A stretch of DNA of 64,000 nt from positions 937,501 to 1,001,500 of the forward strand of contig NZ_LVYV01000001.1 in the NCBI RefSeq assembly GCF_001618955.1, written 5' to 3'. This document shows, piece by piece, positions 1 through 64,000 of the stretch (its first letter is position 1; each line of letters begins with the position of its first letter). The notes beneath the pieces are model-generated. The model saw nothing but the letters and a program-made list of their open reading frames with translations, did no database searches and was not told the DNA's origin. Source of the stretch: Tardiphaga robiniae. Lineage in GTDB: Bacteria > Pseudomonadota > Alphaproteobacteria > Rhizobiales > Xanthobacteraceae. The translations under genes and the position numbers were made by a program.

Positions 1-188
1 GTTGCGCCAATTGTAGTTGAAGACGGCACTGATCCCCGCATTGATCGGCGCATTAGATAAATTGATGACCGTGACGTCGCCCATTTTCCGCGCCCTTCCG
101 AATGACAATATTTCAATAATATTTTTTTGGCGAAGCCTATCTGAATGTCTCGCTACCGCACTCTATCTCTTCCTCCTGATGACGCAGC

Positions 189-246
189 ACGTTGGGCATT
201 GGATCATTCGGGCGCATCGCCACCCTAGCCGTGGCCTGCTGCGAAA
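189..246 (+). repeat. 58-bp direct repeat, copy 1
   Basis: This stretch matches 3950-4007 with three mismatches and no gaps, in the same orientation. It lies about 40 bp beyond the stop codon of the autotransporter gene, so the two copies bracket that gene. I see no gene between 1 and 283 on either strand that reads as protein, and no inverted repeats that would identify an insertion sequence. The repeat may be a remnant of a duplicated intergenic region. Confidence 0.8.
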
Positions 247-283
247 GCGCTCGGCCTCCACGAGTTCTACGGCGCTCAGCACC

Positions 284-3200
284 TCACCACGCATACCGCA
301 CCACGCCCTTGCCGGCGTAGCTGCGCGTGACATCCGAGAACTCGCCTTCGAAGGTGCCGGCGACGGCCCAACCGTTCGTCCACTTCATCTCCGCGGATGC
401 GGTCGTCAACGCAGCATCGCGCGCCTGCGCCGCGCCGTTCACGACGAAGCTCGCACCGGGCAGCGTCTGGAACGTCGCCGAAGCGAAACGGTCGCTATTG
501 AAATCGTGCGCCCATGCGACGCGGCCGCGCAGCGTCAAGATCGCGTCCGTCACGGCAAACGACTTGTCGGTGCGGAAGCCGAGTTCGGTGCGGGTGCTGG
601 TCACCGTCTTGCCAGCATAGGCCAGTGCGAAGGTGTTGGCGCCGCCGCCGGCCGTCTCTGCATAGGACGGCAAATCGAGCGCTGTGACCTGCGCCGCCGC
701 ATAAGGCGTGAGGCCGACGCCGCCTAGCGAGGACAACAGGTAGCGATTGCCGCCTTCGATGCGACCCGAATAGCTGTTGGCATTGAACTGCGCGCGCAGC
801 CGATCACCGCCGACGACACGATCGGTGGTGATATCCTGCCAGCCATAGGCCGCCGCTGCTGTGATGTAAGCTGATCCGACCATGTGGCGGACGAACGCAC
901 CCGCCTGAAACAGGTCGCTGCGGCCCGAGCCGCCGTTGGCCACCGAGAAGTTGGTGCCGCCGCCAGCCAGCGAGAAGCCCGCCAGCGTATTGGGCGAGAA
1001 CCAGTAATCGGCGCCGACCGCAACGCCGCCGATGCTCGACCGGGTATCATTCGAGCCGACGACCGTATTGCCGTCGGTGTTGCGCGAGCCGCCGAAGGCC
1101 GCCGCCCACACGTTCCAGCGTTCCTGAAACGCAGGTGCTATTGGCGGAGCTTTGCGATAGATCGCGGCCAGCGCATCGCTCGAAGAGCGCTTCGCAGCGT
1201 AGGTTAGCGTTTCGTCGGCATAGCCCACGGCGCCAGCTTGCGGCGTGCCGCGACCTGCGGTGAACGGATCGGTCATGACGCCCATAAACTGGGTCATGGC
1301 ATCGAAGGTGGTCTGTTGGGCGCCGGTGGCTGTCTCACCGGATGCCTGCGTCAGTCTAGTTAGCAGCTCGTTGCCGGACAGGTTGAACAGCCCGTTGAAG
1401 CCTGCAGGCAGCACCGCGCCACCGATCAAGGCATTGTCGATCGCTGCGGCGATGTTCTTCTGGTTGATGCTGGCATTGCCGGGCAAGATCGGGCTGAGCA
1501 GGCCGGGATCGAGCGTCAGAAACACGTCGTTGCCGACATAGCTCAGCCGCGCATTGCGGGCGAAATTGTTGGCCACAGCCGCGGTGTCGAAGGTGCCACT
1601 GAGCGTACCCGCATTGAGGATCGTATAGGTCGTGGTCTGGCCGAGGCGTGTCAGCGGATCGACCGTCACCTTGCCGGCCAGGGTCGCGGTGCCGGTGACG
1701 TTGGTCCTGTCCGACGTGGTGCCGGAGACCTGCACCAGATAGGTCGATGCCGCCGTCATCGTCAAGCTGCCGCTGACGGTGAGCGTGCCGATCGAATTGC
1801 CGGGCGCCAGCGTGCCGCCATTGATCGCCGTGGTGCCGACGACGCCGGTGCCGCCCAGCGTGCCGCCGGCATTCACCGTCAGGCTGGCTGCCGAGGTGAT
1901 GTCGCCATTGACGCTGAGCGTGCCACCACTGACGTTCACCGGTCCCGCGAACGTGCTGGTGCCGGTCAGCGTCCAGTTCGACGCGTCGACCTTGTTGAAG
2001 GTGCCAAAGCCGGAATATTGCGCGGTGTCGCCGACTAGCGAGACATCGAATGTGCCGGCGCCGGTGCCGCCGAGCTGCAAGATGTCGGCGACACCCGGCA
2101 CGTAACCCAGAGCGATCTGAAACGGGCTGGCGCCGCCAATCACCTGGCCCACGATGACCGACGTCGGCCCCAGCGTCAGCGTCATGGGATCGCTGATCGG
2201 TGTAAAGTGTGCGAAGTGTATCGCAGCCGTTTGACCGCTGATGATGCCAGCATTGAACAGCGTGAAGCCGGCTTTGCTCTGCACGGAGACGCCAACTCCG
2301 CCCGCTCCCGTTCCTGTGACGCTCGCGCCGTTGCCGATCGTCAGCGAGCCGCTGCCTGTGTCGATGCCGATGCCTCCTTCGCCGCTGATAATGGCTCCGG
2401 CGCCGATCGTGGCCGTGGTGATGCCACCCGGCGCCTGGAGGACGAGTCCTCCTCCTATTGCGGCGCTGACAACGGTTCCGGCGCCGATTATGGCCGTGGT
2501 GTTGCCGGTGATCGTATGGGCAAAAATAGCGTCAACGATTGCGCTGATGGAAGCTCCATCGCCGACCACGAGATTTACATTGCCGAATGGCGAACCGACA
2601 TCGATGGCGTTCTGGAAGCTGCCGCTGAGCGTCAAGCCGTTGGCAACAGTCACGGTGGCAGTCCCAGTTCCGCTGGAAGCCCGCACAGCCGCGTTGTTGG
2701 TCGATGTGACGTTCCCCAGGACGTTCACCGTGGCCGTTCCCAAATCGGCGATCGCATAGAGGCCCGCCCCGCCGGCGGTGTTGTTGACGGCGCCGTTCCA
2801 GGCAATCAGCGCATTGCCGGGGCCGTTGCCGGCCACCCACGCCTTGATGGTGCCGGCACCGTCGGCACTCGTCACGCTGCCGGACCCCGTCACCGTGGCG
2901 TTTCCGTCGAAGGTCGACGCAAACAGGGCGGCGTCTGCCGATGTAATGGGTCCGTTGTAGGTGATGATCGCGTTGCCCACGCCGACGGTCGTGGCGCTGA
3001 TGCCGGCGGTTGTGGACGTGACGCTGCCGGATCCAGTGATGAAGACGTCGCCGCCGCTGGACTGTCCGAAGATGGTACCGTTCACGGTGGCGTTGGAATT
3101 GATCTGGATCTTGCCGTTGCCTGTCGTCAGCGCCGCGAGGCCTCCGGTGCCGATCGCCGCAGTATTGAGAATGTCGATCGTGCCAGTGGTGCCTTGCGCA

Positions 3201-3688
3201 TTGACCGCGTTCGTCGCGGCATTGCCGACATAGCTGATGTCCCCGAAATCGTTGCTGAGGGTCACGATCTGGGGGATGCCGAAGATCGTGTCGCTGTGGG
3301 TGAAGGTCAGGCTGCCGGGAGCGGTCACTGTCACGCTGGCGGGGCCGGTGTCGATCTGCGCGCCCGGATTGACGGTGACGACCGTTGTGCCGGCAAAACT
3401 CGTGATCAGCATGCCGCCGGTCGCCGGGTTGGCCGCATCGCAGGTCACGCTGCCGGTGTTCTCGCCGACACAGGCCGCGAGCGCCTCCGATGGCACGACC
3501 GTCACGGCCAGCGACGCCAGCAGCGCGGTTGAACCAAGCCAGGTGACGGGGCGAATAGTTTTTGATGCGGCGGACGCGGCCCGGGGGCTCGACCTTTCGC
3601 CGTAAGACTCGGGGCAATTGGCTGCGTGCTTCCCGGTAAGCAATAGCGCCGTCCGCAGCAACGTCTTCGAACCGAGCTTGACCTTCAT
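284..3688 (-). CDS. autotransporter outer-membrane beta-barrel protein
   Basis: This 1134-residue protein has the layout of a type V (autotransporter) secreted protein. A long basic N-terminus leads to a hydrophobic segment ending in ALA near residue 70, an extended signal peptide. Next comes a long passenger rich in Gly, Thr, Val, Asn and Ala with repeated short beta-strand units. An autotransporter-associated strand repeat region (residues about 570-680, with GGTL, GGTLGGTG and GGTLAPGNS motifs) follows. The last 270 or so residues form a beta-barrel domain starting near the WNVWAAAFGG motif and ending in a C-terminal Trp, as is usual for outer-membrane barrels. The ATG start has a GGAG Shine-Dalgarno about 8 nt upstream. 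No protease or lipase motif is visible, so the passenger is probably an adhesin or surface fibre, but its function is unknown. The gene stands alone between two 58-bp direct repeats. Confidence 0.9.
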   Translation of the reverse strand: MKVKLGSKTLLRTALLLTGKHAANCPESYGERSSPRAASAASKTIRPVTWLGSTALLASLAVTVVPSEALAACVGENTGSVTCDAANPATGGMLITSFAGTTVVTVNPGAQIDTGPASVTVTAPGSLTFTHSDTIFGIPQIVTLSNDFGDISYVGNAATNAVNAQGTTGTIDILNTAAIGTGGLAALTTGNGKIQINSNATVNGTIFGQSSGGDVFITGSGSVTSTTAGISATTVGVGNAIITYNGPITSADAALFASTFDGNATVTGSGSVTSADGAGTIKAWVAGNGPGNALIAWNGAVNNTAGGAGLYAIADLGTATVNVLGNVTSTNNAAVRASSGTGTATVTVANGLTLSGSFQNAIDVGSPFGNVNLVVGDGASISAIVDAIFAHTITGNTTAIIGAGTVVSAAIGGGLVLQAPGGITTATIGAGAIISGEGGIGIDTGSGSLTIGNGASVTGTGAGGVGVSVQSKAGFTLFNAGIISGQTAAIHFAHFTPISDPMTLTLGPTSVIVGQVIGGASPFQIALGYVPGVADILQLGGTGAGTFDVSLVGDTAQYSGFGTFNKVDASNWTLTGTSTFAGPVNVSGGTLSVNGDITSAASLTVNAGGTLGGTGVVGTTAINGGTLAPGNSIGTLTVSGSLTMTAASTYLVQVSGTTSDRTNVTGTATLAGKVTVDPLTRLGQTTTYTILNAGTLSGTFDTAAVANNFARNARLSYVGNDVFLTLDPGLLSPILPGNASINQKNIAAAIDNALIGGAVLPAGFNGLFNLSGNELLTRLTQASGETATGAQQTTFDAMTQFMGVMTDPFTAGRGTPQAGAVGYADETLTYAAKRSSSDALAAIYRKAPPIAPAFQERWNVWAAAFGGSRNTDGNTVVGSNDTRSSIGGVAVGADYWFSPNTLAGFSLAGGGTNFSVANGGSGRSDLFQAGAFVRHMVGSAYITAAAAYGWQDITTDRVVGGDRLRAQFNANSYSGRIEGGNRYLLSSLGGVGLTPYAAAQVTALDLPSYAETAGGGANTFALAYAGKTVTSTRTELGFRTDKSFAVTDAILTLRGRVAWAHDFNSDRFASATFQTLPGASFVVNGAAQARDAALTTASAEMKWTNGWAVAGTFEGEFSDVTRSYAGKGVVRYAW

Positions 3689-4314
3689 AACTTAACTCCA
3701 AAGCGCCAAGCGCATTTGCTTTCGACAAGAAGTCCCGTCAGTCGCCTCGAAAGACCGGCGGCGAGACGGCTAACCCAGCTTTACGAATAGCCAGAGAACG
3801 CAGCGCCACAGAGCTGAACCCGCAGACGAACGCGCATAAGGGCATTCCGGTACGTCAATGACGTTAGTGGACCGTCATTTCAGCGTTAGTATTTCTCGTG
3901 TGGGAGTGGATTCGTGCAAGTTGCCTAACGACGGGGCCAGGAGACGTTGACGTTGGGCATTGGATCATTCCGGCGCATCGCCACCCTGGCCGCGGCCTGC
4001 TGCGAAAATTGCGCGTGCAGTCAGAACAGACATAACAAGACGACGAAAGCGCCGGCAGGCCTTCCCTTCTCGTTGCGGTCTCCTCCGGGCCTTTCAAGCT
4101 GGCGCGCGCCCGTTCCTGTGCGCATCGCATATCTCCCATATCGTTACGGTGAGAGGACCTCTCAGCCCCCGTGCAATATCGCGCCACTTGATGCGCCTGA
4201 AAACCACCTAAATAGGTGGTTCGCTGCCGCCTATGAATACTCGCTCAAGTCCTCGACCTGCAAACGTCCTTAGATGACATGCAACGTGCAGCAGCAGTTC
4301 GATGGTCCGACGGA
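3689..4314. other. intergenic region upstream of the autotransporter
   Basis: This 626-bp stretch contains no convincing gene. It should hold the autotransporter promoter in its left part and it contains the second 58-bp direct repeat. The open frames here have compositions unlike the neighbouring genes. No clear sigma-70 boxes could be chosen by eye. Confidence 0.5.
3950..4007 (+). repeat. 58-bp direct repeat, copy 2
   Basis: This is the partner of 189-246, with three substitutions in 58 bases and the same orientation. It lies about 260 bp upstream of the autotransporter start codon. Recombination between the two copies would delete the whole autotransporter gene; equally, the copies could mark a former tandem duplication. 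Confidence 0.8.
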
Positions 4315-4464
4315 TCAGAGAAGGGACGACAGCTCAACTTTGACTTTGAACCCTTCATCCGCTTGTAGGTGTTCGACGACCCAATCGAAGAACGTCCCGA
4401 CGCGAAGACTGACTTCTTCGGGCGGGTGGTAGTACACGTCAACGGCCTGCGGCTTTGGCACCGG
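4315..4464 (-). pseudogene. C-terminal remnant of a LysR-family regulator
   Basis: Reading on the minus strand directly after the stop codon of the LuxR gene, in the same frame, there are 49 codons ending in TGA that translate as a typical LysR-type C-terminus. It contains VPKPQAV, VYYHPPEEVSLRV and FFDWVVEHLQ, matching the pattern P-x-x-R/L-V-x-x-F-x-D-W-x-x-E in LysR effector domains. No start codon, helix-turn-helix or rest of the effector domain is present. It is therefore the broken tail of a lost regulator, with the LuxR gene or a deletion endpoint now abutting it. The identification rests on sequence pattern only. Confidence 0.6.
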
Positions 4465-5262
4465 TCATCGAAGCTTGCCGAGCCACAGCGCCGCGAGCGC
4501 CGCGCGGTTGCGCACGCCGAATTTGGCGTAGATGGACTTCACGTGAAAGTGGGTGGTGTTAGGACTCTGATCAAGCTTCTGCGCGATCTGCCTTTCCATC
4601 TGCCCGTCGAGGAGCGCGAGCAATACCCTGCGTTCCGCCGGGGTTAGCGGTGCGTCGGCGATGAGCAGACCGTGGCCGAGCAGTTGTTGTCGGTGGAACC
4701 ATCTCAAGCCACGCATCACAAAGCCCAGATGCTCGCCGTCCTGGGCCGAGAAGCGGCGCGACTGCGCATCGCGGAAGACGAACAGGCGAATTCTCACATC
4801 ATCATTGAGTGCAATGCGCACTGAGATGCTGTCGGCGTGGCCGACGTCCAGATAGTGTCGCTGATAGTGCTCGCCCTCGAACCACTCCGGCGGCAGCGCG
4901 TCGAACAGCAGGCGGACCCGGAACGGCTCGTCTCCCGATGCGGAGAGTATCTGGGAAAGGTCGAGCTTGGTCGACCACAGCGCATCGAACTGCTGCTGTA
5001 CAGATGCTGCCACTGCGGGTTTCGGGTCCAGCAGTCGGACGAGGCGAGGACGCCAGCCCAGCAGGGGATCGTCACGTTTGGGCGTAGGCAGGCGCACGAC
5101 CACGGACCATAGGACATTGCTCGCCGATAGCATCGTAGCCAATGCACCTAGCAGGTGTGTCAATGCGGCATCGCTGTCGCCGGCAGAGTATTCGGCCAGA
5201 TGATCCCAGAGAGCGTAGACGTTCTGAAGCTGCAGATCGGTGGAGTTGGTGGTTGGCTTCAT
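4465..5262 (-). CDS. LuxR-family transcriptional regulator
   Basis: This 265-residue protein carries a LuxR-type helix-turn-helix at its C-terminus (about residues 200-262). The motif LTPAERRVLLALLDG is followed by IAQKLDQSPNTTHFHVKSIY and ends in ALWLGKLR. The N-terminal 190 residues are not an obvious receiver or autoinducer domain; they look like a PAS/GAF-type sensor fold but I cannot assign one. The usual I-A-x-x-L-x-x-S/T-x-x-T-V-x-x-H recognition helix is recognisable, with T-H-F-H in place of T-V-R-x-H. It stands alone, transcribed away from the small membrane-protein gene and the large regulator to its right, and could control either or the autotransporter. The ligand is unknown. Confidence 0.85.
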   Translation of the reverse strand: MKPTTNSTDLQLQNVYALWDHLAEYSAGDSDAALTHLLGALATMLSASNVLWSVVVRLPTPKRDDPLLGWRPRLVRLLDPKPAVAASVQQQFDALWSTKLDLSQILSASGDEPFRVRLLFDALPPEWFEGEHYQRHYLDVGHADSISVRIALNDDVRIRLFVFRDAQSRRFSAQDGEHLGFVMRGLRWFHRQQLLGHGLLIADAPLTPAERRVLLALLDGQMERQIAQKLDQSPNTTHFHVKSIYAKFGVRNRAALAALWLGKLR

Positions 5263-5444
5263 GTCCGATTACCCAAAAGCGTGCAGCTCATAAACCATCG
5301 CGCGTACATAAAGGACATTGGACCACCTTTCTAGGTAGTACCCAAGTCCATGGATGAGCGTTATTGCGGCGGCGGGCTGCGCCGGACACATCGGACGAGG
5401 AGCGGCGCGAGCCGCCGTCCCGCCATTGGGACAAGGAGGCCTTC

Positions 5445-5615
5445 ATGCGAGCTCGCTCGACCGACATCGTCGCAAGCGCTTTCCTTAGAGCGTTTCCGAA
5501 GGCATCACTGCGCACATTATTTCTTCGGCAGATCGGGCTGCTCCTTGGCGCCGTCCTGCTGGTATGGCTGCTGTCGCTAGCGGATGGATTGGACCTCAGT
5601 GTCGGGCTTTTCTAG
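5445..5615 (+). CDS. small single-pass membrane protein
   Basis: This 56-residue reading frame begins at an ATG preceded by a strong AAGGAGG Shine-Dalgarno 5 nt upstream. The same frame stays open further upstream, but that start lacks such a site. The protein has a basic N-terminal half with RARS and FPKASLRTLFLRQ and one hydrophobic helix (IGLLLGAVLLVWLLSLA) near the C-terminus. The stop codon lies 14 nt before the ATG of the large SARP-like regulator, so the two are probably co-transcribed. No family is recognised; it resembles the small membrane proteins that precede regulators or transporters in Bradyrhizobiaceae. Confidence 0.45.
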   Translation: MRARSTDIVASAFLRAFPKASLRTLFLRQIGLLLGAVLLVWLLSLADGLDLSVGLF

Positions 5616-5616
5616 T

Positions 5617-5772
5617 GTGAGGATCGCAAATGACAATGTGTTGCAGTCGTCCAAAACGGTCGGTGACCTCGCCGATCATCTCGTGCAGCCACGAGAGCGA
5701 GGCAAGATCGATTTCATCCAAAACTGCTACAGCTTGGAGAAAAGCTGGAAGCCGAGCAGTGGAAGCAGTTAG
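5617..5772 (+). other. possible small open frame overlapping the SARP-like gene
   Basis: A frame starting at a GTG 1 nt after the preceding stop codon encodes 51 residues with a balanced composition (VGDLADHLVQ, KIDFIQNCYSLEKSW). The overlapping N-terminus of the SARP-like frame is Ser/Arg-rich and looks less protein-like here. Either this is a real small gene and the regulator starts at the GTG at 5759, or it is chance. Nothing identifies a function. Confidence 0.25.
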
Positions 5773-8700
5773 CCCAAGGATCAATCTTTCACTTCTGGGC
5801 CGCTTCGTCCTGACCGGGCCCGATGGCGTAATAAGCCTGCCGAACAAAAAGCTCGCTGCACTGCTGAGTTATCTGGGCTGTATGGGGCCTGCGCCCCAGC
5901 CGCGCGAGCGGCTTTCGACGCTCCTATGGGGCTCCCACTTCGACGCCCAGGCCCGGCAGAACCTGCGGCAGGCCCTTTTCAAGCTTCGTCAGGTTATTGG
6001 CTCGGACGCCATCAACAGCGATGGCGAGTTCGTATGCCTGAATCCAACCGTGGTGTCGTGCGATGTCGGCCGGTTCGAGGCACTCATCCGGGATGGTAGC
6101 CACGATGCGATGCATACGGCGGCAAATCTCTACCGGGGTCCATTTGTGGATGACATTATCGGTGTCAGCGAAGAGAGCTGGAGCGAGTGGCTAGCCGGCG
6201 AACGCGAGCGGCTCCAGGAACTAGCTTTGAACGCACTGGTCAGCATCGGCGGCCAAGAGTTGACCGCCGGCCGTATCGACCAAGCCTTGCAGGCTGGCCA
6301 ACGAGCCCACGCTCTCAACAACATGCGGGAAGACGTCCACCGTTTAATCATGCAGGCGCTCGTCGCCAAGGGCCGTAGGACCGAAGCGCTGACGTATTAT
6401 CTAGATATCGTTTCGATGTTGAAGCGCGAGCTCAGCACCGAGCCAGATGCTGCAACGCGGGCGCTCGCCTCAGAAATCCGAAGCGGTGGAGCGGCCGACA
6501 CGCCAGAGGCGAACCTCTTCGAGCCGCAGCATGCCGGGCCTGCCGTCGCTGAAGCATTTCCCACGTCTACGTACGCGGTAACTGCGGCGAACGTCGATGA
6601 TCTCGAACAACGCCAGTTGACGATACTTGTCTGCAAATTGGTCGGCTCGCTTTCCGATCGGCTCGATGCGGAAGATGTCCATGATCTGATCACGGCATTC
6701 CACAGGATGATTGCAGAAATAGTCGCGCAGTTCGACGGATTCGCCGCGCATTATGAAAGCAGCGGCGCACTCATCTATTTCGGGTATCCCACTGCGCGTG
6801 AGCATGACGCCGAGCAAGCGGTTCGCGCTGGTCGTGCCCTTCTAGATGCTGTCCGCACCTTAAAAACCTCCTTCGGCGCCGCGCTTCAGGCCAGTGCCGG
6901 AATTGCTTCCGGGCTCGTAGTTGTGGGCAAATGGCGGGGGGCCGGCAATATGCAGCAGCGGGTTGCGATCGGAGATACATCGGACATGGCGACGCGGCTG
7001 CAAGCCGCGGCAGTGCCCGGTGAAGCGTTGATTGCCGCCAGCACGCGGCGGCTGGTGGGGCAGATGTTCGACTGCCGCGCACGCGATCCCATCGAGGTGA
7101 AGGGACTGCCGCAACCGGTGGAAGCGTGGCAGGTGCGCGGCGAGACGGCCGGCGTCAGCCGGTTCGAGGCCCGACGCGCGGGTAAGCTGACCCCGCTCGT
7201 TGGACGGCAGGAAGAGATCGAGCGCCTGTTGCGCCGCTGGGATCAGGCCAAGCTCGGCGAGGGTCGGGTCGTCCTGCTCTCCGGCGAGCCTGGTATCGGC
7301 AAATCGCGCATTGCCGAAAGCCTGCTGCGCAGGCTCGACGGCGAGCCGCATACCCGCATTCGCTATTTTTGCTCGCCCCACCACGCGCAGAGCGCGCTCC
7401 ATCCGTTCATCGCGCAGCTCGAGCAGGCCGCGGGATTCGAACCGAGCAGCGACTTCAGCGCGAAGCTCGAGAAATTGGAGGCCCTGCTAAAGCCGACGGC
7501 GAAAAATCTGCCGCGCGACATGGCGCTGATCGCCGAGTTGCTGACGCTGCCGACGGATGGACGCTATCCGGCATTGGCGGTCAGTCCGCAGCAGAAGCGA
7601 GAGATGACACTCGCGGCACTGCTCGACCAGCTCGACGGCCTGACAGCGAAGAGCCCCATCCTGGTCGTGTTCGAGGATGTCCACTGGATCGATCCAACTT
7701 CACTCGACCTGCTCGATCGACTGGTCGCGCGCGCCGCTAACCTGCCGGTGTTGCTGGCCGTCACGTTCCGGCCAGAACTCGAACCAACCTGGGTCGGCCA
7801 GCCGCATGTTACGATGCTGCTCTTGAGCCGACTTGGACGTCATGACAGCGCCGCCATCATTGGTGGCGTCACCAAGGACAAACCGCTGCCGGACGTCGTC
7901 ACCAATCAGATCCTTGCGCATACGGATGGCGTACCACTGTTCATCGAGGAATTGACGCGCACGCTGCTCGATAGCAGATTGTTGCGCGAGACGACGGACC
8001 GCTACGTGCTCGATGGACCGCTGCCACCACTCGCGATCCCGACCACGCTGCAAGCTTCGTTGGTCGCGCGCCTCGACCGGCTTGGCACGGTCAAGCATGT
8101 GGCGCAGATCGGCGCCGCGATCGGACGGGAGTTCTCCCACGAGCTGATTGCCGCGGTGTCCGCCATGCCCCCGATGGACCTCGACGCGGCACTGGAACGG
8201 CTGACGGCGTCCGGCCTCATCTCCCGACGCGGAACGTCGGCGGACGCGACTTACGCGTTCAAACATGCGCTGGTCCAGGACGCCGCCTATATCACGATGC
8301 TCAGGAGCCGGCGGCGACAGTTGCATGCAGACATCGCCAATGTTCTGGTCGAGCGGCTTGCGGCGACGGTAGAACGCGTGCCCGAGGTGGTCGCCCACCA
8401 TTTCACCGAGGCCGGGCTTGCTCGTGAGGCGATCGACTTTTGGCTCAAGGCGGGTCGGCTTGCCCATGTACGATGGGCGCTCCGCGAGGCTGTCGAATTC
8501 TTCGAACGGACGCTGGAGGTTCTCGCGACACTGCCGGAGAGTCGGTCGACGCTGGAGCAAGGCTTCGATATCCGACTCGACTTGCGTCAGTTGCTAGTCC
8601 GGCTCGGCGAAGTCGGGCGGGCGCTGGAACGCCTGCGTGAAGCGGGGACGCTCGCCGAGCGGATGAACGACGAGGGCCGGCGCGGCCGAGTCTGCGCCGT

Positions 8701-9724
8701 CATGACAAGTATGCACGGCGGGCTCGGCGAGCTGGACGACGGGCTTGCGTCCGGCGCTCGCGCGCTGGAGATCGCGGGGCGCCTCGGGGACCTCAGGCTT
8801 CGCATCCTTGCCACAAGTTTTCTCTCGCAGGTACGCTTCTTCCGCGGCGATCATGCCCGGGTGGTGGATCTGACCACCGACAATCTTTCCGCTCTGCCTA
8901 CCGGTTGGGCCTTGGAGAATTTTGGAATCGCTGCTCCGCCATCGGTTCACGACCGTGGCTACCTGATCATGAGCCTGGCGGAACTAGGCCGCTTCGCCGA
9001 AGCGGCCGGGCCTGCAGCCGAAGCGATCCGGCTCGTCGCACCGCTGCTGGATGCCTACGCCGTCGGATGGGCTCACCTTACCGATGGGACGGTCCACCTG
9101 CTGCGGGGCGAGTGGGCACAGGCGCGCCCAGGTTTCGAGCGTGCAATGGCGGTGATCAGGGCGGGAAATCTCCCTCTCCTGCTTTCCCTGTCGGTCGCCT
9201 TCTCCGCCTGGAACATGGCGCAGCTTGGCGACGCCAGCGAGGCACTGAGCCGGCTTCAGGAAGGTGAGCAACTCGTCGAGCGTCAGGTCGCGACCGGATA
9301 TGTCGGGAATCTCGGATGGCTCTATCCGTGGCTAGGTCGGACAGCGCTGTTGCTGGGGCGTCTCGACGACGCGCAGCGGCTCGGCACCCGCGCACTGGAA
9401 GCCTCGCCGCACCAGGCCGGGTTCGCGGCTCATGCGCTGCATCTTCTCGGCGAGGTTGCGACCCACCCCGACCGGTTCGATGCCGAGCGCGGCGAGACTC
9501 ATTTTCGCCGGGCGCTGGTACTCGCCGAAACGCGCGGCATGCGTCCGTTGGTCGCCCACTGCAAGTTCGGCCTCGGCAAGCTTTACCGGCGTAGCGGCCC
9601 CCACGCGCACGCGCAGAAGTATTTCACCAGCGCGGCCGCACTGTACCGCACGATGGACATGCCGTTCTGGCTTCAGGAGACCGAGGCCGAGATGCAAAGC
9701 GACATTCGTCGCAGCGCCTCTTAA
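5630..9724 (+). CDS. SARP/AfsR-like regulator with degenerate cyclase domain, AAA ATPase and TPR region
   Basis: This 1364-residue multidomain regulator begins at an ATG with GAGG 7 nt upstream; a GTG at 5759 is an alternative start. The order is: an OmpR-like winged helix (about 50-145, from INLSLLGRF), a BTAD helical domain (to about 260), a class III nucleotide-cyclase-like domain (about 325-500), an AAA/NB-ARC-type ATPase with Walker A GEPGIGKS near residue 552 and Walker B VVFEDVHWID, and a long C-terminal helical, TPR-like region. The cyclase domain keeps the surrounding motifs (VGS, IYFGYP, AGIASG), but the first metal-binding Asp is Lys (VCKLVGS, about residue 336) and the second is Ser (YESSG, about 378). 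It should therefore not make cyclic AMP and probably acts as a sensing or dimerisation module. The target genes are unknown. Confidence 0.88.
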   Translation: MTMCCSRPKRSVTSPIISCSHESEARSISSKTATAWRKAGSRAVEAVSPRINLSLLGRFVLTGPDGVISLPNKKLAALLSYLGCMGPAPQPRERLSTLLWGSHFDAQARQNLRQALFKLRQVIGSDAINSDGEFVCLNPTVVSCDVGRFEALIRDGSHDAMHTAANLYRGPFVDDIIGVSEESWSEWLAGERERLQELALNALVSIGGQELTAGRIDQALQAGQRAHALNNMREDVHRLIMQALVAKGRRTEALTYYLDIVSMLKRELSTEPDAATRALASEIRSGGAADTPEANLFEPQHAGPAVAEAFPTSTYAVTAANVDDLEQRQLTILVCKLVGSLSDRLDAEDVHDLITAFHRMIAEIVAQFDGFAAHYESSGALIYFGYPTAREHDAEQAVRAGRALLDAVRTLKTSFGAALQASAGIASGLVVVGKWRGAGNMQQRVAIGDTSDMATRLQAAAVPGEALIAASTRRLVGQMFDCRARDPIEVKGLPQPVEAWQVRGETAGVSRFEARRAGKLTPLVGRQEEIERLLRRWDQAKLGEGRVVLLSGEPGIGKSRIAESLLRRLDGEPHTRIRYFCSPHHAQSALHPFIAQLEQAAGFEPSSDFSAKLEKLEALLKPTAKNLPRDMALIAELLTLPTDGRYPALAVSPQQKREMTLAALLDQLDGLTAKSPILVVFEDVHWIDPTSLDLLDRLVARAANLPVLLAVTFRPELEPTWVGQPHVTMLLLSRLGRHDSAAIIGGVTKDKPLPDVVTNQILAHTDGVPLFIEELTRTLLDSRLLRETTDRYVLDGPLPPLAIPTTLQASLVARLDRLGTVKHVAQIGAAIGREFSHELIAAVSAMPPMDLDAALERLTASGLISRRGTSADATYAFKHALVQDAAYITMLRSRRRQLHADIANVLVERLAATVERVPEVVAHHFTEAGLAREAIDFWLKAGRLAHVRWALREAVEFFERTLEVLATLPESRSTLEQGFDIRLDLRQLLVRLGEVGRALERLREAGTLAERMNDEGRRGRVCAVMTSMHGGLGELDDGLASGARALEIAGRLGDLRLRILATSFLSQVRFFRGDHARVVDLTTDNLSALPTGWALENFGIAAPPSVHDRGYLIMSLAELGRFAEAAGPAAEAIRLVAPLLDAYAVGWAHLTDGTVHLLRGEWAQARPGFERAMAVIRAGNLPLLLSLSVAFSAWNMAQLGDASEALSRLQEGEQLVERQVATGYVGNLGWLYPWLGRTALLLGRLDDAQRLGTRALEASPHQAGFAAHALHLLGEVATHPDRFDAERGETHFRRALVLAETRGMRPLVAHCKFGLGKLYRRSGPHAHAQKYFTSAAALYRTMDMPFWLQETEAEMQSDIRRSAS

Positions 9725-9873
9725 AGCCTCAGCTCTTCGTCGATGACGGCGATTTCATAGCAATAAGTCAAATGGCCGAGTGGTGTGATCGACAGCGCCG
9801 TCAGTGAGCTGTTGAAATGAGCATCCTTCGGCACAGATGAAACCGCCTCATGTGCACCGAGGTCGAATGCCAT
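9721..9873 (-). other. possible 50-residue open frame or gene remnant
   Basis: On the minus strand an ATG at 9873 opens 50 codons ending in TAA that overlap the last bases of the SARP-like gene. The translation (with TALSITPLGHLTYCYEIAVIDEELRL split over its last half) reads like the C-terminus of a globular protein rather than random sequence, but I cannot name a family and see no clear Shine-Dalgarno. It is probably a remnant, given the degraded transporter fragment beside it. The stretch 9874-10045 shows nothing recognisable. Confidence 0.25.
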
Positions 9874-10045
9874 CAGTCGACGTTACGGCACGGTCCAATT
9901 TGCAGCAGAGACCGGACATTCGCTGTTCGAATGTTATGGAATACGGTGTCGACTAATAAAGAGCGCAGCCGGTCGTTTTCCGTGGCTTTGATGCAGGCTG
10001 GAGGCGTTCGCGCGCCCATCCGCGTCTCGCCATCGCCGGCACGAC

Positions 10046-10285
10046 TTGGTACGACGCTGGTGGACGTGCTGAAGGGCTGAGCCGAGCTCGCTTGAGCTGG
10101 GCATCTACCTTGTGCCCCGCCTCGGCGCGGCAACGTTCTTTGCGCTCCTGATCACCGGGCAGATGCTGGGATCGATGATCTTCGACCATTTCGGGTTGCT
10201 TGGTGTGCCCGTTCAACCCGCCGGATTGATCCGCTTTGCAGGAGCGGCTTGCCTGATCCTGGGCGTGATCCTGATCAGGCATTGA
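10046..10285 (+). pseudogene. C-terminal remnant of a YdcZ/DUF606-type (DMT) membrane transporter
   Basis: From about 10073 to the TGA at 10283-10285 one frame reads LGIYLVPRLGAATFFALL, then ITGQMLGSMIFDHFGLLGVP, then AGLIRFAGAACLILGVILIRH. This is the characteristic end of the YdcZ (DUF606) branch of drug/metabolite transporters, including the PRLGAAT and GQ-x-x-x-S-x-x-x-DHFG motifs. A stop codon (10070-10072) separates it from a Trp-Trp pair upstream that also fits the family, and the N-terminal helices are missing. It is a broken gene. Confidence 0.7.
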
Positions 10286-10420
10286 CGCGCAGGCAGAACG
10301 TCCGTCGGCCTGTGTCAGTTCGATCCGGTCGCACGACGCGCGCTTGTGCGAGGATGCGCTTGCCGACAGCACAAAGCCCGTTCGTGAGAGCGGACCTTTT
10401 GTTTTCGCGCTACACACTGT

Positions 10421-10469
10421 CATTCCGGGACGGGACTGGCGCCAGAGGCGACAGGACCGGGCCCGGAAT
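10421..10469. repeat. intergenic palindromic repeat
   Basis: The sequence starts with CATTCCGGGAC and ends with CCCGGAATC, giving 8-bp complementary ends (10422-10429 with 10462-10469) around a GC-rich centre. This matches the general look of the abundant palindromic intergenic elements of Bradyrhizobium-type genomes. It lies in the gap between the transporter remnant and the sulfurtransferase, in which I see no gene. Confidence 0.5.
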
Positions 10470-10501
10470 CTCGACATGGAACGATGAACATTTTGGGATT
10501 T

Positions 10502-10540
10502 CGGGATGCATCAGCCGGCTCCGCCGTCTGATGCATCCCG
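10502..10540. terminator. 13-bp stem hairpin downstream of the sulfurtransferase gene
   Basis: A perfect 13-bp inverted repeat (10502-10514 with 10528-10540, arm CGGGATGCATCAG) has a 13-nt loop. It sits about 19 bp beyond the stop codon of the minus-strand sulfurtransferase gene. There is no clear T-run on the minus-strand side, so it may be a repeat element or RNA-stabilising hairpin rather than a classical intrinsic terminator. Confidence 0.5.
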
Positions 10541-10558
10541 GAATGACGAGCGTGGTGG

Positions 10559-11437
10559 TTACGCCGCCACCGCCTGTTTCTCGCCCACCACCGGCAGGCC
10601 TTCCTCGATGGGATACTTCACATCGCGGCTCCATTCATTCCACGACCCGAAATACATTCGCACATCGGCGACGCGGGCGTTCTTCAGCGCGAGGAACGTG
10701 TTCGACGCCCGCGCGCCCTTGAAGCAATAGAGATAGACCGTGGTTGCCGGCGTGATCCCGACAGTGGCGCATTCGGCGAGGATCTCGTTCTTCGACTTGA
10801 AGCGCGGACCTTCCGATGTCGGTTTCATCATGCGGTACCATTCGATCCAGACCGCGCCGGGGATGCGACCCATGCGCGGGCAGAAATCCTTGCCATAAGG
10901 CGAGGAGCTTTCGCCGATCCATTCATCAACGTCGCGAACGTCGAGGATCGCGATTGACGGATTGTCGAGTGCGGCCTGCATGGTGCCCGCATCGATCAGG
11001 ATCGAGCCGGCTTCCGGTTTGATCGCAAACGAAGCCGCTGTCGGCGTCGGGACATCAGTCGTCGTCGGCAGACCCTTCATGGTCCAGGCTTCAAAGCCGC
11101 CGTGCAGCACCTTGATCTTGGGATAGCCGAGGAATTCAAGCAGGAAGTAGCCACGGCAGGACTGGCCGAAGCCGGAATTCATCGACTGTTCGTAGATTAC
11201 TGCAGTTTCGCTGCCGGACAGGCCGGCACCGCCGAAGGCCGCGGCGAACTTCTTCTTCAACTCGTCCATACCTTCGGGCGTCGAGGTCGCGAGGAACGTG
11301 AAGATCTCGTGGAGATTGACGGCGCCGGGGATATGCCCGGCCGCATAGGCATCGGGATTACGCGTGTCGATGATGACACAAGGTTCTGACTTCATGAACG
11401 TGACGAGGTCGTCTGCGGAAATGAGAACTTCAGCCAT
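10559..11437 (-). CDS. sulfurtransferase (tandem rhodanese domains)
   Basis: This protein of 292 residues has two rhodanese domains, an inactive N-terminal one (VIIDTRNPDAYAAGHIPGA) and a catalytic C-terminal one (AILDVRDVDEWIGE). The active-site loop is CFKGARAS with the persulfide Cys near residue 238. This layout is that of thiosulfate/3-mercaptopyruvate sulfurtransferases, which move sulfane sulfur onto thiophilic acceptors in the cytoplasm. The start is placed at MAEVLISADD because GGAGG lies 6 nt upstream; the frame is open further upstream but without a comparable site. It follows the acyl-CoA dehydrogenase and OsmC genes on the same strand with a gap of 128 bp, so a shared sulfur- or redox-related unit is possible. 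The exact substrate is not visible. Confidence 0.9.
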   Translation of the reverse strand: MAEVLISADDLVTFMKSEPCVIIDTRNPDAYAAGHIPGAVNLHEIFTFLATSTPEGMDELKKKFAAAFGGAGLSGSETAVIYEQSMNSGFGQSCRGYFLLEFLGYPKIKVLHGGFEAWTMKGLPTTTDVPTPTAASFAIKPEAGSILIDAGTMQAALDNPSIAILDVRDVDEWIGESSSPYGKDFCPRMGRIPGAVWIEWYRMMKPTSEGPRFKSKNEILAECATVGITPATTVYLYCFKGARASNTFLALKNARVADVRMYFGSWNEWSRDVKYPIEEGLPVVGEKQAVAA

Positions 11438-11565
11438 TGAAAGCCTCCATTGTGTTGAACCATCGTTGTTGAGTCGTTTGTGCTGGATCGCCTGTCGTTT
11501 CGCCGTGAGGTGAAGAAATTCGTCTTCTGGTCTTGGCATGATCGGGGTCATTGGCATGACCGGAA

Positions 11566-12705
11566 TCACGCCCCGCCCTGGTCTCCCTGATATTCGCGCG
11601 CATTGTCTGCGAGCATTTTTCTGAGTTGCTTGGTGGCGGGGGTGACGATCGCCACGAAATAAGACTCGCGCAGCCGGCGCTGCGCACGATGAGATTTGAG
11701 ATAGCCGCGCGCGCCACAATGCAGCATCGTTGCATGCGCAGCGGCGACCGCGGCATCGCCCGCGCGCAGACGCAACTCGACGACGCTGCGCCAATAGGCA
11801 TTGCTCGTGTCAAAGGGTGTGGCCGCGAGCATCATCGTCTCGGCCTCCATTTTCGCGAGAAGCCCGGCGAAATCCTCGGGCTGCTGTGGCAGGAAGCAAT
11901 TGACGTGGGCGAGCGATGGCTTAACGCTATCCATGATAGCCACGCAATCGCGCAGCAGTCCGAGGCCCATGCCCATCTGCATGAGGATGAAGCCCGCGCG
12001 AATTTTCTTCACGAACGGCATCGCGGGCGCCGCGAGCACCTGATCGTCTGGAATGAAGACATCGCGGAATTGCACGGCGTAGGTGCCGGTGCCGTCCATC
12101 GCGAGGAACGGCTTGCACGGCGTCAGCGACAGATTTTCATCGGCGCAATCGGCGAGGAACATCACCTTCTCGCCGGAGCCATCATCGAGTTCGAAGATGG
12201 TGCCGAACATATGGTCGGGGCCGAGATTGGACACCCATGGCAGCGCACCGCGCACGATATAGCCGCCGTCGGTACGCCGGCCCTTCAGCTTGAGTTTCTC
12301 GATGCCGAAGAAGCTCTTCATCGGATTGGAGAGGCCGGTGCCGCCGAGCAACTTGCCGCTTGCGGTGTCGCTCAGATACTTCGCCTTCAGCGCGGCATTG
12401 TCGGAATTAAGGATGTACCAGACCAGCGTGTTCTGACACCACGCCATGAAGGCCGTCGCACCACAGGTCTCACCGATGGTGGTGATGCCCGCGATCGTCT
12501 CGCCGAGATCCGCGTGTGCCGACCAAGCGCCGACATCGCCGAGATGACGTAGCGCCCGGTCTGGATAGATCGTGCCTTCATCGATCTCCAAAGCGATCGG
12601 GGAAAGATCGGTGCGCGCGACGGCAGCTATTCGCTCGACGAGCGACGGTGTGTCGCCGGTCACTTCAATATCGTCAGATTTCCGCAGCACTGCCGTCGTG
12701 GTCAT
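11566..12705 (-). CDS. acyl-CoA dehydrogenase family protein
   Basis: This 379-residue flavoprotein-type sequence fits the acyl-CoA dehydrogenase superfamily. It has an N-terminal helical domain, the middle beta-domain (TGLSNPMKSFFG; LKGRRTDGGYIVRGALPWVSN, in two adjacent pieces) and a C-terminal helical bundle with AHATMLHCGARGYLKSH. The usual catalytic Glu cannot be placed with confidence. The superfamily also contains flavin-dependent monooxygenases acting on sulfur or nitrogen compounds, which is plausible here because an OsmC protein and a sulfurtransferase are neighbours. The ATG at 12705 was chosen because it has GGAG just upstream and gives a normal family length; the frame continues upstream. 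It is 67 bp downstream of the OsmC gene and probably in the same operon. Confidence 0.82.
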   Translation of the reverse strand: MTTTAVLRKSDDIEVTGDTPSLVERIAAVARTDLSPIALEIDEGTIYPDRALRHLGDVGAWSAHADLGETIAGITTIGETCGATAFMAWCQNTLVWYILNSDNAALKAKYLSDTASGKLLGGTGLSNPMKSFFGIEKLKLKGRRTDGGYIVRGALPWVSNLGPDHMFGTIFELDDGSGEKVMFLADCADENLSLTPCKPFLAMDGTGTYAVQFRDVFIPDDQVLAAPAMPFVKKIRAGFILMQMGMGLGLLRDCVAIMDSVKPSLAHVNCFLPQQPEDFAGLLAKMEAETMMLAATPFDTSNAYWRSVVELRLRAGDAAVAAAHATMLHCGARGYLKSHRAQRRLRESYFVAIVTPATKQLRKMLADNAREYQGDQGGA

Positions 12706-12772
12706 GTCGATCTCCGTCACGCGCAAGGAAGAGAGACTGCGGCCGCATCGCTGCGGCCGCGCAAACTCACAT

Positions 12773-13315
12773 TCAGGCAAAGACTTCGAGATTGACCGGA
12801 CGCGTGAAGGTGTTGGCCACAGGCGACCACTTCTTGACATGATCGATCAGCGCATCGATCTCGACCTGGGCAACGCCTTCGCATTCCATGTCGACCTTGA
12901 TGCGCACATCGGTAAAGCCGACCGGCTTCTCGCTGATGTCGCCGGTGCCCCAGACAGCGGTGATGTTGAGATCGCCTTCGAGCTGCAATTCGAGCTTGTT
13001 GACCGTCCAGCCGCGATGCACGGCATTGGCGTGCAGGCCGACGGCGATGCAGGAGCCAAGCGCCGCCAATGACGCCTCTGACGGATTCGGCGCAGTGTCG
13101 TCGCCGAGCAGCGCCGGCGGCTCATCGACGATGTAAGGCGGCAGGTTGCGGATGTAGTTGGCGTGGCGGAACTTGCCCTCGGCCACCGTTTTGCACTTCA
13201 GCGTCTTAATGACATTGGGATTGGCTTTGCCGTTGGCGATCAGTTGTTCGAGGCCGCCTTTGTCGATCGGCGCGAGGCAGCCGGTCAGGGCGGTTTTGGC
13301 GGCAACAGCAGTCAT
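12773..13315 (-). CDS. OsmC family protein
   Basis: This protein of 180 residues matches the OsmC/Ohr fold. It includes the region PNPSEASLAALGSCIAVGLH with a Cys at the start of the central helix, and the C-terminal segment DVRIKVDMECEGVAQVEIDAL. OsmC proteins are thiol-dependent peroxidases that reduce organic hydroperoxides. The second redox Cys is not in the classical place (the other Cys are in LKCKTV and MECEG), so peroxidase activity is uncertain. The start at 13315 has GGGAG about 8 nt upstream. It is the first gene of a minus-strand unit with the acyl-CoA dehydrogenase and probably the sulfurtransferase. It is divergent from a TetR gene with a perfect palindrome in the shared promoter region, which suggests TetR control. 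Confidence 0.88.
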   Translation of the reverse strand: MTAVAAKTALTGCLAPIDKGGLEQLIANGKANPNVIKTLKCKTVAEGKFRHANYIRNLPPYIVDEPPALLGDDTAPNPSEASLAALGSCIAVGLHANAVHRGWTVNKLELQLEGDLNITAVWGTGDISEKPVGFTDVRIKVDMECEGVAQVEIDALIDHVKKWSPVANTFTRPVNLEVFA

Positions 13316-13343
13316 TGGTTTTCTCCCTTGCAGATTGGAAAGA

Positions 13344-13359
13344 TACAGAACGTTCTGTA
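13344..13359. promoter_or_regulatory. 16-bp perfect palindrome, candidate TetR operator
   Basis: The sequence TACAGAACGTTCTGTA is identical to its reverse complement. It lies 29 bp upstream of the OsmC start codon, in the 236-bp gap between that gene and the divergent TetR gene. Size, symmetry and position are typical for the operator of a local TetR repressor controlling both directions. Confidence 0.65.
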
Positions 13360-13551
13360 GCTTTGCAGAAACCGTGCCAGCGTCTGCCGATGCGAGAACC
13401 ATTGCGGGATCAGCGAGTTGCGGAACTGATGCGAAATGGGGCAGAGGCCGAACTGCCGCTTAGCGCGGCAAATGCGTATTTACCCGCTCGAATATTGGTC
13501 AGGAACCGATGATCGCTTGCGCCGCGCGCGCGCCATGACATATGACAGGGC

Positions 13552-14235
13552 ATGACTGATGCGATGCCGCAGGCTGTCGAAAGCAATGCTCCGCAGGTAA
13601 CGCCGCGGGAGCGGCTGATGGACGCGGCAACAAGGCTGTTCTGCAAGAATGGCATCAATGCCACCGGCATCGACGCCATCGTCAGTGAGGCTGGCACGGC
13701 CAAAACCACGCTCTACAAGAACTTCAAATCGAAGGACGATCTCGTCGACGCCGTGCTCAAGGCGGAAAGCGAGGCCTGGCGCGGCTGGTTCATTGCAGCC
13801 GTGGAACGCGCCAAAACCCCGCGTGAAAAGCTGGATTCGATCTTCCCCGCGCTGAAGAGCTGGTTTGCCGAAGAGACCTATTATGGCTGTGTTTTCATCA
13901 ATGCAGTCGGCGAGCACTCCAAGGACGAAACCCGGCTGCGCGACATCACGATCCGGCATAAATCGTTCGTTCTCAAGCACATCTCCGGACTGGCCGAGGC
14001 TGCCGGCGCCAAGAAGCCGGACTTTCTCGCGCACCAGATCGGCCTCTTGATGGACGGCGCCATCGTCGCCGCCATGGTGACCCGCGATCCGACCGTCGCG
14101 GACGCCGCCGGCATGGCCGCCAATGCCCTGCTCGACGAGGCCTGCGGACCGCCCAAAATCCGCCGCACCCGGCGCGCCGGCCTGCAAGGCGGCGCTGCCG
14201 CTTTGGCCAAGGAAGACCTCAGTGTCGTCGACTGA
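13552..14235 (+). CDS. TetR/AcrR family transcriptional regulator
   Basis: This 227-residue protein has an N-terminal TetR DNA-binding domain. RERLMDAATRLFCKNGINATGIDAIV is followed by the recognition helix region AGTAKTTLYKNFKSKDDLV, and then a helical ligand-binding domain. The C-terminus is Arg/Ala-rich and extended. The gene is divergent from the OsmC / acyl-CoA dehydrogenase / sulfurtransferase genes and most likely represses them, and itself, through the palindrome at 13344-13359. The inducer is unknown; TetR proteins beside OsmC genes often respond to electrophiles or hydroperoxides, but this is inference. The gap 14236-14409 before sucA shows no further gene. Confidence 0.9.
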   Translation: MTDAMPQAVESNAPQVTPRERLMDAATRLFCKNGINATGIDAIVSEAGTAKTTLYKNFKSKDDLVDAVLKAESEAWRGWFIAAVERAKTPREKLDSIFPALKSWFAEETYYGCVFINAVGEHSKDETRLRDITIRHKSFVLKHISGLAEAAGAKKPDFLAHQIGLLMDGAIVAAMVTRDPTVADAAGMAANALLDEACGPPKIRRTRRAGLQGGAAALAKEDLSVVD

Positions 14236-14409
14236 AATCAGCGGACAAAATCTCGCGCACAAAGAATTGACGAAATATTCAGTTCTTCGTGCTTTTCAGG
14301 GCGCACATTCGGATTAAATAGGGTAGAAGCTCGCTCGACTTTAGGATGATCCGGCAACCGGATCAGCCCTCGCTAAAATTTCCGCGCGATACCAAATCAG
14401 GACGCCATC

Positions 14410-17367
14410 ATGTCTCGCCAGGACGCGAACGCCGCCTTTGCACTCTCCTCATTTCTGCAAGGCGCAAACGCCACTTACATCGACGAACTCTATGCCCGTT
14501 ACGAAAAGGACCCCTCCTCGGTCGACGCCGAATGGCAGGAGTTCTTCAAGAGCCTGAAGGACTCGCCCGCCGACGTTCAAAAGAACGCCGAAGGCCCGTC
14601 CTGGGAGAAGGCCAACTGGCCGCTGACGCCCAAGGACGACCTGACCTCCGCCATGGACGGCAACTGGGCCCAGGTCGAGAAGGTGATGGGCGCCAAGCTC
14701 GCCGCCAAGGCCGCGCAGCCAAGTGCTGCGGCACCGACCGGTGACATCAATCAGGCGACCCGCGATTCGGTGCGCGCCTTGATGCTGATCCGCGCCTTCC
14801 GCATGCGCGGCCATTTCCACGCCAATCTCGATCCGCTGGGCATCGAAGGTCAGAAGGATCACGAGGAACTCGATCCGCGCTCCTACGGCTTCACCGATGC
14901 CGACTACGACCGCAAGATCTTCCTCGATAACGTCATCGGCCTCGAATACGGCACGCTGCGTGAGATCGTTGCTATCCTGCAGCGCACCTACTGCCAGACC
15001 CTCGGCGTCGAGTTCATGCACATTTCCAACCGCGCACAAAAGGCGTGGATCCAGGAACGTATCGAAGGTCCGGACAAGGAAATCAGCTTCACGCCCGAAG
15101 GTCGCCGTGCCATCCTTCAGAAGCTGATCGAAGCCGACGGCTTCGAGAAGTTTTGCGACGTCAAGTTCACCGGTACCAAGCGCTTCGGCCTCGACGGCGG
15201 CGAATCGCTGATCCCGGCGCTGGAACAGATCATCAAGCGCGGCGGCAGCTTGGGTGTCCGTGACATCGTCGTCGGCATGCCCCATCGCGGTCGCCTCAAT
15301 GTGTTGACCCAGGTGATGGGCAAGCCGCACCGCGCGCTGTTCCATGAATTCAAGGGCGGTTCGGCCAATCCGGACGAGGTCGAAGGCTCGGGTGACGTCA
15401 AGTATCACCTCGGTGCCTCGTCGGATCGCGAGTTCGACAACAACAACATCCATCTGTCGCTGACGGCGAACCCGTCGCATCTTGAAATCGTCGATCCCGT
15501 GGTGCTCGGAAAGGTCCGCGCCAAGCAGGACCAGAATGGTGATCCGCCGGACCAGCGTATTTCCGTGCTGCCGCTCCTGATGCATGGCGATGCGGCCTTC
15601 GCAGGTCAGGGTGTGGTTGCGGAATGCTTCGCACTGTCGGACCTGAAAGGCTATCGCACCGGCGGTTCGATCCACTTCATCGTCAACAACCAGATCGGCT
15701 TCACCACCTATCCGCGTTACTCCCGCTCGTCGCCCTATCCGTCCGATGTCGCGAAGATGATCGATGCTCCGATCTTCCATGTGAACGGGGACGATCCGGA
15801 AGCGGTGGTGTTCGCCGCCAAGATCGCGATCGAGTTCCGGCAGAAGTTCCACAAGCCCGTCGTCATCGACATGTTCTGCTATCGCCGCCACGGCCATAAC
15901 GAAGGCGACGAGCCGGCGTTCACCCAGCCGGTGATGTACAAGAAGATCGGCGCGCATCAGTCGACGCTGGATATCTATGCCAAGCGCATCATCGCCGATG
16001 GCGTGATGACCGAAGGCGAAATCGACAAGGCGAAGGCCGACTGGCGCGCCCGTCTCGATGCCGAGCTCGAAGCCGGCGCCGGCTACAAGCCGAACAAGGC
16101 CGACTGGCTCGACGGCAAGTGGGCCGGCTTCAAATATGCTGACCAGGAGGAAGATCCCCGCCGCGGCGTGACGGGCGTCGACGTCAAGACGCTGAAGGAG
16201 ATCGGCGCCAAGATCACCAAGGTGCCCGATGGCTTCCGCGTTCACCGCACGGTGCAGCGTTTCCTCGACACCCGCGCCAAGGCGATCGACAGTGGCGAAG
16301 GCATCGACTGGGCGACCGGCGAGGCGCTGGCATTCTGTACCCTGATGGAAGAAGGCCACCATGTCCGGCTGTCCGGCCAGGACTCGGAGCGCGGCACCTT
16401 CTCACAGCGCCATTCGGTGCTGTTCGACCAGGAAGACGAAAGCCGCTACACGCCGTTCAACCACCTCAAGCCCGACCAGGGTCACTACGAGGTCATCAAC
16501 TCGCTGCTGTCCGAAGAAGCCGTGCTCGGATTCGAATACGGCTACTCGCTGGCCGAACCGAAGGCGCTGACGATCTGGGAAGCTCAGTTCGGCGACTTCG
16601 CCAACGGCGCGCAGGTGCTGTTCGACCAGTTTATCTCGTCGGGCGAGCGCAAGTGGCTGCGTATGTCGGGCCTGGTGTGCCTGCTGCCGCATGGCTATGA
16701 AGGCCAGGGACCGGAGCATTCCTCCGCTCGCCTCGAGCGCTTCCTGCAGATGTGCGCGGAAGACAACATGCAGGTGGTTTATCCGACCACCCCCGCGAAC
16801 TACTTCCACATGCTGCGTCGTCAGTTGAAGCGTGAGATTCGCAAGCCGCTGATCGTGATGACGCCGAAGTCGCTGCTGCGCCACAAGCGTGCGGTGTCGA
16901 AGCTGAGCGAGCTCGGCGACAATACCACCTTCCACCGCGTGTTGTTCGACGATGCGGAGAAGCTGCCGGACGAGAAGATCAAGCTCGTGCCCGACAACAA
17001 GATCCGTCGCGTCGTGCTGTGCTCCGGCAAGGTGTATTACGACCTCTATGAGGAGCGCGAGAAGCGCGGCATCGATGATGTCTACCTGATGCGCATCGAG
17101 CAGCTCTATCCGGTGCCGCTGAAGACGCTGGTGCAGGAGTTGACCCGCTTCAAGGGTGCGGAATTCGTCTGGTGTCAGGAAGAGCCGCGCAATATGGGCG
17201 GCTGGCATTTCATCGAGCCGTATCTTGAATGGGTGCTCAACCAGATCAACGCCACTCACAAGCGTCCGCGTTATGCCGGCCGCGCTGCTTCGGCAGCGAC
17301 CGCCACCGGCCTGATGTCCAAGCATCTCGCCCAGCTCAAGGCCTTCCTCGACGAAGCGCTCGGCTAA
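14410..17367 (+). CDS. sucA: 2-oxoglutarate dehydrogenase E1 component
   Basis: This 985-residue protein is the thiamine-diphosphate-dependent E1 subunit of the 2-oxoglutarate dehydrogenase complex of the TCA cycle, which decarboxylates 2-oxoglutarate and succinylates the lipoyl group of E2. The N-terminus has the short E2-binding helix followed by DELYARYEKDPSSVDAEWQ. The body contains MPHRGRLNVL, the TPP/magnesium region GDAAFAGQGVV...NNQIGFTT and the transketolase-like central domain with HGYEGQGPEHSSARLERFLQ (in pieces). The length is normal for the alphaproteobacterial enzyme. It is the first gene of the sucA-sucB-lpdA cluster. A strong hairpin follows its stop codon, before sucB. Confidence 0.97.
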   Translation: MSRQDANAAFALSSFLQGANATYIDELYARYEKDPSSVDAEWQEFFKSLKDSPADVQKNAEGPSWEKANWPLTPKDDLTSAMDGNWAQVEKVMGAKLAAKAAQPSAAAPTGDINQATRDSVRALMLIRAFRMRGHFHANLDPLGIEGQKDHEELDPRSYGFTDADYDRKIFLDNVIGLEYGTLREIVAILQRTYCQTLGVEFMHISNRAQKAWIQERIEGPDKEISFTPEGRRAILQKLIEADGFEKFCDVKFTGTKRFGLDGGESLIPALEQIIKRGGSLGVRDIVVGMPHRGRLNVLTQVMGKPHRALFHEFKGGSANPDEVEGSGDVKYHLGASSDREFDNNNIHLSLTANPSHLEIVDPVVLGKVRAKQDQNGDPPDQRISVLPLLMHGDAAFAGQGVVAECFALSDLKGYRTGGSIHFIVNNQIGFTTYPRYSRSSPYPSDVAKMIDAPIFHVNGDDPEAVVFAAKIAIEFRQKFHKPVVIDMFCYRRHGHNEGDEPAFTQPVMYKKIGAHQSTLDIYAKRIIADGVMTEGEIDKAKADWRARLDAELEAGAGYKPNKADWLDGKWAGFKYADQEEDPRRGVTGVDVKTLKEIGAKITKVPDGFRVHRTVQRFLDTRAKAIDSGEGIDWATGEALAFCTLMEEGHHVRLSGQDSERGTFSQRHSVLFDQEDESRYTPFNHLKPDQGHYEVINSLLSEEAVLGFEYGYSLAEPKALTIWEAQFGDFANGAQVLFDQFISSGERKWLRMSGLVCLLPHGYEGQGPEHSSARLERFLQMCAEDNMQVVYPTTPANYFHMLRRQLKREIRKPLIVMTPKSLLRHKRAVSKLSELGDNTTFHRVLFDDAEKLPDEKIKLVPDNKIRRVVLCSGKVYYDLYEEREKRGIDDVYLMRIEQLYPVPLKTLVQELTRFKGAEFVWCQEEPRNMGGWHFIEPYLEWVLNQINATHKRPRYAGRAASAATATGLMSKHLAQLKAFLDEALG

Positions 17368-17382
17368 GCCTCCATCCTGTTG

Positions 17383-17412
17383 GCGAATGCCCCGCACCCG
17401 CGGGGCGTTCGC
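17383..17412. terminator. 13-bp stem hairpin between sucA and sucB
   Basis: GCGAATGCCCCGC (17383-17395) pairs with GCGGGGCGTTCGC (17400-17412) around an ACCC loop, with one G-U pair. No T-run follows, so full termination is unlikely. It could attenuate, mark an RNA-processing site or protect the sucA message 3' end and thereby set the E1:E2 ratio. Confidence 0.6.
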
Positions 17413-17483
17413 ATATCCGCATTGATTTCAAGTTCAGGCAGGGATGACCGAGCGGGTCGCCACGCCACAAGAGGAAATAGACA

Positions 17484-18728
17484 ATGACTGAAATTCGCGT
17501 TCCCACGCTCGGCGAATCCGTGACGGAAGCCACAATCGGCCGCTGGTTCAAGAAGGCCGGCGATGCCGTCGCCGTTGACGAACCGTTGGTCGAACTCGAG
17601 ACCGACAAGGTCACGATCGAAGTGCCGGCGCCGTCCGCTGGCGTGCTCGGCGAAATCGTTGCCAAGGATGGCGAGACCGTTGCTGTCGGCGCGCTGCTCG
17701 GTCAGATCACCGATGGCGCCGGTGGCGCCAAGCCGGCTGCAGCTCCCGCGAAGCCCGCTGCCCCGGCTCCGGCCGCTGCACCCGCCGCTGCTACGCCTGC
17801 TCCCGCTCAAAAGTCTGCCCCCGTCGATGCGCCGCTGGCGCCGTCGGTCCGCAAGATCTCGGCCGAGAGCGGCATCGATGCCGCCACCGTCCCCGGCTCA
17901 GGCAAGGATGGCCGCGTGACCAAGGGCGACATGCTCGCTGCGATCGAAAAGGCTGCGTCGGCACCGACACCAATCAATCAGTCTGCCGCCGCCGTGCAGG
18001 TACGTGCGCCGTCACCCGCTGACGATGCTGCCCGCGAAGAGCGCGTGAAAATGACGCGCCTGCGTCAGACCATCGCGCGTCGCCTCAAGGACGTGCAGAA
18101 CACCGCCGCGATGCTGACGACCTTCAACGAGGTCGACATGACCAACGTGATGGCGCTGCGCTCGCAGTACAAGGATGTGTTCGAGAAGAAGCACGGCACC
18201 AAGCTCGGCTTCATGGGCTTCTTCACCAAGGCCTGCGTGCAGGCGCTGAAGGATATTCCGGCCGTGAATGCCGAGATCGACGGCACCGACCTGATCTACA
18301 AGAACTACTATCACGTCGGCGTCGCCGTCGGCACCGACAAGGGCCTCGTGGTCCCCGTGGTGCGCGATTGCGATACCAAGTCGATCTCCGACATCGAAAA
18401 GACCATTGCAGATTTCGGCAAGCGCGCCCGTGACGGCCAGCTCAAGATCGACGAAATGCAGGGTGGCACCTTCACCATCACCAATGGCGGCATCTACGGC
18501 TCGCTGATGTCGACGCCGATCCTGAACGCACCGCAGTCGGCCATCCTCGGCATGCACAAGATCCAGGAACGTCCGGTCGTGGTCGGCGGCAAGATCGAGA
18601 TCCGCCCGATGATGTATCTGGCGGTGTCCTACGATCACCGCGTGATCGACGGCAAGGAAGCCGTGACCTTCCTCGTCCGCGTCAAGGAAAGCCTGGAAGA
18701 TCCGGCCCGTCTCGTTCTGGATCTCTAA
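17484..18728 (+). CDS. sucB: dihydrolipoyllysine succinyltransferase (E2 of 2-oxoglutarate dehydrogenase)
   Basis: This 414-residue protein has the full E2 layout. The N-terminal lipoyl domain carries the lipoylated Lys in [14 protein letters not shown] (about residue 43). An Ala/Pro-rich linker, the peripheral subunit-binding domain ([20 protein letters not shown]...GRVTKGDML, about 115-150) and the catalytic domain follow, the last with [13 protein letters not shown] near the C-terminus supplying the active-site His and Asp. It transfers the succinyl group to CoA and forms the core of the complex. It lies 116 bp downstream of sucA with a hairpin between, and is followed by two small accessory genes and then lpdA. 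Confidence 0.97.
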
Positions 18729-18740
18729 CCCGAGGTCGCC

Positions 18741-19172
18741 ATGGCGTTCGGACCGAACCCTCCGCCAATTCAGGCCCACCTTTGCGTCAAGGGTGGGCTT
18801 GAGGCCATTGCCTTCTATGAGAAGGCGCTTGGCGCGAAGTGTTCGTTCCACACAATGGCCGACGACGGCAAGCGGGTCATGCACGCCAATCTCGAAATGT
18901 TCGGCAGCGAAGTTATGCTGCATGACGAATTTCCCGAGTTTGGTGGCCACATCCTATCGCCGCAGACCCGCGGCGGCGCCGGCATGACGATCAATATCAA
19001 TCTGCCCAAGCCTGAAGATGTCGACGCCGCGATTGCCCGTGCGGAAACATCAGGAGCAGAAGTCGTGATGGCGCCTCAAGATGTTTTCTGGGGTGCCCGC
19101 TACGGCACCATTCGCGATCCATTCGGACACATCTGGTCCTTCAACGCCGCACTCACCGGGAGCGCCGCATGA
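18741..19172 (+). CDS. VOC family protein (glyoxalase/PhnB-like)
   Basis: This 143-residue protein has the paired beta-alpha-beta-beta-beta modules of the vicinal oxygen chelate superfamily. IQAHLCVKGGLEAIAFYEKALGA is at the N-terminus (in pieces) and GARYGTIRDPFGHIWSF at the C-terminus, resembling PhnB-like glyoxalase/bleomycin-resistance proteins. Metal ligands are not obvious by eye, and the substrate is unknown. It starts 12 bp after the sucB stop and overlaps the following SDR gene by 4 bp, so it is in the suc operon. Confidence 0.85.
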   Translation: MAFGPNPPPIQAHLCVKGGLEAIAFYEKALGAKCSFHTMADDGKRVMHANLEMFGSEVMLHDEFPEFGGHILSPQTRGGAGMTININLPKPEDVDAAIARAETSGAEVVMAPQDVFWGARYGTIRDPFGHIWSFNAALTGSAA

Positions 19173-19915
19173 GCGACGACGTCGTCATCATTACTGGCGG
19201 CAGCCGCGGCATCGGCCGTGCCACTGCACTTCTGGCGGCGGCGCACGGCTTCAAGGTCGTTGTCGGCTATGCCAGCAACGAAGCAGCAGCGAATGAGGTC
19301 GTTTCGAAGATCGAAGCGACCAACGGCAAGGCTATCGCCGTGAAATGCGATGTCGGCTCGGAGGCTGACATTCTCGCGCTGTTCAAGGCGGCCGACGCCT
19401 TCGGACCGCTTGGTGCTCTGGTCAACAATGCCGGCATCGTGGGCCCCTCCATCCGCGTCGATCAGATGACTGCCGAACGCATCGCCAACATGATGACGGT
19501 GAATGTCACCGGAAGCATTCTCTGCGCCCGCGAAGCCGTAAAGCGGATGTCGACCAAGCACGGCGGCAAGGGCGGAGTTATCGTCAATCTGTCATCGGTA
19601 GCCGCCAAACTGGGCGCGCCGAACACCTATGTCGACTATGCCGCGTCGAAGGGCGCGATCGATTCCTTCACCATCGGCCTCGGACATGAAGTCGCAGCCG
19701 AAGGCATTCGCGTCGCCGGCATTCGACCCGGTTTGATCGATACTGATATTCACGCGTCGGGCGGCGAGCCGGATCGCGCGCATCGTCTTTCCGTCAACGT
19801 ACCGATGAAGCGCGTCGGCACTGCGGATGAAGTTGCCAATGCCATCGTCTGGTTGCTGTCGGACGAGGCTTCTTACGTCACATCCACCATTCTCGACGTG
19901 TCCGGTGGCCGCTGA
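19169..19915 (+). CDS. SDR family oxidoreductase
   Basis: This 248-residue protein is a classical short-chain dehydrogenase/reductase. It has the nucleotide-binding motif TGGSRGIG at residue about 10, the NNAG motif, and the catalytic Ser and YxxxK (VNLSSVAA and YAASK). The C-terminus ends SGGR, as is common for FabG-like members. It uses NAD(P)H to oxidise or reduce a hydroxyl/carbonyl on an unknown substrate. The start overlaps the stop of the VOC gene (ATGA), so the pair is translationally coupled and sits between sucB and lpdA. A direct role in the 2-oxoglutarate complex is not known. Confidence 0.92.
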   Translation: MSDDVVIITGGSRGIGRATALLAAAHGFKVVVGYASNEAAANEVVSKIEATNGKAIAVKCDVGSEADILALFKAADAFGPLGALVNNAGIVGPSIRVDQMTAERIANMMTVNVTGSILCAREAVKRMSTKHGGKGGVIVNLSSVAAKLGAPNTYVDYAASKGAIDSFTIGLGHEVAAEGIRVAGIRPGLIDTDIHASGGEPDRAHRLSVNVPMKRVGTADEVANAIVWLLSDEASYVTSTILDVSGGR

Positions 19916-19960
19916 GGCTCTGACACCCCATATCATCTGAAGACAATACAGGACTGCATC

Positions 19961-21364
19961 ATGGCTTCTTACGACCTCGTTGTTATCGGCACCGGACCCG
20001 GTGGTTATGTCTGCGCGATTCGCGCGGCCCAGCTCGGCATGAAGGTCGCCGTCGTCGAGAAGAACAGCACGCTGGGCGGCACCTGCCTGAACATCGGCTG
20101 CATGCCTTCGAAGGCTTTGCTCTATTCGTCAGAGCTTTTTGAGGAAGCCGGCCACTCCTTCGCCAAGATGGGCATCAAGGTGTCCGCCCCGACACTCGAT
20201 CTTCCAGCGCTGATGAACTTCAAGCAGCAGGGCATCGACGGCAACGTCAAGGGTGTCGAGTTCCTGATGAAGAAGAACAAGATCGACGTCGTGATGGGCA
20301 CCGGCCGTGTGCTCGGCACCGGCAAGGTCGAAGTCACCGGCGCTGACGGCAAGGCCCAGACGCTGGAGACAAAGAACATCGTCATCGCTACCGGCTCTGA
20401 CGTCGCGAAGCTGAAGGGCATCGAGGTCGACGAGAAGCGCATCGTGTCGTCGACCGGCGCGCTGTCTCTCGACAAGGTACCGGAGAAAATGATCGTGGTC
20501 GGCGCCGGCGTGATCGGCCTCGAGCTCGGTTCGGTGTGGCGCCGCCTCGGCGCTGAAGTCACCGTGGTGGAATTCCTCGACCGTATCCTGCCCGGCATGG
20601 ATGGCGAAGTCGCCAAGCAGTTCCAGCGTATGCTCGAGAAGCAGGGCATGACCTTCAAGCTCGGTGCCAAGGTCACCGGCGTCGATACGTCGGGTAAGAA
20701 ACTGAAGGCGCAGATTGAGCCGGCCGCGGGCGGCGCTGCCGAGTCCATCGAAGCCGATGTGATTCTCGTGGCGATCGGCCGCGTCGCTTACACCGAAGCG
20801 CTTGGCCTCAAGGAAGCAGGTGTCGAGCTCGATGAGCGCGGCCGCGTCAAGATCGACCATCACTTCTCGAGCAACGTGAAGGGCGTCTACGCGATCGGCG
20901 ACGTCGTCGCGGGCCCGATGCTGGCGCACAAGGCGGAAGACGAAGGCGTCGCCTGCGCCGAGCTTCTCGCCGGCCAGGCCGGTCATGTGAACTATGACGT
21001 GATCCCGGGCGTCGTCTACACCACGCCGGAAGTCGCTGCCGTCGGCAAGACCGAGGAAGAGCTCAAGGCTGCCGGTATCGCTTACAATGTCGGCAAGTTC
21101 CCGTTCACTGCCAATGGCCGCTCCAAGGTCAACCAGACCACCGATGGTTTCGTGAAGATTCTCGCAGATGCGAAGACCGATCGCGTGCTCGGCGTGCATA
21201 TGATCGGCCGCGAAGTCGGCGAAATGATCCACGAGGCCTGCGTGCTGATGGAATTCGGCGGTTCCGCCGAAGATCTGGCCCGCACCTGCCATGCCCATCC
21301 GACCCGCTCCGAGGCGGTGAAGGAAGCGGCATTTGCGGTAGCCAAGCGCGCTATCCATATGTGA
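19961..21364 (+). CDS. lpdA: dihydrolipoyl dehydrogenase (E3)
   Basis: This 467-residue flavoprotein oxidises the dihydrolipoyl group of E2 and passes electrons to NAD+. The FAD-binding [17 protein letters not shown] is at the N-terminus, the redox disulfide is in [16 protein letters not shown], the NAD-binding domain has [14 protein letters not shown], and the C-terminal dimer interface has the catalytic HAHPTRSE. All key residues are present and the length is normal. It closes the sucA-sucB-VOC-SDR-lpdA series. A GC hairpin (21371-21387, GCCGGC arms) lies just after its stop codon. Confidence 0.97.
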
Positions 21365-21402
21365 GTCACGGCCGGCGCAACGCCGGCTGGGAGACGAACA
21401 CC

Positions 21403-21933
21403 ATGATGCGACGCGTGCTGCAGCCGCTATGGTTCTTCCTCGCCTTGATCTTCCTGATCGAGGCGTGGCTGTGGGATCATCTCGAACCGGTCGTCGCACG
21501 CATCGTTGCAGCGATTCCGCTGCGCGCATTCAAGGAATGGCTAGCCGCGCGAATCGCGCGGCTATCGCCAATGTTGACGCTGGTCGTGTTTGTTATTCCG
21601 GCGATCCTGCTGTTTCCGTTGAAACTGGCCGGCGCCTGGCTGCTCATGCATCAGTATTGGATCAGCGCTTTCGCGCTCATCGTGTTCAGCAAGTTTCTCG
21701 GCGTCGGCGTCGCCGCGTTCATCTTCGATGTGACACGGCCGAAGCTGTTGCAGATGAACTGGTTTCGGAAGCTCTACGAGTTCGTTCTCGACATCCGCCG
21801 CCGGGCCGGCGAATTGGTCGCGCCTGTTACTGCAAGAATCAAGGCGACGATGGCGATGTTCCGCTCCAATTCATCATCGCGTTGGATGCGACTGGTACAA
21901 CGGCTGCGTCATCGGGCGCATTCGGCGCGGTAG
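21403..21933 (+). CDS. integral membrane protein of unknown function
   Basis: This protein of about 176 residues starts at MMRRVLQPLWFFLALIF, with GGGAG upstream; a GTG at 21361 overlapping the lpdA stop would add 14 residues but looks less likely. It has an N-terminal hydrophobic helix, a second (LTLVVFVIPAILLFPLKLAG) and a third (WISAFALIVFSKFLGVGVAAF), then a basic cytoplasmic tail rich in Arg (DIRRRAGELV, RLVQRLRHRAHSAR). It is read from the same strand as lpdA and followed 18 bp later by an alpha/beta hydrolase gene. No named family is recognised. Confidence 0.75.
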   Translation: MMRRVLQPLWFFLALIFLIEAWLWDHLEPVVARIVAAIPLRAFKEWLAARIARLSPMLTLVVFVIPAILLFPLKLAGAWLLMHQYWISAFALIVFSKFLGVGVAAFIFDVTRPKLLQMNWFRKLYEFVLDIRRRAGELVAPVTARIKATMAMFRSNSSSRWMRLVQRLRHRAHSAR

Positions 21934-21951
21934 ACCGAACGGGAGAGCGAC

Positions 21952-22854
21952 TTGGCTGAACTGGCACGCATCCAAACTCCCCTTCTCGATATTGCTTATG
22001 AACATAGCGGACCGGAGGGCGGGATGCCCGTGATCCTTCTGCACGGCTTTCCCTACGACATCCGCGGCTATGACGACGCGGTTGGCATCATTAACGCTGC
22101 CGGCTTTCGTACCATCGTGCCCTATCTGCGTGGCTATGGGCCCACGCGCTTTCTCTCCAACGCGACCATCCGCTCGGGGCAACAGGCTGCGCTCGGACAG
22201 GATCTGCTGGAGCTGATGGACGCGCTGCGGATCGGCAAGGCTGTCGTCGCCGGCTATGACTGGGGCGGACGCGCAGCCTGCGTCGTCTCTGCGCTATGGC
22301 CCGAACGCGTACATGGCCTTGTCAGCTGCACCGGCTACAACATACAGGACCTGACGAATGCGGCGCGGCCATTCGCGCCCGAGCAGGAAGCGCGACAGTG
22401 GTATCAGTATTATTTCCATACCGAACGCGGCCGCAACGGCCTGATCCAGAACCGCGACGCACTGGCCAAACTGCTCTGGAAGATGTGGTCGCCCAGCTGG
22501 GCGTTCGACAACGCGACATTCGAGCGTTCGGCGTCGGCCTTCGACAACGGTGACTTCGTCGATGTGGTCGTGCATTCCTACATGCACCGTACCGGCAGCG
22601 TCGCCGGCGATCCGAATTATGCTTTTCTGGAAACGCAACTCGCAACGCAGCCGAAGATCGATGTTCCGACCATTGTGCTACACGGCGCTGATGACGGCGT
22701 GGGGCCGGTGAAAGGTTCGGAGAATCACGGCCAGTATTTTACGGCACACTATGAGCGCCGTGTGATCCCGGGCGTCGGGCATAATGTGCCGCAGGAAGCG
22801 CCCAAGGTGTTTGCCGAAGCGGTCCTGCAGCTATGCCGGACCGCTTCGGCTTAA
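21952..22854 (+). CDS. alpha/beta hydrolase (epoxide hydrolase-like)
   Basis: This 300-residue protein begins at a TTG with GGGAG just upstream. It has the oxyanion motif LLHGFPYD, the nucleophile elbow GYDWGGRA with Asp as nucleophile, a variable cap region and the C-terminal HN motif VIPGVGHNVPQEAP with the catalytic His. An Asp nucleophile points to epoxide hydrolase or haloalkane dehalogenase chemistry rather than an esterase. The substrate is unknown. It lies in the same direction as lpdA and the membrane protein and converges with the DUF4337 gene 4 bp away. Confidence 0.88.
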   Translation: MAELARIQTPLLDIAYEHSGPEGGMPVILLHGFPYDIRGYDDAVGIINAAGFRTIVPYLRGYGPTRFLSNATIRSGQQAALGQDLLELMDALRIGKAVVAGYDWGGRAACVVSALWPERVHGLVSCTGYNIQDLTNAARPFAPEQEARQWYQYYFHTERGRNGLIQNRDALAKLLWKMWSPSWAFDNATFERSASAFDNGDFVDVVVHSYMHRTGSVAGDPNYAFLETQLATQPKIDVPTIVLHGADDGVGPVKGSENHGQYFTAHYERRVIPGVGHNVPQEAPKVFAEAVLQLCRTASA

Positions 22855-22858
22855 GTCA

Positions 22859-23449
22859 TTACATGAGGTGAACCGCATGCGGCGCGAACAGGCCGATCGC
22901 GGTGAAGGCGACGCCGGCAATCGCCAGTGCACCTGATACCCAGGCCAGCGCGATCATACCGGTGATGATCGTGGCCGATGCCAGCACGATGCCGATCTGG
23001 AATGCGGCGGAGGCCACTTCATAGTGATGATAACGCGCCATTGCGAGGTCGCGCGCATGCTCGGCCTCCTTGGCACGGGCGGCGAGTTGTTCGGAGCCTT
23101 CGCCAGTCTCCGGCTCGGAGCGATAACGATCCGCGGTCTTCTTCCAGTCATCGATCTGCTTGGACAGTGCGGCCTTGGCGGCATCGTCACCCATCAGGCC
23201 GAGGCTGAGCCTGGCCTGGTCCGAGGTCGCCTGAACGACGGTGCGGCGGATGCTTTTGGCCTGGAAGAACGCCCAGAGGTTGGATGCTTCGACGTTCTTG
23301 CTGATGGATTCGGTTTGCGCGCCCTTGCCGAGTGTTTCCGAGAACGCCAGAAACAGCGCGATCACGGCAATCAGCAGTGCAATATTCTTGTTCGAGCCGG
23401 ACGCATGCTCGGCATGCTCCGCGTGCTCCATACTTTCGTGCGCGCCCAT
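22859..23449 (-). CDS. DUF4337 domain-containing membrane protein
   Basis: This 196-residue protein begins with a His/Glu/Ala-rich segment (HAEHAEHA), then a transmembrane helix (IALLIAVIALFLAFSETLG), a helical middle part with WAFFQAKSIRRTVVQ, and two C-terminal hydrophobic helices. This pattern fits DUF4337, found widely in proteobacteria and of unknown function. It is the last of three minus-strand genes after xerC, 102 bp away. Confidence 0.85.
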   Translation of the reverse strand: MGAHESMEHAEHAEHASGSNKNIALLIAVIALFLAFSETLGKGAQTESISKNVEASNLWAFFQAKSIRRTVVQATSDQARLSLGLMGDDAAKAALSKQIDDWKKTADRYRSEPETGEGSEQLAARAKEAEHARDLAMARYHHYEVASAAFQIGIVLASATIITGMIALAWVSGALAIAGVAFTAIGLFAPHAVHLM

Positions 23450-23551
23450 CGTAATCCCCTCCGGTTGGTCGATGTGTCGATTTGACCGAACCGCGGCGAC
23501 TTCGCAAGGGGCAGCTCATGACACTTCTACTACAGCTGGGGCTTGCCTGGC

Positions 23552-24550
23552 CTACGCTCGCGGGTGTGCGGTCTTGTAGACCTCGAACAGCCGCTCGGTG
23601 TCGATGCCGGTATAGATCTGCGTGGTCGACAGCGAGGCGTGGCCGAGCAATTCCTGGATCGCGCGGAGGTCACCACCGCGGGTCAGCAGATGGGTGGCAA
23701 AGGAATGGCGCAGCGCGTGCGGCGTGGCGCTGTCGGGCAGGCCGAGCGCGCCACGCATCCGCTCCATGGTCAACTGGATGATCCGCGGGCTGAGCGGACC
23801 GCCCCGCGCGCCGACAAACATCGGTCCTTCAGCAGGCAGCGGGTGCGGACACTGCGCCGCATAGTCGGCGATGAGCTCCAGCACATTCTGCAACACGGGT
23901 ACCATGCGGGTCTTGTTGCCCTTGCCATTGACGATCAGCACGTCACCGGCACCGGGTGCCGGCACGTCGCGCCGCTTGAGGCCAAGCGCCTCGGAGATGC
24001 GGAGGCCCGAGCCATAGAGTAGCGCCATCACCGCGGCATCGCGCGCCCAGATCCACGGATCGCGATTTTCGCCCGCGCGTTCATTCGCATCGGCAAGACG
24101 CTTGGCAGAGGCCATCTGCAGCGGTTTCGGCAGGCTCTTGCCGATTTTCGGCGCGCGTATCGCTGACAGCGCACCGACGTTACCTTTGCCTTCACGTTCC
24201 AGAAATCGCCCGAACGACCGCAAGCCAGCCAGCGCGCGCATCAGGGAGCGACCGCCAATGTCATCGCTGCGACGCGCCGCCATGAAGGCACGGACATCGC
24301 TGGCCTCCAGTTTGGCGAAACGCGGCAGCGAAACGAGCGCGCCCCAGTGCTCGGCGAGGAACGTCAGAAACTGCCGAACGTCACGCGCATAGGCCTCAAG
24401 CGTCTTGGGCGACAGCCGCCGCTCGGCACGCAGATGCGACAGCCAGCGCGTCATCTGCAGCGAGATGTCGGCATTGGCGCAAATCAGCTCGATCGGCGCC
24501 GGTGCGCCAGATCTCGCTTCGGTCGATTTCTTGTCGGAAAGCTTGGCCAT
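23552..24550 (-). CDS. xerC: tyrosine recombinase XerC
   Basis: This 332-residue tyrosine recombinase has the N-terminal SAM-like core-binding domain and a C-terminal catalytic domain. The Arg is in GSGLRISEALGL, the Lys in VNGKGNKTRMVPV, the His-x-x-Arg in HALRHSFATH, the next His in LLGHASLSTTQ and the nucleophile in IYTGID. XerC with XerD resolves chromosome dimers at dif. Its place next to priA and the atp operon is the usual Rhizobiales arrangement, which supports the housekeeping rather than mobile-element assignment. Confidence 0.94.
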   Translation of the reverse strand: MAKLSDKKSTEARSGAPAPIELICANADISLQMTRWLSHLRAERRLSPKTLEAYARDVRQFLTFLAEHWGALVSLPRFAKLEASDVRAFMAARRSDDIGGRSLMRALAGLRSFGRFLEREGKGNVGALSAIRAPKIGKSLPKPLQMASAKRLADANERAGENRDPWIWARDAAVMALLYGSGLRISEALGLKRRDVPAPGAGDVLIVNGKGNKTRMVPVLQNVLELIADYAAQCPHPLPAEGPMFVGARGGPLSPRIIQLTMERMRGALGLPDSATPHALRHSFATHLLTRGGDLRAIQELLGHASLSTTQIYTGIDTERLFEVYKTAHPRA

Positions 24551-24633
24551 CGGGATGCCTTAGGCTCGCGCCGCGCGAACGGGCGGAGATTATCACACCC
24601 CGCTCGTTTCACTTTGGTGAATCGCCGCCATCG

Positions 24634-25266
24634 TCAATCCGGGAACCGCTTCAACGGCTCCGCCACCCCGGCGGGCAAGCCCGTTCGAGCCGCGTTCATG
24701 GTCATGGCCAGGAAGGTGTAATAGCCGTTGATCCCGAGCAGATCGATGACGCCCTGCTCGCCGAATTTGGCAACGGCCCTGTTCCAGGTCGGATCGCTGA
24801 CGCGCTTGGTGCGCTGGATCTCGATCGACATGTCGTAAGCGGCCTCTTCGTCCTCGGCCATGCCAACAGGACGCCGCCCGTCGGCAATCGCATCGGCGAT
24901 CTCCTTGCGCAGACCGGCCTTGATCGCAATATCATGATGGGCAACCCACTCATATTGCTGGGTCCACTCGCGCGCAGTGATCAGGATGATCATTTCGCTG
25001 AGCCGCGGCGCCAGCGCGCTCTTGAACCTGAGATGATCGCCCATCACCTTGGCGCGGAGCATCACTTCCGGACTGCGAATCAGCGGCACAAAGGGGCCCC
25101 GGACCTCGTAGCCGCGCCCGCCGGCGAATTCCTCGGCCGCTTTCTTCTGCGCGTCGGTGTATTTGTCGGCCGGGATCGGTGGCATCCGGTCCTGCGCCAG
25201 TGCGGGAATGGCGGTAACGGACAGCACGAGAAGTGAGGCTAGAGTCCCGGCGAGCTTGTGGCGCAT
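24634..25266 (-). CDS. secreted carboxymuconolactone decarboxylase family protein
   Basis: The frame is open far upstream, but the ATG at 25266 has GGGAG 8 nt before it and opens with a Sec signal peptide ending in IPALAQD. The mature protein has the AhpD/CMD-like helical fold (LSEMIILITAREWTQQYEWVAHHDIA, in pieces, and TFLAMTMNAART). The CxxC of AhpD peroxidases is absent and a Trp/His-rich EW-x-x-H-H motif stands in its place, as in the gamma-carboxymuconolactone decarboxylase-like group. Function is unknown. It is 210 residues long, divergent from priA and upstream of xerC. Confidence 0.85.
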   Translation of the reverse strand: MRHKLAGTLASLLVLSVTAIPALAQDRMPPIPADKYTDAQKKAAEEFAGGRGYEVRGPFVPLIRSPEVMLRAKVMGDHLRFKSALAPRLSEMIILITAREWTQQYEWVAHHDIAIKAGLRKEIADAIADGRRPVGMAEDEEAAYDMSIEIQRTKRVSDPTWNRAVAKFGEQGVIDLLGINGYYTFLAMTMNAARTGLPAGVAEPLKRFPD

Positions 25267-25410
25267 GATGTTTCTCCCTGCGGGTTCTTGTTCTTGTTTC
25301 ATTGTCGTGGCGGCCGATCGGTCATAAGACCGGCCATCCGGCGGACACTGGTCCGGACCGCACCGCGAGCTTAGGTTAGCGGATACCCCAATTCGAGTCT
25401 GATTCCGCCG

Positions 25411-27609
25411 ATGGACGAAGCTGCGCGCACCAAAACACCGTCTGGCGTCGTTGACGTGCTGGTGCCGGTCGCGCTGAACCAGGCTTATTCCTATCGCGTG
25501 CCTCGTGGCCTCGATCTGCAGCCCGGCGATGTCGTCAGCGTGCCGCTCGGCGCCCGCGAGGTGATCGGCGTGGTCTGGGCAGAAAATGAGAACCCAGATC
25601 CGCGGCTGCACAACCGGCTCAAGGAAGTCGGCGAAAAATTCGATGTCCCCCCGCTGAAACAGGAATTGCGCAGCCTGGTCGACTGGGTTGCGAATTACAC
25701 TTTGTCCGCGCGCGGCATGGTCATGAAGATGACTCTGCGGATGGGCGAGCACCTCGGCCCGGAGCGGGTGCGCATGGGCGTCCGCCTGGTCGGCGAAGTG
25801 CCCAAGCGCATGACCTCGGCACGCGCACGGCTGATCGAGATCCTGTCGGACGGGTTGCTGCATGCGAAATCCGAAGCCGCCAAGGAAGCCGGAGTCAGCG
25901 GCGGCGTGATCGACGGCCTCGTCGATGAAGGCACGCTAGCGATTGAAGCCATGCCCCGCGCGCTGCCGCCGCCGGCGCCTGATCCCACCTTCGCCGAACC
26001 GGACTTTTCAGACGATCAGGCCGTCGCGGCCGAAGCAATGCGGACCTTCGCCGCCAAGGGGGATTTTCACGCCGCTTTGCTCGACGGTGTCACCGGCTCC
26101 GGCAAGACGGAGGTCTATTTCGAGGCGGTTGCCGAGGTGATCAAGCGCGGCGAACAGGTGCTGATCCTGATGCCGGAGATCGCGCTCACCGGACAATTCC
26201 TGGAGCGCTTCTCAAAACGCTTCGGCGTGCGGCCGCTGGAGTGGCATTCCGAACTGACACCGCGCACCCGCGCGCGCAACTGGGCGTCGATCGCCAATGG
26301 CGAGGCCCATGTCATCGTCGGTGCGCGTTCGGCGCTGTTTCTGCCTTACGCGAAACTCGGCCTGATCATCGTCGATGAGGAACATGACCAGGCCTACAAG
26401 CAGGACGAAGGCGCGCATTACCACGCCCGCGATATGGCGGTGGTGCGCGCATCCATCGCCAGGATTCCCATCGTGTTGGCCTCGGCGACACCATCGGTCG
26501 AGTCCGAGGTCAACGCGCGCAAGGGCCGCTATCAACGCATCGCGCTGCCATCGCGCTTCGGCGGTCAGCACATGCCGCATATCGAGGTCATCGACCTGCG
26601 CCGCGAAGGCCCGATGCGCGGCCGCTTCATCGCACCGCGCCTCGCCGAGAAAATCCAGATCGCGATCGAGCGCAAGGAACAGGCGCTGCTCTTCCTCAAT
26701 CGCCGCGGCTATGCGCCGCTGACGCTATGCCGCGGCTGCGGACACCGATTTGCCTGCACGATCTGCGATGCGTGGCTGGTCGATCATCGCTTTCGCCAGC
26801 GGCTGGTCTGTCACCACTGCGGTTTCTCGATGCATCGCCCGCAGCAATGCCCGCATTGCCAGGCCGAGGAATCGCTGGTCGCCGTGGGTCCGGGCGTCGA
26901 GCGGCTGCAAGAGGAAGCGGCGAGCCTGTTTCCGGATGCGCGCACCATGGTGCTGTCGAGCGACCTCATCACCTCGATCGATGCGATGCGGACCGAGCTG
27001 GCCGAAATCGCCGAAGGCCGTGTCGATGTCATCATCGGCACGCAACTCGTGGCCAAGGGCCATAACTTCCCGCGGCTTAATCTGGTCGGCGTCATCGACG
27101 CCGATCTGGGCCTCGGCAATGGCGATCCGCGCGCCGCGGAGCGCACCTATCAGATGCTCAATCAAGTCATCGGCCGCGCTGGACGTGAACAGGGACGCGG
27201 CGTCGGCTATCTGCAGACCCATCAGCCGGAGCATCCGGTGATGAAGGCGCTGATCGCAAACGACCGCGAAGCGTTTTACGCCAGCGAGATCGAGGCCCGC
27301 GAGCGCGCGGGCTATCCACCCTTCGGCCGACTGGCGAGCCTGATCATCTCAGGCGGCGACCGGCCAACCACGGAGGGCTATGCGCGCAAGCTCGCCGCCG
27401 TAGCACCGATCGACGAGCGCATCATGGTGCTCGGCCCCGCCGAAGCACCGCTCGCCGTGATCAAGGGCCGCTATCGCTTCCGGCTATTGGTGAAGTCCGC
27501 CCGCAACGTCGATCTGTCGCACTACCTGCGCGACTGGCTCGCGCATGGACCGAAGGCGACGGGCAATCTCAAGCTCGAAGTAGATGTCGATCCGCAAAGC
27601 TTTCTGTAA
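25411..27609 (+). CDS. priA: primosomal protein N' (replication restart helicase PriA)
   Basis: This 732-residue protein is the 3'-to-5' helicase that reloads the replisome at stalled forks. The N-terminal 3'-DNA-binding domain precedes the helicase core with Walker A GVTGSGKTEVY and the DEEHD motif (IIVDEEHDQAYKQDEGAHYHARD, in pieces). The zinc-binding insertion has paired Cys (LCRGCGHRFACTICD, then VCHHCG and CPHCQ). The C-terminal helicase motifs include GTQLVAKGHNFP and QVIGRAGR. Everything expected is present. It starts 144 bp from the divergent CMD-family gene and ends at a bidirectional terminator shared with rlpA. Confidence 0.96.
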   Translation: MDEAARTKTPSGVVDVLVPVALNQAYSYRVPRGLDLQPGDVVSVPLGAREVIGVVWAENENPDPRLHNRLKEVGEKFDVPPLKQELRSLVDWVANYTLSARGMVMKMTLRMGEHLGPERVRMGVRLVGEVPKRMTSARARLIEILSDGLLHAKSEAAKEAGVSGGVIDGLVDEGTLAIEAMPRALPPPAPDPTFAEPDFSDDQAVAAEAMRTFAAKGDFHAALLDGVTGSGKTEVYFEAVAEVIKRGEQVLILMPEIALTGQFLERFSKRFGVRPLEWHSELTPRTRARNWASIANGEAHVIVGARSALFLPYAKLGLIIVDEEHDQAYKQDEGAHYHARDMAVVRASIARIPIVLASATPSVESEVNARKGRYQRIALPSRFGGQHMPHIEVIDLRREGPMRGRFIAPRLAEKIQIAIERKEQALLFLNRRGYAPLTLCRGCGHRFACTICDAWLVDHRFRQRLVCHHCGFSMHRPQQCPHCQAEESLVAVGPGVERLQEEAASLFPDARTMVLSSDLITSIDAMRTELAEIAEGRVDVIIGTQLVAKGHNFPRLNLVGVIDADLGLGNGDPRAAERTYQMLNQVIGRAGREQGRGVGYLQTHQPEHPVMKALIANDREAFYASEIEARERAGYPPFGRLASLIISGGDRPTTEGYARKLAAVAPIDERIMVLGPAEAPLAVIKGRYRFRLLVKSARNVDLSHYLRDWLAHGPKATGNLKLEVDVDPQSFL

Positions 27610-27634
27610 GCAACGCCCGTGTGACAGATCAAAG

Positions 27635-27668
27635 AAAAGCCTGCTGTCATTACTGACAACAGGCTTTT
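27635..27668. terminator. bidirectional intrinsic terminator between priA and rlpA
   Basis: A 15-bp stem (27635-27649 with 27654-27668, one C-A mismatch) with a TTAC loop has AAAA on its left flank and TTTT on its right. It can therefore terminate priA on the plus strand and rlpA on the minus strand. Confidence 0.85.
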
Positions 27669-27735
27669 ACTGAACGCGGACACAACGCAACGCTTACTAA
27701 ACTTGAGAGATCAGTATCGTAGCGCGTCTCTGCGC

Positions 27736-28227
27736 TTACATGACTTCAGCAACGACACGGCCGACGCCACGGCCGGTCAAACCGATCGCGCTCGCTGCGC
27801 CCTTGGACAGGTCGAGTACGCGGCCACGGATGAACGGGCCGCGATCGTTGACGGTGACGACAACGCTGCGACCGCCATGGGTAACGCGCAGCTTGGTGCC
27901 GAACGGCAGCGAACGATGCGCGGCAGTCATCGCATTCTGATTGAAGCGCTGACCCGACGCGGTGCGGCTGCCGGACTCATTGCCATAATAGGACGCAACA
28001 CCCGAGAAGCTACGACCGCCCGTCGACGGAGCGATCGACGCGTTGGCATCGAATAGCGACGGCTGGCTGGCCTGATGAGTGTGATGCTTGTGGTGATGAC
28101 GATGGTGCCGGGATTTGGCCGAAGCCTCCGAAACAGTTCCCCCGAGAACAAGAGCGGCAGTCATGACAGCGATTGCCGTACGCGGCCGGGCGATAGCGCC
28201 CAGCGTCGATTTTCCGTAACGCAGCAT
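27736..28227 (-). CDS. rlpA: RlpA-family septal ring lytic transglycosylase-like protein
   Basis: This secreted protein of 163 residues starts at MLRYGKSTL; a GTG 10 codons upstream is possible. It has a signal peptide ending near SEASAKS, a His/Lys-rich stretch (RHHRHHHKHHTHQ) and a double-psi beta-barrel RlpA domain with FSGVASYYG, FNQNAMTAAHRSLPFGT and VVTVNDRGPFIRGRVLDLS. These include the conserved NDRGP and D-L-S motifs. RlpA proteins act on denuded peptidoglycan at the septum. The His-rich linker might bind metal, which is unusual. It converges with priA at a shared terminator. Confidence 0.9.
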   Translation of the reverse strand: MLRYGKSTLGAIARPRTAIAVMTAALVLGGTVSEASAKSRHHRHHHKHHTHQASQPSLFDANASIAPSTGGRSFSGVASYYGNESGSRTASGQRFNQNAMTAAHRSLPFGTKLRVTHGGRSVVVTVNDRGPFIRGRVLDLSKGAASAIGLTGRGVGRVVAEVM

Positions 28228-28923
28228 AAGTTGTTGTCCCTCAGACAGTATTGCCACAAATGTGGCAAGTGGACCCCCGTCCCAATTTCACTGACTGAGC
28301 GTTTGACGACGTAATGAGGCGTAAAATAGGCAACACAATCGTTCCATGACCAGATGAAATATCTTGTGATGGAATGGAACATGGCTAATGGTCCGCTTTA
28401 ATAAATTTTTAACTATCAAGTATACTACATACTACACAACTATACTGAATAGCGAAGTGATCGTCGTGCATGGATAGCATTCGGTAAGTAAATGTTAAGC
28501 AGCCCAAAACGGTGACGTGAGGCGCACACGCCGCGCCGTCCGCCGTGATTTCAATTGCGGGCTCACTCGCGATCGACGTTGCATGATTCAAAAGAAATCG
28601 GCACCATGTACCGCCATGCGGAATTAGAAATTCCGCCTCGGAGACGAACGCCGAAACACACCGTCAGCGACCCGATTGGCGAGTCTCATCTCCCTGAAAT
28701 GATTCTTTGCGAGGGCCTGCGACAAGGCAGCATCAAACGCTTTCGTCGCGTTGCACCAGCGCGCGGGCTATGTTAGCAAAGCCGCGATTTGAACGGGTCA
28801 CGACATTTTGTTGTGACCTAAAAATCGAAGTCCCGCTTGAATTCCAAGGACTTGGATCGCTAGGCGCCGCATTCGGGCGATAGTTATTCCCTTGCGAGTT
28901 TGACAGCCTGAAGAGCGCAATTC
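28228..28923. other. long intergenic region upstream of the atp operon
   Basis: About 700 bp separate the rlpA start from atpH. No convincing gene is visible on either strand. An A/T-rich block around 28395-28450 (with TATACTACATACTACACAAC) stands out from the GC-rich surroundings and could be a promoter or protein-binding zone. The right part must hold the atp operon promoter and leader. Confidence 0.45.
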
Positions 28924-31019
<2,096 letters not shown>

Positions 31020-31029
31020 TACTGTCAAT

Positions 31030-31055
31030 GAATGGCCGGCTCCCGCCGGCCATTC
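31030..31055. terminator. perfect 11-bp hairpin between atpA and atpG
   Basis: GAATGGCCGGC (31030-31040) pairs perfectly with GCCGGCCATTC (31045-31055) around a TCCC loop. It begins 10 bp after the atpA stop codon. There is no T-run after it, so it is more likely a processing or stabilising element or partial attenuator inside the operon than an end of transcription. Confidence 0.65.
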
Positions 31056-31140
31056 GCGTTGATGTCCGGCACGAGGTCGGGCGTTTCGAACGAGAGGTTC
31101 GCGATCGGCCAAACGGCCAGATCGCCGGGGTGGACTGAGA

Positions 31141-33529
<2,389 letters not shown>

Positions 33530-33536
33530 CTTTCTT

Positions 33537-33645
33537 ACCCTCCCCCTTGCGGGGAGGGTCGGCGCATTTGCGCCGGGGTGGGGGTGCCACAAGCGCCTTC
33601 GCCCGTGGTTACCCCCCCCCAACCCTCCCCCGCAAGGGGGGAGGG
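33537..33645. repeat. palindromic repeat element (REP/BIME-like) inside the atp operon
   Basis: Two inverted copies of a C-rich hairpin (33537-33545 with 33551-33559; 33623-33631 with 33637-33645) flank a small GGCGCA-TT-TGCGCC hairpin and a run of C. The element fills nearly all of the atpD-atpC gap. Such C5/G5 palindromes are common between genes in Bradyrhizobium-type genomes. Here it could stabilise the atpD 3' end or reduce read-through into atpC. Confidence 0.8.
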
Positions 33646-33665
33646 AGCAGTCAGCGGATAACGAC

Positions 33666-34073
33666 ATGGCCACGTTCCACTTCGATCTCGTCTCACCGGA
33701 AAAGCTCGCTTTCACGGGCGAAGTTGAGCAGGTCGATATTCCCGGCGCCGAGGGCGATGTCGGCGTGATGGCCGGCCACGCACCTGTGGTGATCGCGCTG
33801 CGTCCGGGCATCATGACTGTCACCACCGGGGGCAAGCATGAGAAGATCATTGTGCTCGGCGGCCTTGCCGAAGTCTCGGACAAGGGCTTGACGGTTCTTG
33901 CTGACGTCGCGACCTCGATCGCCGAGCTTGACCGCGAAGCTTTCGCCAAAGACATCGCCGAGATGGAAGAGAAGCTGGCCGAGAAGGAAGGCTCCGCTCT
34001 GGACCGCGCCATCGAGCGCCTCGACCACTTCAAGGTCATCCAGCAGCACATCACCTCGACGGCGATGCACTAA
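33666..34073 (+). CDS. atpC: ATP synthase F1 subunit epsilon
   Basis: This 135-residue protein has the epsilon beta-sandwich ([21 protein letters not shown], in pieces, and the [11 protein letters not shown] motif) and a C-terminal helical region that acts as a brake on ATP hydrolysis. The Shine-Dalgarno is weak and the palindromic repeat lies just upstream, so its expression may be lower than that of atpD. It is the last gene of the operon. Confidence 0.96.
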
Positions 34074-34096
34074 GCGCTATAGCCCGGGTAGCGCTT
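34072..34096 (+). terminator. hairpin at the end of the atp operon
   Basis: AAGCGCTA (34072-34079) pairs with TAGCGCTT (34089-34096) around a 9-nt loop. The left arm overlaps the atpC stop codon. The flank CGTTTCGTC is only weakly T-rich, so this is a probable but not classical terminator between atpC and the convergent rppH gene. Confidence 0.5.
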
Positions 34097-34116
34097 CGTT
34101 TCGTCAGGGCTTCGCT

Positions 34117-34611
34117 TCAGACAAATTTAGCGAACTGCTCCGCCACTGCGCGATAGACATCGCGCCGGAATGGCACCACGAGATCCGCGACACGGTCCAG
34201 CCGCTCCCAGCGCCAGGCATCGAATTCCGCCGGCTGACCGTTGCGCGGCGTCAGCGGATCGACTTCGGCATCATCCCCGGTGAACTTCAGCGCAAACCAC
34301 TTCTGCCGCTGCCCGCGGAACTGCGCAAAGCGATGGCTGGGATTCTCGAACGGGATGAAGTCGTAGGTCATCCAGCCAGTCTCGCCGAGATAGTCGGCAT
34401 GGATGACGCCGGTCTCTTCCCACAATTCGCGCATCACAGCGACGCGAGGATCTTCATCGGGATCGATGCCACCCTGCGGCATCTGCCACTCCAGGCCCGG
34501 AAGGACGATTTCTGGCCCGTCATCCTTGAAGCGGCGGCCAATTAGAACCTTGCCGTCGGCATTGAACAGTGCGACGCCCACATTGGGGCGATAGGGCCGG
34601 TTATCCGTCAT
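34117..34611 (-). CDS. rppH: RNA pyrophosphohydrolase (Nudix), copy 1
   Basis: This 164-residue protein starts with YRPNVGVALFNADGKVLIGRR and carries a complete Nudix box from GGIDPDED to RELWEETGV (Gx5Ex7REUxEExGU fully satisfied). It then has the RppH-like C-terminal half with QRQKWFALKF and ERLDRVADLVVPFRR. RppH removes pyrophosphate from the 5' end of mRNAs and starts their decay. It lies 7 bp after a second, related gene on the same strand, so the two form a tandem pair. Confidence 0.92.
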   Translation of the reverse strand: MTDNRPYRPNVGVALFNADGKVLIGRRFKDDGPEIVLPGLEWQMPQGGIDPDEDPRVAVMRELWEETGVIHADYLGETGWMTYDFIPFENPSHRFAQFRGQRQKWFALKFTGDDAEVDPLTPRNGQPAEFDAWRWERLDRVADLVVPFRRDVYRAVAEQFAKFV

Positions 34612-34618
34612 TCCGGTG

Positions 34619-35122
34619 CTAGCCGTCCGCCAGACCAGCGAATTCCTTCACCACCCGCTCATAGACCGGGCGCTTGAACGGCACGATCAGCTCCGGAAGG
34701 TTCTTCATAGGCTCCCAGCGCCAATTGATGAACTCGGCCTTGTGGCCGCCAGGTGGATGCGTGACGTTGATTTCCTTGTCATCGCCGGTGAAGCGCACAG
34801 CGAACCATTTCTGCCGCTGGCCACGATAACGACCCTTCCAGGCGCGCCCGGCCACCGTGCGGGGAATATCATAGATCAACCAGTCCGGCACTTCGCCAAG
34901 CTTTTCGACCGATTGGACGCTGGTTTCTTCATAGAGCTCGCGCTTGGCGGCTTCCCAGGTGTCCTCACCGGGATCGACGCCGCCCTGCGGCATCTGCCAG
35001 ACATGCATGTCATCGACGTGCTCGATACCGCCGGCGCGACGACCGATAAAGACGAGCCCTTGCGGGTTGATCAGCATCATTCCGACGCAAGTTCGATAGG
35101 GCAGGTCTTCGTAGCGCGCCAT
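34619..35122 (-). CDS. RNA pyrophosphohydrolase-like Nudix protein, copy 2
   Basis: This protein of 167 residues begins at [19 protein letters not shown]; the frame stays open for 30 codons upstream but those look untranslated. It shares the RppH layout ([38 protein letters not shown]). In the Nudix box the conserved Gly after EExx is replaced by Ser (RELYEETSV); the catalytic Glu residues are present. Tandem rppH paralogues may differ in RNA 5'-end preference, or copy 2 may act on another dinucleotide substrate. It lies downstream of the YibQ-like gene with 105 bp between the coding regions. Confidence 0.88.
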
Positions 35123-35227
35123 TCCGTCAATGCCTCTCGCGTCCGTTCGAGCACTCTTTACGCAGCGATTCGACTTTGCTGAATCACAGCGATTCGGCCG
35201 TGCCGAATTCACCCTAGCCCAAAGACG

Positions 35228-36436
35228 CTAGCTTGATTTTGATTTCAGCATCGCGGTTGTCAATGGCACCAGCATGACCCCGCGGCTTTCAAGGGTTTTC
35301 GCCCAGGCGCTGATACGTTCGATCGAGATCGGCAGCGCCGAAGCGACGCCGACGGCCACACCACGCTCCTTGGCCAGCCCCTCGAGCCGCGCCAGCGCCT
35401 TGTCGATGTCTGCGGAGGTCGGCACCGCGTCTATGGCAACATCGGAGCGTGCGAAAGGCATACCCTGCCCTTCGGCCGCCGCGGCGGCAACGCTGCGCGG
35501 CGTCGAGCCATCGTCGAACAATGCAAGCCCCCGCTTGCTGGCCTCACGTGCAATGGGTTGCATCGCCGTGTCAGTGGCGATGAAGCGTGCGCCCATGAAA
35601 TTGGCGACGCCGACATAGCCCTGGAAGCGGCTCATATGCCACATCATGCGATCGAGGTTCTGCTCGGCCGTAGCCGAGGACAACAGCGTCTGCGGGCCGG
35701 GATCGTTATCGGGATAGTCGAACGGTTCCATCGGCAGCTGCAGCAGCACCTCGTGGCGCTGCGCACGGGCGCGTTCGACCAGTTTGCCGGGATCCGAGCC
35801 ATACGGCGTGAAGCCCAGCGTCACGGCCGGCGGCAGCTTCATGATGGCATCGGTGGTCTTGGCTGCACCAACGCCGAGGCCGCCAATGACGATGGAAATG
35901 CTCGGTGTCTTCATCGCCCTAGCGCGCTCGGCCTCGGAGCTCGCGGCATAGGCCGTGACCGGCTTCAGCGCGCCGATGGCGATCGGCACCATGCCGTGGC
36001 GGGATTTCTCCAGCAGCTTCTGATCGATCCCCGTCATGACCGGCGGCGGCGCATCGGCCGCAGCGCTGTCCGACCCCTCGCTCGACACCACGACATCCTT
36101 ACGGGCACCGCTGGAGCCATCAATGATGGTGATGGTCTTCTGGCCGGGAGCCTCGGGTGCCTTGGCCAACTCGGGCGTACCGTGCTTGACCTCGACCGGC
36201 GGCTTGGCGGCGACCTTCTGATCATCGGTCGCAGCAGGCGCCTTGATCGCTACGCGCGCTACCGGCTCGCCGCCCATCGGGTTGTTATTGAAGAGGGCAA
36301 CACCGAGAAAGGCGAGCAGCAGCAAGGCAAGGATCGTGGCAAGCGCCTGCGTTCCGGAAAAAGGCAGCCGGAACCGCCGCTTACGCGTCGATTTTTGTCC
36401 AAGCGGGGCGCTCAGATCGTCCGCCGACACTGCCAT
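35228..36436 (-). CDS. divergent polysaccharide deacetylase family protein (YibQ/DUF610-like)
   Basis: This 402-residue protein has a short basic N-terminus, one transmembrane helix (LATILALLLLAFLGVALF), an acidic/Pro linker and a C-terminal polysaccharide-deacetylase-like barrel. The barrel starts SIVIGGLGVGAAKTTDAI and contains LQLPMEPFDYPDNDPGP, VGVANFMGARF and GLALFDDGS. This fits the divergent deacetylase group found beside envC and ctpA in many proteobacteria, probably acting in the periplasm on peptidoglycan. The usual metal triad of active deacetylases is altered: the first Asp of the D-D-G motif is Gly (IGGLG), so activity is uncertain. Confidence 0.88.
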   Translation of the reverse strand: MAVSADDLSAPLGQKSTRKRRFRLPFSGTQALATILALLLLAFLGVALFNNNPMGGEPVARVAIKAPAATDDQKVAAKPPVEVKHGTPELAKAPEAPGQKTITIIDGSSGARKDVVVSSEGSDSAAADAPPPVMTGIDQKLLEKSRHGMVPIAIGALKPVTAYAASSEAERARAMKTPSISIVIGGLGVGAAKTTDAIMKLPPAVTLGFTPYGSDPGKLVERARAQRHEVLLQLPMEPFDYPDNDPGPQTLLSSATAEQNLDRMMWHMSRFQGYVGVANFMGARFIATDTAMQPIAREASKRGLALFDDGSTPRSVAAAAAEGQGMPFARSDVAIDAVPTSADIDKALARLEGLAKERGVAVGVASALPISIERISAWAKTLESRGVMLVPLTTAMLKSKSS

Positions 36437-36528
36437 GGATCTCCCGAATCAGCCGACCGGACAATAACACGCCCGGCCGCGGCCACGGCACCCGGAAGGG
36501 CGCGGGATCGCCCGAAGGATTGCAACAA

Positions 36529-36554
36529 AAAGGGCGACCCGAAGGTCGCCCTTT
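36529..36554 (-). terminator. intrinsic terminator of the envC-ctpA unit
   Basis: A perfect 11-bp stem (36529-36539 with 36544-36554) with a CGAA loop is followed on the minus strand by TTTTTGTTGC. It lies 27 bp past the ctpA stop codon and separates ctpA from the YibQ-like gene. Confidence 0.9.
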
Positions 36555-36580
36555 CCGCAGAATTGATGCGCACTTACCGA

Positions 36581-37957
36581 TCAGTTCGGCTTGGCGGCCG
36601 CCTTATCGTCTGCCGGCTTATCCGCAGCAGCAGCGGCTCCGGGCGGCGGTGTAACGGCCGCATTCGACGTCACCTTGATGCCATGCAGCAGGTCGGCAGC
36701 AGCCTTGAGCGCCTTGTCGTTCTTGGCATCCGGCGGCACGTAGGACTGCGAACCGGTCTTCTCATCGCCATCGTTCTTCAGATGGCCACGCAGCGAAGCC
36801 TCGCCCTTGATATCGCGGGACTTCAACTCGTCCGGCACGTCCTGCACGATCTCGATGTCCGGGACGATACCCTTGGCCTGGATCGACTTGCCCGACGGCG
36901 TAAAGTAGCGCGCCGTGGTCAGACGCAGCGCACCGTTGCCGGAGCCCAGCGGGATGATGGTCTGCACCGAGCCCTTGCCGAACGAGCGCGTACCGATCGT
37001 GGTGGCACGCTTGTGGTCCTGCAGTGCGCCGGCGACGATTTCCGACGCCGAGGCCGAACCGCCATTGATCAGCACGACCACCGGCTTGCCCTTGGTCAGA
37101 TCGCCCGCATGCGCCGTACGGCGCTGGGTTTCTTCAGCGTTACGACCGCGGGTCGAGACGATCTCGCCACGCTCAAGGAACGCGTCAGAGACGGTGACGG
37201 CTTCTTCGAGCAAGCCGCCCGGATTGTTGCGGAGGTCGATGATGAAGCCCTTGAGCTTGTCGGCGCCGATCGCCGCGGTCTGGGCCGCGATCTCGCGCTT
37301 CAGACCTTCGGTGGTCTGCTCGTTGAAGGTCGTCACGCGGATGTAAGCGATATCGTCGCTTTCAATGCGGGCGCGCACGGAACGGACGCGGATGTTGTCG
37401 CGCACGAGGGTGACGTCGAGGGGATTGTCCTGGCCCTTGCGGATGATCTTCAGCTTGATCTTGGTGTTGACCGGACCGCGCATCTTCTCGACGGCCTGGT
37501 TCAGGGTGAGACCCTGCACGGCTTCTTCGTCGAGGCTGGTGATGATGTCGTTGGCCATGATGCCGGCCTTCGATGCCGGGGTATCGTCGATCGGCGACAC
37601 CACCTTGATCAGGCCGTCTTCCATGGTGACTTCGATACCGAGACCGCCGAACTCACCGCGGGTCTGCACCTGCATGTCACGGAAGCTCTTGGCGTCCATG
37701 TAGCTGGAATGCGGATCGAGACCGGTGAGCATGCCGGAGATCGCCGACTCGACCAGCTTGCTGTCGTCGGGTTTCTCGACATAGTCGCTGCGGACGCGCT
37801 CAAACACGTCGCCGAACAGGTTGAGTTGACGATAGGTATCCGAGGTCGCTGCGCGGGCACTGGTGCCCATGAACACGGCGCGTGGCTGGGTCACGAAGAG
37901 CGTCAAGGCGGCGCCAGTGGCAGCACTCAGCAGAATTATGGAAGTCTTGCGCATCAT
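36581..37957 (-). CDS. ctpA: S41 family carboxyl-terminal processing peptidase
   Basis: This 458-residue periplasmic protease has an N-terminal signal or anchor (SIILLSAATGAALTLFV), a PDZ domain (GGLGIEVTMEDGLIKVVSPIDDTPA, in pieces, then GLTLNQAVEKMRGP) and the S41 catalytic domain. The Ser is in NGGSASASEIVAGAL and the general-base Lys in TRSFGKGSVQTI. It trims C-termini of envelope proteins and peptidoglycan hydrolases. The start overlaps the envC stop by 4 bp (ATGA), so it is translationally coupled to envC. The C-terminus has an Ala/Lys/Asp-rich tail. Confidence 0.95.
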   Translation of the reverse strand: MMRKTSIILLSAATGAALTLFVTQPRAVFMGTSARAATSDTYRQLNLFGDVFERVRSDYVEKPDDSKLVESAISGMLTGLDPHSSYMDAKSFRDMQVQTRGEFGGLGIEVTMEDGLIKVVSPIDDTPASKAGIMANDIITSLDEEAVQGLTLNQAVEKMRGPVNTKIKLKIIRKGQDNPLDVTLVRDNIRVRSVRARIESDDIAYIRVTTFNEQTTEGLKREIAAQTAAIGADKLKGFIIDLRNNPGGLLEEAVTVSDAFLERGEIVSTRGRNAEETQRRTAHAGDLTKGKPVVVLINGGSASASEIVAGALQDHKRATTIGTRSFGKGSVQTIIPLGSGNGALRLTTARYFTPSGKSIQAKGIVPDIEIVQDVPDELKSRDIKGEASLRGHLKNDGDEKTGSQSYVPPDAKNDKALKAAADLLHGIKVTSNAAVTPPPGAAAAADKPADDKAAAKPN

Positions 37958-39333
37958 CCGCGAACCTTTTCGCCTTCGTTAGCGGCCCACCATGGGCCTG
38001 GATCAATGGGAGTCCCGTCTTTCCGGAACTCGATATAAAGCACAGGCTGGCTGGCATTGGCCGCAAGGACGGATGCTACCCGGGATGTTGATCCCATGAC
38101 AGCGATCGGTTCCCCGGTAAGAACGAACTGACCAATGTTCACCGAAATACGCTCCATCCCGGCGATCAAGACATGATACCCGCCCCCGGCGTTGAGGATC
38201 AAGAGTTGTCCATAGCTACGGAACGGACCGGAATAAACAACCCAGCCGTCACACGGTGTTGTGACCTGCGCACCCGCCCGTGCGGCCAGTGACATGCCCT
38301 TTTCGACGCCACCGACACCGTCGGAACCGCCGAAATTGCGAATTTTAACCCCGTTGACCGGAAGTGCGAGCATGCCCTTTGCCGAAGCAAAGGCGATCGC
38401 CGGACTGAGCCTGCCGGGGTCCTTGAAGGCGCCGATATTCGGCTTGCCATTGCTGAGCGCCGCCGGCGTGCCCTGCAGACTGGCTGTGGCCGCTGCCTTC
38501 GCCGCCGCCTTGGAATCCTGCTCCATCTTCGCGATCAGGCCCTGCAGACTGTCGACCTGACGGGACAACGTCAGCGCCCGCGCCGCTTCCGCTTCCATGT
38601 CCTTTTCAGCAGCCGACTGCTGCTTCTGGCGCTCGTCGGTGAAGGACGCGAGGCGCGTCTGTTCTTCCTTCAGCTTGTCGCGATCGCCGGCAAGCTGATC
38701 CCGTTCGGTCGAGATCGCCTTGCGCAAATTCACGAGTTCGCTGAGGTCAGCTACGAGTTTTTCGGCGCGTGCGCGCATGTCGGGCACGACGGAGCCGAGC
38801 AGCATCGCGGTACGCAGCGACTTCAACGCGTCTTCGGGACGTACCAGCAAGGCCGGTGGCGCACGGCGTCCCGCGCGCTGCAAAGCGGACAATACTTCGA
38901 CGATTTCACCACGGCGCGATTCCAGCGTACCGCGGATCTTCTGCTCGCGCGCATCGAGCGGACGCAGACGCGCTTCGGCATCGTCGATGCGGGTTTCGAC
39001 GCCGCGGACGCGGGCAGCAATATCGATGAGCTGCTGACTGAGCTTGCCGCGGTCCTGTCCGATCGCCGCGATATCGGCTTTCAGTTTTGCCTGCAGCTCC
39101 GCAGCGCTCTTCTGCTGCGCACGGATCGCTTCAAGCTCCTGCTCGCGCTGACGAATTATATCAGGTGATGGCGCATTGGCCTGCTGGATCGGCGTAGCCG
39201 TTTGCGCCCGGACCGAGGTCGTCATCAAACCCGCAAGAGTTGCTGATACCAGCATCATAGAAAACGACGATGCGTTCGACATCCCGCGGCGAACGGCGTC
39301 GTGTTCAGATGGAATGGACCGCGGTGACAGCAT
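37954..39333 (-). CDS. envC: murein hydrolase activator EnvC-like protein (degenerate M23)
   Basis: The protein has a signal peptide (MMLVSATLAGLMTTSVRAQ), a long coiled coil (about residues 60-260, with repeated EQELEAIRAQQ-type heptads) and a C-terminal LytM/M23 domain. In active M23 peptidases the zinc ligands lie in H-x(n)-D and H-x-H. Here the corresponding stretches read YHVLIAGMERI and PVLYIEFRKDG, so ligands are missing and the domain should be inactive, as in E. coli EnvC, which activates amidases. The start is uncertain: ATG 39333 is given, a TTG at 39375 would extend it, and an ATG at 39282 would give a neater signal peptide. It is coupled to ctpA downstream. Confidence 0.9.
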   Translation of the reverse strand: MLSPRSIPSEHDAVRRGMSNASSFSMMLVSATLAGLMTTSVRAQTATPIQQANAPSPDIIRQREQELEAIRAQQKSAAELQAKLKADIAAIGQDRGKLSQQLIDIAARVRGVETRIDDAEARLRPLDAREQKIRGTLESRRGEIVEVLSALQRAGRRAPPALLVRPEDALKSLRTAMLLGSVVPDMRARAEKLVADLSELVNLRKAISTERDQLAGDRDKLKEEQTRLASFTDERQKQQSAAEKDMEAEAARALTLSRQVDSLQGLIAKMEQDSKAAAKAAATASLQGTPAALSNGKPNIGAFKDPGRLSPAIAFASAKGMLALPVNGVKIRNFGGSDGVGGVEKGMSLAARAGAQVTTPCDGWVVYSGPFRSYGQLLILNAGGGYHVLIAGMERISVNIGQFVLTGEPIAVMGSTSRVASVLAANASQPVLYIEFRKDGTPIDPGPWWAANEGEKVRG

Positions 39334-39384
39334 CGTGGTTTCGACAGCGCCTTCTTTCAAACGCGACACGCTCAATATAGCGAG

Positions 39385-39867
39385 CTAAACGCGGTGATAC
39401 GGGTGGCCAGCCAGAATTGTAGCAGCCCGGTAAATCTGTTCCAGAAGCATGACGCGAACTATTTGATGCGGCCAGGTCGCCGAGCCGAATGCAATGCTCA
39501 GTTTGGCTTTGCGCCGCAATTCGGGCGAAAGTCCGTCCGCCCCGCCGATGACAAAAACATTATGCGGCACCGATTCGTCCCGCCACTTCCCGATATGGCG
39601 AGCGAAACTGGCGCTGTCGACGCTGCTGCCACGCTCGTCGAGCGCTACCAATACAGCCTTTTCCGGAATCAGCGCCGAAATCGCCGCTGCTTCCTCATTG
39701 ATCCGGGTCGCCGCATCGCGTGCGCGGCTTTCCGAAATTTCATGAATCGCAAGGCCCCGAAAGCCGAGCTTGCGGCCGATATCGTCGAAGCGATCACGGT
39801 ACCGTTCCGCGAGCTCGCGTTCCGGACCCTGCTTGAGCTTGCCGATGGAGATCACAAGAAGGTGCAT
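39385..39867 (-). CDS. rlmH: 23S rRNA (pseudouridine-1915-N3)-methyltransferase RlmH
   Basis: This 160-residue protein starts at MHLLVISIGKLKQGPE; a GTG two codons earlier is possible. It is a SPOUT-class methyltransferase with the C-terminal trefoil-knot segment FVIGGADGLSPELRRKA and KLSIAFGSATWPHQIVR, ending AGHPYHRV as is typical. It methylates pseudouridine 1915 in helix 69 of 23S rRNA. It sits between rsfS and envC on the same strand. Confidence 0.96.
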   Translation of the reverse strand: MHLLVISIGKLKQGPERELAERYRDRFDDIGRKLGFRGLAIHEISESRARDAATRINEEAAAISALIPEKAVLVALDERGSSVDSASFARHIGKWRDESVPHNVFVIGGADGLSPELRRKAKLSIAFGSATWPHQIVRVMLLEQIYRAATILAGHPYHRV

Positions 39868-39913
39868 CGGCACAGACTAGCACGCGTCGCGCCGTTGCCG
39901 AATGCCCGCTGGC

Positions 39914-40495
39914 TCAAACAGCCTTCAGATCGATCCGCGGTTCATCCGACGGACTCTGCGTCCACAAACGTTCCAGATTGTAGAACTCGCGAACTTCAGG
40001 CCGGAAGACATGCAGGATGACTTCGCCGGTATCGATCAGCACCCAATCGCAATTGGACAGGCCTTCGACATGCAGCTTCTTCTGACCGGCTTCCTTGAGA
40101 CCCTTGGCGACATTTTCGGCCACCGCGCCGACATGGCGGTTGGACCGACCGGTGGTCACGACCATGTAATCGGAGAAAGCCGACTTGCCGCGCAGATCGA
40201 TGGTCACCGTTTCCTCGGCCTTCATGTCGTCAAGGCGGGCGAGAACGAGATTGAGCGTTTCGGTCGCGCTGTCACGCACCGCCGCAGCTGATTTCTTCGC
40301 CTTGGGCGAAGCAACCTTCTTCGGAATGACAGCCTTCGGTGCAGCTTTTGCAGCAGCAGGTGTCTTGGCTGCAGCCTTCGGCTTTGCGGTTTTGGTCGCG
40401 GCAGCCTTTTTAGGCGCGGCAGCCTTCTTTACCGAAGCGGACTTCTTGGGTGGGGCAACCTTGGACGAGGCTTTCTTGGCGCCCGTCTTGGACAA
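39914..40495 (-). CDS. rsfS: ribosome silencing factor RsfS with Lys/Ala-rich N-terminal tail
   Basis: The C-terminal 115 residues are a normal RsfS/DUF143 domain (LVLARLDDMKAEETVTIDLRG, in pieces; SDYMVVTTGRSNRHVGAVA; DWVLIDTGEVILHVFRPEVREFYNLERLW, in pieces). It binds L14 and blocks subunit joining under starvation. The N-terminal 75 residues are a histone H1-like tail of Lys, Ala and Pro with no counterpart in the compact family members; it may bind RNA. The start is unusual: TTG at 40495 is given, and a CTG at 40510 lies 8 nt after an AGGA motif. No in-frame ATG exists near. Confidence 0.93.
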   Translation of the reverse strand: MSKTGAKKASSKVAPPKKSASVKKAAAPKKAAATKTAKPKAAAKTPAAAKAAPKAVIPKKVASPKAKKSAAAVRDSATETLNLVLARLDDMKAEETVTIDLRGKSAFSDYMVVTTGRSNRHVGAVAENVAKGLKEAGQKKLHVEGLSNCDWVLIDTGEVILHVFRPEVREFYNLERLWTQSPSDEPRIDLKAV

Positions 40496-40639
40496 TACAG
40501 AAGTGGCCAGAGGACCATTCCTTTCACTGTATTGGGACGCCGAATCCGACGCCCGATGAGATCAAGTATGCATGTGGGAATGCCGGATTCAATATTCCAG
40601 CGCCTGCCCTATAGCACTTATCGGGCGAGTGTTGTGGAA

Positions 40640-41281
40640 TTACGTCTTCCAGCTGCCATCCGGGTTCCGCAGCCGGGTGGAGGACAGATTCAGCTTCAAA
40701 CCGGTCAAAAATACCCATGCAGGTGGCTTCAGGTCGGCCAATGACCCAGCGTCCTGCTCCGGTATCCGGTAACGACCGAGGGCCTGGGCGGCGGTCGACG
40801 CCAGTCCCTGGAAGCTCTGCGGCGGCCGGTCGATGACCGCAAAGGGCACCTCTCCGGCAATCACCTGCCAGCTCTCCCAGCGGTGAAACTGGGCGAGATT
40901 GTCGGCACCCATGATCCAGACAAATCGTGCTTGCGAACATCGACGTCGGAGGTAGCTGATGGTGTCGACGGTATAGCGCGTACCGATGACACTCTCGAGA
41001 CAGGTAATATCGATGCGCGGATGATCGGCCATTGCTTCCGCAGCGGCGGCGCGCTCGGCGAGATCGTGCAGATTGCGTTGATCCTTGAGCGGATTGCCCG
41101 GCGACACCAGCCACCAGACGCGATCGAGCTTCAGCCGTTTCATCGCGAACAGGCTGATGGCCCGATGCGCGGCATGCGGCGGATTGAACGATCCGCCGAG
41201 CAGACCGATCCGCATGCCGGGACTATGTGGCGGGATGCCCTGCGCCGGCGGGACTGAATGCAAATTCAATTCAGTCTCCAC
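40640..41281 (-). CDS. nadD: nicotinate-nucleotide adenylyltransferase
   Basis: This 213-residue protein catalyses adenylylation of nicotinate mononucleotide in NAD synthesis. The nucleotidyltransferase motif [11 protein letters not shown] is near the N-terminus and the partner motif ISSTxLR appears as [11 protein letters not shown] near the C-terminus (ISYLRR and [16 protein letters not shown] in between). The start given is a GTG; an ATG at 41215 ([10 protein letters not shown]) is equally possible. It lies between proA and rsfS, the standard Rhizobiales order. Confidence 0.95.
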
Positions 41282-41299
41282 GCGCCGAAACGCACATCA

Positions 41300-42592
41300 T
41301 CACGGCCGGGTCTGTCCGGTGCCGTGAATACGGTATTTGAAACTGGTGAGCTGCTCGGCGCCGACCGGGCCCCGCGCATGGAATTTGCCGGTGGCGATTC
41401 CGATTTCCGCGCCGAAACCGAATTCACCGCCGTCGGCAAACTGCGTCGAGGCGTTATGCAGCACGATCGCCGAATCCACTTCGTTGAGAAACTTCGCGGC
41501 AACCGCGACGTCCTCGGTGACGATCGCATCGGTGTGATGCGAGCCGTGATCACGAATATGCGCGAGCGCATCATCGACACCATCGACGACCCTGGCCGAG
41601 ATGATCGCGTCTTCGTATTCGGTGTCCCAATCCTCGTCCGTTGCAGGCTTGACGCGCGCATCCGCCTGCTGCACGGCGGCATCACCGCGCACCTCACAGC
41701 CGGCGTCGATCAGCATTTCCACCAACGGCTTGAGATGCGTGCCCGCCACCGCGCGGTCGATCAACAGCGTTTCGGTCGCGCCGCAGACGCCGGGACGGCG
41801 CATCTTGGCATTCAACACGATCGATTTCGCCATATCGAGCTTCGCGGCATGATCGATATAGGTGTGATTGACGCCTTCGAGATGCGCAAATACCGGCACA
41901 CGCGCTTCGGCCTCGACACGCGCAACTAGGCTCTTGCCGCCCCGCGGCACGATCACATCTACACCGCCATTGAGGCCGGTGAGCAGCAATCCGACCGCCG
42001 CACGATCGCGCGTCGGCACCAGCGTGATCGCGGCTTCCGGCAGTCCGGCTTCGCGCAGGCCCTGCACCAGACATTCGTGAATCGCACGGCAAGAGCGGAA
42101 ACTGTCCGAGCCGCCGCGCAGGATCACCGCATTGCCGGACTTCAGGCACAACACGCCGGCATCCGCGGCGACATTCGGACGGCTCTCGAAGATCACTGCG
42201 ACGACACCCAGCGGTACGCGCACGCGTTCGATGGTCATGCCATTCGGCCGCTGCCAGCTCTCGGTAACGGCGCCGACCGGATCGGCGATGTCATGGATGA
42301 CCCGGATGCCATCCGCCATCGCGTGCACGCGCGCCTCGGTCAGGGTCAGCCGATCGATAAAGGCCGATGTGGCGCCATTGGAGCGCACCTCGGCGACATC
42401 CTCGGCATTGGCCGCCAGAATCGCAGGCGTACCGGCGCGGATCGCGCGTTCCATGGCCGCAAGCGCCCGGTTCTTCTGCGCCGTTGGAGCCACCGCCAAC
42501 GCACGCGCAGCCGCACGGGCGCTCCGGGCGAGGTCGTTCATCAGGACAGGCAAATCAGCCGATCCGTCGATGGCTTTCAGCGAGGCGGTCAT
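41300..42592 (-). CDS. proA: glutamate-5-semialdehyde dehydrogenase (gamma-glutamyl phosphate reductase)
   Basis: This 430-residue enzyme reduces gamma-glutamyl phosphate with NADPH in proline synthesis. It belongs to the aldehyde dehydrogenase fold, with [21 protein letters not shown] (in pieces), [15 protein letters not shown], and the catalytic Cys region [16 protein letters not shown]. Length and motifs are complete. It precedes nadD by 18 bp on the same strand and is divergent in context from nothing: the LysR gene further right is on the same strand, 76 bp upstream. Confidence 0.97.
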
Positions 42593-42668
42593 AAGGGGCT
42601 CAAATTAGCGGAATAGGATTGTTCATCCCAAAATAGGGACTCATGGGAGCAAGGTCAAAGCGTGTTCG

Positions 42669-43589
42669 CTACCACCCGGCAGCAGTGCGCTCGCGGATCG
42701 ATTGCGCCACGAGCTGGATGCCGCGGTAAAGCGCGCGACCGGCCGGCGACAGGTCACGCCCCACGCGCCGGATCAGATACAAATCGCGCTCGATCACCGG
42801 ATCGAGCAGCCTGCGGAAGGTCAGTACGGGATGGTCAGTCGCCGGCAACGCCAGACCGGGCAACGGCGCCACGCCGACGCCTGCCTCGACCATGGCGAGC
42901 AGGGTCGCCGGGTGTTCGGCCTCATGCAGCGGGCTGCTACGCCCCAGTTCTTGCAGTCCGCGCTCCATTTCAAGCCGGATGCCGGTGCCGGTCGCCATGG
43001 CGATCATGCCTGCAGCGACGCCGTCCATCCAGTTCACCGCACTTTGCGACGCCAGTCTGTGATCTCGCCGCATCACTAGCGCAAAACGGTCCGTCAGCAG
43101 CTTCGTCGCGTCAAGATCCGCATCCTCACCCGGCACATTGGCGATGCCGAGCTCGGCGTCGCCGCTGCGCAGCCCGGCAATGATCTGATGCCGTGACACT
43201 TCCTTGAGCGTCACGCTCACCATGGGATATTCGCGCTGGAAATTCGCCAGTACCACCGGCATCAGACGCAACGCCACCGACGGCACGCAGGCCACCGTAA
43301 CATGGCCGCGGCGATGCTCGCGCAGATCGCGTAGATCCTGAATTTGGTGATCGAGATCCGCGAGCAGACGCTGAATCCCCGGCAGGAATTCGACGCCAAC
43401 CTTGCTGAGCTGGACGCTGCGCGTCGTCCGGTCCAGCAGCCGGACCTGCAGCTCGTCCTCGAGCTGGCGAACGGCCTGGCTGAGGGCGGACTGGGAGACG
43501 CCAAGTTTCCGCGCGGCTCGGCTGAAACTGCCAGCCTGAACCACCTCGACGAAGGCACGGAGCTGCCGAAGGTCGATATTCATAAGCAT
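42669..43589 (-). CDS. LysR-family transcriptional regulator, likely controller of the rut/ABC operon
   Basis: This protein of about 306 residues has the N-terminal LysR winged helix (LRQLRAFVEVVQAGSFSRAARKLGVSQSALSQAVRQLEDEL, in pieces) and an effector domain with the usual VTVACVPSVALRLMPVVL start. Start choices at 43589 or 43583 differ by two codons; no strong Shine-Dalgarno is seen for either. It is divergent from the substrate-binding protein gene with a 136-bp shared region containing the inverted repeat at 43591-43608. LysR genes in this position generally activate the divergent operon in response to its substrate, so a pyrimidine or ureido compound is a candidate effector. The classical Rut regulator RutR (TetR type) is not here. 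Confidence 0.9.
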   Translation of the reverse strand: MLMNIDLRQLRAFVEVVQAGSFSRAARKLGVSQSALSQAVRQLEDELQVRLLDRTTRSVQLSKVGVEFLPGIQRLLADLDHQIQDLRDLREHRRGHVTVACVPSVALRLMPVVLANFQREYPMVSVTLKEVSRHQIIAGLRSGDAELGIANVPGEDADLDATKLLTDRFALVMRRDHRLASQSAVNWMDGVAAGMIAMATGTGIRLEMERGLQELGRSSPLHEAEHPATLLAMVEAGVGVAPLPGLALPATDHPVLTFRRLLDPVIERDLYLIRRVGRDLSPAGRALYRGIQLVAQSIRERTAAGW

Positions 43590-43590
43590 T

Positions 43591-43608
43591 ACAGATAAAT
43601 ATATCTGT
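43591..43608. promoter_or_regulatory. inverted repeat, candidate LysR operator
   Basis: ACAGATA and TATCTGT (43591-43597 and 43602-43608) form a 7-bp inverted repeat with a 4-bp A/T spacer. It directly abuts the LysR start codon and lies about 120 bp upstream of the divergent operon. This is the expected place and A/T-rich core for an autoregulatory LysR site. Confidence 0.5.
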
Positions 43609-43725
43609 TTTTCCCGACTTGTTAATGAAATTAACGGGTGCAAGAATTTTATGCGGCAAACCGCTGCGGCTAAAAACTATGCAGCGCACCATCTGACATC
43701 GGCAATGGCGGCGAGGGACAGAGGC

Positions 43726-44739
43726 ATGATCGACAGGCGCAACCTACTCAAATATTCGCTCATCGGCGCCGCAGCGGCACCGTTTGCAGGCCTGGGAGGC
43801 CCGGCCTTTGCCGCCGGCCGCAAGGTTCTGGTGTCCGAAGCCATCCGGCTCGGCATGTATGCCTCGCTCTATGTCGCCGCCGATAAGGGCCTGTTCGCCA
43901 AACATGGCCTCGATACCGACCTGTCGACCGCGGGCGGCATCGCCCTGCCGGTGCCGATCCTGCTGTCCGGCCGCGGCCAGATCGGCGTCACCAGCCCTGG
44001 CATGTCCGTCAACGCCACGCGTGAAGGCGGCAAGATCAAGAATATCGCCAAGATCGTCGGCGGCGTGTCGATGTGGGGAATGACCCGCCCGGACACCAAG
44101 ATCACCACCATCGATGATCTCCGCGGCAAGACCATCGCGACGCTGAAATTTCCGTCCTCGACGATCCAGGTCCCGACCTACGCGATGAAGACGGTCGGCA
44201 AATTCGACCCCAAAGAAGCGGGCGTCACCTTCCTGGAATTGCCACCGGGCGCCCAGGCCGCAGCCGTCAAGGATGGCCGTGCCGACATTGCCACCGCATT
44301 CGAATGGGACATCAGCATCGGCGCCGAACAGTTTGGCCTCGTACCGTCGCTATCATTTGCCGATCTGCTTGGTCCGCTGTGTTTCACGACGGCCATGGCC
44401 ACCGAAGACGTGATCGCCTCCAACCCGGAGGCGGTGCAAGGCTTCTGTAACGCCATCGCCGAAGCGCAGAAGATGATGCACGAGAATAACGCCGTCTTCA
44501 CCGAGGTCGCAGCGAAGTACTTTCCAAAAGTCTCGCCCTCGGTGGTCGGAAATGCGACGAAGAATTTCTTTGGCAGCAAGACGGCTATCCCGAAAAACCC
44601 GACCATCTCCGCCGAGGAGTGGGATCGCGCGATGTTGCTCGAACAGGGCGGCGGCGCCGTCTCAACGACGCTTCCCTATACACAAATGGTCGACAATCGC
44701 TTCGCCGAGAAAGCGACCAAAGAATTCGGATTGGCGTGA
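43726..44739 (+). CDS. ABC transporter substrate-binding protein (NitT/TauT family)
   Basis: This protein of 337 residues starts at [12 protein letters not shown], preceded by GAGGGACAGAGG. The N-terminus carries an RRNLLK motif and hydrophobic stretch ending in AFAA, a possible twin-arginine export signal. The mature part fits the NMT1/THI5-like, NitT/TauT-type binding proteins ([46 protein letters not shown]). The family carries nitrate, taurine, sulfonates, and thiamine or pyrimidine precursors. It is the first gene of the operon and overlaps rutB by 1 bp. Because the operon encodes RutB, RutC and RutD, a pyrimidine-derived ligand is likely (inference). Confidence 0.88.
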
Positions 44740-45467
44740 TGTCGGTTTCAACCAGCTTTCCGCCTGAACGGCGCTACGTCACCTTACCCGCACGCCCTGA
44801 GCCGTTGCGACTCGCGGTCGAGGAGACCGCAGTCATCGTGGTCGACATGCAGAACGCCTACGCGTCGCCGAACGGCTATCTGGATCTTGCGGGCTTCGAC
44901 GTGACCGGCGCCAAGGCAGCGATCGTGGCCGTCAAGGAGACGCTGGAGGTTGCGCGCGAGGCCGGCGTCACCGTGATCTACTTCCAGAACGGCTGGGACG
45001 CCGACTATGTCGAGGCCGGCGGTCCGGGATCCCCGAACTGGCACAAATCGAATGCACTCAAGACCATGCGCGCGCGCCCGGAATTACAAGGCAGCCTGCT
45101 CGCCAAGGGTGGCTGGGACTATGCGCTCGTCGATGAACTCCAGCCGCGGCCCGGCGACATCGTGGTACCGAAACCGCGCTACAGCGGCTTCTTCAACAGC
45201 CAGTTTGACAGCATCCTGCGCGCGCGCGGCATCCGCAATCTCGTATTCTGCGGAGTTGCCACCAATGTTTGCGTGGAATCGACCCTGCGCGACGGCTTCC
45301 ATCTAGAATATTTCGGCGTGATGCTCGAAGACGCGACGCATCAGGCCGGCCCCGACTACGTCCAGAAGGCGGCCGTCTTCAATATCGAAACCTTCTTCGG
45401 CTGGGTTTCCAGCACCGCTGATTTCCGCCGCGCATTTGCGCAGACTGAAACCTCCACAAAAGCTTGA
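44739..45467 (+). CDS. rutB: ureidoacrylate amidohydrolase RutB (isochorismatase-like)
   Basis: This protein of 242 residues closely follows the RutB pattern. [19 protein letters not shown] contains the catalytic Asp, then come [48 protein letters not shown] and [15 protein letters not shown] with the nucleophilic Cys. RutB hydrolyses ureidoacrylate (peroxyureidoacrylate) to aminoacrylate with release of ammonia and CO2 in the Rut pathway of uracil use. The start ATG overlaps the stop of the binding-protein gene (TGATG). The next gene, rutC, starts 7 bp after its stop. Confidence 0.93.
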
Positions 45468-45474
45468 GGATCCC

Positions 45475-45861
45475 ATGACAGATCGCGCGATCATCCCGCC
45501 CGGCACTCATCCGCCACTCGCACCTTACTCGCCCGGCATGATGGCCGACGGCGTGATCTATGTGTCCGGCACGCTGGCCTTCGACAAGAATAACGACGTT
45601 GTTCACGTTGGCGATGCGGCAGCGCAGACCCGGCACATCCTCGAGACCATCAAGAGCGTGCTGACCACCGCCGGTGCCACGATGGCCGACGTCACCTTCA
45701 ACTCCATCTTCGTGACCGACTGGGCCAATTACGGCGCCGTCAATAAAGTCTATGCCGAATATTTCCCCGGCGAGAAGCCGGCCCGCTATTGCATCCAGTG
45801 CGGATTGGTGAAACCGGACTGTCTCGTCGAGATCGCATCAATCGCACACAAGCGAGCCTGA
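45475..45861 (+). CDS. rutC: RutC-type RidA family aminoacrylate deaminase
   Basis: This 128-residue RidA-family protein matches RutC closely: [73 protein letters not shown]. It hydrolyses or accelerates hydrolysis of 3-aminoacrylate to malonic semialdehyde and ammonia, next after RutB. The ATG has GAGG 6 nt upstream. The stop lies 1 nt before the GTG of the permease gene, indicating one transcript. Confidence 0.93.
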
Positions 45862-45862
45862 T

Positions 45863-46654
45863 GTGACGACCATCGAAGCCACCCGGGCCAATGTCGAGCG
45901 GCGGCTGATGCCGCCGGTCCTGCGGATCGCGCTGCTGCAAGTGGCACTGCTAGCTCTGTTACTTGCTGCCTGGGAAATTGCGATCAGCTTCAAATGGATC
46001 GCGGTCTATCTCTACGGACGGCCAAGCGGCATCTTCGCCAAGGCCTCTATTCTGATCGCCAACGGAGAACTCCTGCGCGATGCCGCGCTGACTGCCTGGG
46101 AAGCCATCGCCGGATTCCTGATCGGCACCATCGCCGGTAGCGCCGTTGGGCTGCTGCTCTGGCTGTTTCCCACCAGCGCGGCGGTGCTGCGCCCCTATCT
46201 CATCGCGCTCAACGGCTTGCCGAAGATCGCGCTCGCACCCTTGATTATCGTGTGGTTCGGAATCGGCATCTCGTCGAAGATCGCCATCGCCGCCATCATC
46301 ACCTTCATCGTCGCGGTGATCACCGCGCAACAGGGCGCCAAGGAAGTTGATAGCGACCTGATCAAATTGATGCGCTCGCTCGGTGCCAGCCGCTGGAAGA
46401 CCTGGCGAACGGTGGTCATTCCGGGCGCCATGCCGTGGATCGTGTCCGCCTTCCGTCTCAATGTCGGCTTCGCGCTGATCGGCGCAGTTGTCGGCGAATA
46501 CATCGCCTCGAAAGAGGGTCTCGGCTACATGATCTACTACGCCGGCGTGCTCTACGATTTGAACGCCGTCTGGGTCGGCATCGCTGCGCTCATGGCTGTG
46601 GCGCTGCTGATGTACGGCGCAATCGACCTTCTCGAACGCCGCCTGCGCTTCTGA
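45863..46654 (+). CDS. ABC transporter permease (NitT/TauT family)
   Basis: This 263-residue permease has six or so hydrophobic helices and the binding-protein-dependent transport signature around RSLGASRWKTWRTVVIPGAMPWI (in pieces; the EAA-like loop). It starts at GTG, 2 nt after the rutC stop. Together with the substrate-binding protein and ATPase of the same operon it makes a complete importer. Its placement between rutC and rutD ties import directly to the catabolic enzymes. Confidence 0.92.
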   Translation: MTTIEATRANVERRLMPPVLRIALLQVALLALLLAAWEIAISFKWIAVYLYGRPSGIFAKASILIANGELLRDAALTAWEAIAGFLIGTIAGSAVGLLLWLFPTSAAVLRPYLIALNGLPKIALAPLIIVWFGIGISSKIAIAAIITFIVAVITAQQGAKEVDSDLIKLMRSLGASRWKTWRTVVIPGAMPWIVSAFRLNVGFALIGAVVGEYIASKEGLGYMIYYAGVLYDLNAVWVGIAALMAVALLMYGAIDLLERRLRF

Positions 46655-46685
46655 CTTTTCATCGCTCCAACCCGCAAGACAAGCC

Positions 46686-47486
46686 ATGCCCTATGCAAGC
46701 GGCGGTGACGCCGACATCTATTACGAAACTCATGGACACGGAACGGCAATCCTCATGTCGGCCGGCATGGGCGGCAGTGGATCGTTCTGGACGCCGCAGA
46801 TCGCAGCACTCGCGCAGCGCCACCAAGTCATCCTTTACGATCACGTCGGCACCGGTCGTAGCGTTGATAACACTGCGCCGCCACGATCGATCGCCGGTAT
46901 GGCCGATGATATCGCGCATGTGCTCGACCACGCCAGCGTCAGCAATGCGCATGTGGTGGGGCATGCCATCGGCGGCATCGTCGGAATTGAACTTGCCCTG
47001 CGTCATCCAGCGCGCTTACGCAGCCTGGTGGTGGTGAATGGCTGGGGCCGCGCCGATCCATTCCTGCGGCGCTGTTTCGAAGTGCGCAAACAGATCCTAA
47101 ACCAGTCCGGCCCGAAAGCATATGTGCGCGCACAGCCGCTGTTCCTCTATCCGCCACGCTGGATTTCCGACAATGCCGCGCAGCTCGACGCGGAAGAAGA
47201 GCGCATCCTCGCGCACTTCCCGACAGCGGCCACGATGAATGCGCGCATCGACATGTTTCTCGCCTTCGACCCCGGCGACACTCTCGCTAACATTGCAACG
47301 CCGACACTGCTGGCCTCATCGCGGGACGACAGCCTGGTGCCGGCTTATCTCTCGCAACAACTGGCTGCCGCCATTCCGGGCGCGCGCGTTCGGGAAGTGG
47401 AATGGGGCGCCCATGCCTTCACCGCCGTGATACCCGATGTTTTCAATAACATGCTGCTCGGCTTCTGCAGCGAGGTGGATGCATGA
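46686..47486 (+). CDS. rutD: RutD-type alpha/beta hydrolase
   Basis: This 266-residue protein matches RutD: GMGGSGSFWTPQIAALAQ, LYDHVGTGRS, VVGHAIGGIVGIELAL, VVVNGWGRADPFLRRCFEVRK (in pieces), QPLFLYPPRWISD, and the C-terminal GAHAF. As in RutD, the usual Ser of the nucleophile elbow is absent (G-H-A-I-G). RutD raises the rate of aminoacrylate breakdown in the Rut pathway, although its exact reaction is debated. It lies 31 bp after the permease gene and overlaps the ATPase gene by 4 bp. Confidence 0.9.
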   Translation: MPYASGGDADIYYETHGHGTAILMSAGMGGSGSFWTPQIAALAQRHQVILYDHVGTGRSVDNTAPPRSIAGMADDIAHVLDHASVSNAHVVGHAIGGIVGIELALRHPARLRSLVVVNGWGRADPFLRRCFEVRKQILNQSGPKAYVRAQPLFLYPPRWISDNAAQLDAEEERILAHFPTAATMNARIDMFLAFDPGDTLANIATPTLLASSRDDSLVPAYLSQQLAAAIPGARVREVEWGAHAFTAVIPDVFNNMLLGFCSEVDA

Positions 47487-48295
47487 ACGTCATGACGCAA
47501 ATCGGAACGTCGTCGTCCACATCCGCTGTGCTCAAGGCCGAACAGGTCGGCGCATCCTTCGGAAGCGGCAAGCAGTTTGTCGAAGCCATCCGCGACGTCA
47601 GCTTCGAATTGCGACAAGGCGAAACCTTGGCCATTGTCGGCCCGTCCGGCTGCGGCAAGTCCACATTGTTCAATGTCATCGCCGGTTTGCTGAAACCGAC
47701 GCGCGGCCATGTGGAGGTCGCAGGCATCCGCGTCGACGATGCCGCAGGACATGTCGGCTACATGCTTCAGAAGGATCTGCTGCTACCGTGGCGTTCGGTC
47801 ATCGACAATGTGATGCTCGGTTTGGAGGTGCGCGGTGCGGCGCGGCAGACCTCGCGCGACATCGCCATGAAATTGATCCGCGCCTACGGCCTAAACGGTT
47901 TCGAGAACGCCAAGCCCGCAACCTTGTCAGGCGGCATGCGCCAGCGCGTGGCCATCATGCGCACGCTGGCATTCGATCCGCAGGTGATCCTGCTGGATGA
48001 GCCGTTTTCGGCGCTGGATTTCCAGACCCGGCTGCTGCTGCAGGCCGACGTGTCACGCATCATCGCCGAAAACGGCAAGAGCGCCATTCTGGTCACCCAT
48101 GACATTGGCGAAGCCATCGCCATGGCCGATCGCGTTCTGGTGCTGAGCGCACGCCCGGCGACCGTGCGGGCGCTCCATGTCATCAACCTGCCCAAGGCAG
48201 GCCGCGATCCCGTGGCGCTGCGCACCGACGCTGCCTTCCAGGCCTATTTCGCCAAGATCTGGGCCGACCTCGAAATGCCGGCAGCCGCCACGTAA
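47483..48295 (+). CDS. ABC transporter ATP-binding protein (NitT/TauT family)
   Basis: This 270-residue ATPase has Walker A GPSGCGKST, the Q-loop (MLQKDLLLPW), the signature LSGGMRQRVAIMR, Walker B VILLDEPFSALD, and the switch His in LVTHDIGEAIAMADR. It starts within the rutD stop (ATGA overlap), so it is coupled to it. It powers the importer formed with the permease and substrate-binding protein of this operon. It is the last gene before the island junction, 56 bp away. Confidence 0.95.
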   Translation: MNVMTQIGTSSSTSAVLKAEQVGASFGSGKQFVEAIRDVSFELRQGETLAIVGPSGCGKSTLFNVIAGLLKPTRGHVEVAGIRVDDAAGHVGYMLQKDLLLPWRSVIDNVMLGLEVRGAARQTSRDIAMKLIRAYGLNGFENAKPATLSGGMRQRVAIMRTLAFDPQVILLDEPFSALDFQTRLLLQADVSRIIAENGKSAILVTHDIGEAIAMADRVLVLSARPATVRALHVINLPKAGRDPVALRTDAAFQAYFAKIWADLEMPAAAT

Positions 48296-48351
48296 GGCAC
48301 CAGAGCTGCGGCTGACTGTTGCGACTAAAATGGATGGCGCCGGAGCGCGAT

Positions 48352-48396
48352 TGGTGCCGCAAACAGGACTCGAACCTGTGACCCCGTCATTACGAA
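48352..48396 (-). other. attachment site: 3' fragment of tRNA-Thr(CGT)
   Basis: On the minus strand, the last 45 nt of a tRNA are present, from the anticodon loop TTCGTAA through the anticodon-stem half TGACG, a variable loop, a perfect T-arm (ACAGG-TTCGAGT-CCTGT) and the acceptor half TTGCGGC with ACCA. The D-arm and 5' acceptor strand are missing; sequence diverges right at the anticodon loop. This is the pattern of an att site left by an element that integrated into a tRNA-Thr gene. The intact tRNA should lie at the other island end, beyond this window. Confidence 0.85.
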
Positions 48397-48544
48397 TTTC
48401 AAGCGACGTGTTACACAGCGTTGCCTGAAGCTTCAATTTGACAAAAACACCTTGCTATCAATGACATGCGTCTCATACTGCTTTTCAGGGCATCACACCT
48501 AATTAACTTCCTGGTGCTTCCCCGGTGCTTCCCGGAGCTTAGAA

Positions 48545-49807
48545 TTGCAGAAATTTCGCATATCAAAAAAATCGATCGACGCACTCCAGCCAACCCTGGC
48601 CGAATATACAGTGTGGGACAGCGAACTGCCGGGATTTGGAGTTCGAGTCCGGCCTTCTGGCGCTATGTCGTATATCTTGTGCTACCGCGCAGGGCGGGGA
48701 AGGAGATCTCCAACCCGAAGACTTACCTTAGGTTCAGTTGGCGCAATATTGCCTGATGAAGCCCGTCAGCTAGCGCGAAAACGGCTTGGTTCTGTTGCAC
48801 ACGGATCCGATCCGGCCGCTGAGGAGAGAGCGGCTAGGACAGCAATAACCGTATCAGAACTAGGCCAGGTGTTTTTAGCGCGCCACGTTTCAATCCGACG
48901 CAAAAGGCAGACGCTTGAGAGCTATCGACACATCATCGATGCTTACATAGTTCCAGCTTTTGGAAACATCGCGGCGAAGGATCTCACTCGATCTGAGGCC
49001 CAGTCGTTGCATGAACGCCTTGGACGGCGCCCGTCCGCAGCCAACCGCGTTATAGCCGTGCTTAGCAGCATTTATACATTCGCGTATCGACAACAGCTTA
49101 TCTCATCCGATCACAACCCCGCAAAAGGGGTCGAAAAATATAGAGAGATAAAGCGAGAGCGATATCTTTCCTCCACTGAGCTAGCGAGGCTGGGCGCGGC
49201 GCTGCGAGAGGGCGAAACAACGGGTATCATTTGGCACCCTAAAAAACCCGATGCGAAGCTCAAGCACCTTCCAGCCCTAGAGAACCGCAAGATATTGATT
49301 GATCAGTATTCGGCAGCCGCAATTCGACTGCTGCTCTTCACTGGGGCCCGCAAAAGTGAAATATTAAATTTACGTTGGCGAGAGCTTGATCTCGAACGAG
49401 GCCTATTCTTGCTTCCGGATTCAAAGACTGGGCAGAAAACTCTGTATTTGAATCCGGCAACGCTCCAAGTTCTGGCTTCGCTGCCACGCATAGGTGAATA
49501 TGTAATCGCCGGTTCAAAGATTGGCGCGGCGCGCTGTGATTTAAAGCGTCCATGGAAAGCCATTGTTACCCGCGCAGGCCTGGATAACATCCGACTACAC
49601 GATCTTCGACATACGCATGCTAGCTTTGGTGTAACGGCCGGCCTTGGGCTTCCCATTATAGGTAAGCTTCTTGGTCATTCGCAGCCTATGACAACGGCGC
49701 GCTATGCTCATTTGGGTGACGATCCCACAAAATTGGCATCACTTCAAATATCCGGTGCAATAGCGACCGCCCTGAATGCGGATGATACGGAAGGATTTGG
49801 AGCATGA
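48545..49807 (+). CDS. int: tyrosine-type integrase with DUF4102 N-terminal domain
   Basis: This 420-residue integrase begins at a TTG with GGAG 7 nt upstream. The N-terminal DUF4102-type arm-binding domain (LPGFGVRVRPSGAMSYILCYR, in pieces; LTLGSVGAILPDEARQLA) and SAM-like core-binding domain precede the catalytic domain. The catalytic residues are Arg in TGARKSEILNLRWREL, His-x-x-Arg in HDLRHTHASFG, His in LLGHSQPMTTARYAHLG and Tyr in the same segment. This class integrates islands at tRNA 3' ends, matching the tRNA-Thr fragment 150 bp upstream. It overlaps the next gene by 4 bp. Confidence 0.95.
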   Translation: MQKFRISKKSIDALQPTLAEYTVWDSELPGFGVRVRPSGAMSYILCYRAGRGRRSPTRRLTLGSVGAILPDEARQLARKRLGSVAHGSDPAAEERAARTAITVSELGQVFLARHVSIRRKRQTLESYRHIIDAYIVPAFGNIAAKDLTRSEAQSLHERLGRRPSAANRVIAVLSSIYTFAYRQQLISSDHNPAKGVEKYREIKRERYLSSTELARLGAALREGETTGIIWHPKKPDAKLKHLPALENRKILIDQYSAAAIRLLLFTGARKSEILNLRWRELDLERGLFLLPDSKTGQKTLYLNPATLQVLASLPRIGEYVIAGSKIGAARCDLKRPWKAIVTRAGLDNIRLHDLRHTHASFGVTAGLGLPIIGKLLGHSQPMTTARYAHLGDDPTKLASLQISGAIATALNADDTEGFGA

Positions 49808-50205
49808 AGTCAGAGGCCGAAATTCATGCGGTCGCATCAGACACTCTGATTAAAGCCTTTGAAGACGGCTCTCACGATGAGATTCGTCACGTCCTCAAAC
49901 AACTTAGTTATCTCGATGGCGAGGCATGGAGAATTTTGGTCGGCCTAATATGCGAAGATGCTGACTTGAAAACACGCTTCGAAAATCGACTCGTATTGGC
50001 GCGTTGGCGCAAAGGAGCTCCGCAGAACGTCGGAAGCTCTCTGTTAGGAAAGCAGTATATCGTTCATACAATCAGAACGGGATTGAAGCACGGTAAGAAC
50101 CTAAAATTCTTGGTGGCGATGATTTCAGAGGAGCTTTCAACGTCACGCGCTGTCATTATGCAAGCTTGGTCCGAGCATCGAAAGAGTCTGGATAAAGACT
50201 GGTAA
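49804..50205 (+). CDS. hypothetical protein coupled to the integrase
   Basis: This 133-residue soluble, mostly helical protein shows no motif I can name. It contains GSHDEIRHVLKQLSYLDGEAW and ISEELSTSRAVIMQAWSEHRK (the latter looks like a helix-turn-helix with S-R-A-V-I-M-Q-A-W). The start ATG overlaps the integrase stop (ATGA), so it is translated with the integrase and may help excision or regulate it. Confidence 0.7.
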   Translation: MKSEAEIHAVASDTLIKAFEDGSHDEIRHVLKQLSYLDGEAWRILVGLICEDADLKTRFENRLVLARWRKGAPQNVGSSLLGKQYIVHTIRTGLKHGKNLKFLVAMISEELSTSRAVIMQAWSEHRKSLDKDW

Positions 50206-50300
50206 GATAGACTCCTTTTCCATAGCGGACTGTTATCGACGATATTACTGAAATTCCCACAGTGAGTCGGAATGTTCCGGCACGTACCGTGGGCAATAAA

Positions 50301-50513
50301 ATGGAAGCAGTACATATTTCGCGAAAGTTATCAGTCAAAGAGGCCGCGACATTCCTCGGGATAAGCAAGGGTTATTTGGACAAGCTGCGGGTCTACGGGG
50401 GAAGTCCGCACTACTTCAAGATAGGTGCTAGGATTTTGTACGATGTTTCCGATCTCGAACAGTGGCTCATCGACCGTCGCATAACGAATACATCTCAGAA
50501 TCCCAAGGCGTGA
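50301..50513 (+). CDS. AlpA/excisionase-like helix-turn-helix protein
   Basis: This protein of 70 residues (the frame opens 13 codons earlier at a GTG) has a MerR-like/excisionase helix-turn-helix. LSVKEAATFLGISKGYLDKLRVYGG is followed by PHYFKIGARILYDVSDLEQWLIDRR, the standard pattern of helix-turn-helix plus wing in AlpA and Xis proteins. In islands these proteins control integrase expression or direct excision. It lies between the integrase unit and the putative replication gene. Confidence 0.8.
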   Translation: MEAVHISRKLSVKEAATFLGISKGYLDKLRVYGGSPHYFKIGARILYDVSDLEQWLIDRRITNTSQNPKA

Positions 50514-50572
50514 TCGCTTTCGAGATATTTCAACTGATTGATCGGGTTGCTGCAAACGATACGGCGTAAGTC

Positions 50573-51559
50573 TTGCCCATAAAAATTTTTAAAAAGAGTG
50601 CAGTCTCTAACAAGACCAAAACCCTCCCAAATACCACTTTCGACGTCCTTCCCACTCCAGCGTCTAGCAAAAATTCTGGCCTCATACCGTTCATCGATAA
50701 GCTCAGTGTAGTCGTAACGGTTCAAGACAATGACGCTGCAAGCATATTCACGAACATATGGACCCAGATTTGCGACAAAACAGTATTCAATGAAGCGGGC
50801 TACAAAGCCAAGGGAAAGTACTCGTTCGCTAAATTTGTCGGTTTGCAAGCGTGCACTGCGCGACCCCTTCTTCAGTTTTTACACGAAGGGAAGAAAGCGT
50901 TGCGTTTCCGTATCGAATTCAACCCATCTGCGATCGGCTCTATTGGATTCTCCGAACTGCACGGGGTTCTAACGTCAATCATGCCGGGTGGATGGGACTA
51001 CGTAATCGAATACGGACGTATAAGTCGCATTGATATCGCAGTGGACATACCTGAAGCACGGCCTGGTATGTTTGCTGTGCTGCCAAAGCAAGGGCTTTCC
51101 ACGAAAGAATGGACGGTTGCCGGAAAGCTGCAGACTTTAGTGTTGGGGAAAAAAGGCGGCAATCAAACACTCATCTATAATAAAAAGGCACAGCAGCTGG
51201 GGCAAGGAAAACCCTGGGAGGGAAAAGCAACAGTTCGGGTCGAACGGCGAATGCTCAATCCCGCAATTAAGAAGCTGTCTAGCCTGCCAGATTTACCCAA
51301 CCCGTTCGCTGCACTTTCGCTCACCGAACTTCTAAACGCGCCGCCGACTGAGAAAGAATGGCTGTGGTCTCTTTTTAAGGATAGCGTTTCGGTTAGAGGT
51401 TTACCTGCGGCGTTGGCTCGCCTGCCAAAAGCAAAACGAACTTTGTATCGGAAGCACTTAGAGAGCCAGCCGCACCAACTCTGGGGGCCCTCGGTTATAT
51501 GGACCAATTGGCTTGCAGCTCTTGGTGAGCATGATCTGCATAAGTTTCATCATCAATGA
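50573..51559 (+). CDS. putative replication initiation protein (Rep_trans-like)
   Basis: This 328-residue protein begins at a TTG. It contains the pattern ISRIDIAVDIPEARPGMF, then LGKKGGNQTLIYNKKAQQLGQ, then TVRVERRMLNPAIKKL. This series of R-x-D-x-x-x-D, I/L-Y-x-K and R-x-E-x-R/x blocks is typical of the Rep_trans/phage replication initiator (HUH-related or inactive) proteins encoded by plasmids and integrative elements. The catalytic Tyr is not certain. Its position after an excisionase-like gene supports an element that can replicate after excision. The assignment is by pattern only. Confidence 0.6.
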   Translation: MPIKIFKKSAVSNKTKTLPNTTFDVLPTPASSKNSGLIPFIDKLSVVVTVQDNDAASIFTNIWTQICDKTVFNEAGYKAKGKYSFAKFVGLQACTARPLLQFLHEGKKALRFRIEFNPSAIGSIGFSELHGVLTSIMPGGWDYVIEYGRISRIDIAVDIPEARPGMFAVLPKQGLSTKEWTVAGKLQTLVLGKKGGNQTLIYNKKAQQLGQGKPWEGKATVRVERRMLNPAIKKLSSLPDLPNPFAALSLTELLNAPPTEKEWLWSLFKDSVSVRGLPAALARLPKAKRTLYRKHLESQPHQLWGPSVIWTNWLAALGEHDLHKFHHQ

Positions 51560-51863
51560 TGGAAGTTTGCAATTAATTGCACGCCTACGCAATCCGGCCC
51601 CTAGGCCCTACATATGCTCTGTACCGAGGACATGTTGGAGGACACGCAGCAATAGTTAAAGTGCTTGAGTTGAACCCGGTTCTAATTCGAATATTGCTGG
51701 CAGCTCAACGGGTTCGCACGAGGCGTGAAGGAAATCTGACTTTGTCTCTCAGCTGGATAGCACTGCGGCCAGACAGTTCAGCATGCTGCAGTTCTCGATG
51801 AACAATTGACCAGAAATTATGGACACATGCGCGCGGTTTTCTCGCGCATCCACCTAAGAAAGG
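51560..51863. other. intergenic region between convergent rep-like and DUF2971 genes
   Basis: This 304-bp stretch has no gene I can support. It begins with the 17-bp sequence that recurs at 54012-54028. Confidence 0.5.
51566..51582. repeat. 17-bp direct repeat, copy 1 (contains a 12-bp palindrome)
   Basis: TTTGCAATTAATTGCAC is identical to 54012-54028. Its core GCAATTAATTGC is a perfect palindrome. The two copies bracket the DUF2971 and RarA-like genes. Confidence 0.6.
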
Positions 51864-52739
51864 TCACTCAAACTCGACGGCAAATTTATGAACGGCCTTT
51901 TTGCCACTACAAACCCGCGCGTGAGGATACTTGGCCGCCAACACTTCTCTTAATTTCTTTCGGTTTGCTTCGTCCATACGGCAACCCAAATACAGACCAG
52001 TGACTTCTTTGGCATGAAATGAGACTAACTCGACACTTTTGCCTTGCTCCCATCCTCCGACCAGACGCCATTCTTTCTCGTAGGCCCAATCGAGTGCTTT
52101 TACGTAAAGGACGTCATCCCACAATTCTGGCCGGCCGATGGAGCCCTCTCCCGACAGGACCCGGATCATTCTCTGCTCATCAGCGAGAAATGGCATCTCA
52201 CTGGAATAACGCACGGGCTTAGCTGCTCCCCAGACACTATCAATCTCATCAACAACGGCTAACTCGATAACAGCGCCTGTATGATTATCCGCATAGTGCG
52301 CCCACATGAGATTGTTGTCGGGCACTTCAGTCAGACATAGCAGCTTTAATGGAGCCAGTACTGCTCGCAATTCTTCAAAATGAGCCGGAAGACCATTTTT
52401 CATCGCGGCCAACGACTCGATAAGCCCTGGGCGAAGCTGGTCCCGCAACTCTCTCTCGCTTAGACCCGGCACATTCCTTTGCAAAAACATAACTGCATTA
52501 GCCAGCTTGTTCGCTTCCGCCGCTCTTCGACGGCCCATGTACATATCGATCAGATTATTGAGCGACTGTTCGACAACGCGATCGTGGTCAAACTCCACCC
52601 GTAAATCGAATTGAACGTCGAAGGGATCATTGAAGAGCGTCGGAAGAGACCAACGAAAGGAATTATTTTCAAGGACTATTAGAGCGGTTTCGGCCGTCAT
52701 GTATTTGTAGAAGGTTCTTCGTGGCCCAGTTTTCTGCAT
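51864..52739 (-). CDS. DUF2971 domain-containing protein
   Basis: This 291-residue protein fits DUF2971. It has an N-terminal FYKYMTAETALIVLENNSFRWS and FNDPFDVQFD, the central LLCLTEVPDNNLMWAHYADNHTGAVIEL and the C-terminal YEKEWRLV with GLYLGCRM. The W-x-H-Y and KEWR motifs are the hallmarks. The family is of unknown function and is frequent in mobile and defence islands. AAGGAAC lies 7 nt upstream of the ATG. It is divergent from the RarA-like gene, 116 bp away. Confidence 0.88.
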   Translation of the reverse strand: MQKTGPRRTFYKYMTAETALIVLENNSFRWSLPTLFNDPFDVQFDLRVEFDHDRVVEQSLNNLIDMYMGRRRAAEANKLANAVMFLQRNVPGLSERELRDQLRPGLIESLAAMKNGLPAHFEELRAVLAPLKLLCLTEVPDNNLMWAHYADNHTGAVIELAVVDEIDSVWGAAKPVRYSSEMPFLADEQRMIRVLSGEGSIGRPELWDDVLYVKALDWAYEKEWRLVGGWEQGKSVELVSFHAKEVTGLYLGCRMDEANRKKLREVLAAKYPHARVCSGKKAVHKFAVEFE

Positions 52740-52855
52740 CGTGTTCCTTCACTCTTTTTCCGTTGTTTCTGCAAAACACTTTACTTGAGCGACAACAGGA
52801 TCATCGTCCAAGGTGGGCTAGACGTTTTTGCTCCTCACAAAAAAGGAGCGACAAC

Positions 52856-53938
52856 ATGAACGGATCAATCATTGTCTCACAGTCACGCGAACAGCTCGCG
52901 GACGAATTGTACTCCTACAGAGATTCACCGCCAATTCCTCTAAGCGTTTCGCCTTGGATTGCCATGAGTTTGCTGCAGAAGGCCATACGGCGCGGCGAGG
53001 TAGAGATTGCGTTGAGTGCGGCAGCCAGCTTATTACTGTCCTCGCCCGACAGACTCTGGAGGAGGATTGGGGCGGCGGCCTTTGAGGAGATCGGGGTAGC
53101 TGATCTTGATACTGTGTCCTTGGTTACCTCGGCCCTCGCCGGTAAGCGCTTTAGATCGTCTATCGGCGGAGACTGGAAGGTCGCTAGCTTTGCCGTCGAG
53201 CGAATGGCTAAATCCCTCAAATGTCGATCCGCAGACGATCTACTGTTGACTGCCGAACTTCATCCCCGATTTGCGCGAGCTCGCACTGCGCTAGCAACAA
53301 AATCAATTGGTGAGCTAGTGAAGATCAGCACTGGATCTGCGGCGCTTCCAGTCAGAGCTCTGGCGGCGTGGTTCGCCTGCGGTACGCATCCTAGGCAGAC
53401 TAAGCTACTGAGCCTCCGTCGCGGCGAACCAACCGTTGCCTTTGATCAAATGTGCGAAGCAGGCCTTCCACATACTGTAGTCGAGATTGCTCGGGAGGGT
53501 TACCGAACACTCGGGCTGCCTCTTTGTCCATTTTTGGCTTTGCTATCGCCACACGCCTTGTTGGAAGACAGTAGCTCTTGCGACGACGTATTTCCGGAAT
53601 CATCGACAATAGGTCCTGTTCCGAGCTGGTGTCTCGACATGTATACGCGCGAAGGGAGAGCGGCCCTGTCGAGATTTCTTGGTCTGAACTGCGAGACTGC
53701 ACGCTGGGTTCGTGACCATCTCCGACCGCCACACAGAGTTAACTTCGTCGGGACCGTCCTATTTCGGGTTGAAGGAGGACTAGTGCGTCACCGGGCACAA
53801 TGGTCATTGGCGGAAGAGCTACGGCGTCGCGTGGATATAGAGTGTCATGCTCCTCCTTGTAACGATGGGACAGAGTTACTTGGATGGATGCGTAACGACA
53901 TTCGCGCCCTGAATGAGGAGCGATCCAATGTCGGATAG
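52856..53938 (+). CDS. protein resembling the C-terminal region of RarA/MgsA
   Basis: This protein of 360 residues starts at an ATG with AAGGAG 8 nt upstream. Residues about 35-115 read ISVSPW-type followed by AMSLLQKAIRRGEVEIAL, then RLWRRIGAAAFEEIGVADLDTVSLV. This resembles the cluster in the C-terminal helical part of RarA/MgsA (S-x-x-Q-K-x-I-R-R, R-R-L-x-x-x-x-x-E-D-I-G-x-A-D), which mediates tetramer formation. The AAA ATPase domain of RarA is absent; the remaining 240 residues are unrecognised. It overlaps the downstream recombinase gene by 11 bp. The link to RarA is by eye and should be tested by profile search. Confidence 0.55.
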   Translation: MNGSIIVSQSREQLADELYSYRDSPPIPLSVSPWIAMSLLQKAIRRGEVEIALSAAASLLLSSPDRLWRRIGAAAFEEIGVADLDTVSLVTSALAGKRFRSSIGGDWKVASFAVERMAKSLKCRSADDLLLTAELHPRFARARTALATKSIGELVKISTGSAALPVRALAAWFACGTHPRQTKLLSLRRGEPTVAFDQMCEAGLPHTVVEIAREGYRTLGLPLCPFLALLSPHALLEDSSSCDDVFPESSTIGPVPSWCLDMYTREGRAALSRFLGLNCETARWVRDHLRPPHRVNFVGTVLFRVEGGLVRHRAQWSLAEELRRRVDIECHAPPCNDGTELLGWMRNDIRALNEERSNVG

Positions 53939-54926
53939 CCCCCTAACTCGTGATAACCTTCTATTATCGAGAACCATATTGGACAGCGAGGGGCTTAAAG
54001 TGGCGGCCAGATTTGCAATTAATTGCACAAGCGACATTCAATTCACCGTCGCCGACTGCATCCGAGATAGCCTCTCGGAGAATACGCGCGCTGCTTACCT
54101 GAGTGATCTCCTTCATTTCGAGAAATGGGGCGGCACGATCCCCGCGACTTCCGACACAATAGCAGCCTATCTCGCCGCACACGTTAGCTTGAATACTCCA
54201 GCAACACTTACCCGGCGTCTTGCCGCTTTAGCCAAGGTCCATCGATCTTTAGGCTTTAGCAATCCAACCTCAGCCGAGGTTGTTAAGGCCACAATGCGAG
54301 GGATAAGACGGATGAGAGGCCTCGCTCAACGTCAAGCAACTCCACTCGTGAAGGAGGATCTGTTTGTTGTGCTCGAATCGATGGGTGTCCGGCTGAAGGA
54401 TTACCGAGATAGGGCATTACTATTGTTGGGCTTCGCTGGCGGCCTTCGAAGGTCTGAATTAGTCGGGCTCGATTGGGAAGATCTTGTGTCGGTTCGGCAA
54501 GGTTTGGAGATAACTTTACGCCGATCCAAAACGGACCAAAATGGAATGGGCCGCAAAATTGGGATTCCGTACGGGAAAGGGCGTTGGTGTCCAGTAGTAA
54601 CGGTCGAACAGTGGCGAGTATCGACTACCCAGAAAGAAGGAGCTGTTTTTCGCTCGATTGACCGCCATCAAAGGATTAGTGAGCTGCGCTTATCGGGAGA
54701 AGCGGTATGCCTTGTTGTCCGTGAGCGAGTCAAAGCAGCCGGTATAGATGCAAAGAGCTATTCAGGTCACAGCTTAAGAGCTGGGTTGGCAACGAGTGCA
54801 GCACAAGCGAGAGTGCCATCTTGGATTATTAGGCAGCAAACTGGACATAACTCTGATGCGATGTTGAACCGGTACATTCGCCAGGGAAGCCTTTTTCTTG
54901 ACAATGCATCAGGGGCACTACTTTAA
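53928..54926 (+). CDS. tyrosine-type site-specific recombinase
   Basis: This protein of 332 residues starts at an ATG with GAGGAG upstream. It has an N-terminal SAM-like domain (SLSENTRAAYLSDLLHFEKW; LTRRLAALAKVHRSLG) and a catalytic domain with Arg in GFAGGLRRSELVGLDW, the H-x-x-R in SGHSLRAGLATSAAQ, and the late His and Tyr in TGHNSDAMLNRYIRQG. The Ser-Gly-His-Ser-Leu-Arg-Ala-Gly motif is typical of plasmid and transposon integrases of the Rhizobiales. It is coupled to the RarA-like gene and followed by a small gene with its own site; it is unlikely to be a tRNA integrase because it lacks DUF4102. Confidence 0.92.
   Translation: MSDSPLTRDNLLLSRTILDSEGLKVAARFAINCTSDIQFTVADCIRDSLSENTRAAYLSDLLHFEKWGGTIPATSDTIAAYLAAHVSLNTPATLTRRLAALAKVHRSLGFSNPTSAEVVKATMRGIRRMRGLAQRQATPLVKEDLFVVLESMGVRLKDYRDRALLLLGFAGGLRRSELVGLDWEDLVSVRQGLEITLRRSKTDQNGMGRKIGIPYGKGRWCPVVTVEQWRVSTTQKEGAVFRSIDRHQRISELRLSGEAVCLVVRERVKAAGIDAKSYSGHSLRAGLATSAAQARVPSWIIRQQTGHNSDAMLNRYIRQGSLFLDNASGALL
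54012..54028. repeat. 17-bp direct repeat, copy 2 (within the recombinase gene)
   Basis: Exact match to 51566-51582, containing the palindrome GCAATTAATTGC. It lies 85 bp into the recombinase coding sequence, encoding part of RFAINCTS. Confidence 0.6.
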
Positions 54927-54975
54927 CTACAGTGCATATGACTTTGATAGAAGAGCAGCCCTTCAGGAGGATAGT

Positions 54976-55176
54976 TTGGTACGTAAAACGGTTACATTTA
55001 CGCCCCACAATAGCACAGAGGAACGACAGTTTCATCTTGAGGAAAGTAAAGCCGAACGCTTTGCCTCGAGGGTGCGCGACGAGGGGGGGAGCGCTACGGT
55101 CGGCCCCTTACGTCTCGGGGATGATTTGACGACTTTGTTCACGAAGATTGGCATTGATCCGCTAAAGATTAAGTAG
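54976..55176 (+). CDS. small hypothetical protein (66 residues)
   Basis: A TTG at 54976 preceded by AGGAGG at 5 nt opens 66 codons (VRKTVTFTPHNSTEERQFHLEE at the start, in pieces; GPLRLGDDLTTLFTKIGIDPLKIK at the end). The frame is open upstream to an ATG at 54898 inside the recombinase gene, but only the TTG has this strong site. It probably is the third gene of the RarA-like / recombinase unit. No family recognised. Confidence 0.5.
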   Translation: MVRKTVTFTPHNSTEERQFHLEESKAERFASRVRDEGGSATVGPLRLGDDLTTLFTKIGIDPLKIK

Positions 55177-55281
55177 CAGTCATTCCAGTTTCACTCACTC
55201 GCTAAACAGACGGTTTGTGGGTCATGCGACGACGCACTTCTTAGATAAGGAAACTTCTCCGGATCAAAACCGCAAATCAGC

Positions 55282-57570
55282 CTAACTTCGTCTAATGCGT
55301 GAGCCGTCGCTCTCTATACGAGTTTCCCTTATCAGCCCAGCGATAATGGATCGCATCGTCTCAGTAATAATTGATCCTGTTCTTCTATAGCCCAACCACC
55401 TTGCAAAAGCTCTTATGCTGTCAGTGCGTTCGATCCATGCGCGAGAAGGCATGGATGCCACAAACTGATCTTTTAGAAAATCGCGCTCATAGTCCGAAAT
55501 CTTGCTTGCTGCGAGCGACAGCCCTTTTCCGTTGGAGCCCAGAATTCCCCGGCGCACCGCGGTCCTAATCAGTTTATCGATATCTTCGCGGACCTTAGAA
55601 CCGGTACGCCTAAACCCAAACTGCCTAGCAAGCTCTACTATTGCTCCGTCGCGATCTCGTACAAGGCCGTCCGAGAATACTTCTCTGAGTTGCAGCATCC
55701 AGTCATCGGGATCAACGCTCTGGCTTCTCTCCCTCGCCAGACTGTCGTCCAACTCCATTCCAACTTTGTTTTCAATATCATCAGCTACGTCGAAAATTAG
55801 CTCCGGCGGTGATTTCGTCGGGACTGGCAAATCAAGCTCTTGGAATGCGCTCCAGCATTCGGGCTTCTTAGCCCATTCACTTGGCATCTTGGGCTCCGCG
55901 GAAGTGCGCAGCTTCATATCTATGAGAACAACCCAATCACCCAGCATTTGACGCAGCTCTGTCGAAACACTTTGGGCAAGCCAAATTGCATCAAAGTCAA
56001 CATTTCCACTGGTTTTGAAGCTTAAGCAAGCGACGGTGTATGCGACAATATTCGCTTGATAGGCCGGAAACTTTTTTGCTTTAACTATTGCCTGCACAGT
56101 GCGAAATATGAGGCCTTTCGCGATCAAGGCTTTAAACCACGCTTGATCGAGCTCAAGGGACTGAGATTTACTGTCTTTCATCGCTTGCATAAAGAATTGG
56201 AAGTTTTTTTGGTTTCCGTAACTTACCAAGTTTGGGAAACCGTCCCAAGCATTTAAGTACTTGGCCAAATCGGTCTTAGAGATGCGCCTATCGCGCGGCG
56301 TTTCCATTGCGAACCGCTTGCGCTTCTCTGCTCGCGAGGATGACGCGAGTTCCTGAGCTCCATAGCTTCCACGGGCTCGCTCATAAAACCAACGTCCACT
56401 AGCATCGGGCAGCCAAACGTTATTTGCCAAGTTCTCCACGGATACATGAAACGGCTCGTTGGATGAAAAGTCCGCCGGCTGAACCGTGTTCTGACTGTTT
56501 GCTGATCGCGATACTGCGGCCACCATTTCGTCAAGGTTCGCACCTGTGACCGATATGATCTTTGCGGGAACGTGGATTTTTTCTAATGATGCTCTATCAA
56601 TGCGAAGAGCCCGATGAAGGCTTGCTGTTGTTTGCCCCCCGTTCACGATCTGCAATCCGCGTAAAGCTCGAATCTCAACACGGCCGGTTCCATCATCGGC
56701 AACCTCGATGCTATCGACCGTTGCTACAATGCCATTGTTATACGCTAGGAACCTGTCTGGTTGTTCTCTAATTGTCTTTCGAAGGTTTGCGTTTACAGAC
56801 TTTCTTCCGCTTAAGCCGAGAAACGCGCGTACGTTAAGCTCTAAAAGCCGCGTACCATACTTCTCGTATACGTCGGCAAGGAAGGCGCCTGGCAGCGCTG
56901 CCATGTATGCGTCGTAGCCTTCACCAATTGTGGAGACTTTTAACGCTGGGATTGTTCGGCCGCAGCTTTCCACGACATCTATAGCGATGTCATCGCGCGT
57001 GTAGCCTTTGCCCAGAATACGATGAAGGCGATCAATCCCGAAGAGATCCACGACGACTCGGGTGCCATCGAACGCCTTTTTCAAGTCAATTGATTTCAAT
57101 CCCGCTAGGCCATCCGAAAGTACTATGACTCTCAACGTGACGATGTGGTCGCGTCCCTCGTATATGCGTCGCGCTAAGTCGCTGGCATCTGTGTTTGCTG
57201 GTTCAATTTGCTTATAGAGTTCTTGACAGCTGCATTCGTAGAATTTGATCGCCTGCTGACAGGCCGTAAGTATCTCGTCCGTTGTCAGCTGGCGAAGGGT
57301 CGCATCTCCCAGATATACGGTCGTGATGAGAGTCAGGCGCTCAAGATCGTCAGGAATCGAATATCCACTAATCTTAAATCGCGTTCGACTGAACGTTCCT
57401 TCTTCCCAAAGAGGGGTTGGATTTTCCAGGGCTCCGTCATCTGAGAGCTCTTCGATCACAATTCGAGTAAATTCGCGTTCGTGGTAGGGGGTCTCATTCC
57501 CATCTTCAACGGCACTATCTACTTCAGATGCAAGTTCCTTAGCGTATTCTTCTAAACTCAAATCGTTCAT
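55282..57570 (-). CDS. AIPR (abortive infection phage resistance) family protein with two C-terminal repeat domains
   Basis: This 762-residue protein contains the AIPR core in the middle: LLELNVRAFLGLSGRKSVN and NLRKTIREQPDRFLAYNNGI, then RGLQIVNGGQTTASLHRA, and VAAVSRSANSQNTVQPAD. This is the family associated with abortive-infection phage resistance and often found with R-M genes. The last 125 residues carry two copies of a 45-residue domain around LARQFGFRRTGSKVREDIDK (about 645) and FARWLGYRRTGSIITETMRS (about 720), a possible DNA-binding winged-helix-like unit. It is the last gene of the methyltransferase/ATPase/Z1/PD-(D/E)XK operon, with its start overlapping the preceding stop by 4 bp. 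Confidence 0.9.
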   Translation of the reverse strand: MNDLSLEEYAKELASEVDSAVEDGNETPYHEREFTRIVIEELSDDGALENPTPLWEEGTFSRTRFKISGYSIPDDLERLTLITTVYLGDATLRQLTTDEILTACQQAIKFYECSCQELYKQIEPANTDASDLARRIYEGRDHIVTLRVIVLSDGLAGLKSIDLKKAFDGTRVVVDLFGIDRLHRILGKGYTRDDIAIDVVESCGRTIPALKVSTIGEGYDAYMAALPGAFLADVYEKYGTRLLELNVRAFLGLSGRKSVNANLRKTIREQPDRFLAYNNGIVATVDSIEVADDGTGRVEIRALRGLQIVNGGQTTASLHRALRIDRASLEKIHVPAKIISVTGANLDEMVAAVSRSANSQNTVQPADFSSNEPFHVSVENLANNVWLPDASGRWFYERARGSYGAQELASSSRAEKRKRFAMETPRDRRISKTDLAKYLNAWDGFPNLVSYGNQKNFQFFMQAMKDSKSQSLELDQAWFKALIAKGLIFRTVQAIVKAKKFPAYQANIVAYTVACLSFKTSGNVDFDAIWLAQSVSTELRQMLGDWVVLIDMKLRTSAEPKMPSEWAKKPECWSAFQELDLPVPTKSPPELIFDVADDIENKVGMELDDSLARERSQSVDPDDWMLQLREVFSDGLVRDRDGAIVELARQFGFRRTGSKVREDIDKLIRTAVRRGILGSNGKGLSLAASKISDYERDFLKDQFVASMPSRAWIERTDSIRAFARWLGYRRTGSIITETMRSIIAGLIRETRIESDGSRIRRS

Positions 57571-58580
57571 CGCAGCTTCCCAAGCATTTTTTCAGCAGCT
57601 AGTTCGAAAGCATCAATTTCACGCCTGAACGGAAGGAGTGCTTGCTCATCTATCACGTAGGCCCCGTCGATAACTCCCGCAGGAATGTCGGAATTAACAA
57701 GCCTGGGAAATCCCTGCATAACTTCGTAGAATCGAAAACCTTCATTTACCCAGCGATTATTCTCGTAAAGAGAACTATCAGATAACAAATAGCCAAGTCG
57801 CAATAATCGCTCGCCGAAGTCGGGGTCGGTGGCGCTCGGCTCATCTATCTTGACGCGGATCTTACCTATATATTCGTTCAGGGTAATTCCGTTGGAATCC
57901 TCTCGAAGGCGGAGCCTCACGACGAGGAGCTGGTTGAGCCCTTCCGTCTCAAGTTGGTTCAGAGTTGAGATTTGAATTCGGTTGCCGACACCGGTCGAAC
58001 TCTTCACTTCGAATGCAATGCCGCGCGCGCTGAAGTCATGGATACTATCTAGAGGGCCGCCCCACGCGGCTACGGCCTCCTTGTACCCTGCAGCGTCACC
58101 CAGCATTTCAAGAACAGCCACTTCACCAAACAGGCCGATCTGCTCCTCCAATGTGAGGCCTCTTCGGCCTGACCGAAGGCACGCCTGCCACGCTTCAAGC
58201 CTCCTGGTAGTTGCTCGTATTGCAGTCTTTGTGTTCGAGGCGGAAGCAACTACAGTCACAATGTCGGCGGCTAGTACCTCGAAAACATCGCGTACCTCCG
58301 AGCGCTCCAGTACGATTGCCACTCTATAAATATTTTCGCCAAACCTGCGTTGGTCCGCAACGGTCAATCCGTTTGCAGTGAAATGAATGAATTCTTTCGG
58401 GGCCTCTGCGAGCGGAGCTTCAAGTATGAGCGCAATCTTGTTGTCAGGTTCTCTGACGCCCACCAGAATGCGTAACGGCGCTATCGCGTTCAACGCAACA
58501 GCCCGCCATTCATGGCCACTTGGCTCAGAAGCGCTAACGCGAGCCCATTTCTCGATCAGTTCGGCTGAAGGATCAATCAT
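57567..58580 (-). CDS. PD-(D/E)XK motif protein (DUF4420-like nuclease)
   Basis: This 337-residue protein has the features of the DUF4420/PD-(D/E)XK group. A conserved Glu (LFGEVAVLEML, about residue 153) precedes the pattern LDSIHDFSARGIAFEVKSST with Asp 182, Glu 191 and Lys 193, the core of the restriction-endonuclease fold. This composition and the operon context suggest it is the DNA-cleaving subunit of the system (inference). Its ATG overlaps the Z1 gene stop by 4 bp and its own stop overlaps the AIPR start by 4 bp, so all three are translated as a coupled set. Confidence 0.88.
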   Translation of the reverse strand: MIDPSAELIEKWARVSASEPSGHEWRAVALNAIAPLRILVGVREPDNKIALILEAPLAEAPKEFIHFTANGLTVADQRRFGENIYRVAIVLERSEVRDVFEVLAADIVTVVASASNTKTAIRATTRRLEAWQACLRSGRRGLTLEEQIGLFGEVAVLEMLGDAAGYKEAVAAWGGPLDSIHDFSARGIAFEVKSSTGVGNRIQISTLNQLETEGLNQLLVVRLRLREDSNGITLNEYIGKIRVKIDEPSATDPDFGERLLRLGYLLSDSSLYENNRWVNEGFRFYEVMQGFPRLVNSDIPAGVIDGAYVIDEQALLPFRREIDAFELAAEKMLGKLR

Positions 58581-61342
58581 GCGAGTTCGAAACGCTGCTC
58601 CGTCGTGCTAAAAATGTACCGCACGGTCTGACCACTTTGCGACTCGGGAAAGCTCGCGACGACCGCGAATATTGGGACGTCGAGCTTTAGGTGTGCCGCA
58701 GAAGGAGAAAGTGGATAGAGTATGAGGAGAGCCCGCTTCGGATCGATTCCTCTAGTCCGCCTAATCTCTTGACCATCAGGAATTTTCGCTTTCGTTCCCC
58801 CGTTCGCCGCTCTTTTCCTATTAGTCGAAGCTAGCGCGCTTTCGAATTCCTCATCTGAGAGATCGACTGTTTCATCGGAAGGGGAAAGTGAGGTCTTGAC
58901 AACGTATCTCCCAGTGTCCGTCCCACGAGGAATAGGCGCCCTGTTTACGGTCGTGAACTCCATTCCGCGAACGGTTAGTGGCTCACCGGCACCGGCCGGC
59001 AAGCATATCGTCCAATCTGTCAGCTCACCGACCTTTATCTGTTCTCGAATATATTTAGCGAGCCGGAGTCCATTCACTTGTCTTGATTCTTCCGGGAAAA
59101 CCATCTCTGATAAGAGGTCGGCTACATCGCTACCCCTAACGCCGCTCCAAATACGCCTAGAGCTCGTACTGGTAAGGGCTGCATCGACTCTCTCGGCCAC
59201 GTTGAGAGGAGCCGGTTCGCCTAGATTGCCGAGAAATAAGGTTATTGCGGTGGCGTTCCGCAAATTGTTTGGACCGTCGTCGAAGAGAACAGTTTGGATC
59301 TTGGTTTCGCCCTGGAAGGAGATCTGGAATGTCTCTCCATGCCTCATTTTATTTTGTGCCGTAACAAGCATGATGTCATGAGCTTGAATCCTCAGACCAT
59401 AGTTCTCTGGAGTCGCCCCGATCATCGCCATGCTGTTTAATGACTCTCGAAGCTCGTCTGCAGCCGTTGCTACGTGGCGAAACCACAACGCCAAATCAGG
59501 CGTCAGATAGACGCGGCAAAGGTCAGCGTAGCCAGGACGATACCCGAACCATCGTCCCATCTGCATAAGGCTGTCATACATTTTGGAGGCACGAAGGAAA
59601 TAGCTAACGCTTAGTCCCTCCAATGTCAGACCGCGAGATAGTTTATCGCCACCTATCGCGATGATGTTTAAGCCCTGACCACTGTTTCCTTCGTAGTCAA
59701 TTGCCGCAGGCATCTCGCTATTTACGACTTGGATTCTGATCCGATCAACGGCTGCAGTTAGCTCATCCTTAAGGTCCTCCCAACTAATTGGGGGCGTATC
59801 CTTAAAGATGCCAAGCGAATTTAACTTTTGCGTCGTCGGTTCAAAATCGCTGATCCAAAGCTTCTGGCATGCTTCAACGAGAGGACGGCTTCCAGTCTTG
59901 TAGCGCAGGCTGCGCTTGAGATCGGTAAACCACTGATCAACTTGAGAGTATACTTTGCTCTGAACATCCTTAAAACGAGAGACGTGGATAAGCATGGAAT
60001 TGTGGACGCCGGACTGGCCTCGAACCGATCGAGCAGCGCAAACCAGTACAAAAGAAAGAATAGCGTCCTTTAAGGACGGCGGAATGTCGTCAGCATTTTG
60101 GTACTTTGGATTAAATGTCCTTTTGTGACTTGCTGTGATCCATCCTTCCTTGTCCTGATCAACGTGACGAATGATGTCCAAAGGTTCCGCGCCAGCATCT
60201 TCGCTGTCTAATCCGAAAACGAGTGATGGCCCGACATAGTTTGAGGGCGTAGGCAGGTTTACGATAAAGTTACGTGGAAATAGATCGGCTCCAAACCCGT
60301 CACTTGCTGCCTTGTCGTGAATAAGGATATTGGCGAAAGGCGTTGCGGTGTACGCCACGTATGCTCGCCGAGAGAAAGAAAATAGGAGGCGGCGAATTTG
60401 TCCATTTATTCGGGTGGGCTCGTAGTCGGACTCAGGAACTTCCTCGTCATCAAACCCCTGTTGCCCAGTATCAACGGACGCCTGATCGGCTTCGTCGTCT
60501 ATTACTAGCAACGGTCTTGTTTCTGTATCGCCTTTTGGTGTCAGTTTTTCGGATACCCAGTTGTTTAGATTTGCGAGAATCTTCGCATTTTTTTTCACAA
60601 CCATGAGAACGGGACGTTGTTGAACACCCATCCCGAGATTGTCAGCAAATGCTTGGTTGAAGTCACCATTTGCAGCTTGAGTGGTCAGATGCTCAGCATA
60701 GACGCCTCGGTCGAACTCATTAACTCCTATTGGCCTGTAGCCCTCCCCCCGGCCAGGCGGAGTCGTATCATATCCCAAAAAATCTCGATCTAGCCTTCGC
60801 TGCGTCTGCTGTCGCAGGGCATTGTGCATGCCAGCGAGAACTACGATTAACTTGTAACCCGCATCGGCTGCTTTGTTGGCTAAAGCGGCGTAGTTGGCAG
60901 TCTTTCCCGATTGCACATGACCTACTACCAATCCGCGTCGATCCCACGTTCCCTCGCGACTCGGATTTTCAAGCTGCTCCATTATTGTGTCAGTGGACGC
61001 ATCGATTGCAGTGACAGCGGCGTTAGCCCAACCTTGATTATGTAATAAAAAGTCTTCGTACCGCTTATAGAATCGCCGATCAGTTTTCTTTTCGCCGAAA
61101 TACCAGTCGACATGTCCGATGGCGTCAACAAGACTCGTCGCGTTGCCGACTTTTACGATCAGCTTTGATTCCAACTCGGCCTGAATTGTAGAAACCTGAT
61201 CCGGAGTCAGAGGAACCGGGAATGCCTTCTGACAATCGGTTAATGCCGCCGCAATATCACTTCTTTCGACTGCGGTCGTACCGTGCCGCTGACGGAGCAA
61301 GATCGTTGCCATAGAACCAATCGTTTCTTCCAAAGAAGTCAT
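58577..61342 (-). CDS. Z1 domain-containing protein (superfamily II helicase-like)
   Basis: This 921-residue protein has an ATPase core with Walker A GHVQSGKTANYAAL (about residues 141-148), and a DEAD-like Walker B in LLVIDDEADQAS (about 282-286). The Z1 domain follows with RAYVAYTATPFANILI and later GGDKLSRGLTLEGLSVSYFLR with MGRWFGYRPGYADLCRVYL, the signature blocks of the family. The HSP-like QSGKT motif and the T-A-T-P-F motif are those of SF2 enzymes. In known gene neighbourhoods Z1 proteins occur with a GHKL ATPase, a nuclease and a DNA methyltransferase, exactly as here. It overlaps the GHKL gene by 4 bp. Its likely role is DNA translocation or remodelling after target recognition. 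Confidence 0.93.
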   Translation of the reverse strand: MTSLEETIGSMATILLRQRHGTTAVERSDIAAALTDCQKAFPVPLTPDQVSTIQAELESKLIVKVGNATSLVDAIGHVDWYFGEKKTDRRFYKRYEDFLLHNQGWANAAVTAIDASTDTIMEQLENPSREGTWDRRGLVVGHVQSGKTANYAALANKAADAGYKLIVVLAGMHNALRQQTQRRLDRDFLGYDTTPPGRGEGYRPIGVNEFDRGVYAEHLTTQAANGDFNQAFADNLGMGVQQRPVLMVVKKNAKILANLNNWVSEKLTPKGDTETRPLLVIDDEADQASVDTGQQGFDDEEVPESDYEPTRINGQIRRLLFSFSRRAYVAYTATPFANILIHDKAASDGFGADLFPRNFIVNLPTPSNYVGPSLVFGLDSEDAGAEPLDIIRHVDQDKEGWITASHKRTFNPKYQNADDIPPSLKDAILSFVLVCAARSVRGQSGVHNSMLIHVSRFKDVQSKVYSQVDQWFTDLKRSLRYKTGSRPLVEACQKLWISDFEPTTQKLNSLGIFKDTPPISWEDLKDELTAAVDRIRIQVVNSEMPAAIDYEGNSGQGLNIIAIGGDKLSRGLTLEGLSVSYFLRASKMYDSLMQMGRWFGYRPGYADLCRVYLTPDLALWFRHVATAADELRESLNSMAMIGATPENYGLRIQAHDIMLVTAQNKMRHGETFQISFQGETKIQTVLFDDGPNNLRNATAITLFLGNLGEPAPLNVAERVDAALTSTSSRRIWSGVRGSDVADLLSEMVFPEESRQVNGLRLAKYIREQIKVGELTDWTICLPAGAGEPLTVRGMEFTTVNRAPIPRGTDTGRYVVKTSLSPSDETVDLSDEEFESALASTNRKRAANGGTKAKIPDGQEIRRTRGIDPKRALLILYPLSPSAAHLKLDVPIFAVVASFPESQSGQTVRYIFSTTEQRFELA

Positions 61343-62820
61343 TTTTTGAACCGATCTAGTTGTAGAAGCTTTTCGCGAAGTCCCTGTATTCCTTCATAAG
61401 GATCCATTTTTTGAACAGCTGTAATAGCGTCAGAAAATGCAAATCCGTTCTTCTCCAGCACATGGACAAGTTCGAGCGCCGACCGCACAGATGCGGCCTC
61501 GTCTAACAGAACTGGCTTTACTCCCTTTTCCGTAACGTCAAGCCAGACGCGTTCGACAGGAACCGTACGTTCGATTACATCGAGTATGCTATCCAAAAGA
61601 GATTGACGATCGCCCGACAGTCTTTTCCTCAATGTGGCGACTAACTCGTGGGTGCGATCAATGGAGTATCGTCGATCGCTGTTCTCTGCATTTATTTTCC
61701 AGATCTTAGAAACTTCTGAAGTAGCGGATCGTCGACCGTAATCGCCCCTATGAACAAGAATTTCTCGAGCGCGCCTTCGAACATCTTCCGCCAGTTGCTG
61801 TAGCCGCGGACGAATTGCATCCGGTGGTCGGGCTTCAGACTTTTTGATGTCTATCCGCCAATCCCGATCAGCGCTGTTTGGGATGTCGATACGTATACGA
61901 GCAAGCTTGCTGGCCTCATCGCGAGTCCAAGAACGGGAAGGCCCTAAGCCCAGCCATCCGCCGAAATAGATTAAACGCTTCTGTCGATAGACGTAAAAGC
62001 CTTGTTGGCTCAGCCACCCGTTCGGTCCGCCCGCTCGATCAAATTCTTCTTTTGTTGCGAAACGATCTTGGTAAGGGAGGATAAAGCCGCGAAATAGTAT
62101 CCTACCTCCGGGGCTGGGGATCGGTTGTATTGGCGTCGGGATGGAGTATGCCTCCAGAAAGGGATCCCAAGCCTTGACGGGTGATCCGTTGAGTAAAATG
62201 CTCAGCCTCGGAGCATCACCATCTAAGAACCTGTGAAAGACCATTCCTAGGTGATGATCTAAACGCTCCAAATCGCGCTTAAAGCTAGCGTGGCTAGGGA
62301 AGTCGTCTTTTCGACCGAAGTCTATTTTACGCCAAACGACTAGCGTGCCGGCAGAACTTCCATTGAGAATGGCGCGCAAATCTAATGGGAGACCCTCGTC
62401 GCCTTCAATAAGTTGCCAATTCGAGCCCATGTCGGCGAGGTAGTCGATGTCCCAAGTGAACGCTGTTTGATCGCTATGGGTCTTTGAAACAACAGTCAGT
62501 TGTCGGCATTGTGAAAACGATGCTGTTTTTAGGCCTAACCCAAAACGTCCAAGGTCATTTACGGTCCGTTCCGTATCAGGACCGCCTCCCCCGAACCTCA
62601 TCGCCTCGACCAACTTAGCTTCGGTCATGCCGACGCCGTCGTCGAATATCGCAGCAACAGGATTTCCTTCGTTCCACGCCAAATTCAAGGAGACCTGGCT
62701 GGCGCATGCGGTAATGCTGTTGTCGATAAGGTCTGCTACCGCGGTTTCTAGAGAATAACCGACGCCGCGCAGTGATTTGATCAATGCGGCCGCTGCAGGT
62801 GGTAGTGCTCTTGTTTTCAC
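61339..62820 (-). CDS. GHKL ATPase (paraMORC/HSP90-like ATP-binding protein)
   Basis: This 493-residue protein starts with the GHKL fold. The N-box is in ETAVADLIDNSITACA (Glu about 25, Asn about 34), G1 is DDGVGM (about 60-65) and G2 is GRFGLGLKTASF (about 91-102). A central region with VWRKIDFGRKD and a C-terminal helical part follow. This is the MORC-like/MutL-like ATPase class known from prokaryotic restriction-modification neighbourhoods. It probably dimerises on ATP and clamps DNA. It is 72 bp downstream of the methyltransferase gene and overlaps the Z1 gene by 4 bp. Confidence 0.9.
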   Translation of the reverse strand: MKTRALPPAAAALIKSLRGVGYSLETAVADLIDNSITACASQVSLNLAWNEGNPVAAIFDDGVGMTEAKLVEAMRFGGGGPDTERTVNDLGRFGLGLKTASFSQCRQLTVVSKTHSDQTAFTWDIDYLADMGSNWQLIEGDEGLPLDLRAILNGSSAGTLVVWRKIDFGRKDDFPSHASFKRDLERLDHHLGMVFHRFLDGDAPRLSILLNGSPVKAWDPFLEAYSIPTPIQPIPSPGGRILFRGFILPYQDRFATKEEFDRAGGPNGWLSQQGFYVYRQKRLIYFGGWLGLGPSRSWTRDEASKLARIRIDIPNSADRDWRIDIKKSEARPPDAIRPRLQQLAEDVRRRAREILVHRGDYGRRSATSEVSKIWKINAENSDRRYSIDRTHELVATLRKRLSGDRQSLLDSILDVIERTVPVERVWLDVTEKGVKPVLLDEAASVRSALELVHVLEKNGFAFSDAITAVQKMDPYEGIQGLREKLLQLDRFKK

Positions 62821-62892
62821 TTGATTCTTGCCCCGGAGCGAACTTGGCGCTTCGCGAGGTAAAGATCAACCGGGGGTGGTGCCGCAATAGTT

Positions 62893-64000
62893 TTAGTCTA
62901 GGATTGAATGCAGCGCCTCAGCAAGTTTCAAAGCAAGAAATGGCGGGACCGCATTTCCGACTTGGACGTACTGCTCCGTACGCCCGCCCTTGAAGAGGTA
63001 GTTATCTGGAAATGTCTGGAGCCTAGCAGCTTCTCTAACAGTTAGGCTTCGACATTGAGCGGGGTCAGGATGGATAAAATAATGTCCATCCTTTGCTATG
63101 TGGCTCGTCACAGTCGTAGCCGGTTGGTTCAATAGCTGCACGCGGAATCGATCGGCAAACTTACCGGAGTTCCAATTAAAATGGTTAGGGGCTAGGGACT
63201 TCGGAAAATCCAATGCCTTCGGGGAGCGTCCGACAACTTTCGCATATATTGCTGCAAAGAGGTATCGGCAGAGGTCACTAGCCATATGACCGCGCGTGTC
63301 GCTGTTTGGTAGTCTTGTTAATTTCGCATCATACAGCCATTGGCCGAGGATCTTGGGACAATCTGGTTCTAGGACATCCATATTGGCGGAGACCCTGCGA
63401 AGTTTCGAAGGTCGTCTTTCCCAGTCCGATCTGCATCGATCCAAGACCCTCTGGAAACTCGCTGCCGTGCCGGGATCAAGACCTAAATCTGCCGTCTGAA
63501 TTTTATGGGATGCATCAATAAGAGTGGAAATCCACGCCTCTGAGCTATCGTCTCGACTCAGTCCGCTTCGAAGCTTTGGCATGCCTCCAAGCACTTCTCC
63601 CACCGTTACTGGCTGCGATTTTTCTTGAAGTAACCCACGGTCTCGTAGTCGAGCTGGAACAGCCTTAGCTATATCACGTCGAACGCCGATAATGATCACT
63701 CGATGCCGTGCCTGAGGGATCCCACATTCTTCAGTACGTAAAACGAAATCAGATGAGCGCGTCGGCCTGTGCCCGCCTCCTGAAAAAATAGGGAAGAGCT
63801 CATACTCATTCTTAAAATTTGGACTCGTCAAATCGCTTAAGACTAATTCGAAGATTGAATCTCCGTCTACTTTTGCCGAGAGCAGACCTTTGACGTTCTC
63901 CATAACAAACGCGATCGGCCTAAGAGTCCGTAGTATTTCGATATATTCCTTGTAAAGGAAGTGGCGCTTGTCCTCGCGGGCTTTATAGCCCTTTATACCT
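62893..64000 (-). CDS. dcm: DNA (cytosine-5)-methyltransferase, N-terminus outside the window
   Basis: The visible part runs from the window edge, through MENVKG (motif VI) and PQARHRVIIIGVR (motif VIII), to the target-recognition region, and finally CRSLTVREAARLQTFPDNY and QVGNAVPPFLALKLAEAL (motifs IX and X). The reading frame continues upstream to 64000 (GYKAREDKRHFLYKEYIEIL), so the ATG at 63903 is internal. Motif I and the catalytic PCQ motif lie outside the window. The enzyme would make 5-methylcytosine at a specific site, protecting the host DNA. It is the first visible gene of the defence operon. Confidence 0.93.
   Translation of the reverse strand, partial: GIKGYKAREDKRHFLYKEYIEILRTLRPIAFVMENVKGLLSAKVDGDSIFELVLSDLTSPNFKNEYELFPIFSGGGHRPTRSSDFVLRTEECGIPQARHRVIIIGVRRDIAKAVPARLRDRGLLQEKSQPVTVGEVLGGMPKLRSGLSRDDSSEAWISTLIDASHKIQTADLGLDPGTAASFQRVLDRCRSDWERRPSKLRRVSANMDVLEPDCPKILGQWLYDAKLTRLPNSDTRGHMASDLCRYLFAAIYAKVVGRSPKALDFPKSLAPNHFNWNSGKFADRFRVQLLNQPATTVTSHIAKDGHYFIHPDPAQCRSLTVREAARLQTFPDNYLFKGGRTEQYVQVGNAVPPFLALKLAEALHSILD

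What the first reader, a model, noticed from the sequence alone, without database searches (positions are those of the whole stretch)
55282..64000. Five-gene defence-type operon: methyltransferase, GHKL ATPase, Z1, PD-(D/E)XK and AIPR
Five genes on one strand are joined by 4-bp overlaps (one gap of 72 bp), which points to a single complex or pathway. The set joins a cytosine-5 methyltransferase, a paraMORC-like GHKL ATPase, a Z1-type ATPase, a DUF4420-type nuclease and an AIPR protein. Iyer, Abhiman and Aravind (2008) described such GHKL/helicase/nuclease neighbourhoods as likely restriction-modification systems. The exact biochemistry is, to my knowledge, not settled. AIPR as last gene suggests a restriction stage plus an abortive-infection stage.
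Basis: partly seen in the sequence, partly recalled or inferred. Interest (0 to 1): 0.8.

Follow-up and report, generated by a model that had tools for sequence, protein, structure and literature searches.

The report
Methyltransferase-type Mza defence operon on island
A mobile DNA island carries a five-gene operon, related to a described but mechanistically unexplained anti-virus system, whose DNA-marking enzyme accompanies its relatives closely yet has often been exchanged for a different one.

Summary
Five intact genes lie on the minus strand with three 4-bp overlaps and one 72-bp gap: C5 methyltransferase (MTase), MORC-type GHKL ATPase, Z1 SF2 ATPase, PD-(D/E)XK nuclease (DUF4420), AIPR. 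The last four match PADLOC's MzaB-E; the MTase stands where sigma-type Mza has its sigma gene. Miller et al. 2022 described this architecture (Type II) and Iyer et al. 2008 foresaw it: a new member of a known kind. New here: it is cargo of an 18.3-kb island in tRNA-Thr(CGT) with a 48-bp att repeat; the site is empty in 4 of 4 congeners examined. A C5 MTase lies within 5 kb in 76 of 76 complete B-E loci with at least 4 kb of flank, yet the B-E tree needs at least 14 changes of MTase class (10 with two classes merged). No B-E protein significantly tracks these exchanges, though power is low. Sigma-type Mza is one nested clade. Loci without an AIPR match keep the MTase (6 of 6), so AIPR looks like an add-on. 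Best reading: ATP-dependent, methylation-gated restriction, closer to DISARM in logic than to a site-locked Type II enzyme. No activity was tested.

The parts
62893..64000 (-). C5 cytosine DNA methyltransferase, window part; the gene continues 428 bases beyond the window (511 aa in all)
   Evidence: Pfam DNA_methylase 1.1e-43; PADLOC best DrmMII 8.7e-87; catalytic Cys of PPCQ in 87 of 87 aligned loci
61339..62820 (-). MzaB-like MORC-family GHKL ATPase, 493 aa, GTG start
   Evidence: PADLOC MzaB 3.2e-121; MORC S5 motif GFYVYRQKRLI at residue 274; N-box and G2 residues present
58577..61342 (-). MzaC-like Z1 SF2 ATPase, 921 aa
   Evidence: PADLOC MzaC 9e-211; Walker A GHVQSGKT, Walker B VIDDEAD, DSLMQMGRWFG
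57567..58580 (-). MzaD-like PD-(D/E)XK nuclease (DUF4420), 337 aa
   Evidence: Pfam DUF4420 3e-62; PADLOC MzaD 8.2e-30; E153, D182, E191, K193 invariant; model pLDDT 93.5
55282..57570 (-). MzaE-like AIPR protein, 762 aa, with a C-terminal extension (residues 591-762) not found in the other 120 loci
   Evidence: Pfam AIPR 4.6e-84; PADLOC MzaE 6.3e-103; extension
48350..48397 (.). left att repeat of the island, 48 bp, identical to contig 1004176-1004223, where 46 of its 48 bases are the 3' part of an intact tRNA-Thr(CGT)
   Evidence: empty site in 4 of 4 congeners examined
48545..49807 (+). tyrosine integrase with arm-binding domain, next to the left att site
   Evidence: Pfam Phage_integrase 7.8e-19, Arm-DNA-bind_3 3.2e-13

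Best explanation
The operon is an ATP-dependent restriction system in which methylation sets the gate. The C5 MTase marks resident DNA (inferred from family). MzaC, a Z1 SF2 ATPase, moves on or remodels double-stranded DNA and drives the PD-(D/E)XK nuclease MzaD against DNA without the mark (inferred from CglI/NgoAVII, where a Z1 ATPase does this for another nuclease). MzaB, a MORC ATPase, acts as an ATP-driven clamp or looping factor (looping is Iyer's proposal for MORCs). MzaE (AIPR) is an add-on regulator or effector. The MTase is nearly always present but is exchanged between classes. I therefore think it likelier that the B-E machine responds to methylation generally, or borrows the MTase as its sequence reader, than that B-E carries a fixed site of its own. 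Vsr repairs T:G mismatches left by deaminated m5C (recalled, established for the family). Shown: gene content, intact catalytic motifs, synteny, MTase linkage and exchange, island boundaries. Inferred: every biochemical step.
For: Family matches. Catalytic residues of MzaB, C, D and the MTase are present in the window and near-invariant in 87 complete, non-identical loci; one MzaB G1 position is D in 40 and N in 47. C5 MTase within 5 kb in 76 of 76 complete B-E loci with at least 4 kb of flank on both sides (49, 17 and 10 in three sets); 0 of 10 HamA control loci. Of 87 loci with 6 kb on both sides of MzaC, 82 of 84 with MzaD have the MTase within 6 kb (L018 and L022 have it just beyond) and 0 of 3 without MzaD do; 6 of 6 with MzaD but no AIPR match keep it. 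The B-E tree needs at least 14 changes of MTase class, 6 being the fewest possible; 10 against 5 if the two largest classes are merged. In 8 non-overlapping pairs with exchanged MTase no B-E protein is significantly more diverged and no 40-residue window passes the family-wise test; one pair per exchange, six pairs, likewise gives no significant protein. Precedents: the Z1 ATPase of CglI is needed for cleavage and shows little or no ATP hydrolysis on DNA with methylated sites (passages); the DISARM motor is slowed by m5C and its authors propose selectivity without a given sequence (passages).
Against: MzaD shows a weak trend to extra divergence in exchanged pairs (0.038, p 0.064; 0.036, p 0.106 with one pair per exchange; neither corrected for four proteins). 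The all-pairs test favoured MzaD (r 0.24, 0 of 500 permutations), which would fit a site-locked nuclease; that signal was absent in non-overlapping nearest pairs (r -0.09 to 0.08). Power is low: about six separate exchanges. Exchanged MTases may share a target: TRDs of classes M1 and M2 keep 35-38% identity over 93-98 residues in two exchanged pairs. In 10 of 121 loci a restriction-enzyme match of the kinds searched lies nearby (L009, L010, L014, L016, L131, L149, L151, L152, L156, L157), so the MTase there may serve that enzyme. mzaABCDE is called validated as five genes, the first a sigma factor (Miller text), which suggests that B-E can act without a linked MTase in some host. Unlike CglI, NgoAVII hydrolysed ATP more on methylated and non-cognate DNA, and methylated DNA still supports some DISARM ATPase.
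Confidence: 0.6

Rival explanations
1. A classical site-specific restriction-modification system: MzaD (or B-E as a complex) recognises one DNA site of its own, and the MTase protects that same site.
For: MTase within 6 kb of MzaC in 82 of 84 loci with MzaD and in 0 of 3 without; Vsr often beside it; CglI is a Z1 system of this kind (passages). All-pairs r 0.24 for MzaD; MzaD trend p 0.064 and 0.106.
Against: At least 14 changes of MTase class on the B-E tree, or 10 with two classes merged, and no significant matching change in any B-E protein in non-overlapping pairs. Only about six separate exchanges, so power is limited, and some exchanged MTases may keep the same site.
Confidence: 0.22
2. 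The MTase is a separate solitary or Type II enzyme with Vsr that is co-selected on defence islands; B-E is an independent system that senses something else (for example phage replication) and AIPR kills the cell.
For: mzaABCDE is called validated as five genes without an MTase (Miller text). In 10 of 121 loci a restriction-enzyme match of the kinds searched lies nearby. MTase position and strand vary.
Against: 76 of 76 linkage against 0 of 10 in HamA controls, a small set from one class. Loci with a sigma gene directly before MzaB keep an MTase too: 6 of 6 with full flanks. In the window the MTase leads the operon 72 bp before MzaB, and no other restriction enzyme was recognised among the island proteins scanned (the 83-aa ORF at 50262 was not scanned).
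Confidence: 0.15

Closest known systems
Type II system of the 2022 Nat Commun paper PMC9523054, called Miller et al. here (author name recalled; section 11 read)
   Same: Z1 protein, PD-(D/E)XK DUF4420 (written DUF4220 there) protein, C5 MTase, AIPR and MORC-associated gene; described there as reminiscent of mzaABCDE
   Different: No subtype (II-A or II-B) could be assigned from the text; their putative transcriptional regulator was not identified with certainty (an XRE gene lies on the island, L002:1402-1812).
mzaABCDE (Gao et al. 2020, paper not held; seen through Miller's text and the PADLOC and NCBIfam models)
   Same: MzaB, C, D, E homologues in the same order
   Different: No sigma gene found; MTase in its place; all four proteins score below NCBIfam's equivalog cut-offs.
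MORC operons with a distinct SF2 (Z1) helicase, Iyer et al. 2008 (PMC2292703, section 3 parts 1-2 of 3 read)
   Same: MORC signature, DThhQXuRhFG-like helicase motif, E-D-ExK nuclease, cytosine methylase and Vsr in the text, AIPR in the figure legend
   Different: None seen in kind; it appears to be an instance of their third operon type.
CglI / NgoAVII (PMC4267653, passages)
   Same: Z1 ATPase plus separate nuclease plus MTase, ATP-dependent cleavage; methylated-site plasmid not cleaved
   Different: Nuclease there is a PLD protein with B3 domain; the passages name no MORC or AIPR protein.
DISARM (PMC9142583, passages)
   Same: MTase scores best with PADLOC's DrmMII model; motor slowed by methylation in that system
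   Different: No DrmA, DrmB or DrmC match among the proteins scanned; resemblance is in logic only.

Membership tests
Mza (mzaABCDE) | MzaB, MzaC, MzaD, MzaE homologues in order | tested here: met
   PADLOC 3.2e-121, 9e-211, 8.2e-30, 6.3e-103; order
Mza (mzaABCDE) | MzaA sigma factor | tested here: not met
   phmmer (E 1e-5) with the sigma gene of L151 finds none in L003, which spans 8.8 kb below the operon and 0.6 kb above its Vsr gene; the last 1.2 kb of the island and the rest of the genome were not searched with it
Mza (mzaABCDE) | scores above NCBIfam equivalog cut-offs NF041932-NF041935 | tested here: not met
   457/850, 803/1500, 174/420, 468/1050 bits
Mza (mzaABCDE) | protects against phage | not testable with these tools
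   needs plaque assays
Miller 2022 Type II system | Z1 + DUF4420 + C5 MTase core, plus AIPR and MORC | tested here: met
MORC family (Iyer 2008) | GhXhhpXXRhl motif after the GHKL domain | tested here: met
   GFYVYRQKRLI; 83 of 87 MzaB proteins; 18 of 2000 shuffles of the window protein; 0 of 87 in each of four other families
PD-(D/E)XK nuclease | E-D-ExK catalytic residues | tested here: met
   E153, D182, E191, K193
PD-(D/E)XK nuclease | fold match to a solved nuclease | tested here: inconclusive
   Foldseek with the MzaD model: no match at E below 0.001; the 50 rows listed are kinases at query TM 0.17 or less
ParB/Srx (DUF262, DndB) fold for AIPR | profile or fold match | tested here: inconclusive
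   hhalign probability 1.3 and 0.1 (control DUF262 against DndB 57.5); BFVD lists two proteins named DNA-sulfur modification-associated at prob 0.92 and 0.80 but E 0.08 and 0.18
DISARM | drmA, drmB, drmC genes | tested here: not met
   PADLOC scans of ten island proteins gave no Drm match but the MTase (the integrase, the recombinase and the ORFs at 49804, 50262, 50573 and L002:1959 were not scanned with PADLOC)
restriction-modification | cleaves unmethylated DNA, methylation protects | not testable with these tools
   needs biochemistry

The most novel reading that the evidence does not exclude
The B-E machine has no fixed DNA site: either the exchangeable C5 MTase is physically its sequence reader, so that one gene swap retargets modification and restriction together, or the motor is damped by cytosine methylation in any context. 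Canonical five-gene Mza, marked by its sigma factor, would then be one derived branch of a broader MTase-dependent system.
Probability: 0.35. Interest if true: 0.65.

Novelty: new member of a known kind. Interest (0 to 1): 0.42.

Why it matters
In the listings of six searches of the held library (three of them cut to the best 20 or 30) I saw no paper with biochemistry of Mza B-E. If the MTase is both obligatory and freely exchangeable, the open question of how such multi-gene systems tell self from foreign DNA becomes directly testable by MTase swaps. It would also suggest that experiments which clone only mzaABCDE leave out a partner gene.

Tried and rejected
MzaD as the specificity subunit: all-pairs partial Mantel gave r 0.24, 0 of 500, but non-overlapping nearest pairs gave r -0.09 to 0.08, p 0.6 or more, and exchanged pairs gave p 0.064 or 0.106; not accepted. 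The all-pairs result may come from saturation or relatedness (inference). The pairs share no row, but some share branches: L151/L157 with L152/L141, and L016/L015 with L009/L017; one search repeats the test with one pair per exchange.

AIPR as a ParB/Srx-type NTPase, suggested by the VNGGQTT motif: no profile support, weak fold hints only; left open. AIPR_N as a PD-(D/E)XK domain: the four best PDB matches of the MzaE model by E-value are two McrBC entries (chain M, taken to be McrC), AF1548 and a HamAB entry (chain A, taken to be HamA), at E 0.09 to 0.62, so a lead only; that these hold nuclease folds is recalled. MzaD fold search: nothing meaningful.

Target site of the MTase: not resolved. 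It is far from E. coli Dcm (23% over 290 residues). Of the 87 MTases compared, the best Dcm matches were L152 and L157 (52%); the next was 26%.

Pfam on the MzaE extension: DUF3320 at E 0.25, not significant. No match to the extension in the plasmid collection; in 18 genomes of the genus, the own copy and one weak match, 5.8e-4.

Rows dropped: of 100 complete B-E loci, 76 passed the flank filter. 96 of the 100 have an MTase anywhere on the locus; the 4 without (L028, L032, L037, L138) each have a flank under 4 kb. L066 and L084 look like two records of one sequence, so 76 may be 75 distinct. The window is not among the 76. A tenth sigma match, L142, is weak (26 bits), on the other side and strand, so I do not count it as sigma-type; one search had counted it (7 of 7). 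For the distance tests 88 of 121 loci had all five proteins well covered, 87 of them non-identical. MTase classes depend on a cut-off: seven at 0.30 and 0.35, six at 0.25. The tree is one FastTree run with several long branches. TRD extraction worked for 90 of 106 MTases, one of the 106 being E. coli Dcm. 10 of 41 plasmid records with a match were fetched, and of the class and phylum matches one short contig (G573) was not. The C5 MTase profile was built from MTases of these loci; other kinds, such as adenine methylases, were not counted. MTase linkage partly repeats what Miller et al. state as their core.
Full report
OBSERVATION. The five genes are there as described. MzaE-like 55282-57570, MzaD-like 57567-58580, MzaC-like 58577-61342 and MzaB-like 61339-62820 overlap by 4 bp each. 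72 bp separate MzaB from the MTase, whose gene runs off the window and is 511 aa on the same contig. Pfam supports each family. PADLOC names the last four MzaB (3.2e-121), MzaC (9e-211), MzaD (8.2e-30) and MzaE (6.3e-103). The MTase's best PADLOC model is DrmMII (8.7e-87).

SURROUNDINGS. G+C falls from about 0.61 to about 0.50 near 48-50 kb. A 48-bp perfect direct repeat lies at window 48350-48397 and contig 1004176-1004223; 46 bases of the second copy are the 3' part of an intact tRNA-Thr(CGT). A tyrosine integrase starts at 48545. The genus search (18 genomes, own included) found 4 congeners whose DNA matched the left flank over its whole length. In all 4, both flanks meet at an intact tRNA-Thr and the first 3.6 kb of the island is absent from that site; the other 13 were not examined there. 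So the operon is cargo of an 18.3-kb integrative island. A Vsr gene runs divergently 60 bp from the MTase start (vsr 1.5e-39), and an XRE regulator lies beyond it.

RELATIVES. A scan of genome contigs with MzaC kept 80 loci. Family searches found MzaC at E 1e-60 or better in 12 of 385 genomes of the class and 19 of 398 of the phylum, the own genome counted in both. Ten plasmid loci were added. In all, 121 loci (window included) were annotated with profiles built here. 100 hold all of B, C, D and E, and in all 100 these stand in that order on one strand; the MTase may lead, follow or face the block.

MTASE LINKAGE. Of the 100, 76 have at least 4 kb on both sides and all 76 have a C5 MTase within 5 kb (49 of 49, 17 of 17, 10 of 10). 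Vsr lies within 5 kb in 23 of 49, 14 of 17 and 9 of 10. Control: 0 of 10 HamA loci (13-19 kb each, one class) have a C5 MTase or Vsr match. Sigma-type loci, with a sigma gene directly before MzaB: 9 found, 6 with full flanks, all 6 with an MTase. In 87 loci with 6 kb on both sides of MzaC, the MTase is within 6 kb in 82 of 84 with MzaD and in 0 of 3 without; the two others, L018 and L022, have it about 4.9 kb from MzaB. Six loci have MzaD but no AIPR match, four of them no MzaB match either; all six keep the MTase. Miller et al. already list Z1, DUF4420 and C5 MTase as their core. These counts extend that to sigma-type Mza and separate AIPR from the core. Caution: 10 of 121 loci hold a further restriction-enzyme match of the kinds searched, which may be the MTase's partner.

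EXCHANGE. The window's MzaB-E are nearest to Bradyrhizobium among the first 83 loci (MzaC 64-65%, MzaB 58-59%, the first 592 residues of MzaE 62-65%, MzaD 44-46%), but its MTase is about 27-28% like Bradyrhizobium's and nearest, at 52-56%, to those of L143, L127, L132, L154, L119 and L144. Over 87 loci the MTases fall into seven classes, and the B-E tree needs at least 14 changes of class, 6 being the fewest possible. With the two largest classes merged it needs 10, 5 being the fewest. The eight sigma-type rows of that tree form one clade (support 100), with L153, which has no sigma match, as its sister; it is nested among MTase-type loci unless the root lies inside it.

CO-VARIATION. If B-E carried its own site, one of its proteins should change with the MTase. 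All-pairs: MzaD r 0.24 (0 of 500), MzaE 0.08 (14 of 500), MzaB and MzaC none. Non-overlapping nearest pairs: no signal in MzaD; MzaE r 0.22-0.32, p 0.07-0.16. Eight exchanged pairs against 28 others: MzaD 0.038 (p 0.064), the rest p 0.13 or more; no 40-residue window passes the family-wise test. One pair per exchange, six against 28: MzaD p 0.106, the rest p 0.146 or more. This is an absence of evidence with low power. TRDs of classes M1 and M2 remain related in two exchanged pairs (35-38% over 93-98 residues); the M2/M3 pairs tested share only about 40 residues.

PROTEINS. MzaB: MORC signature in 83 of 87. MzaC: Walker A and B and motif VI arginines conserved. MzaD: E153, D182, E191, K193 invariant; its model is confident (pLDDT 93.5) but has no PDB match. 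MzaE: core of the model fair, C-terminus poor (mean 77); its best PDB matches are not significant. No PDB relative by sequence for MzaD or MzaE up to E 1; for MzaC only chance-level matches at 0.24 and 0.95. Residues 591-762 of MzaE match no other of the annotated loci and contain a 43-residue internal repeat, 35% identical, 2e-6.

MECHANISM. Precedent one: in CglI the Z1 ATPase is DNA-dependent, needed for cleavage, and shows little or no ATP hydrolysis with methylated sites; NgoAVII was less strict (passages). [quoted passage not shown] The linkage and exchange data fit the second logic somewhat better. MORC as a looping ATPase is Iyer's proposal. AIPR's activity is unknown.

STATUS. Known kind: Miller 2022 Type II and Iyer 2008. 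Not an Mza equivalog by NCBI's cut-offs. The interest lies in the MTase pattern and the clean island, not in a new family. Gao 2020 could not be read; what is said of mzaABCDE comes from Miller's text and the profile libraries.

Noticed in passing
window 48350-64000 and contig to 1004223: 18.3-kb integrative island in tRNA-Thr(CGT), 48-bp att repeats, site empty in 4 of 4 congeners examined.
   Followed up: yes
window 55282-55800: MzaE C-terminal extension (residues 591-762) with an internal repeat, in no other annotated locus; weak likeness to PADLOC PDC-S37 (7.2e-5) and DUF3320 (0.25).
   Followed up: partly
window 51864-52739: DUF2971 protein matching PADLOC candidate PDC-S31 (2.8e-39): possibly a second defence gene on the island.
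   Followed up: no
window 53913-54926: Second tyrosine recombinase (Phage_integrase 2.9e-16) inside the island.
   Followed up: no
L018:3819-7496: A 1225-aa protein matching PADLOC CARF_STK_AAA (1592 bits) lies between MTase and MzaB; L022 has a similar 1220-aa gene by its opening residues.
   Followed up: no
L009:5798-6994, L014:2839-4005: PADLOC 'methyl-directed restriction enzyme' genes between MTase and Vsr next to Mza.
   Followed up: no
L131 (G017, same genus): An Mza relative whose MzaD matches lie in two pieces about 2.3 kb apart.
   Followed up: no
G000:C1:746384-751097: Two further C5 methyltransferase matches elsewhere in the same genome, and a partial one on C54.
   Followed up: no
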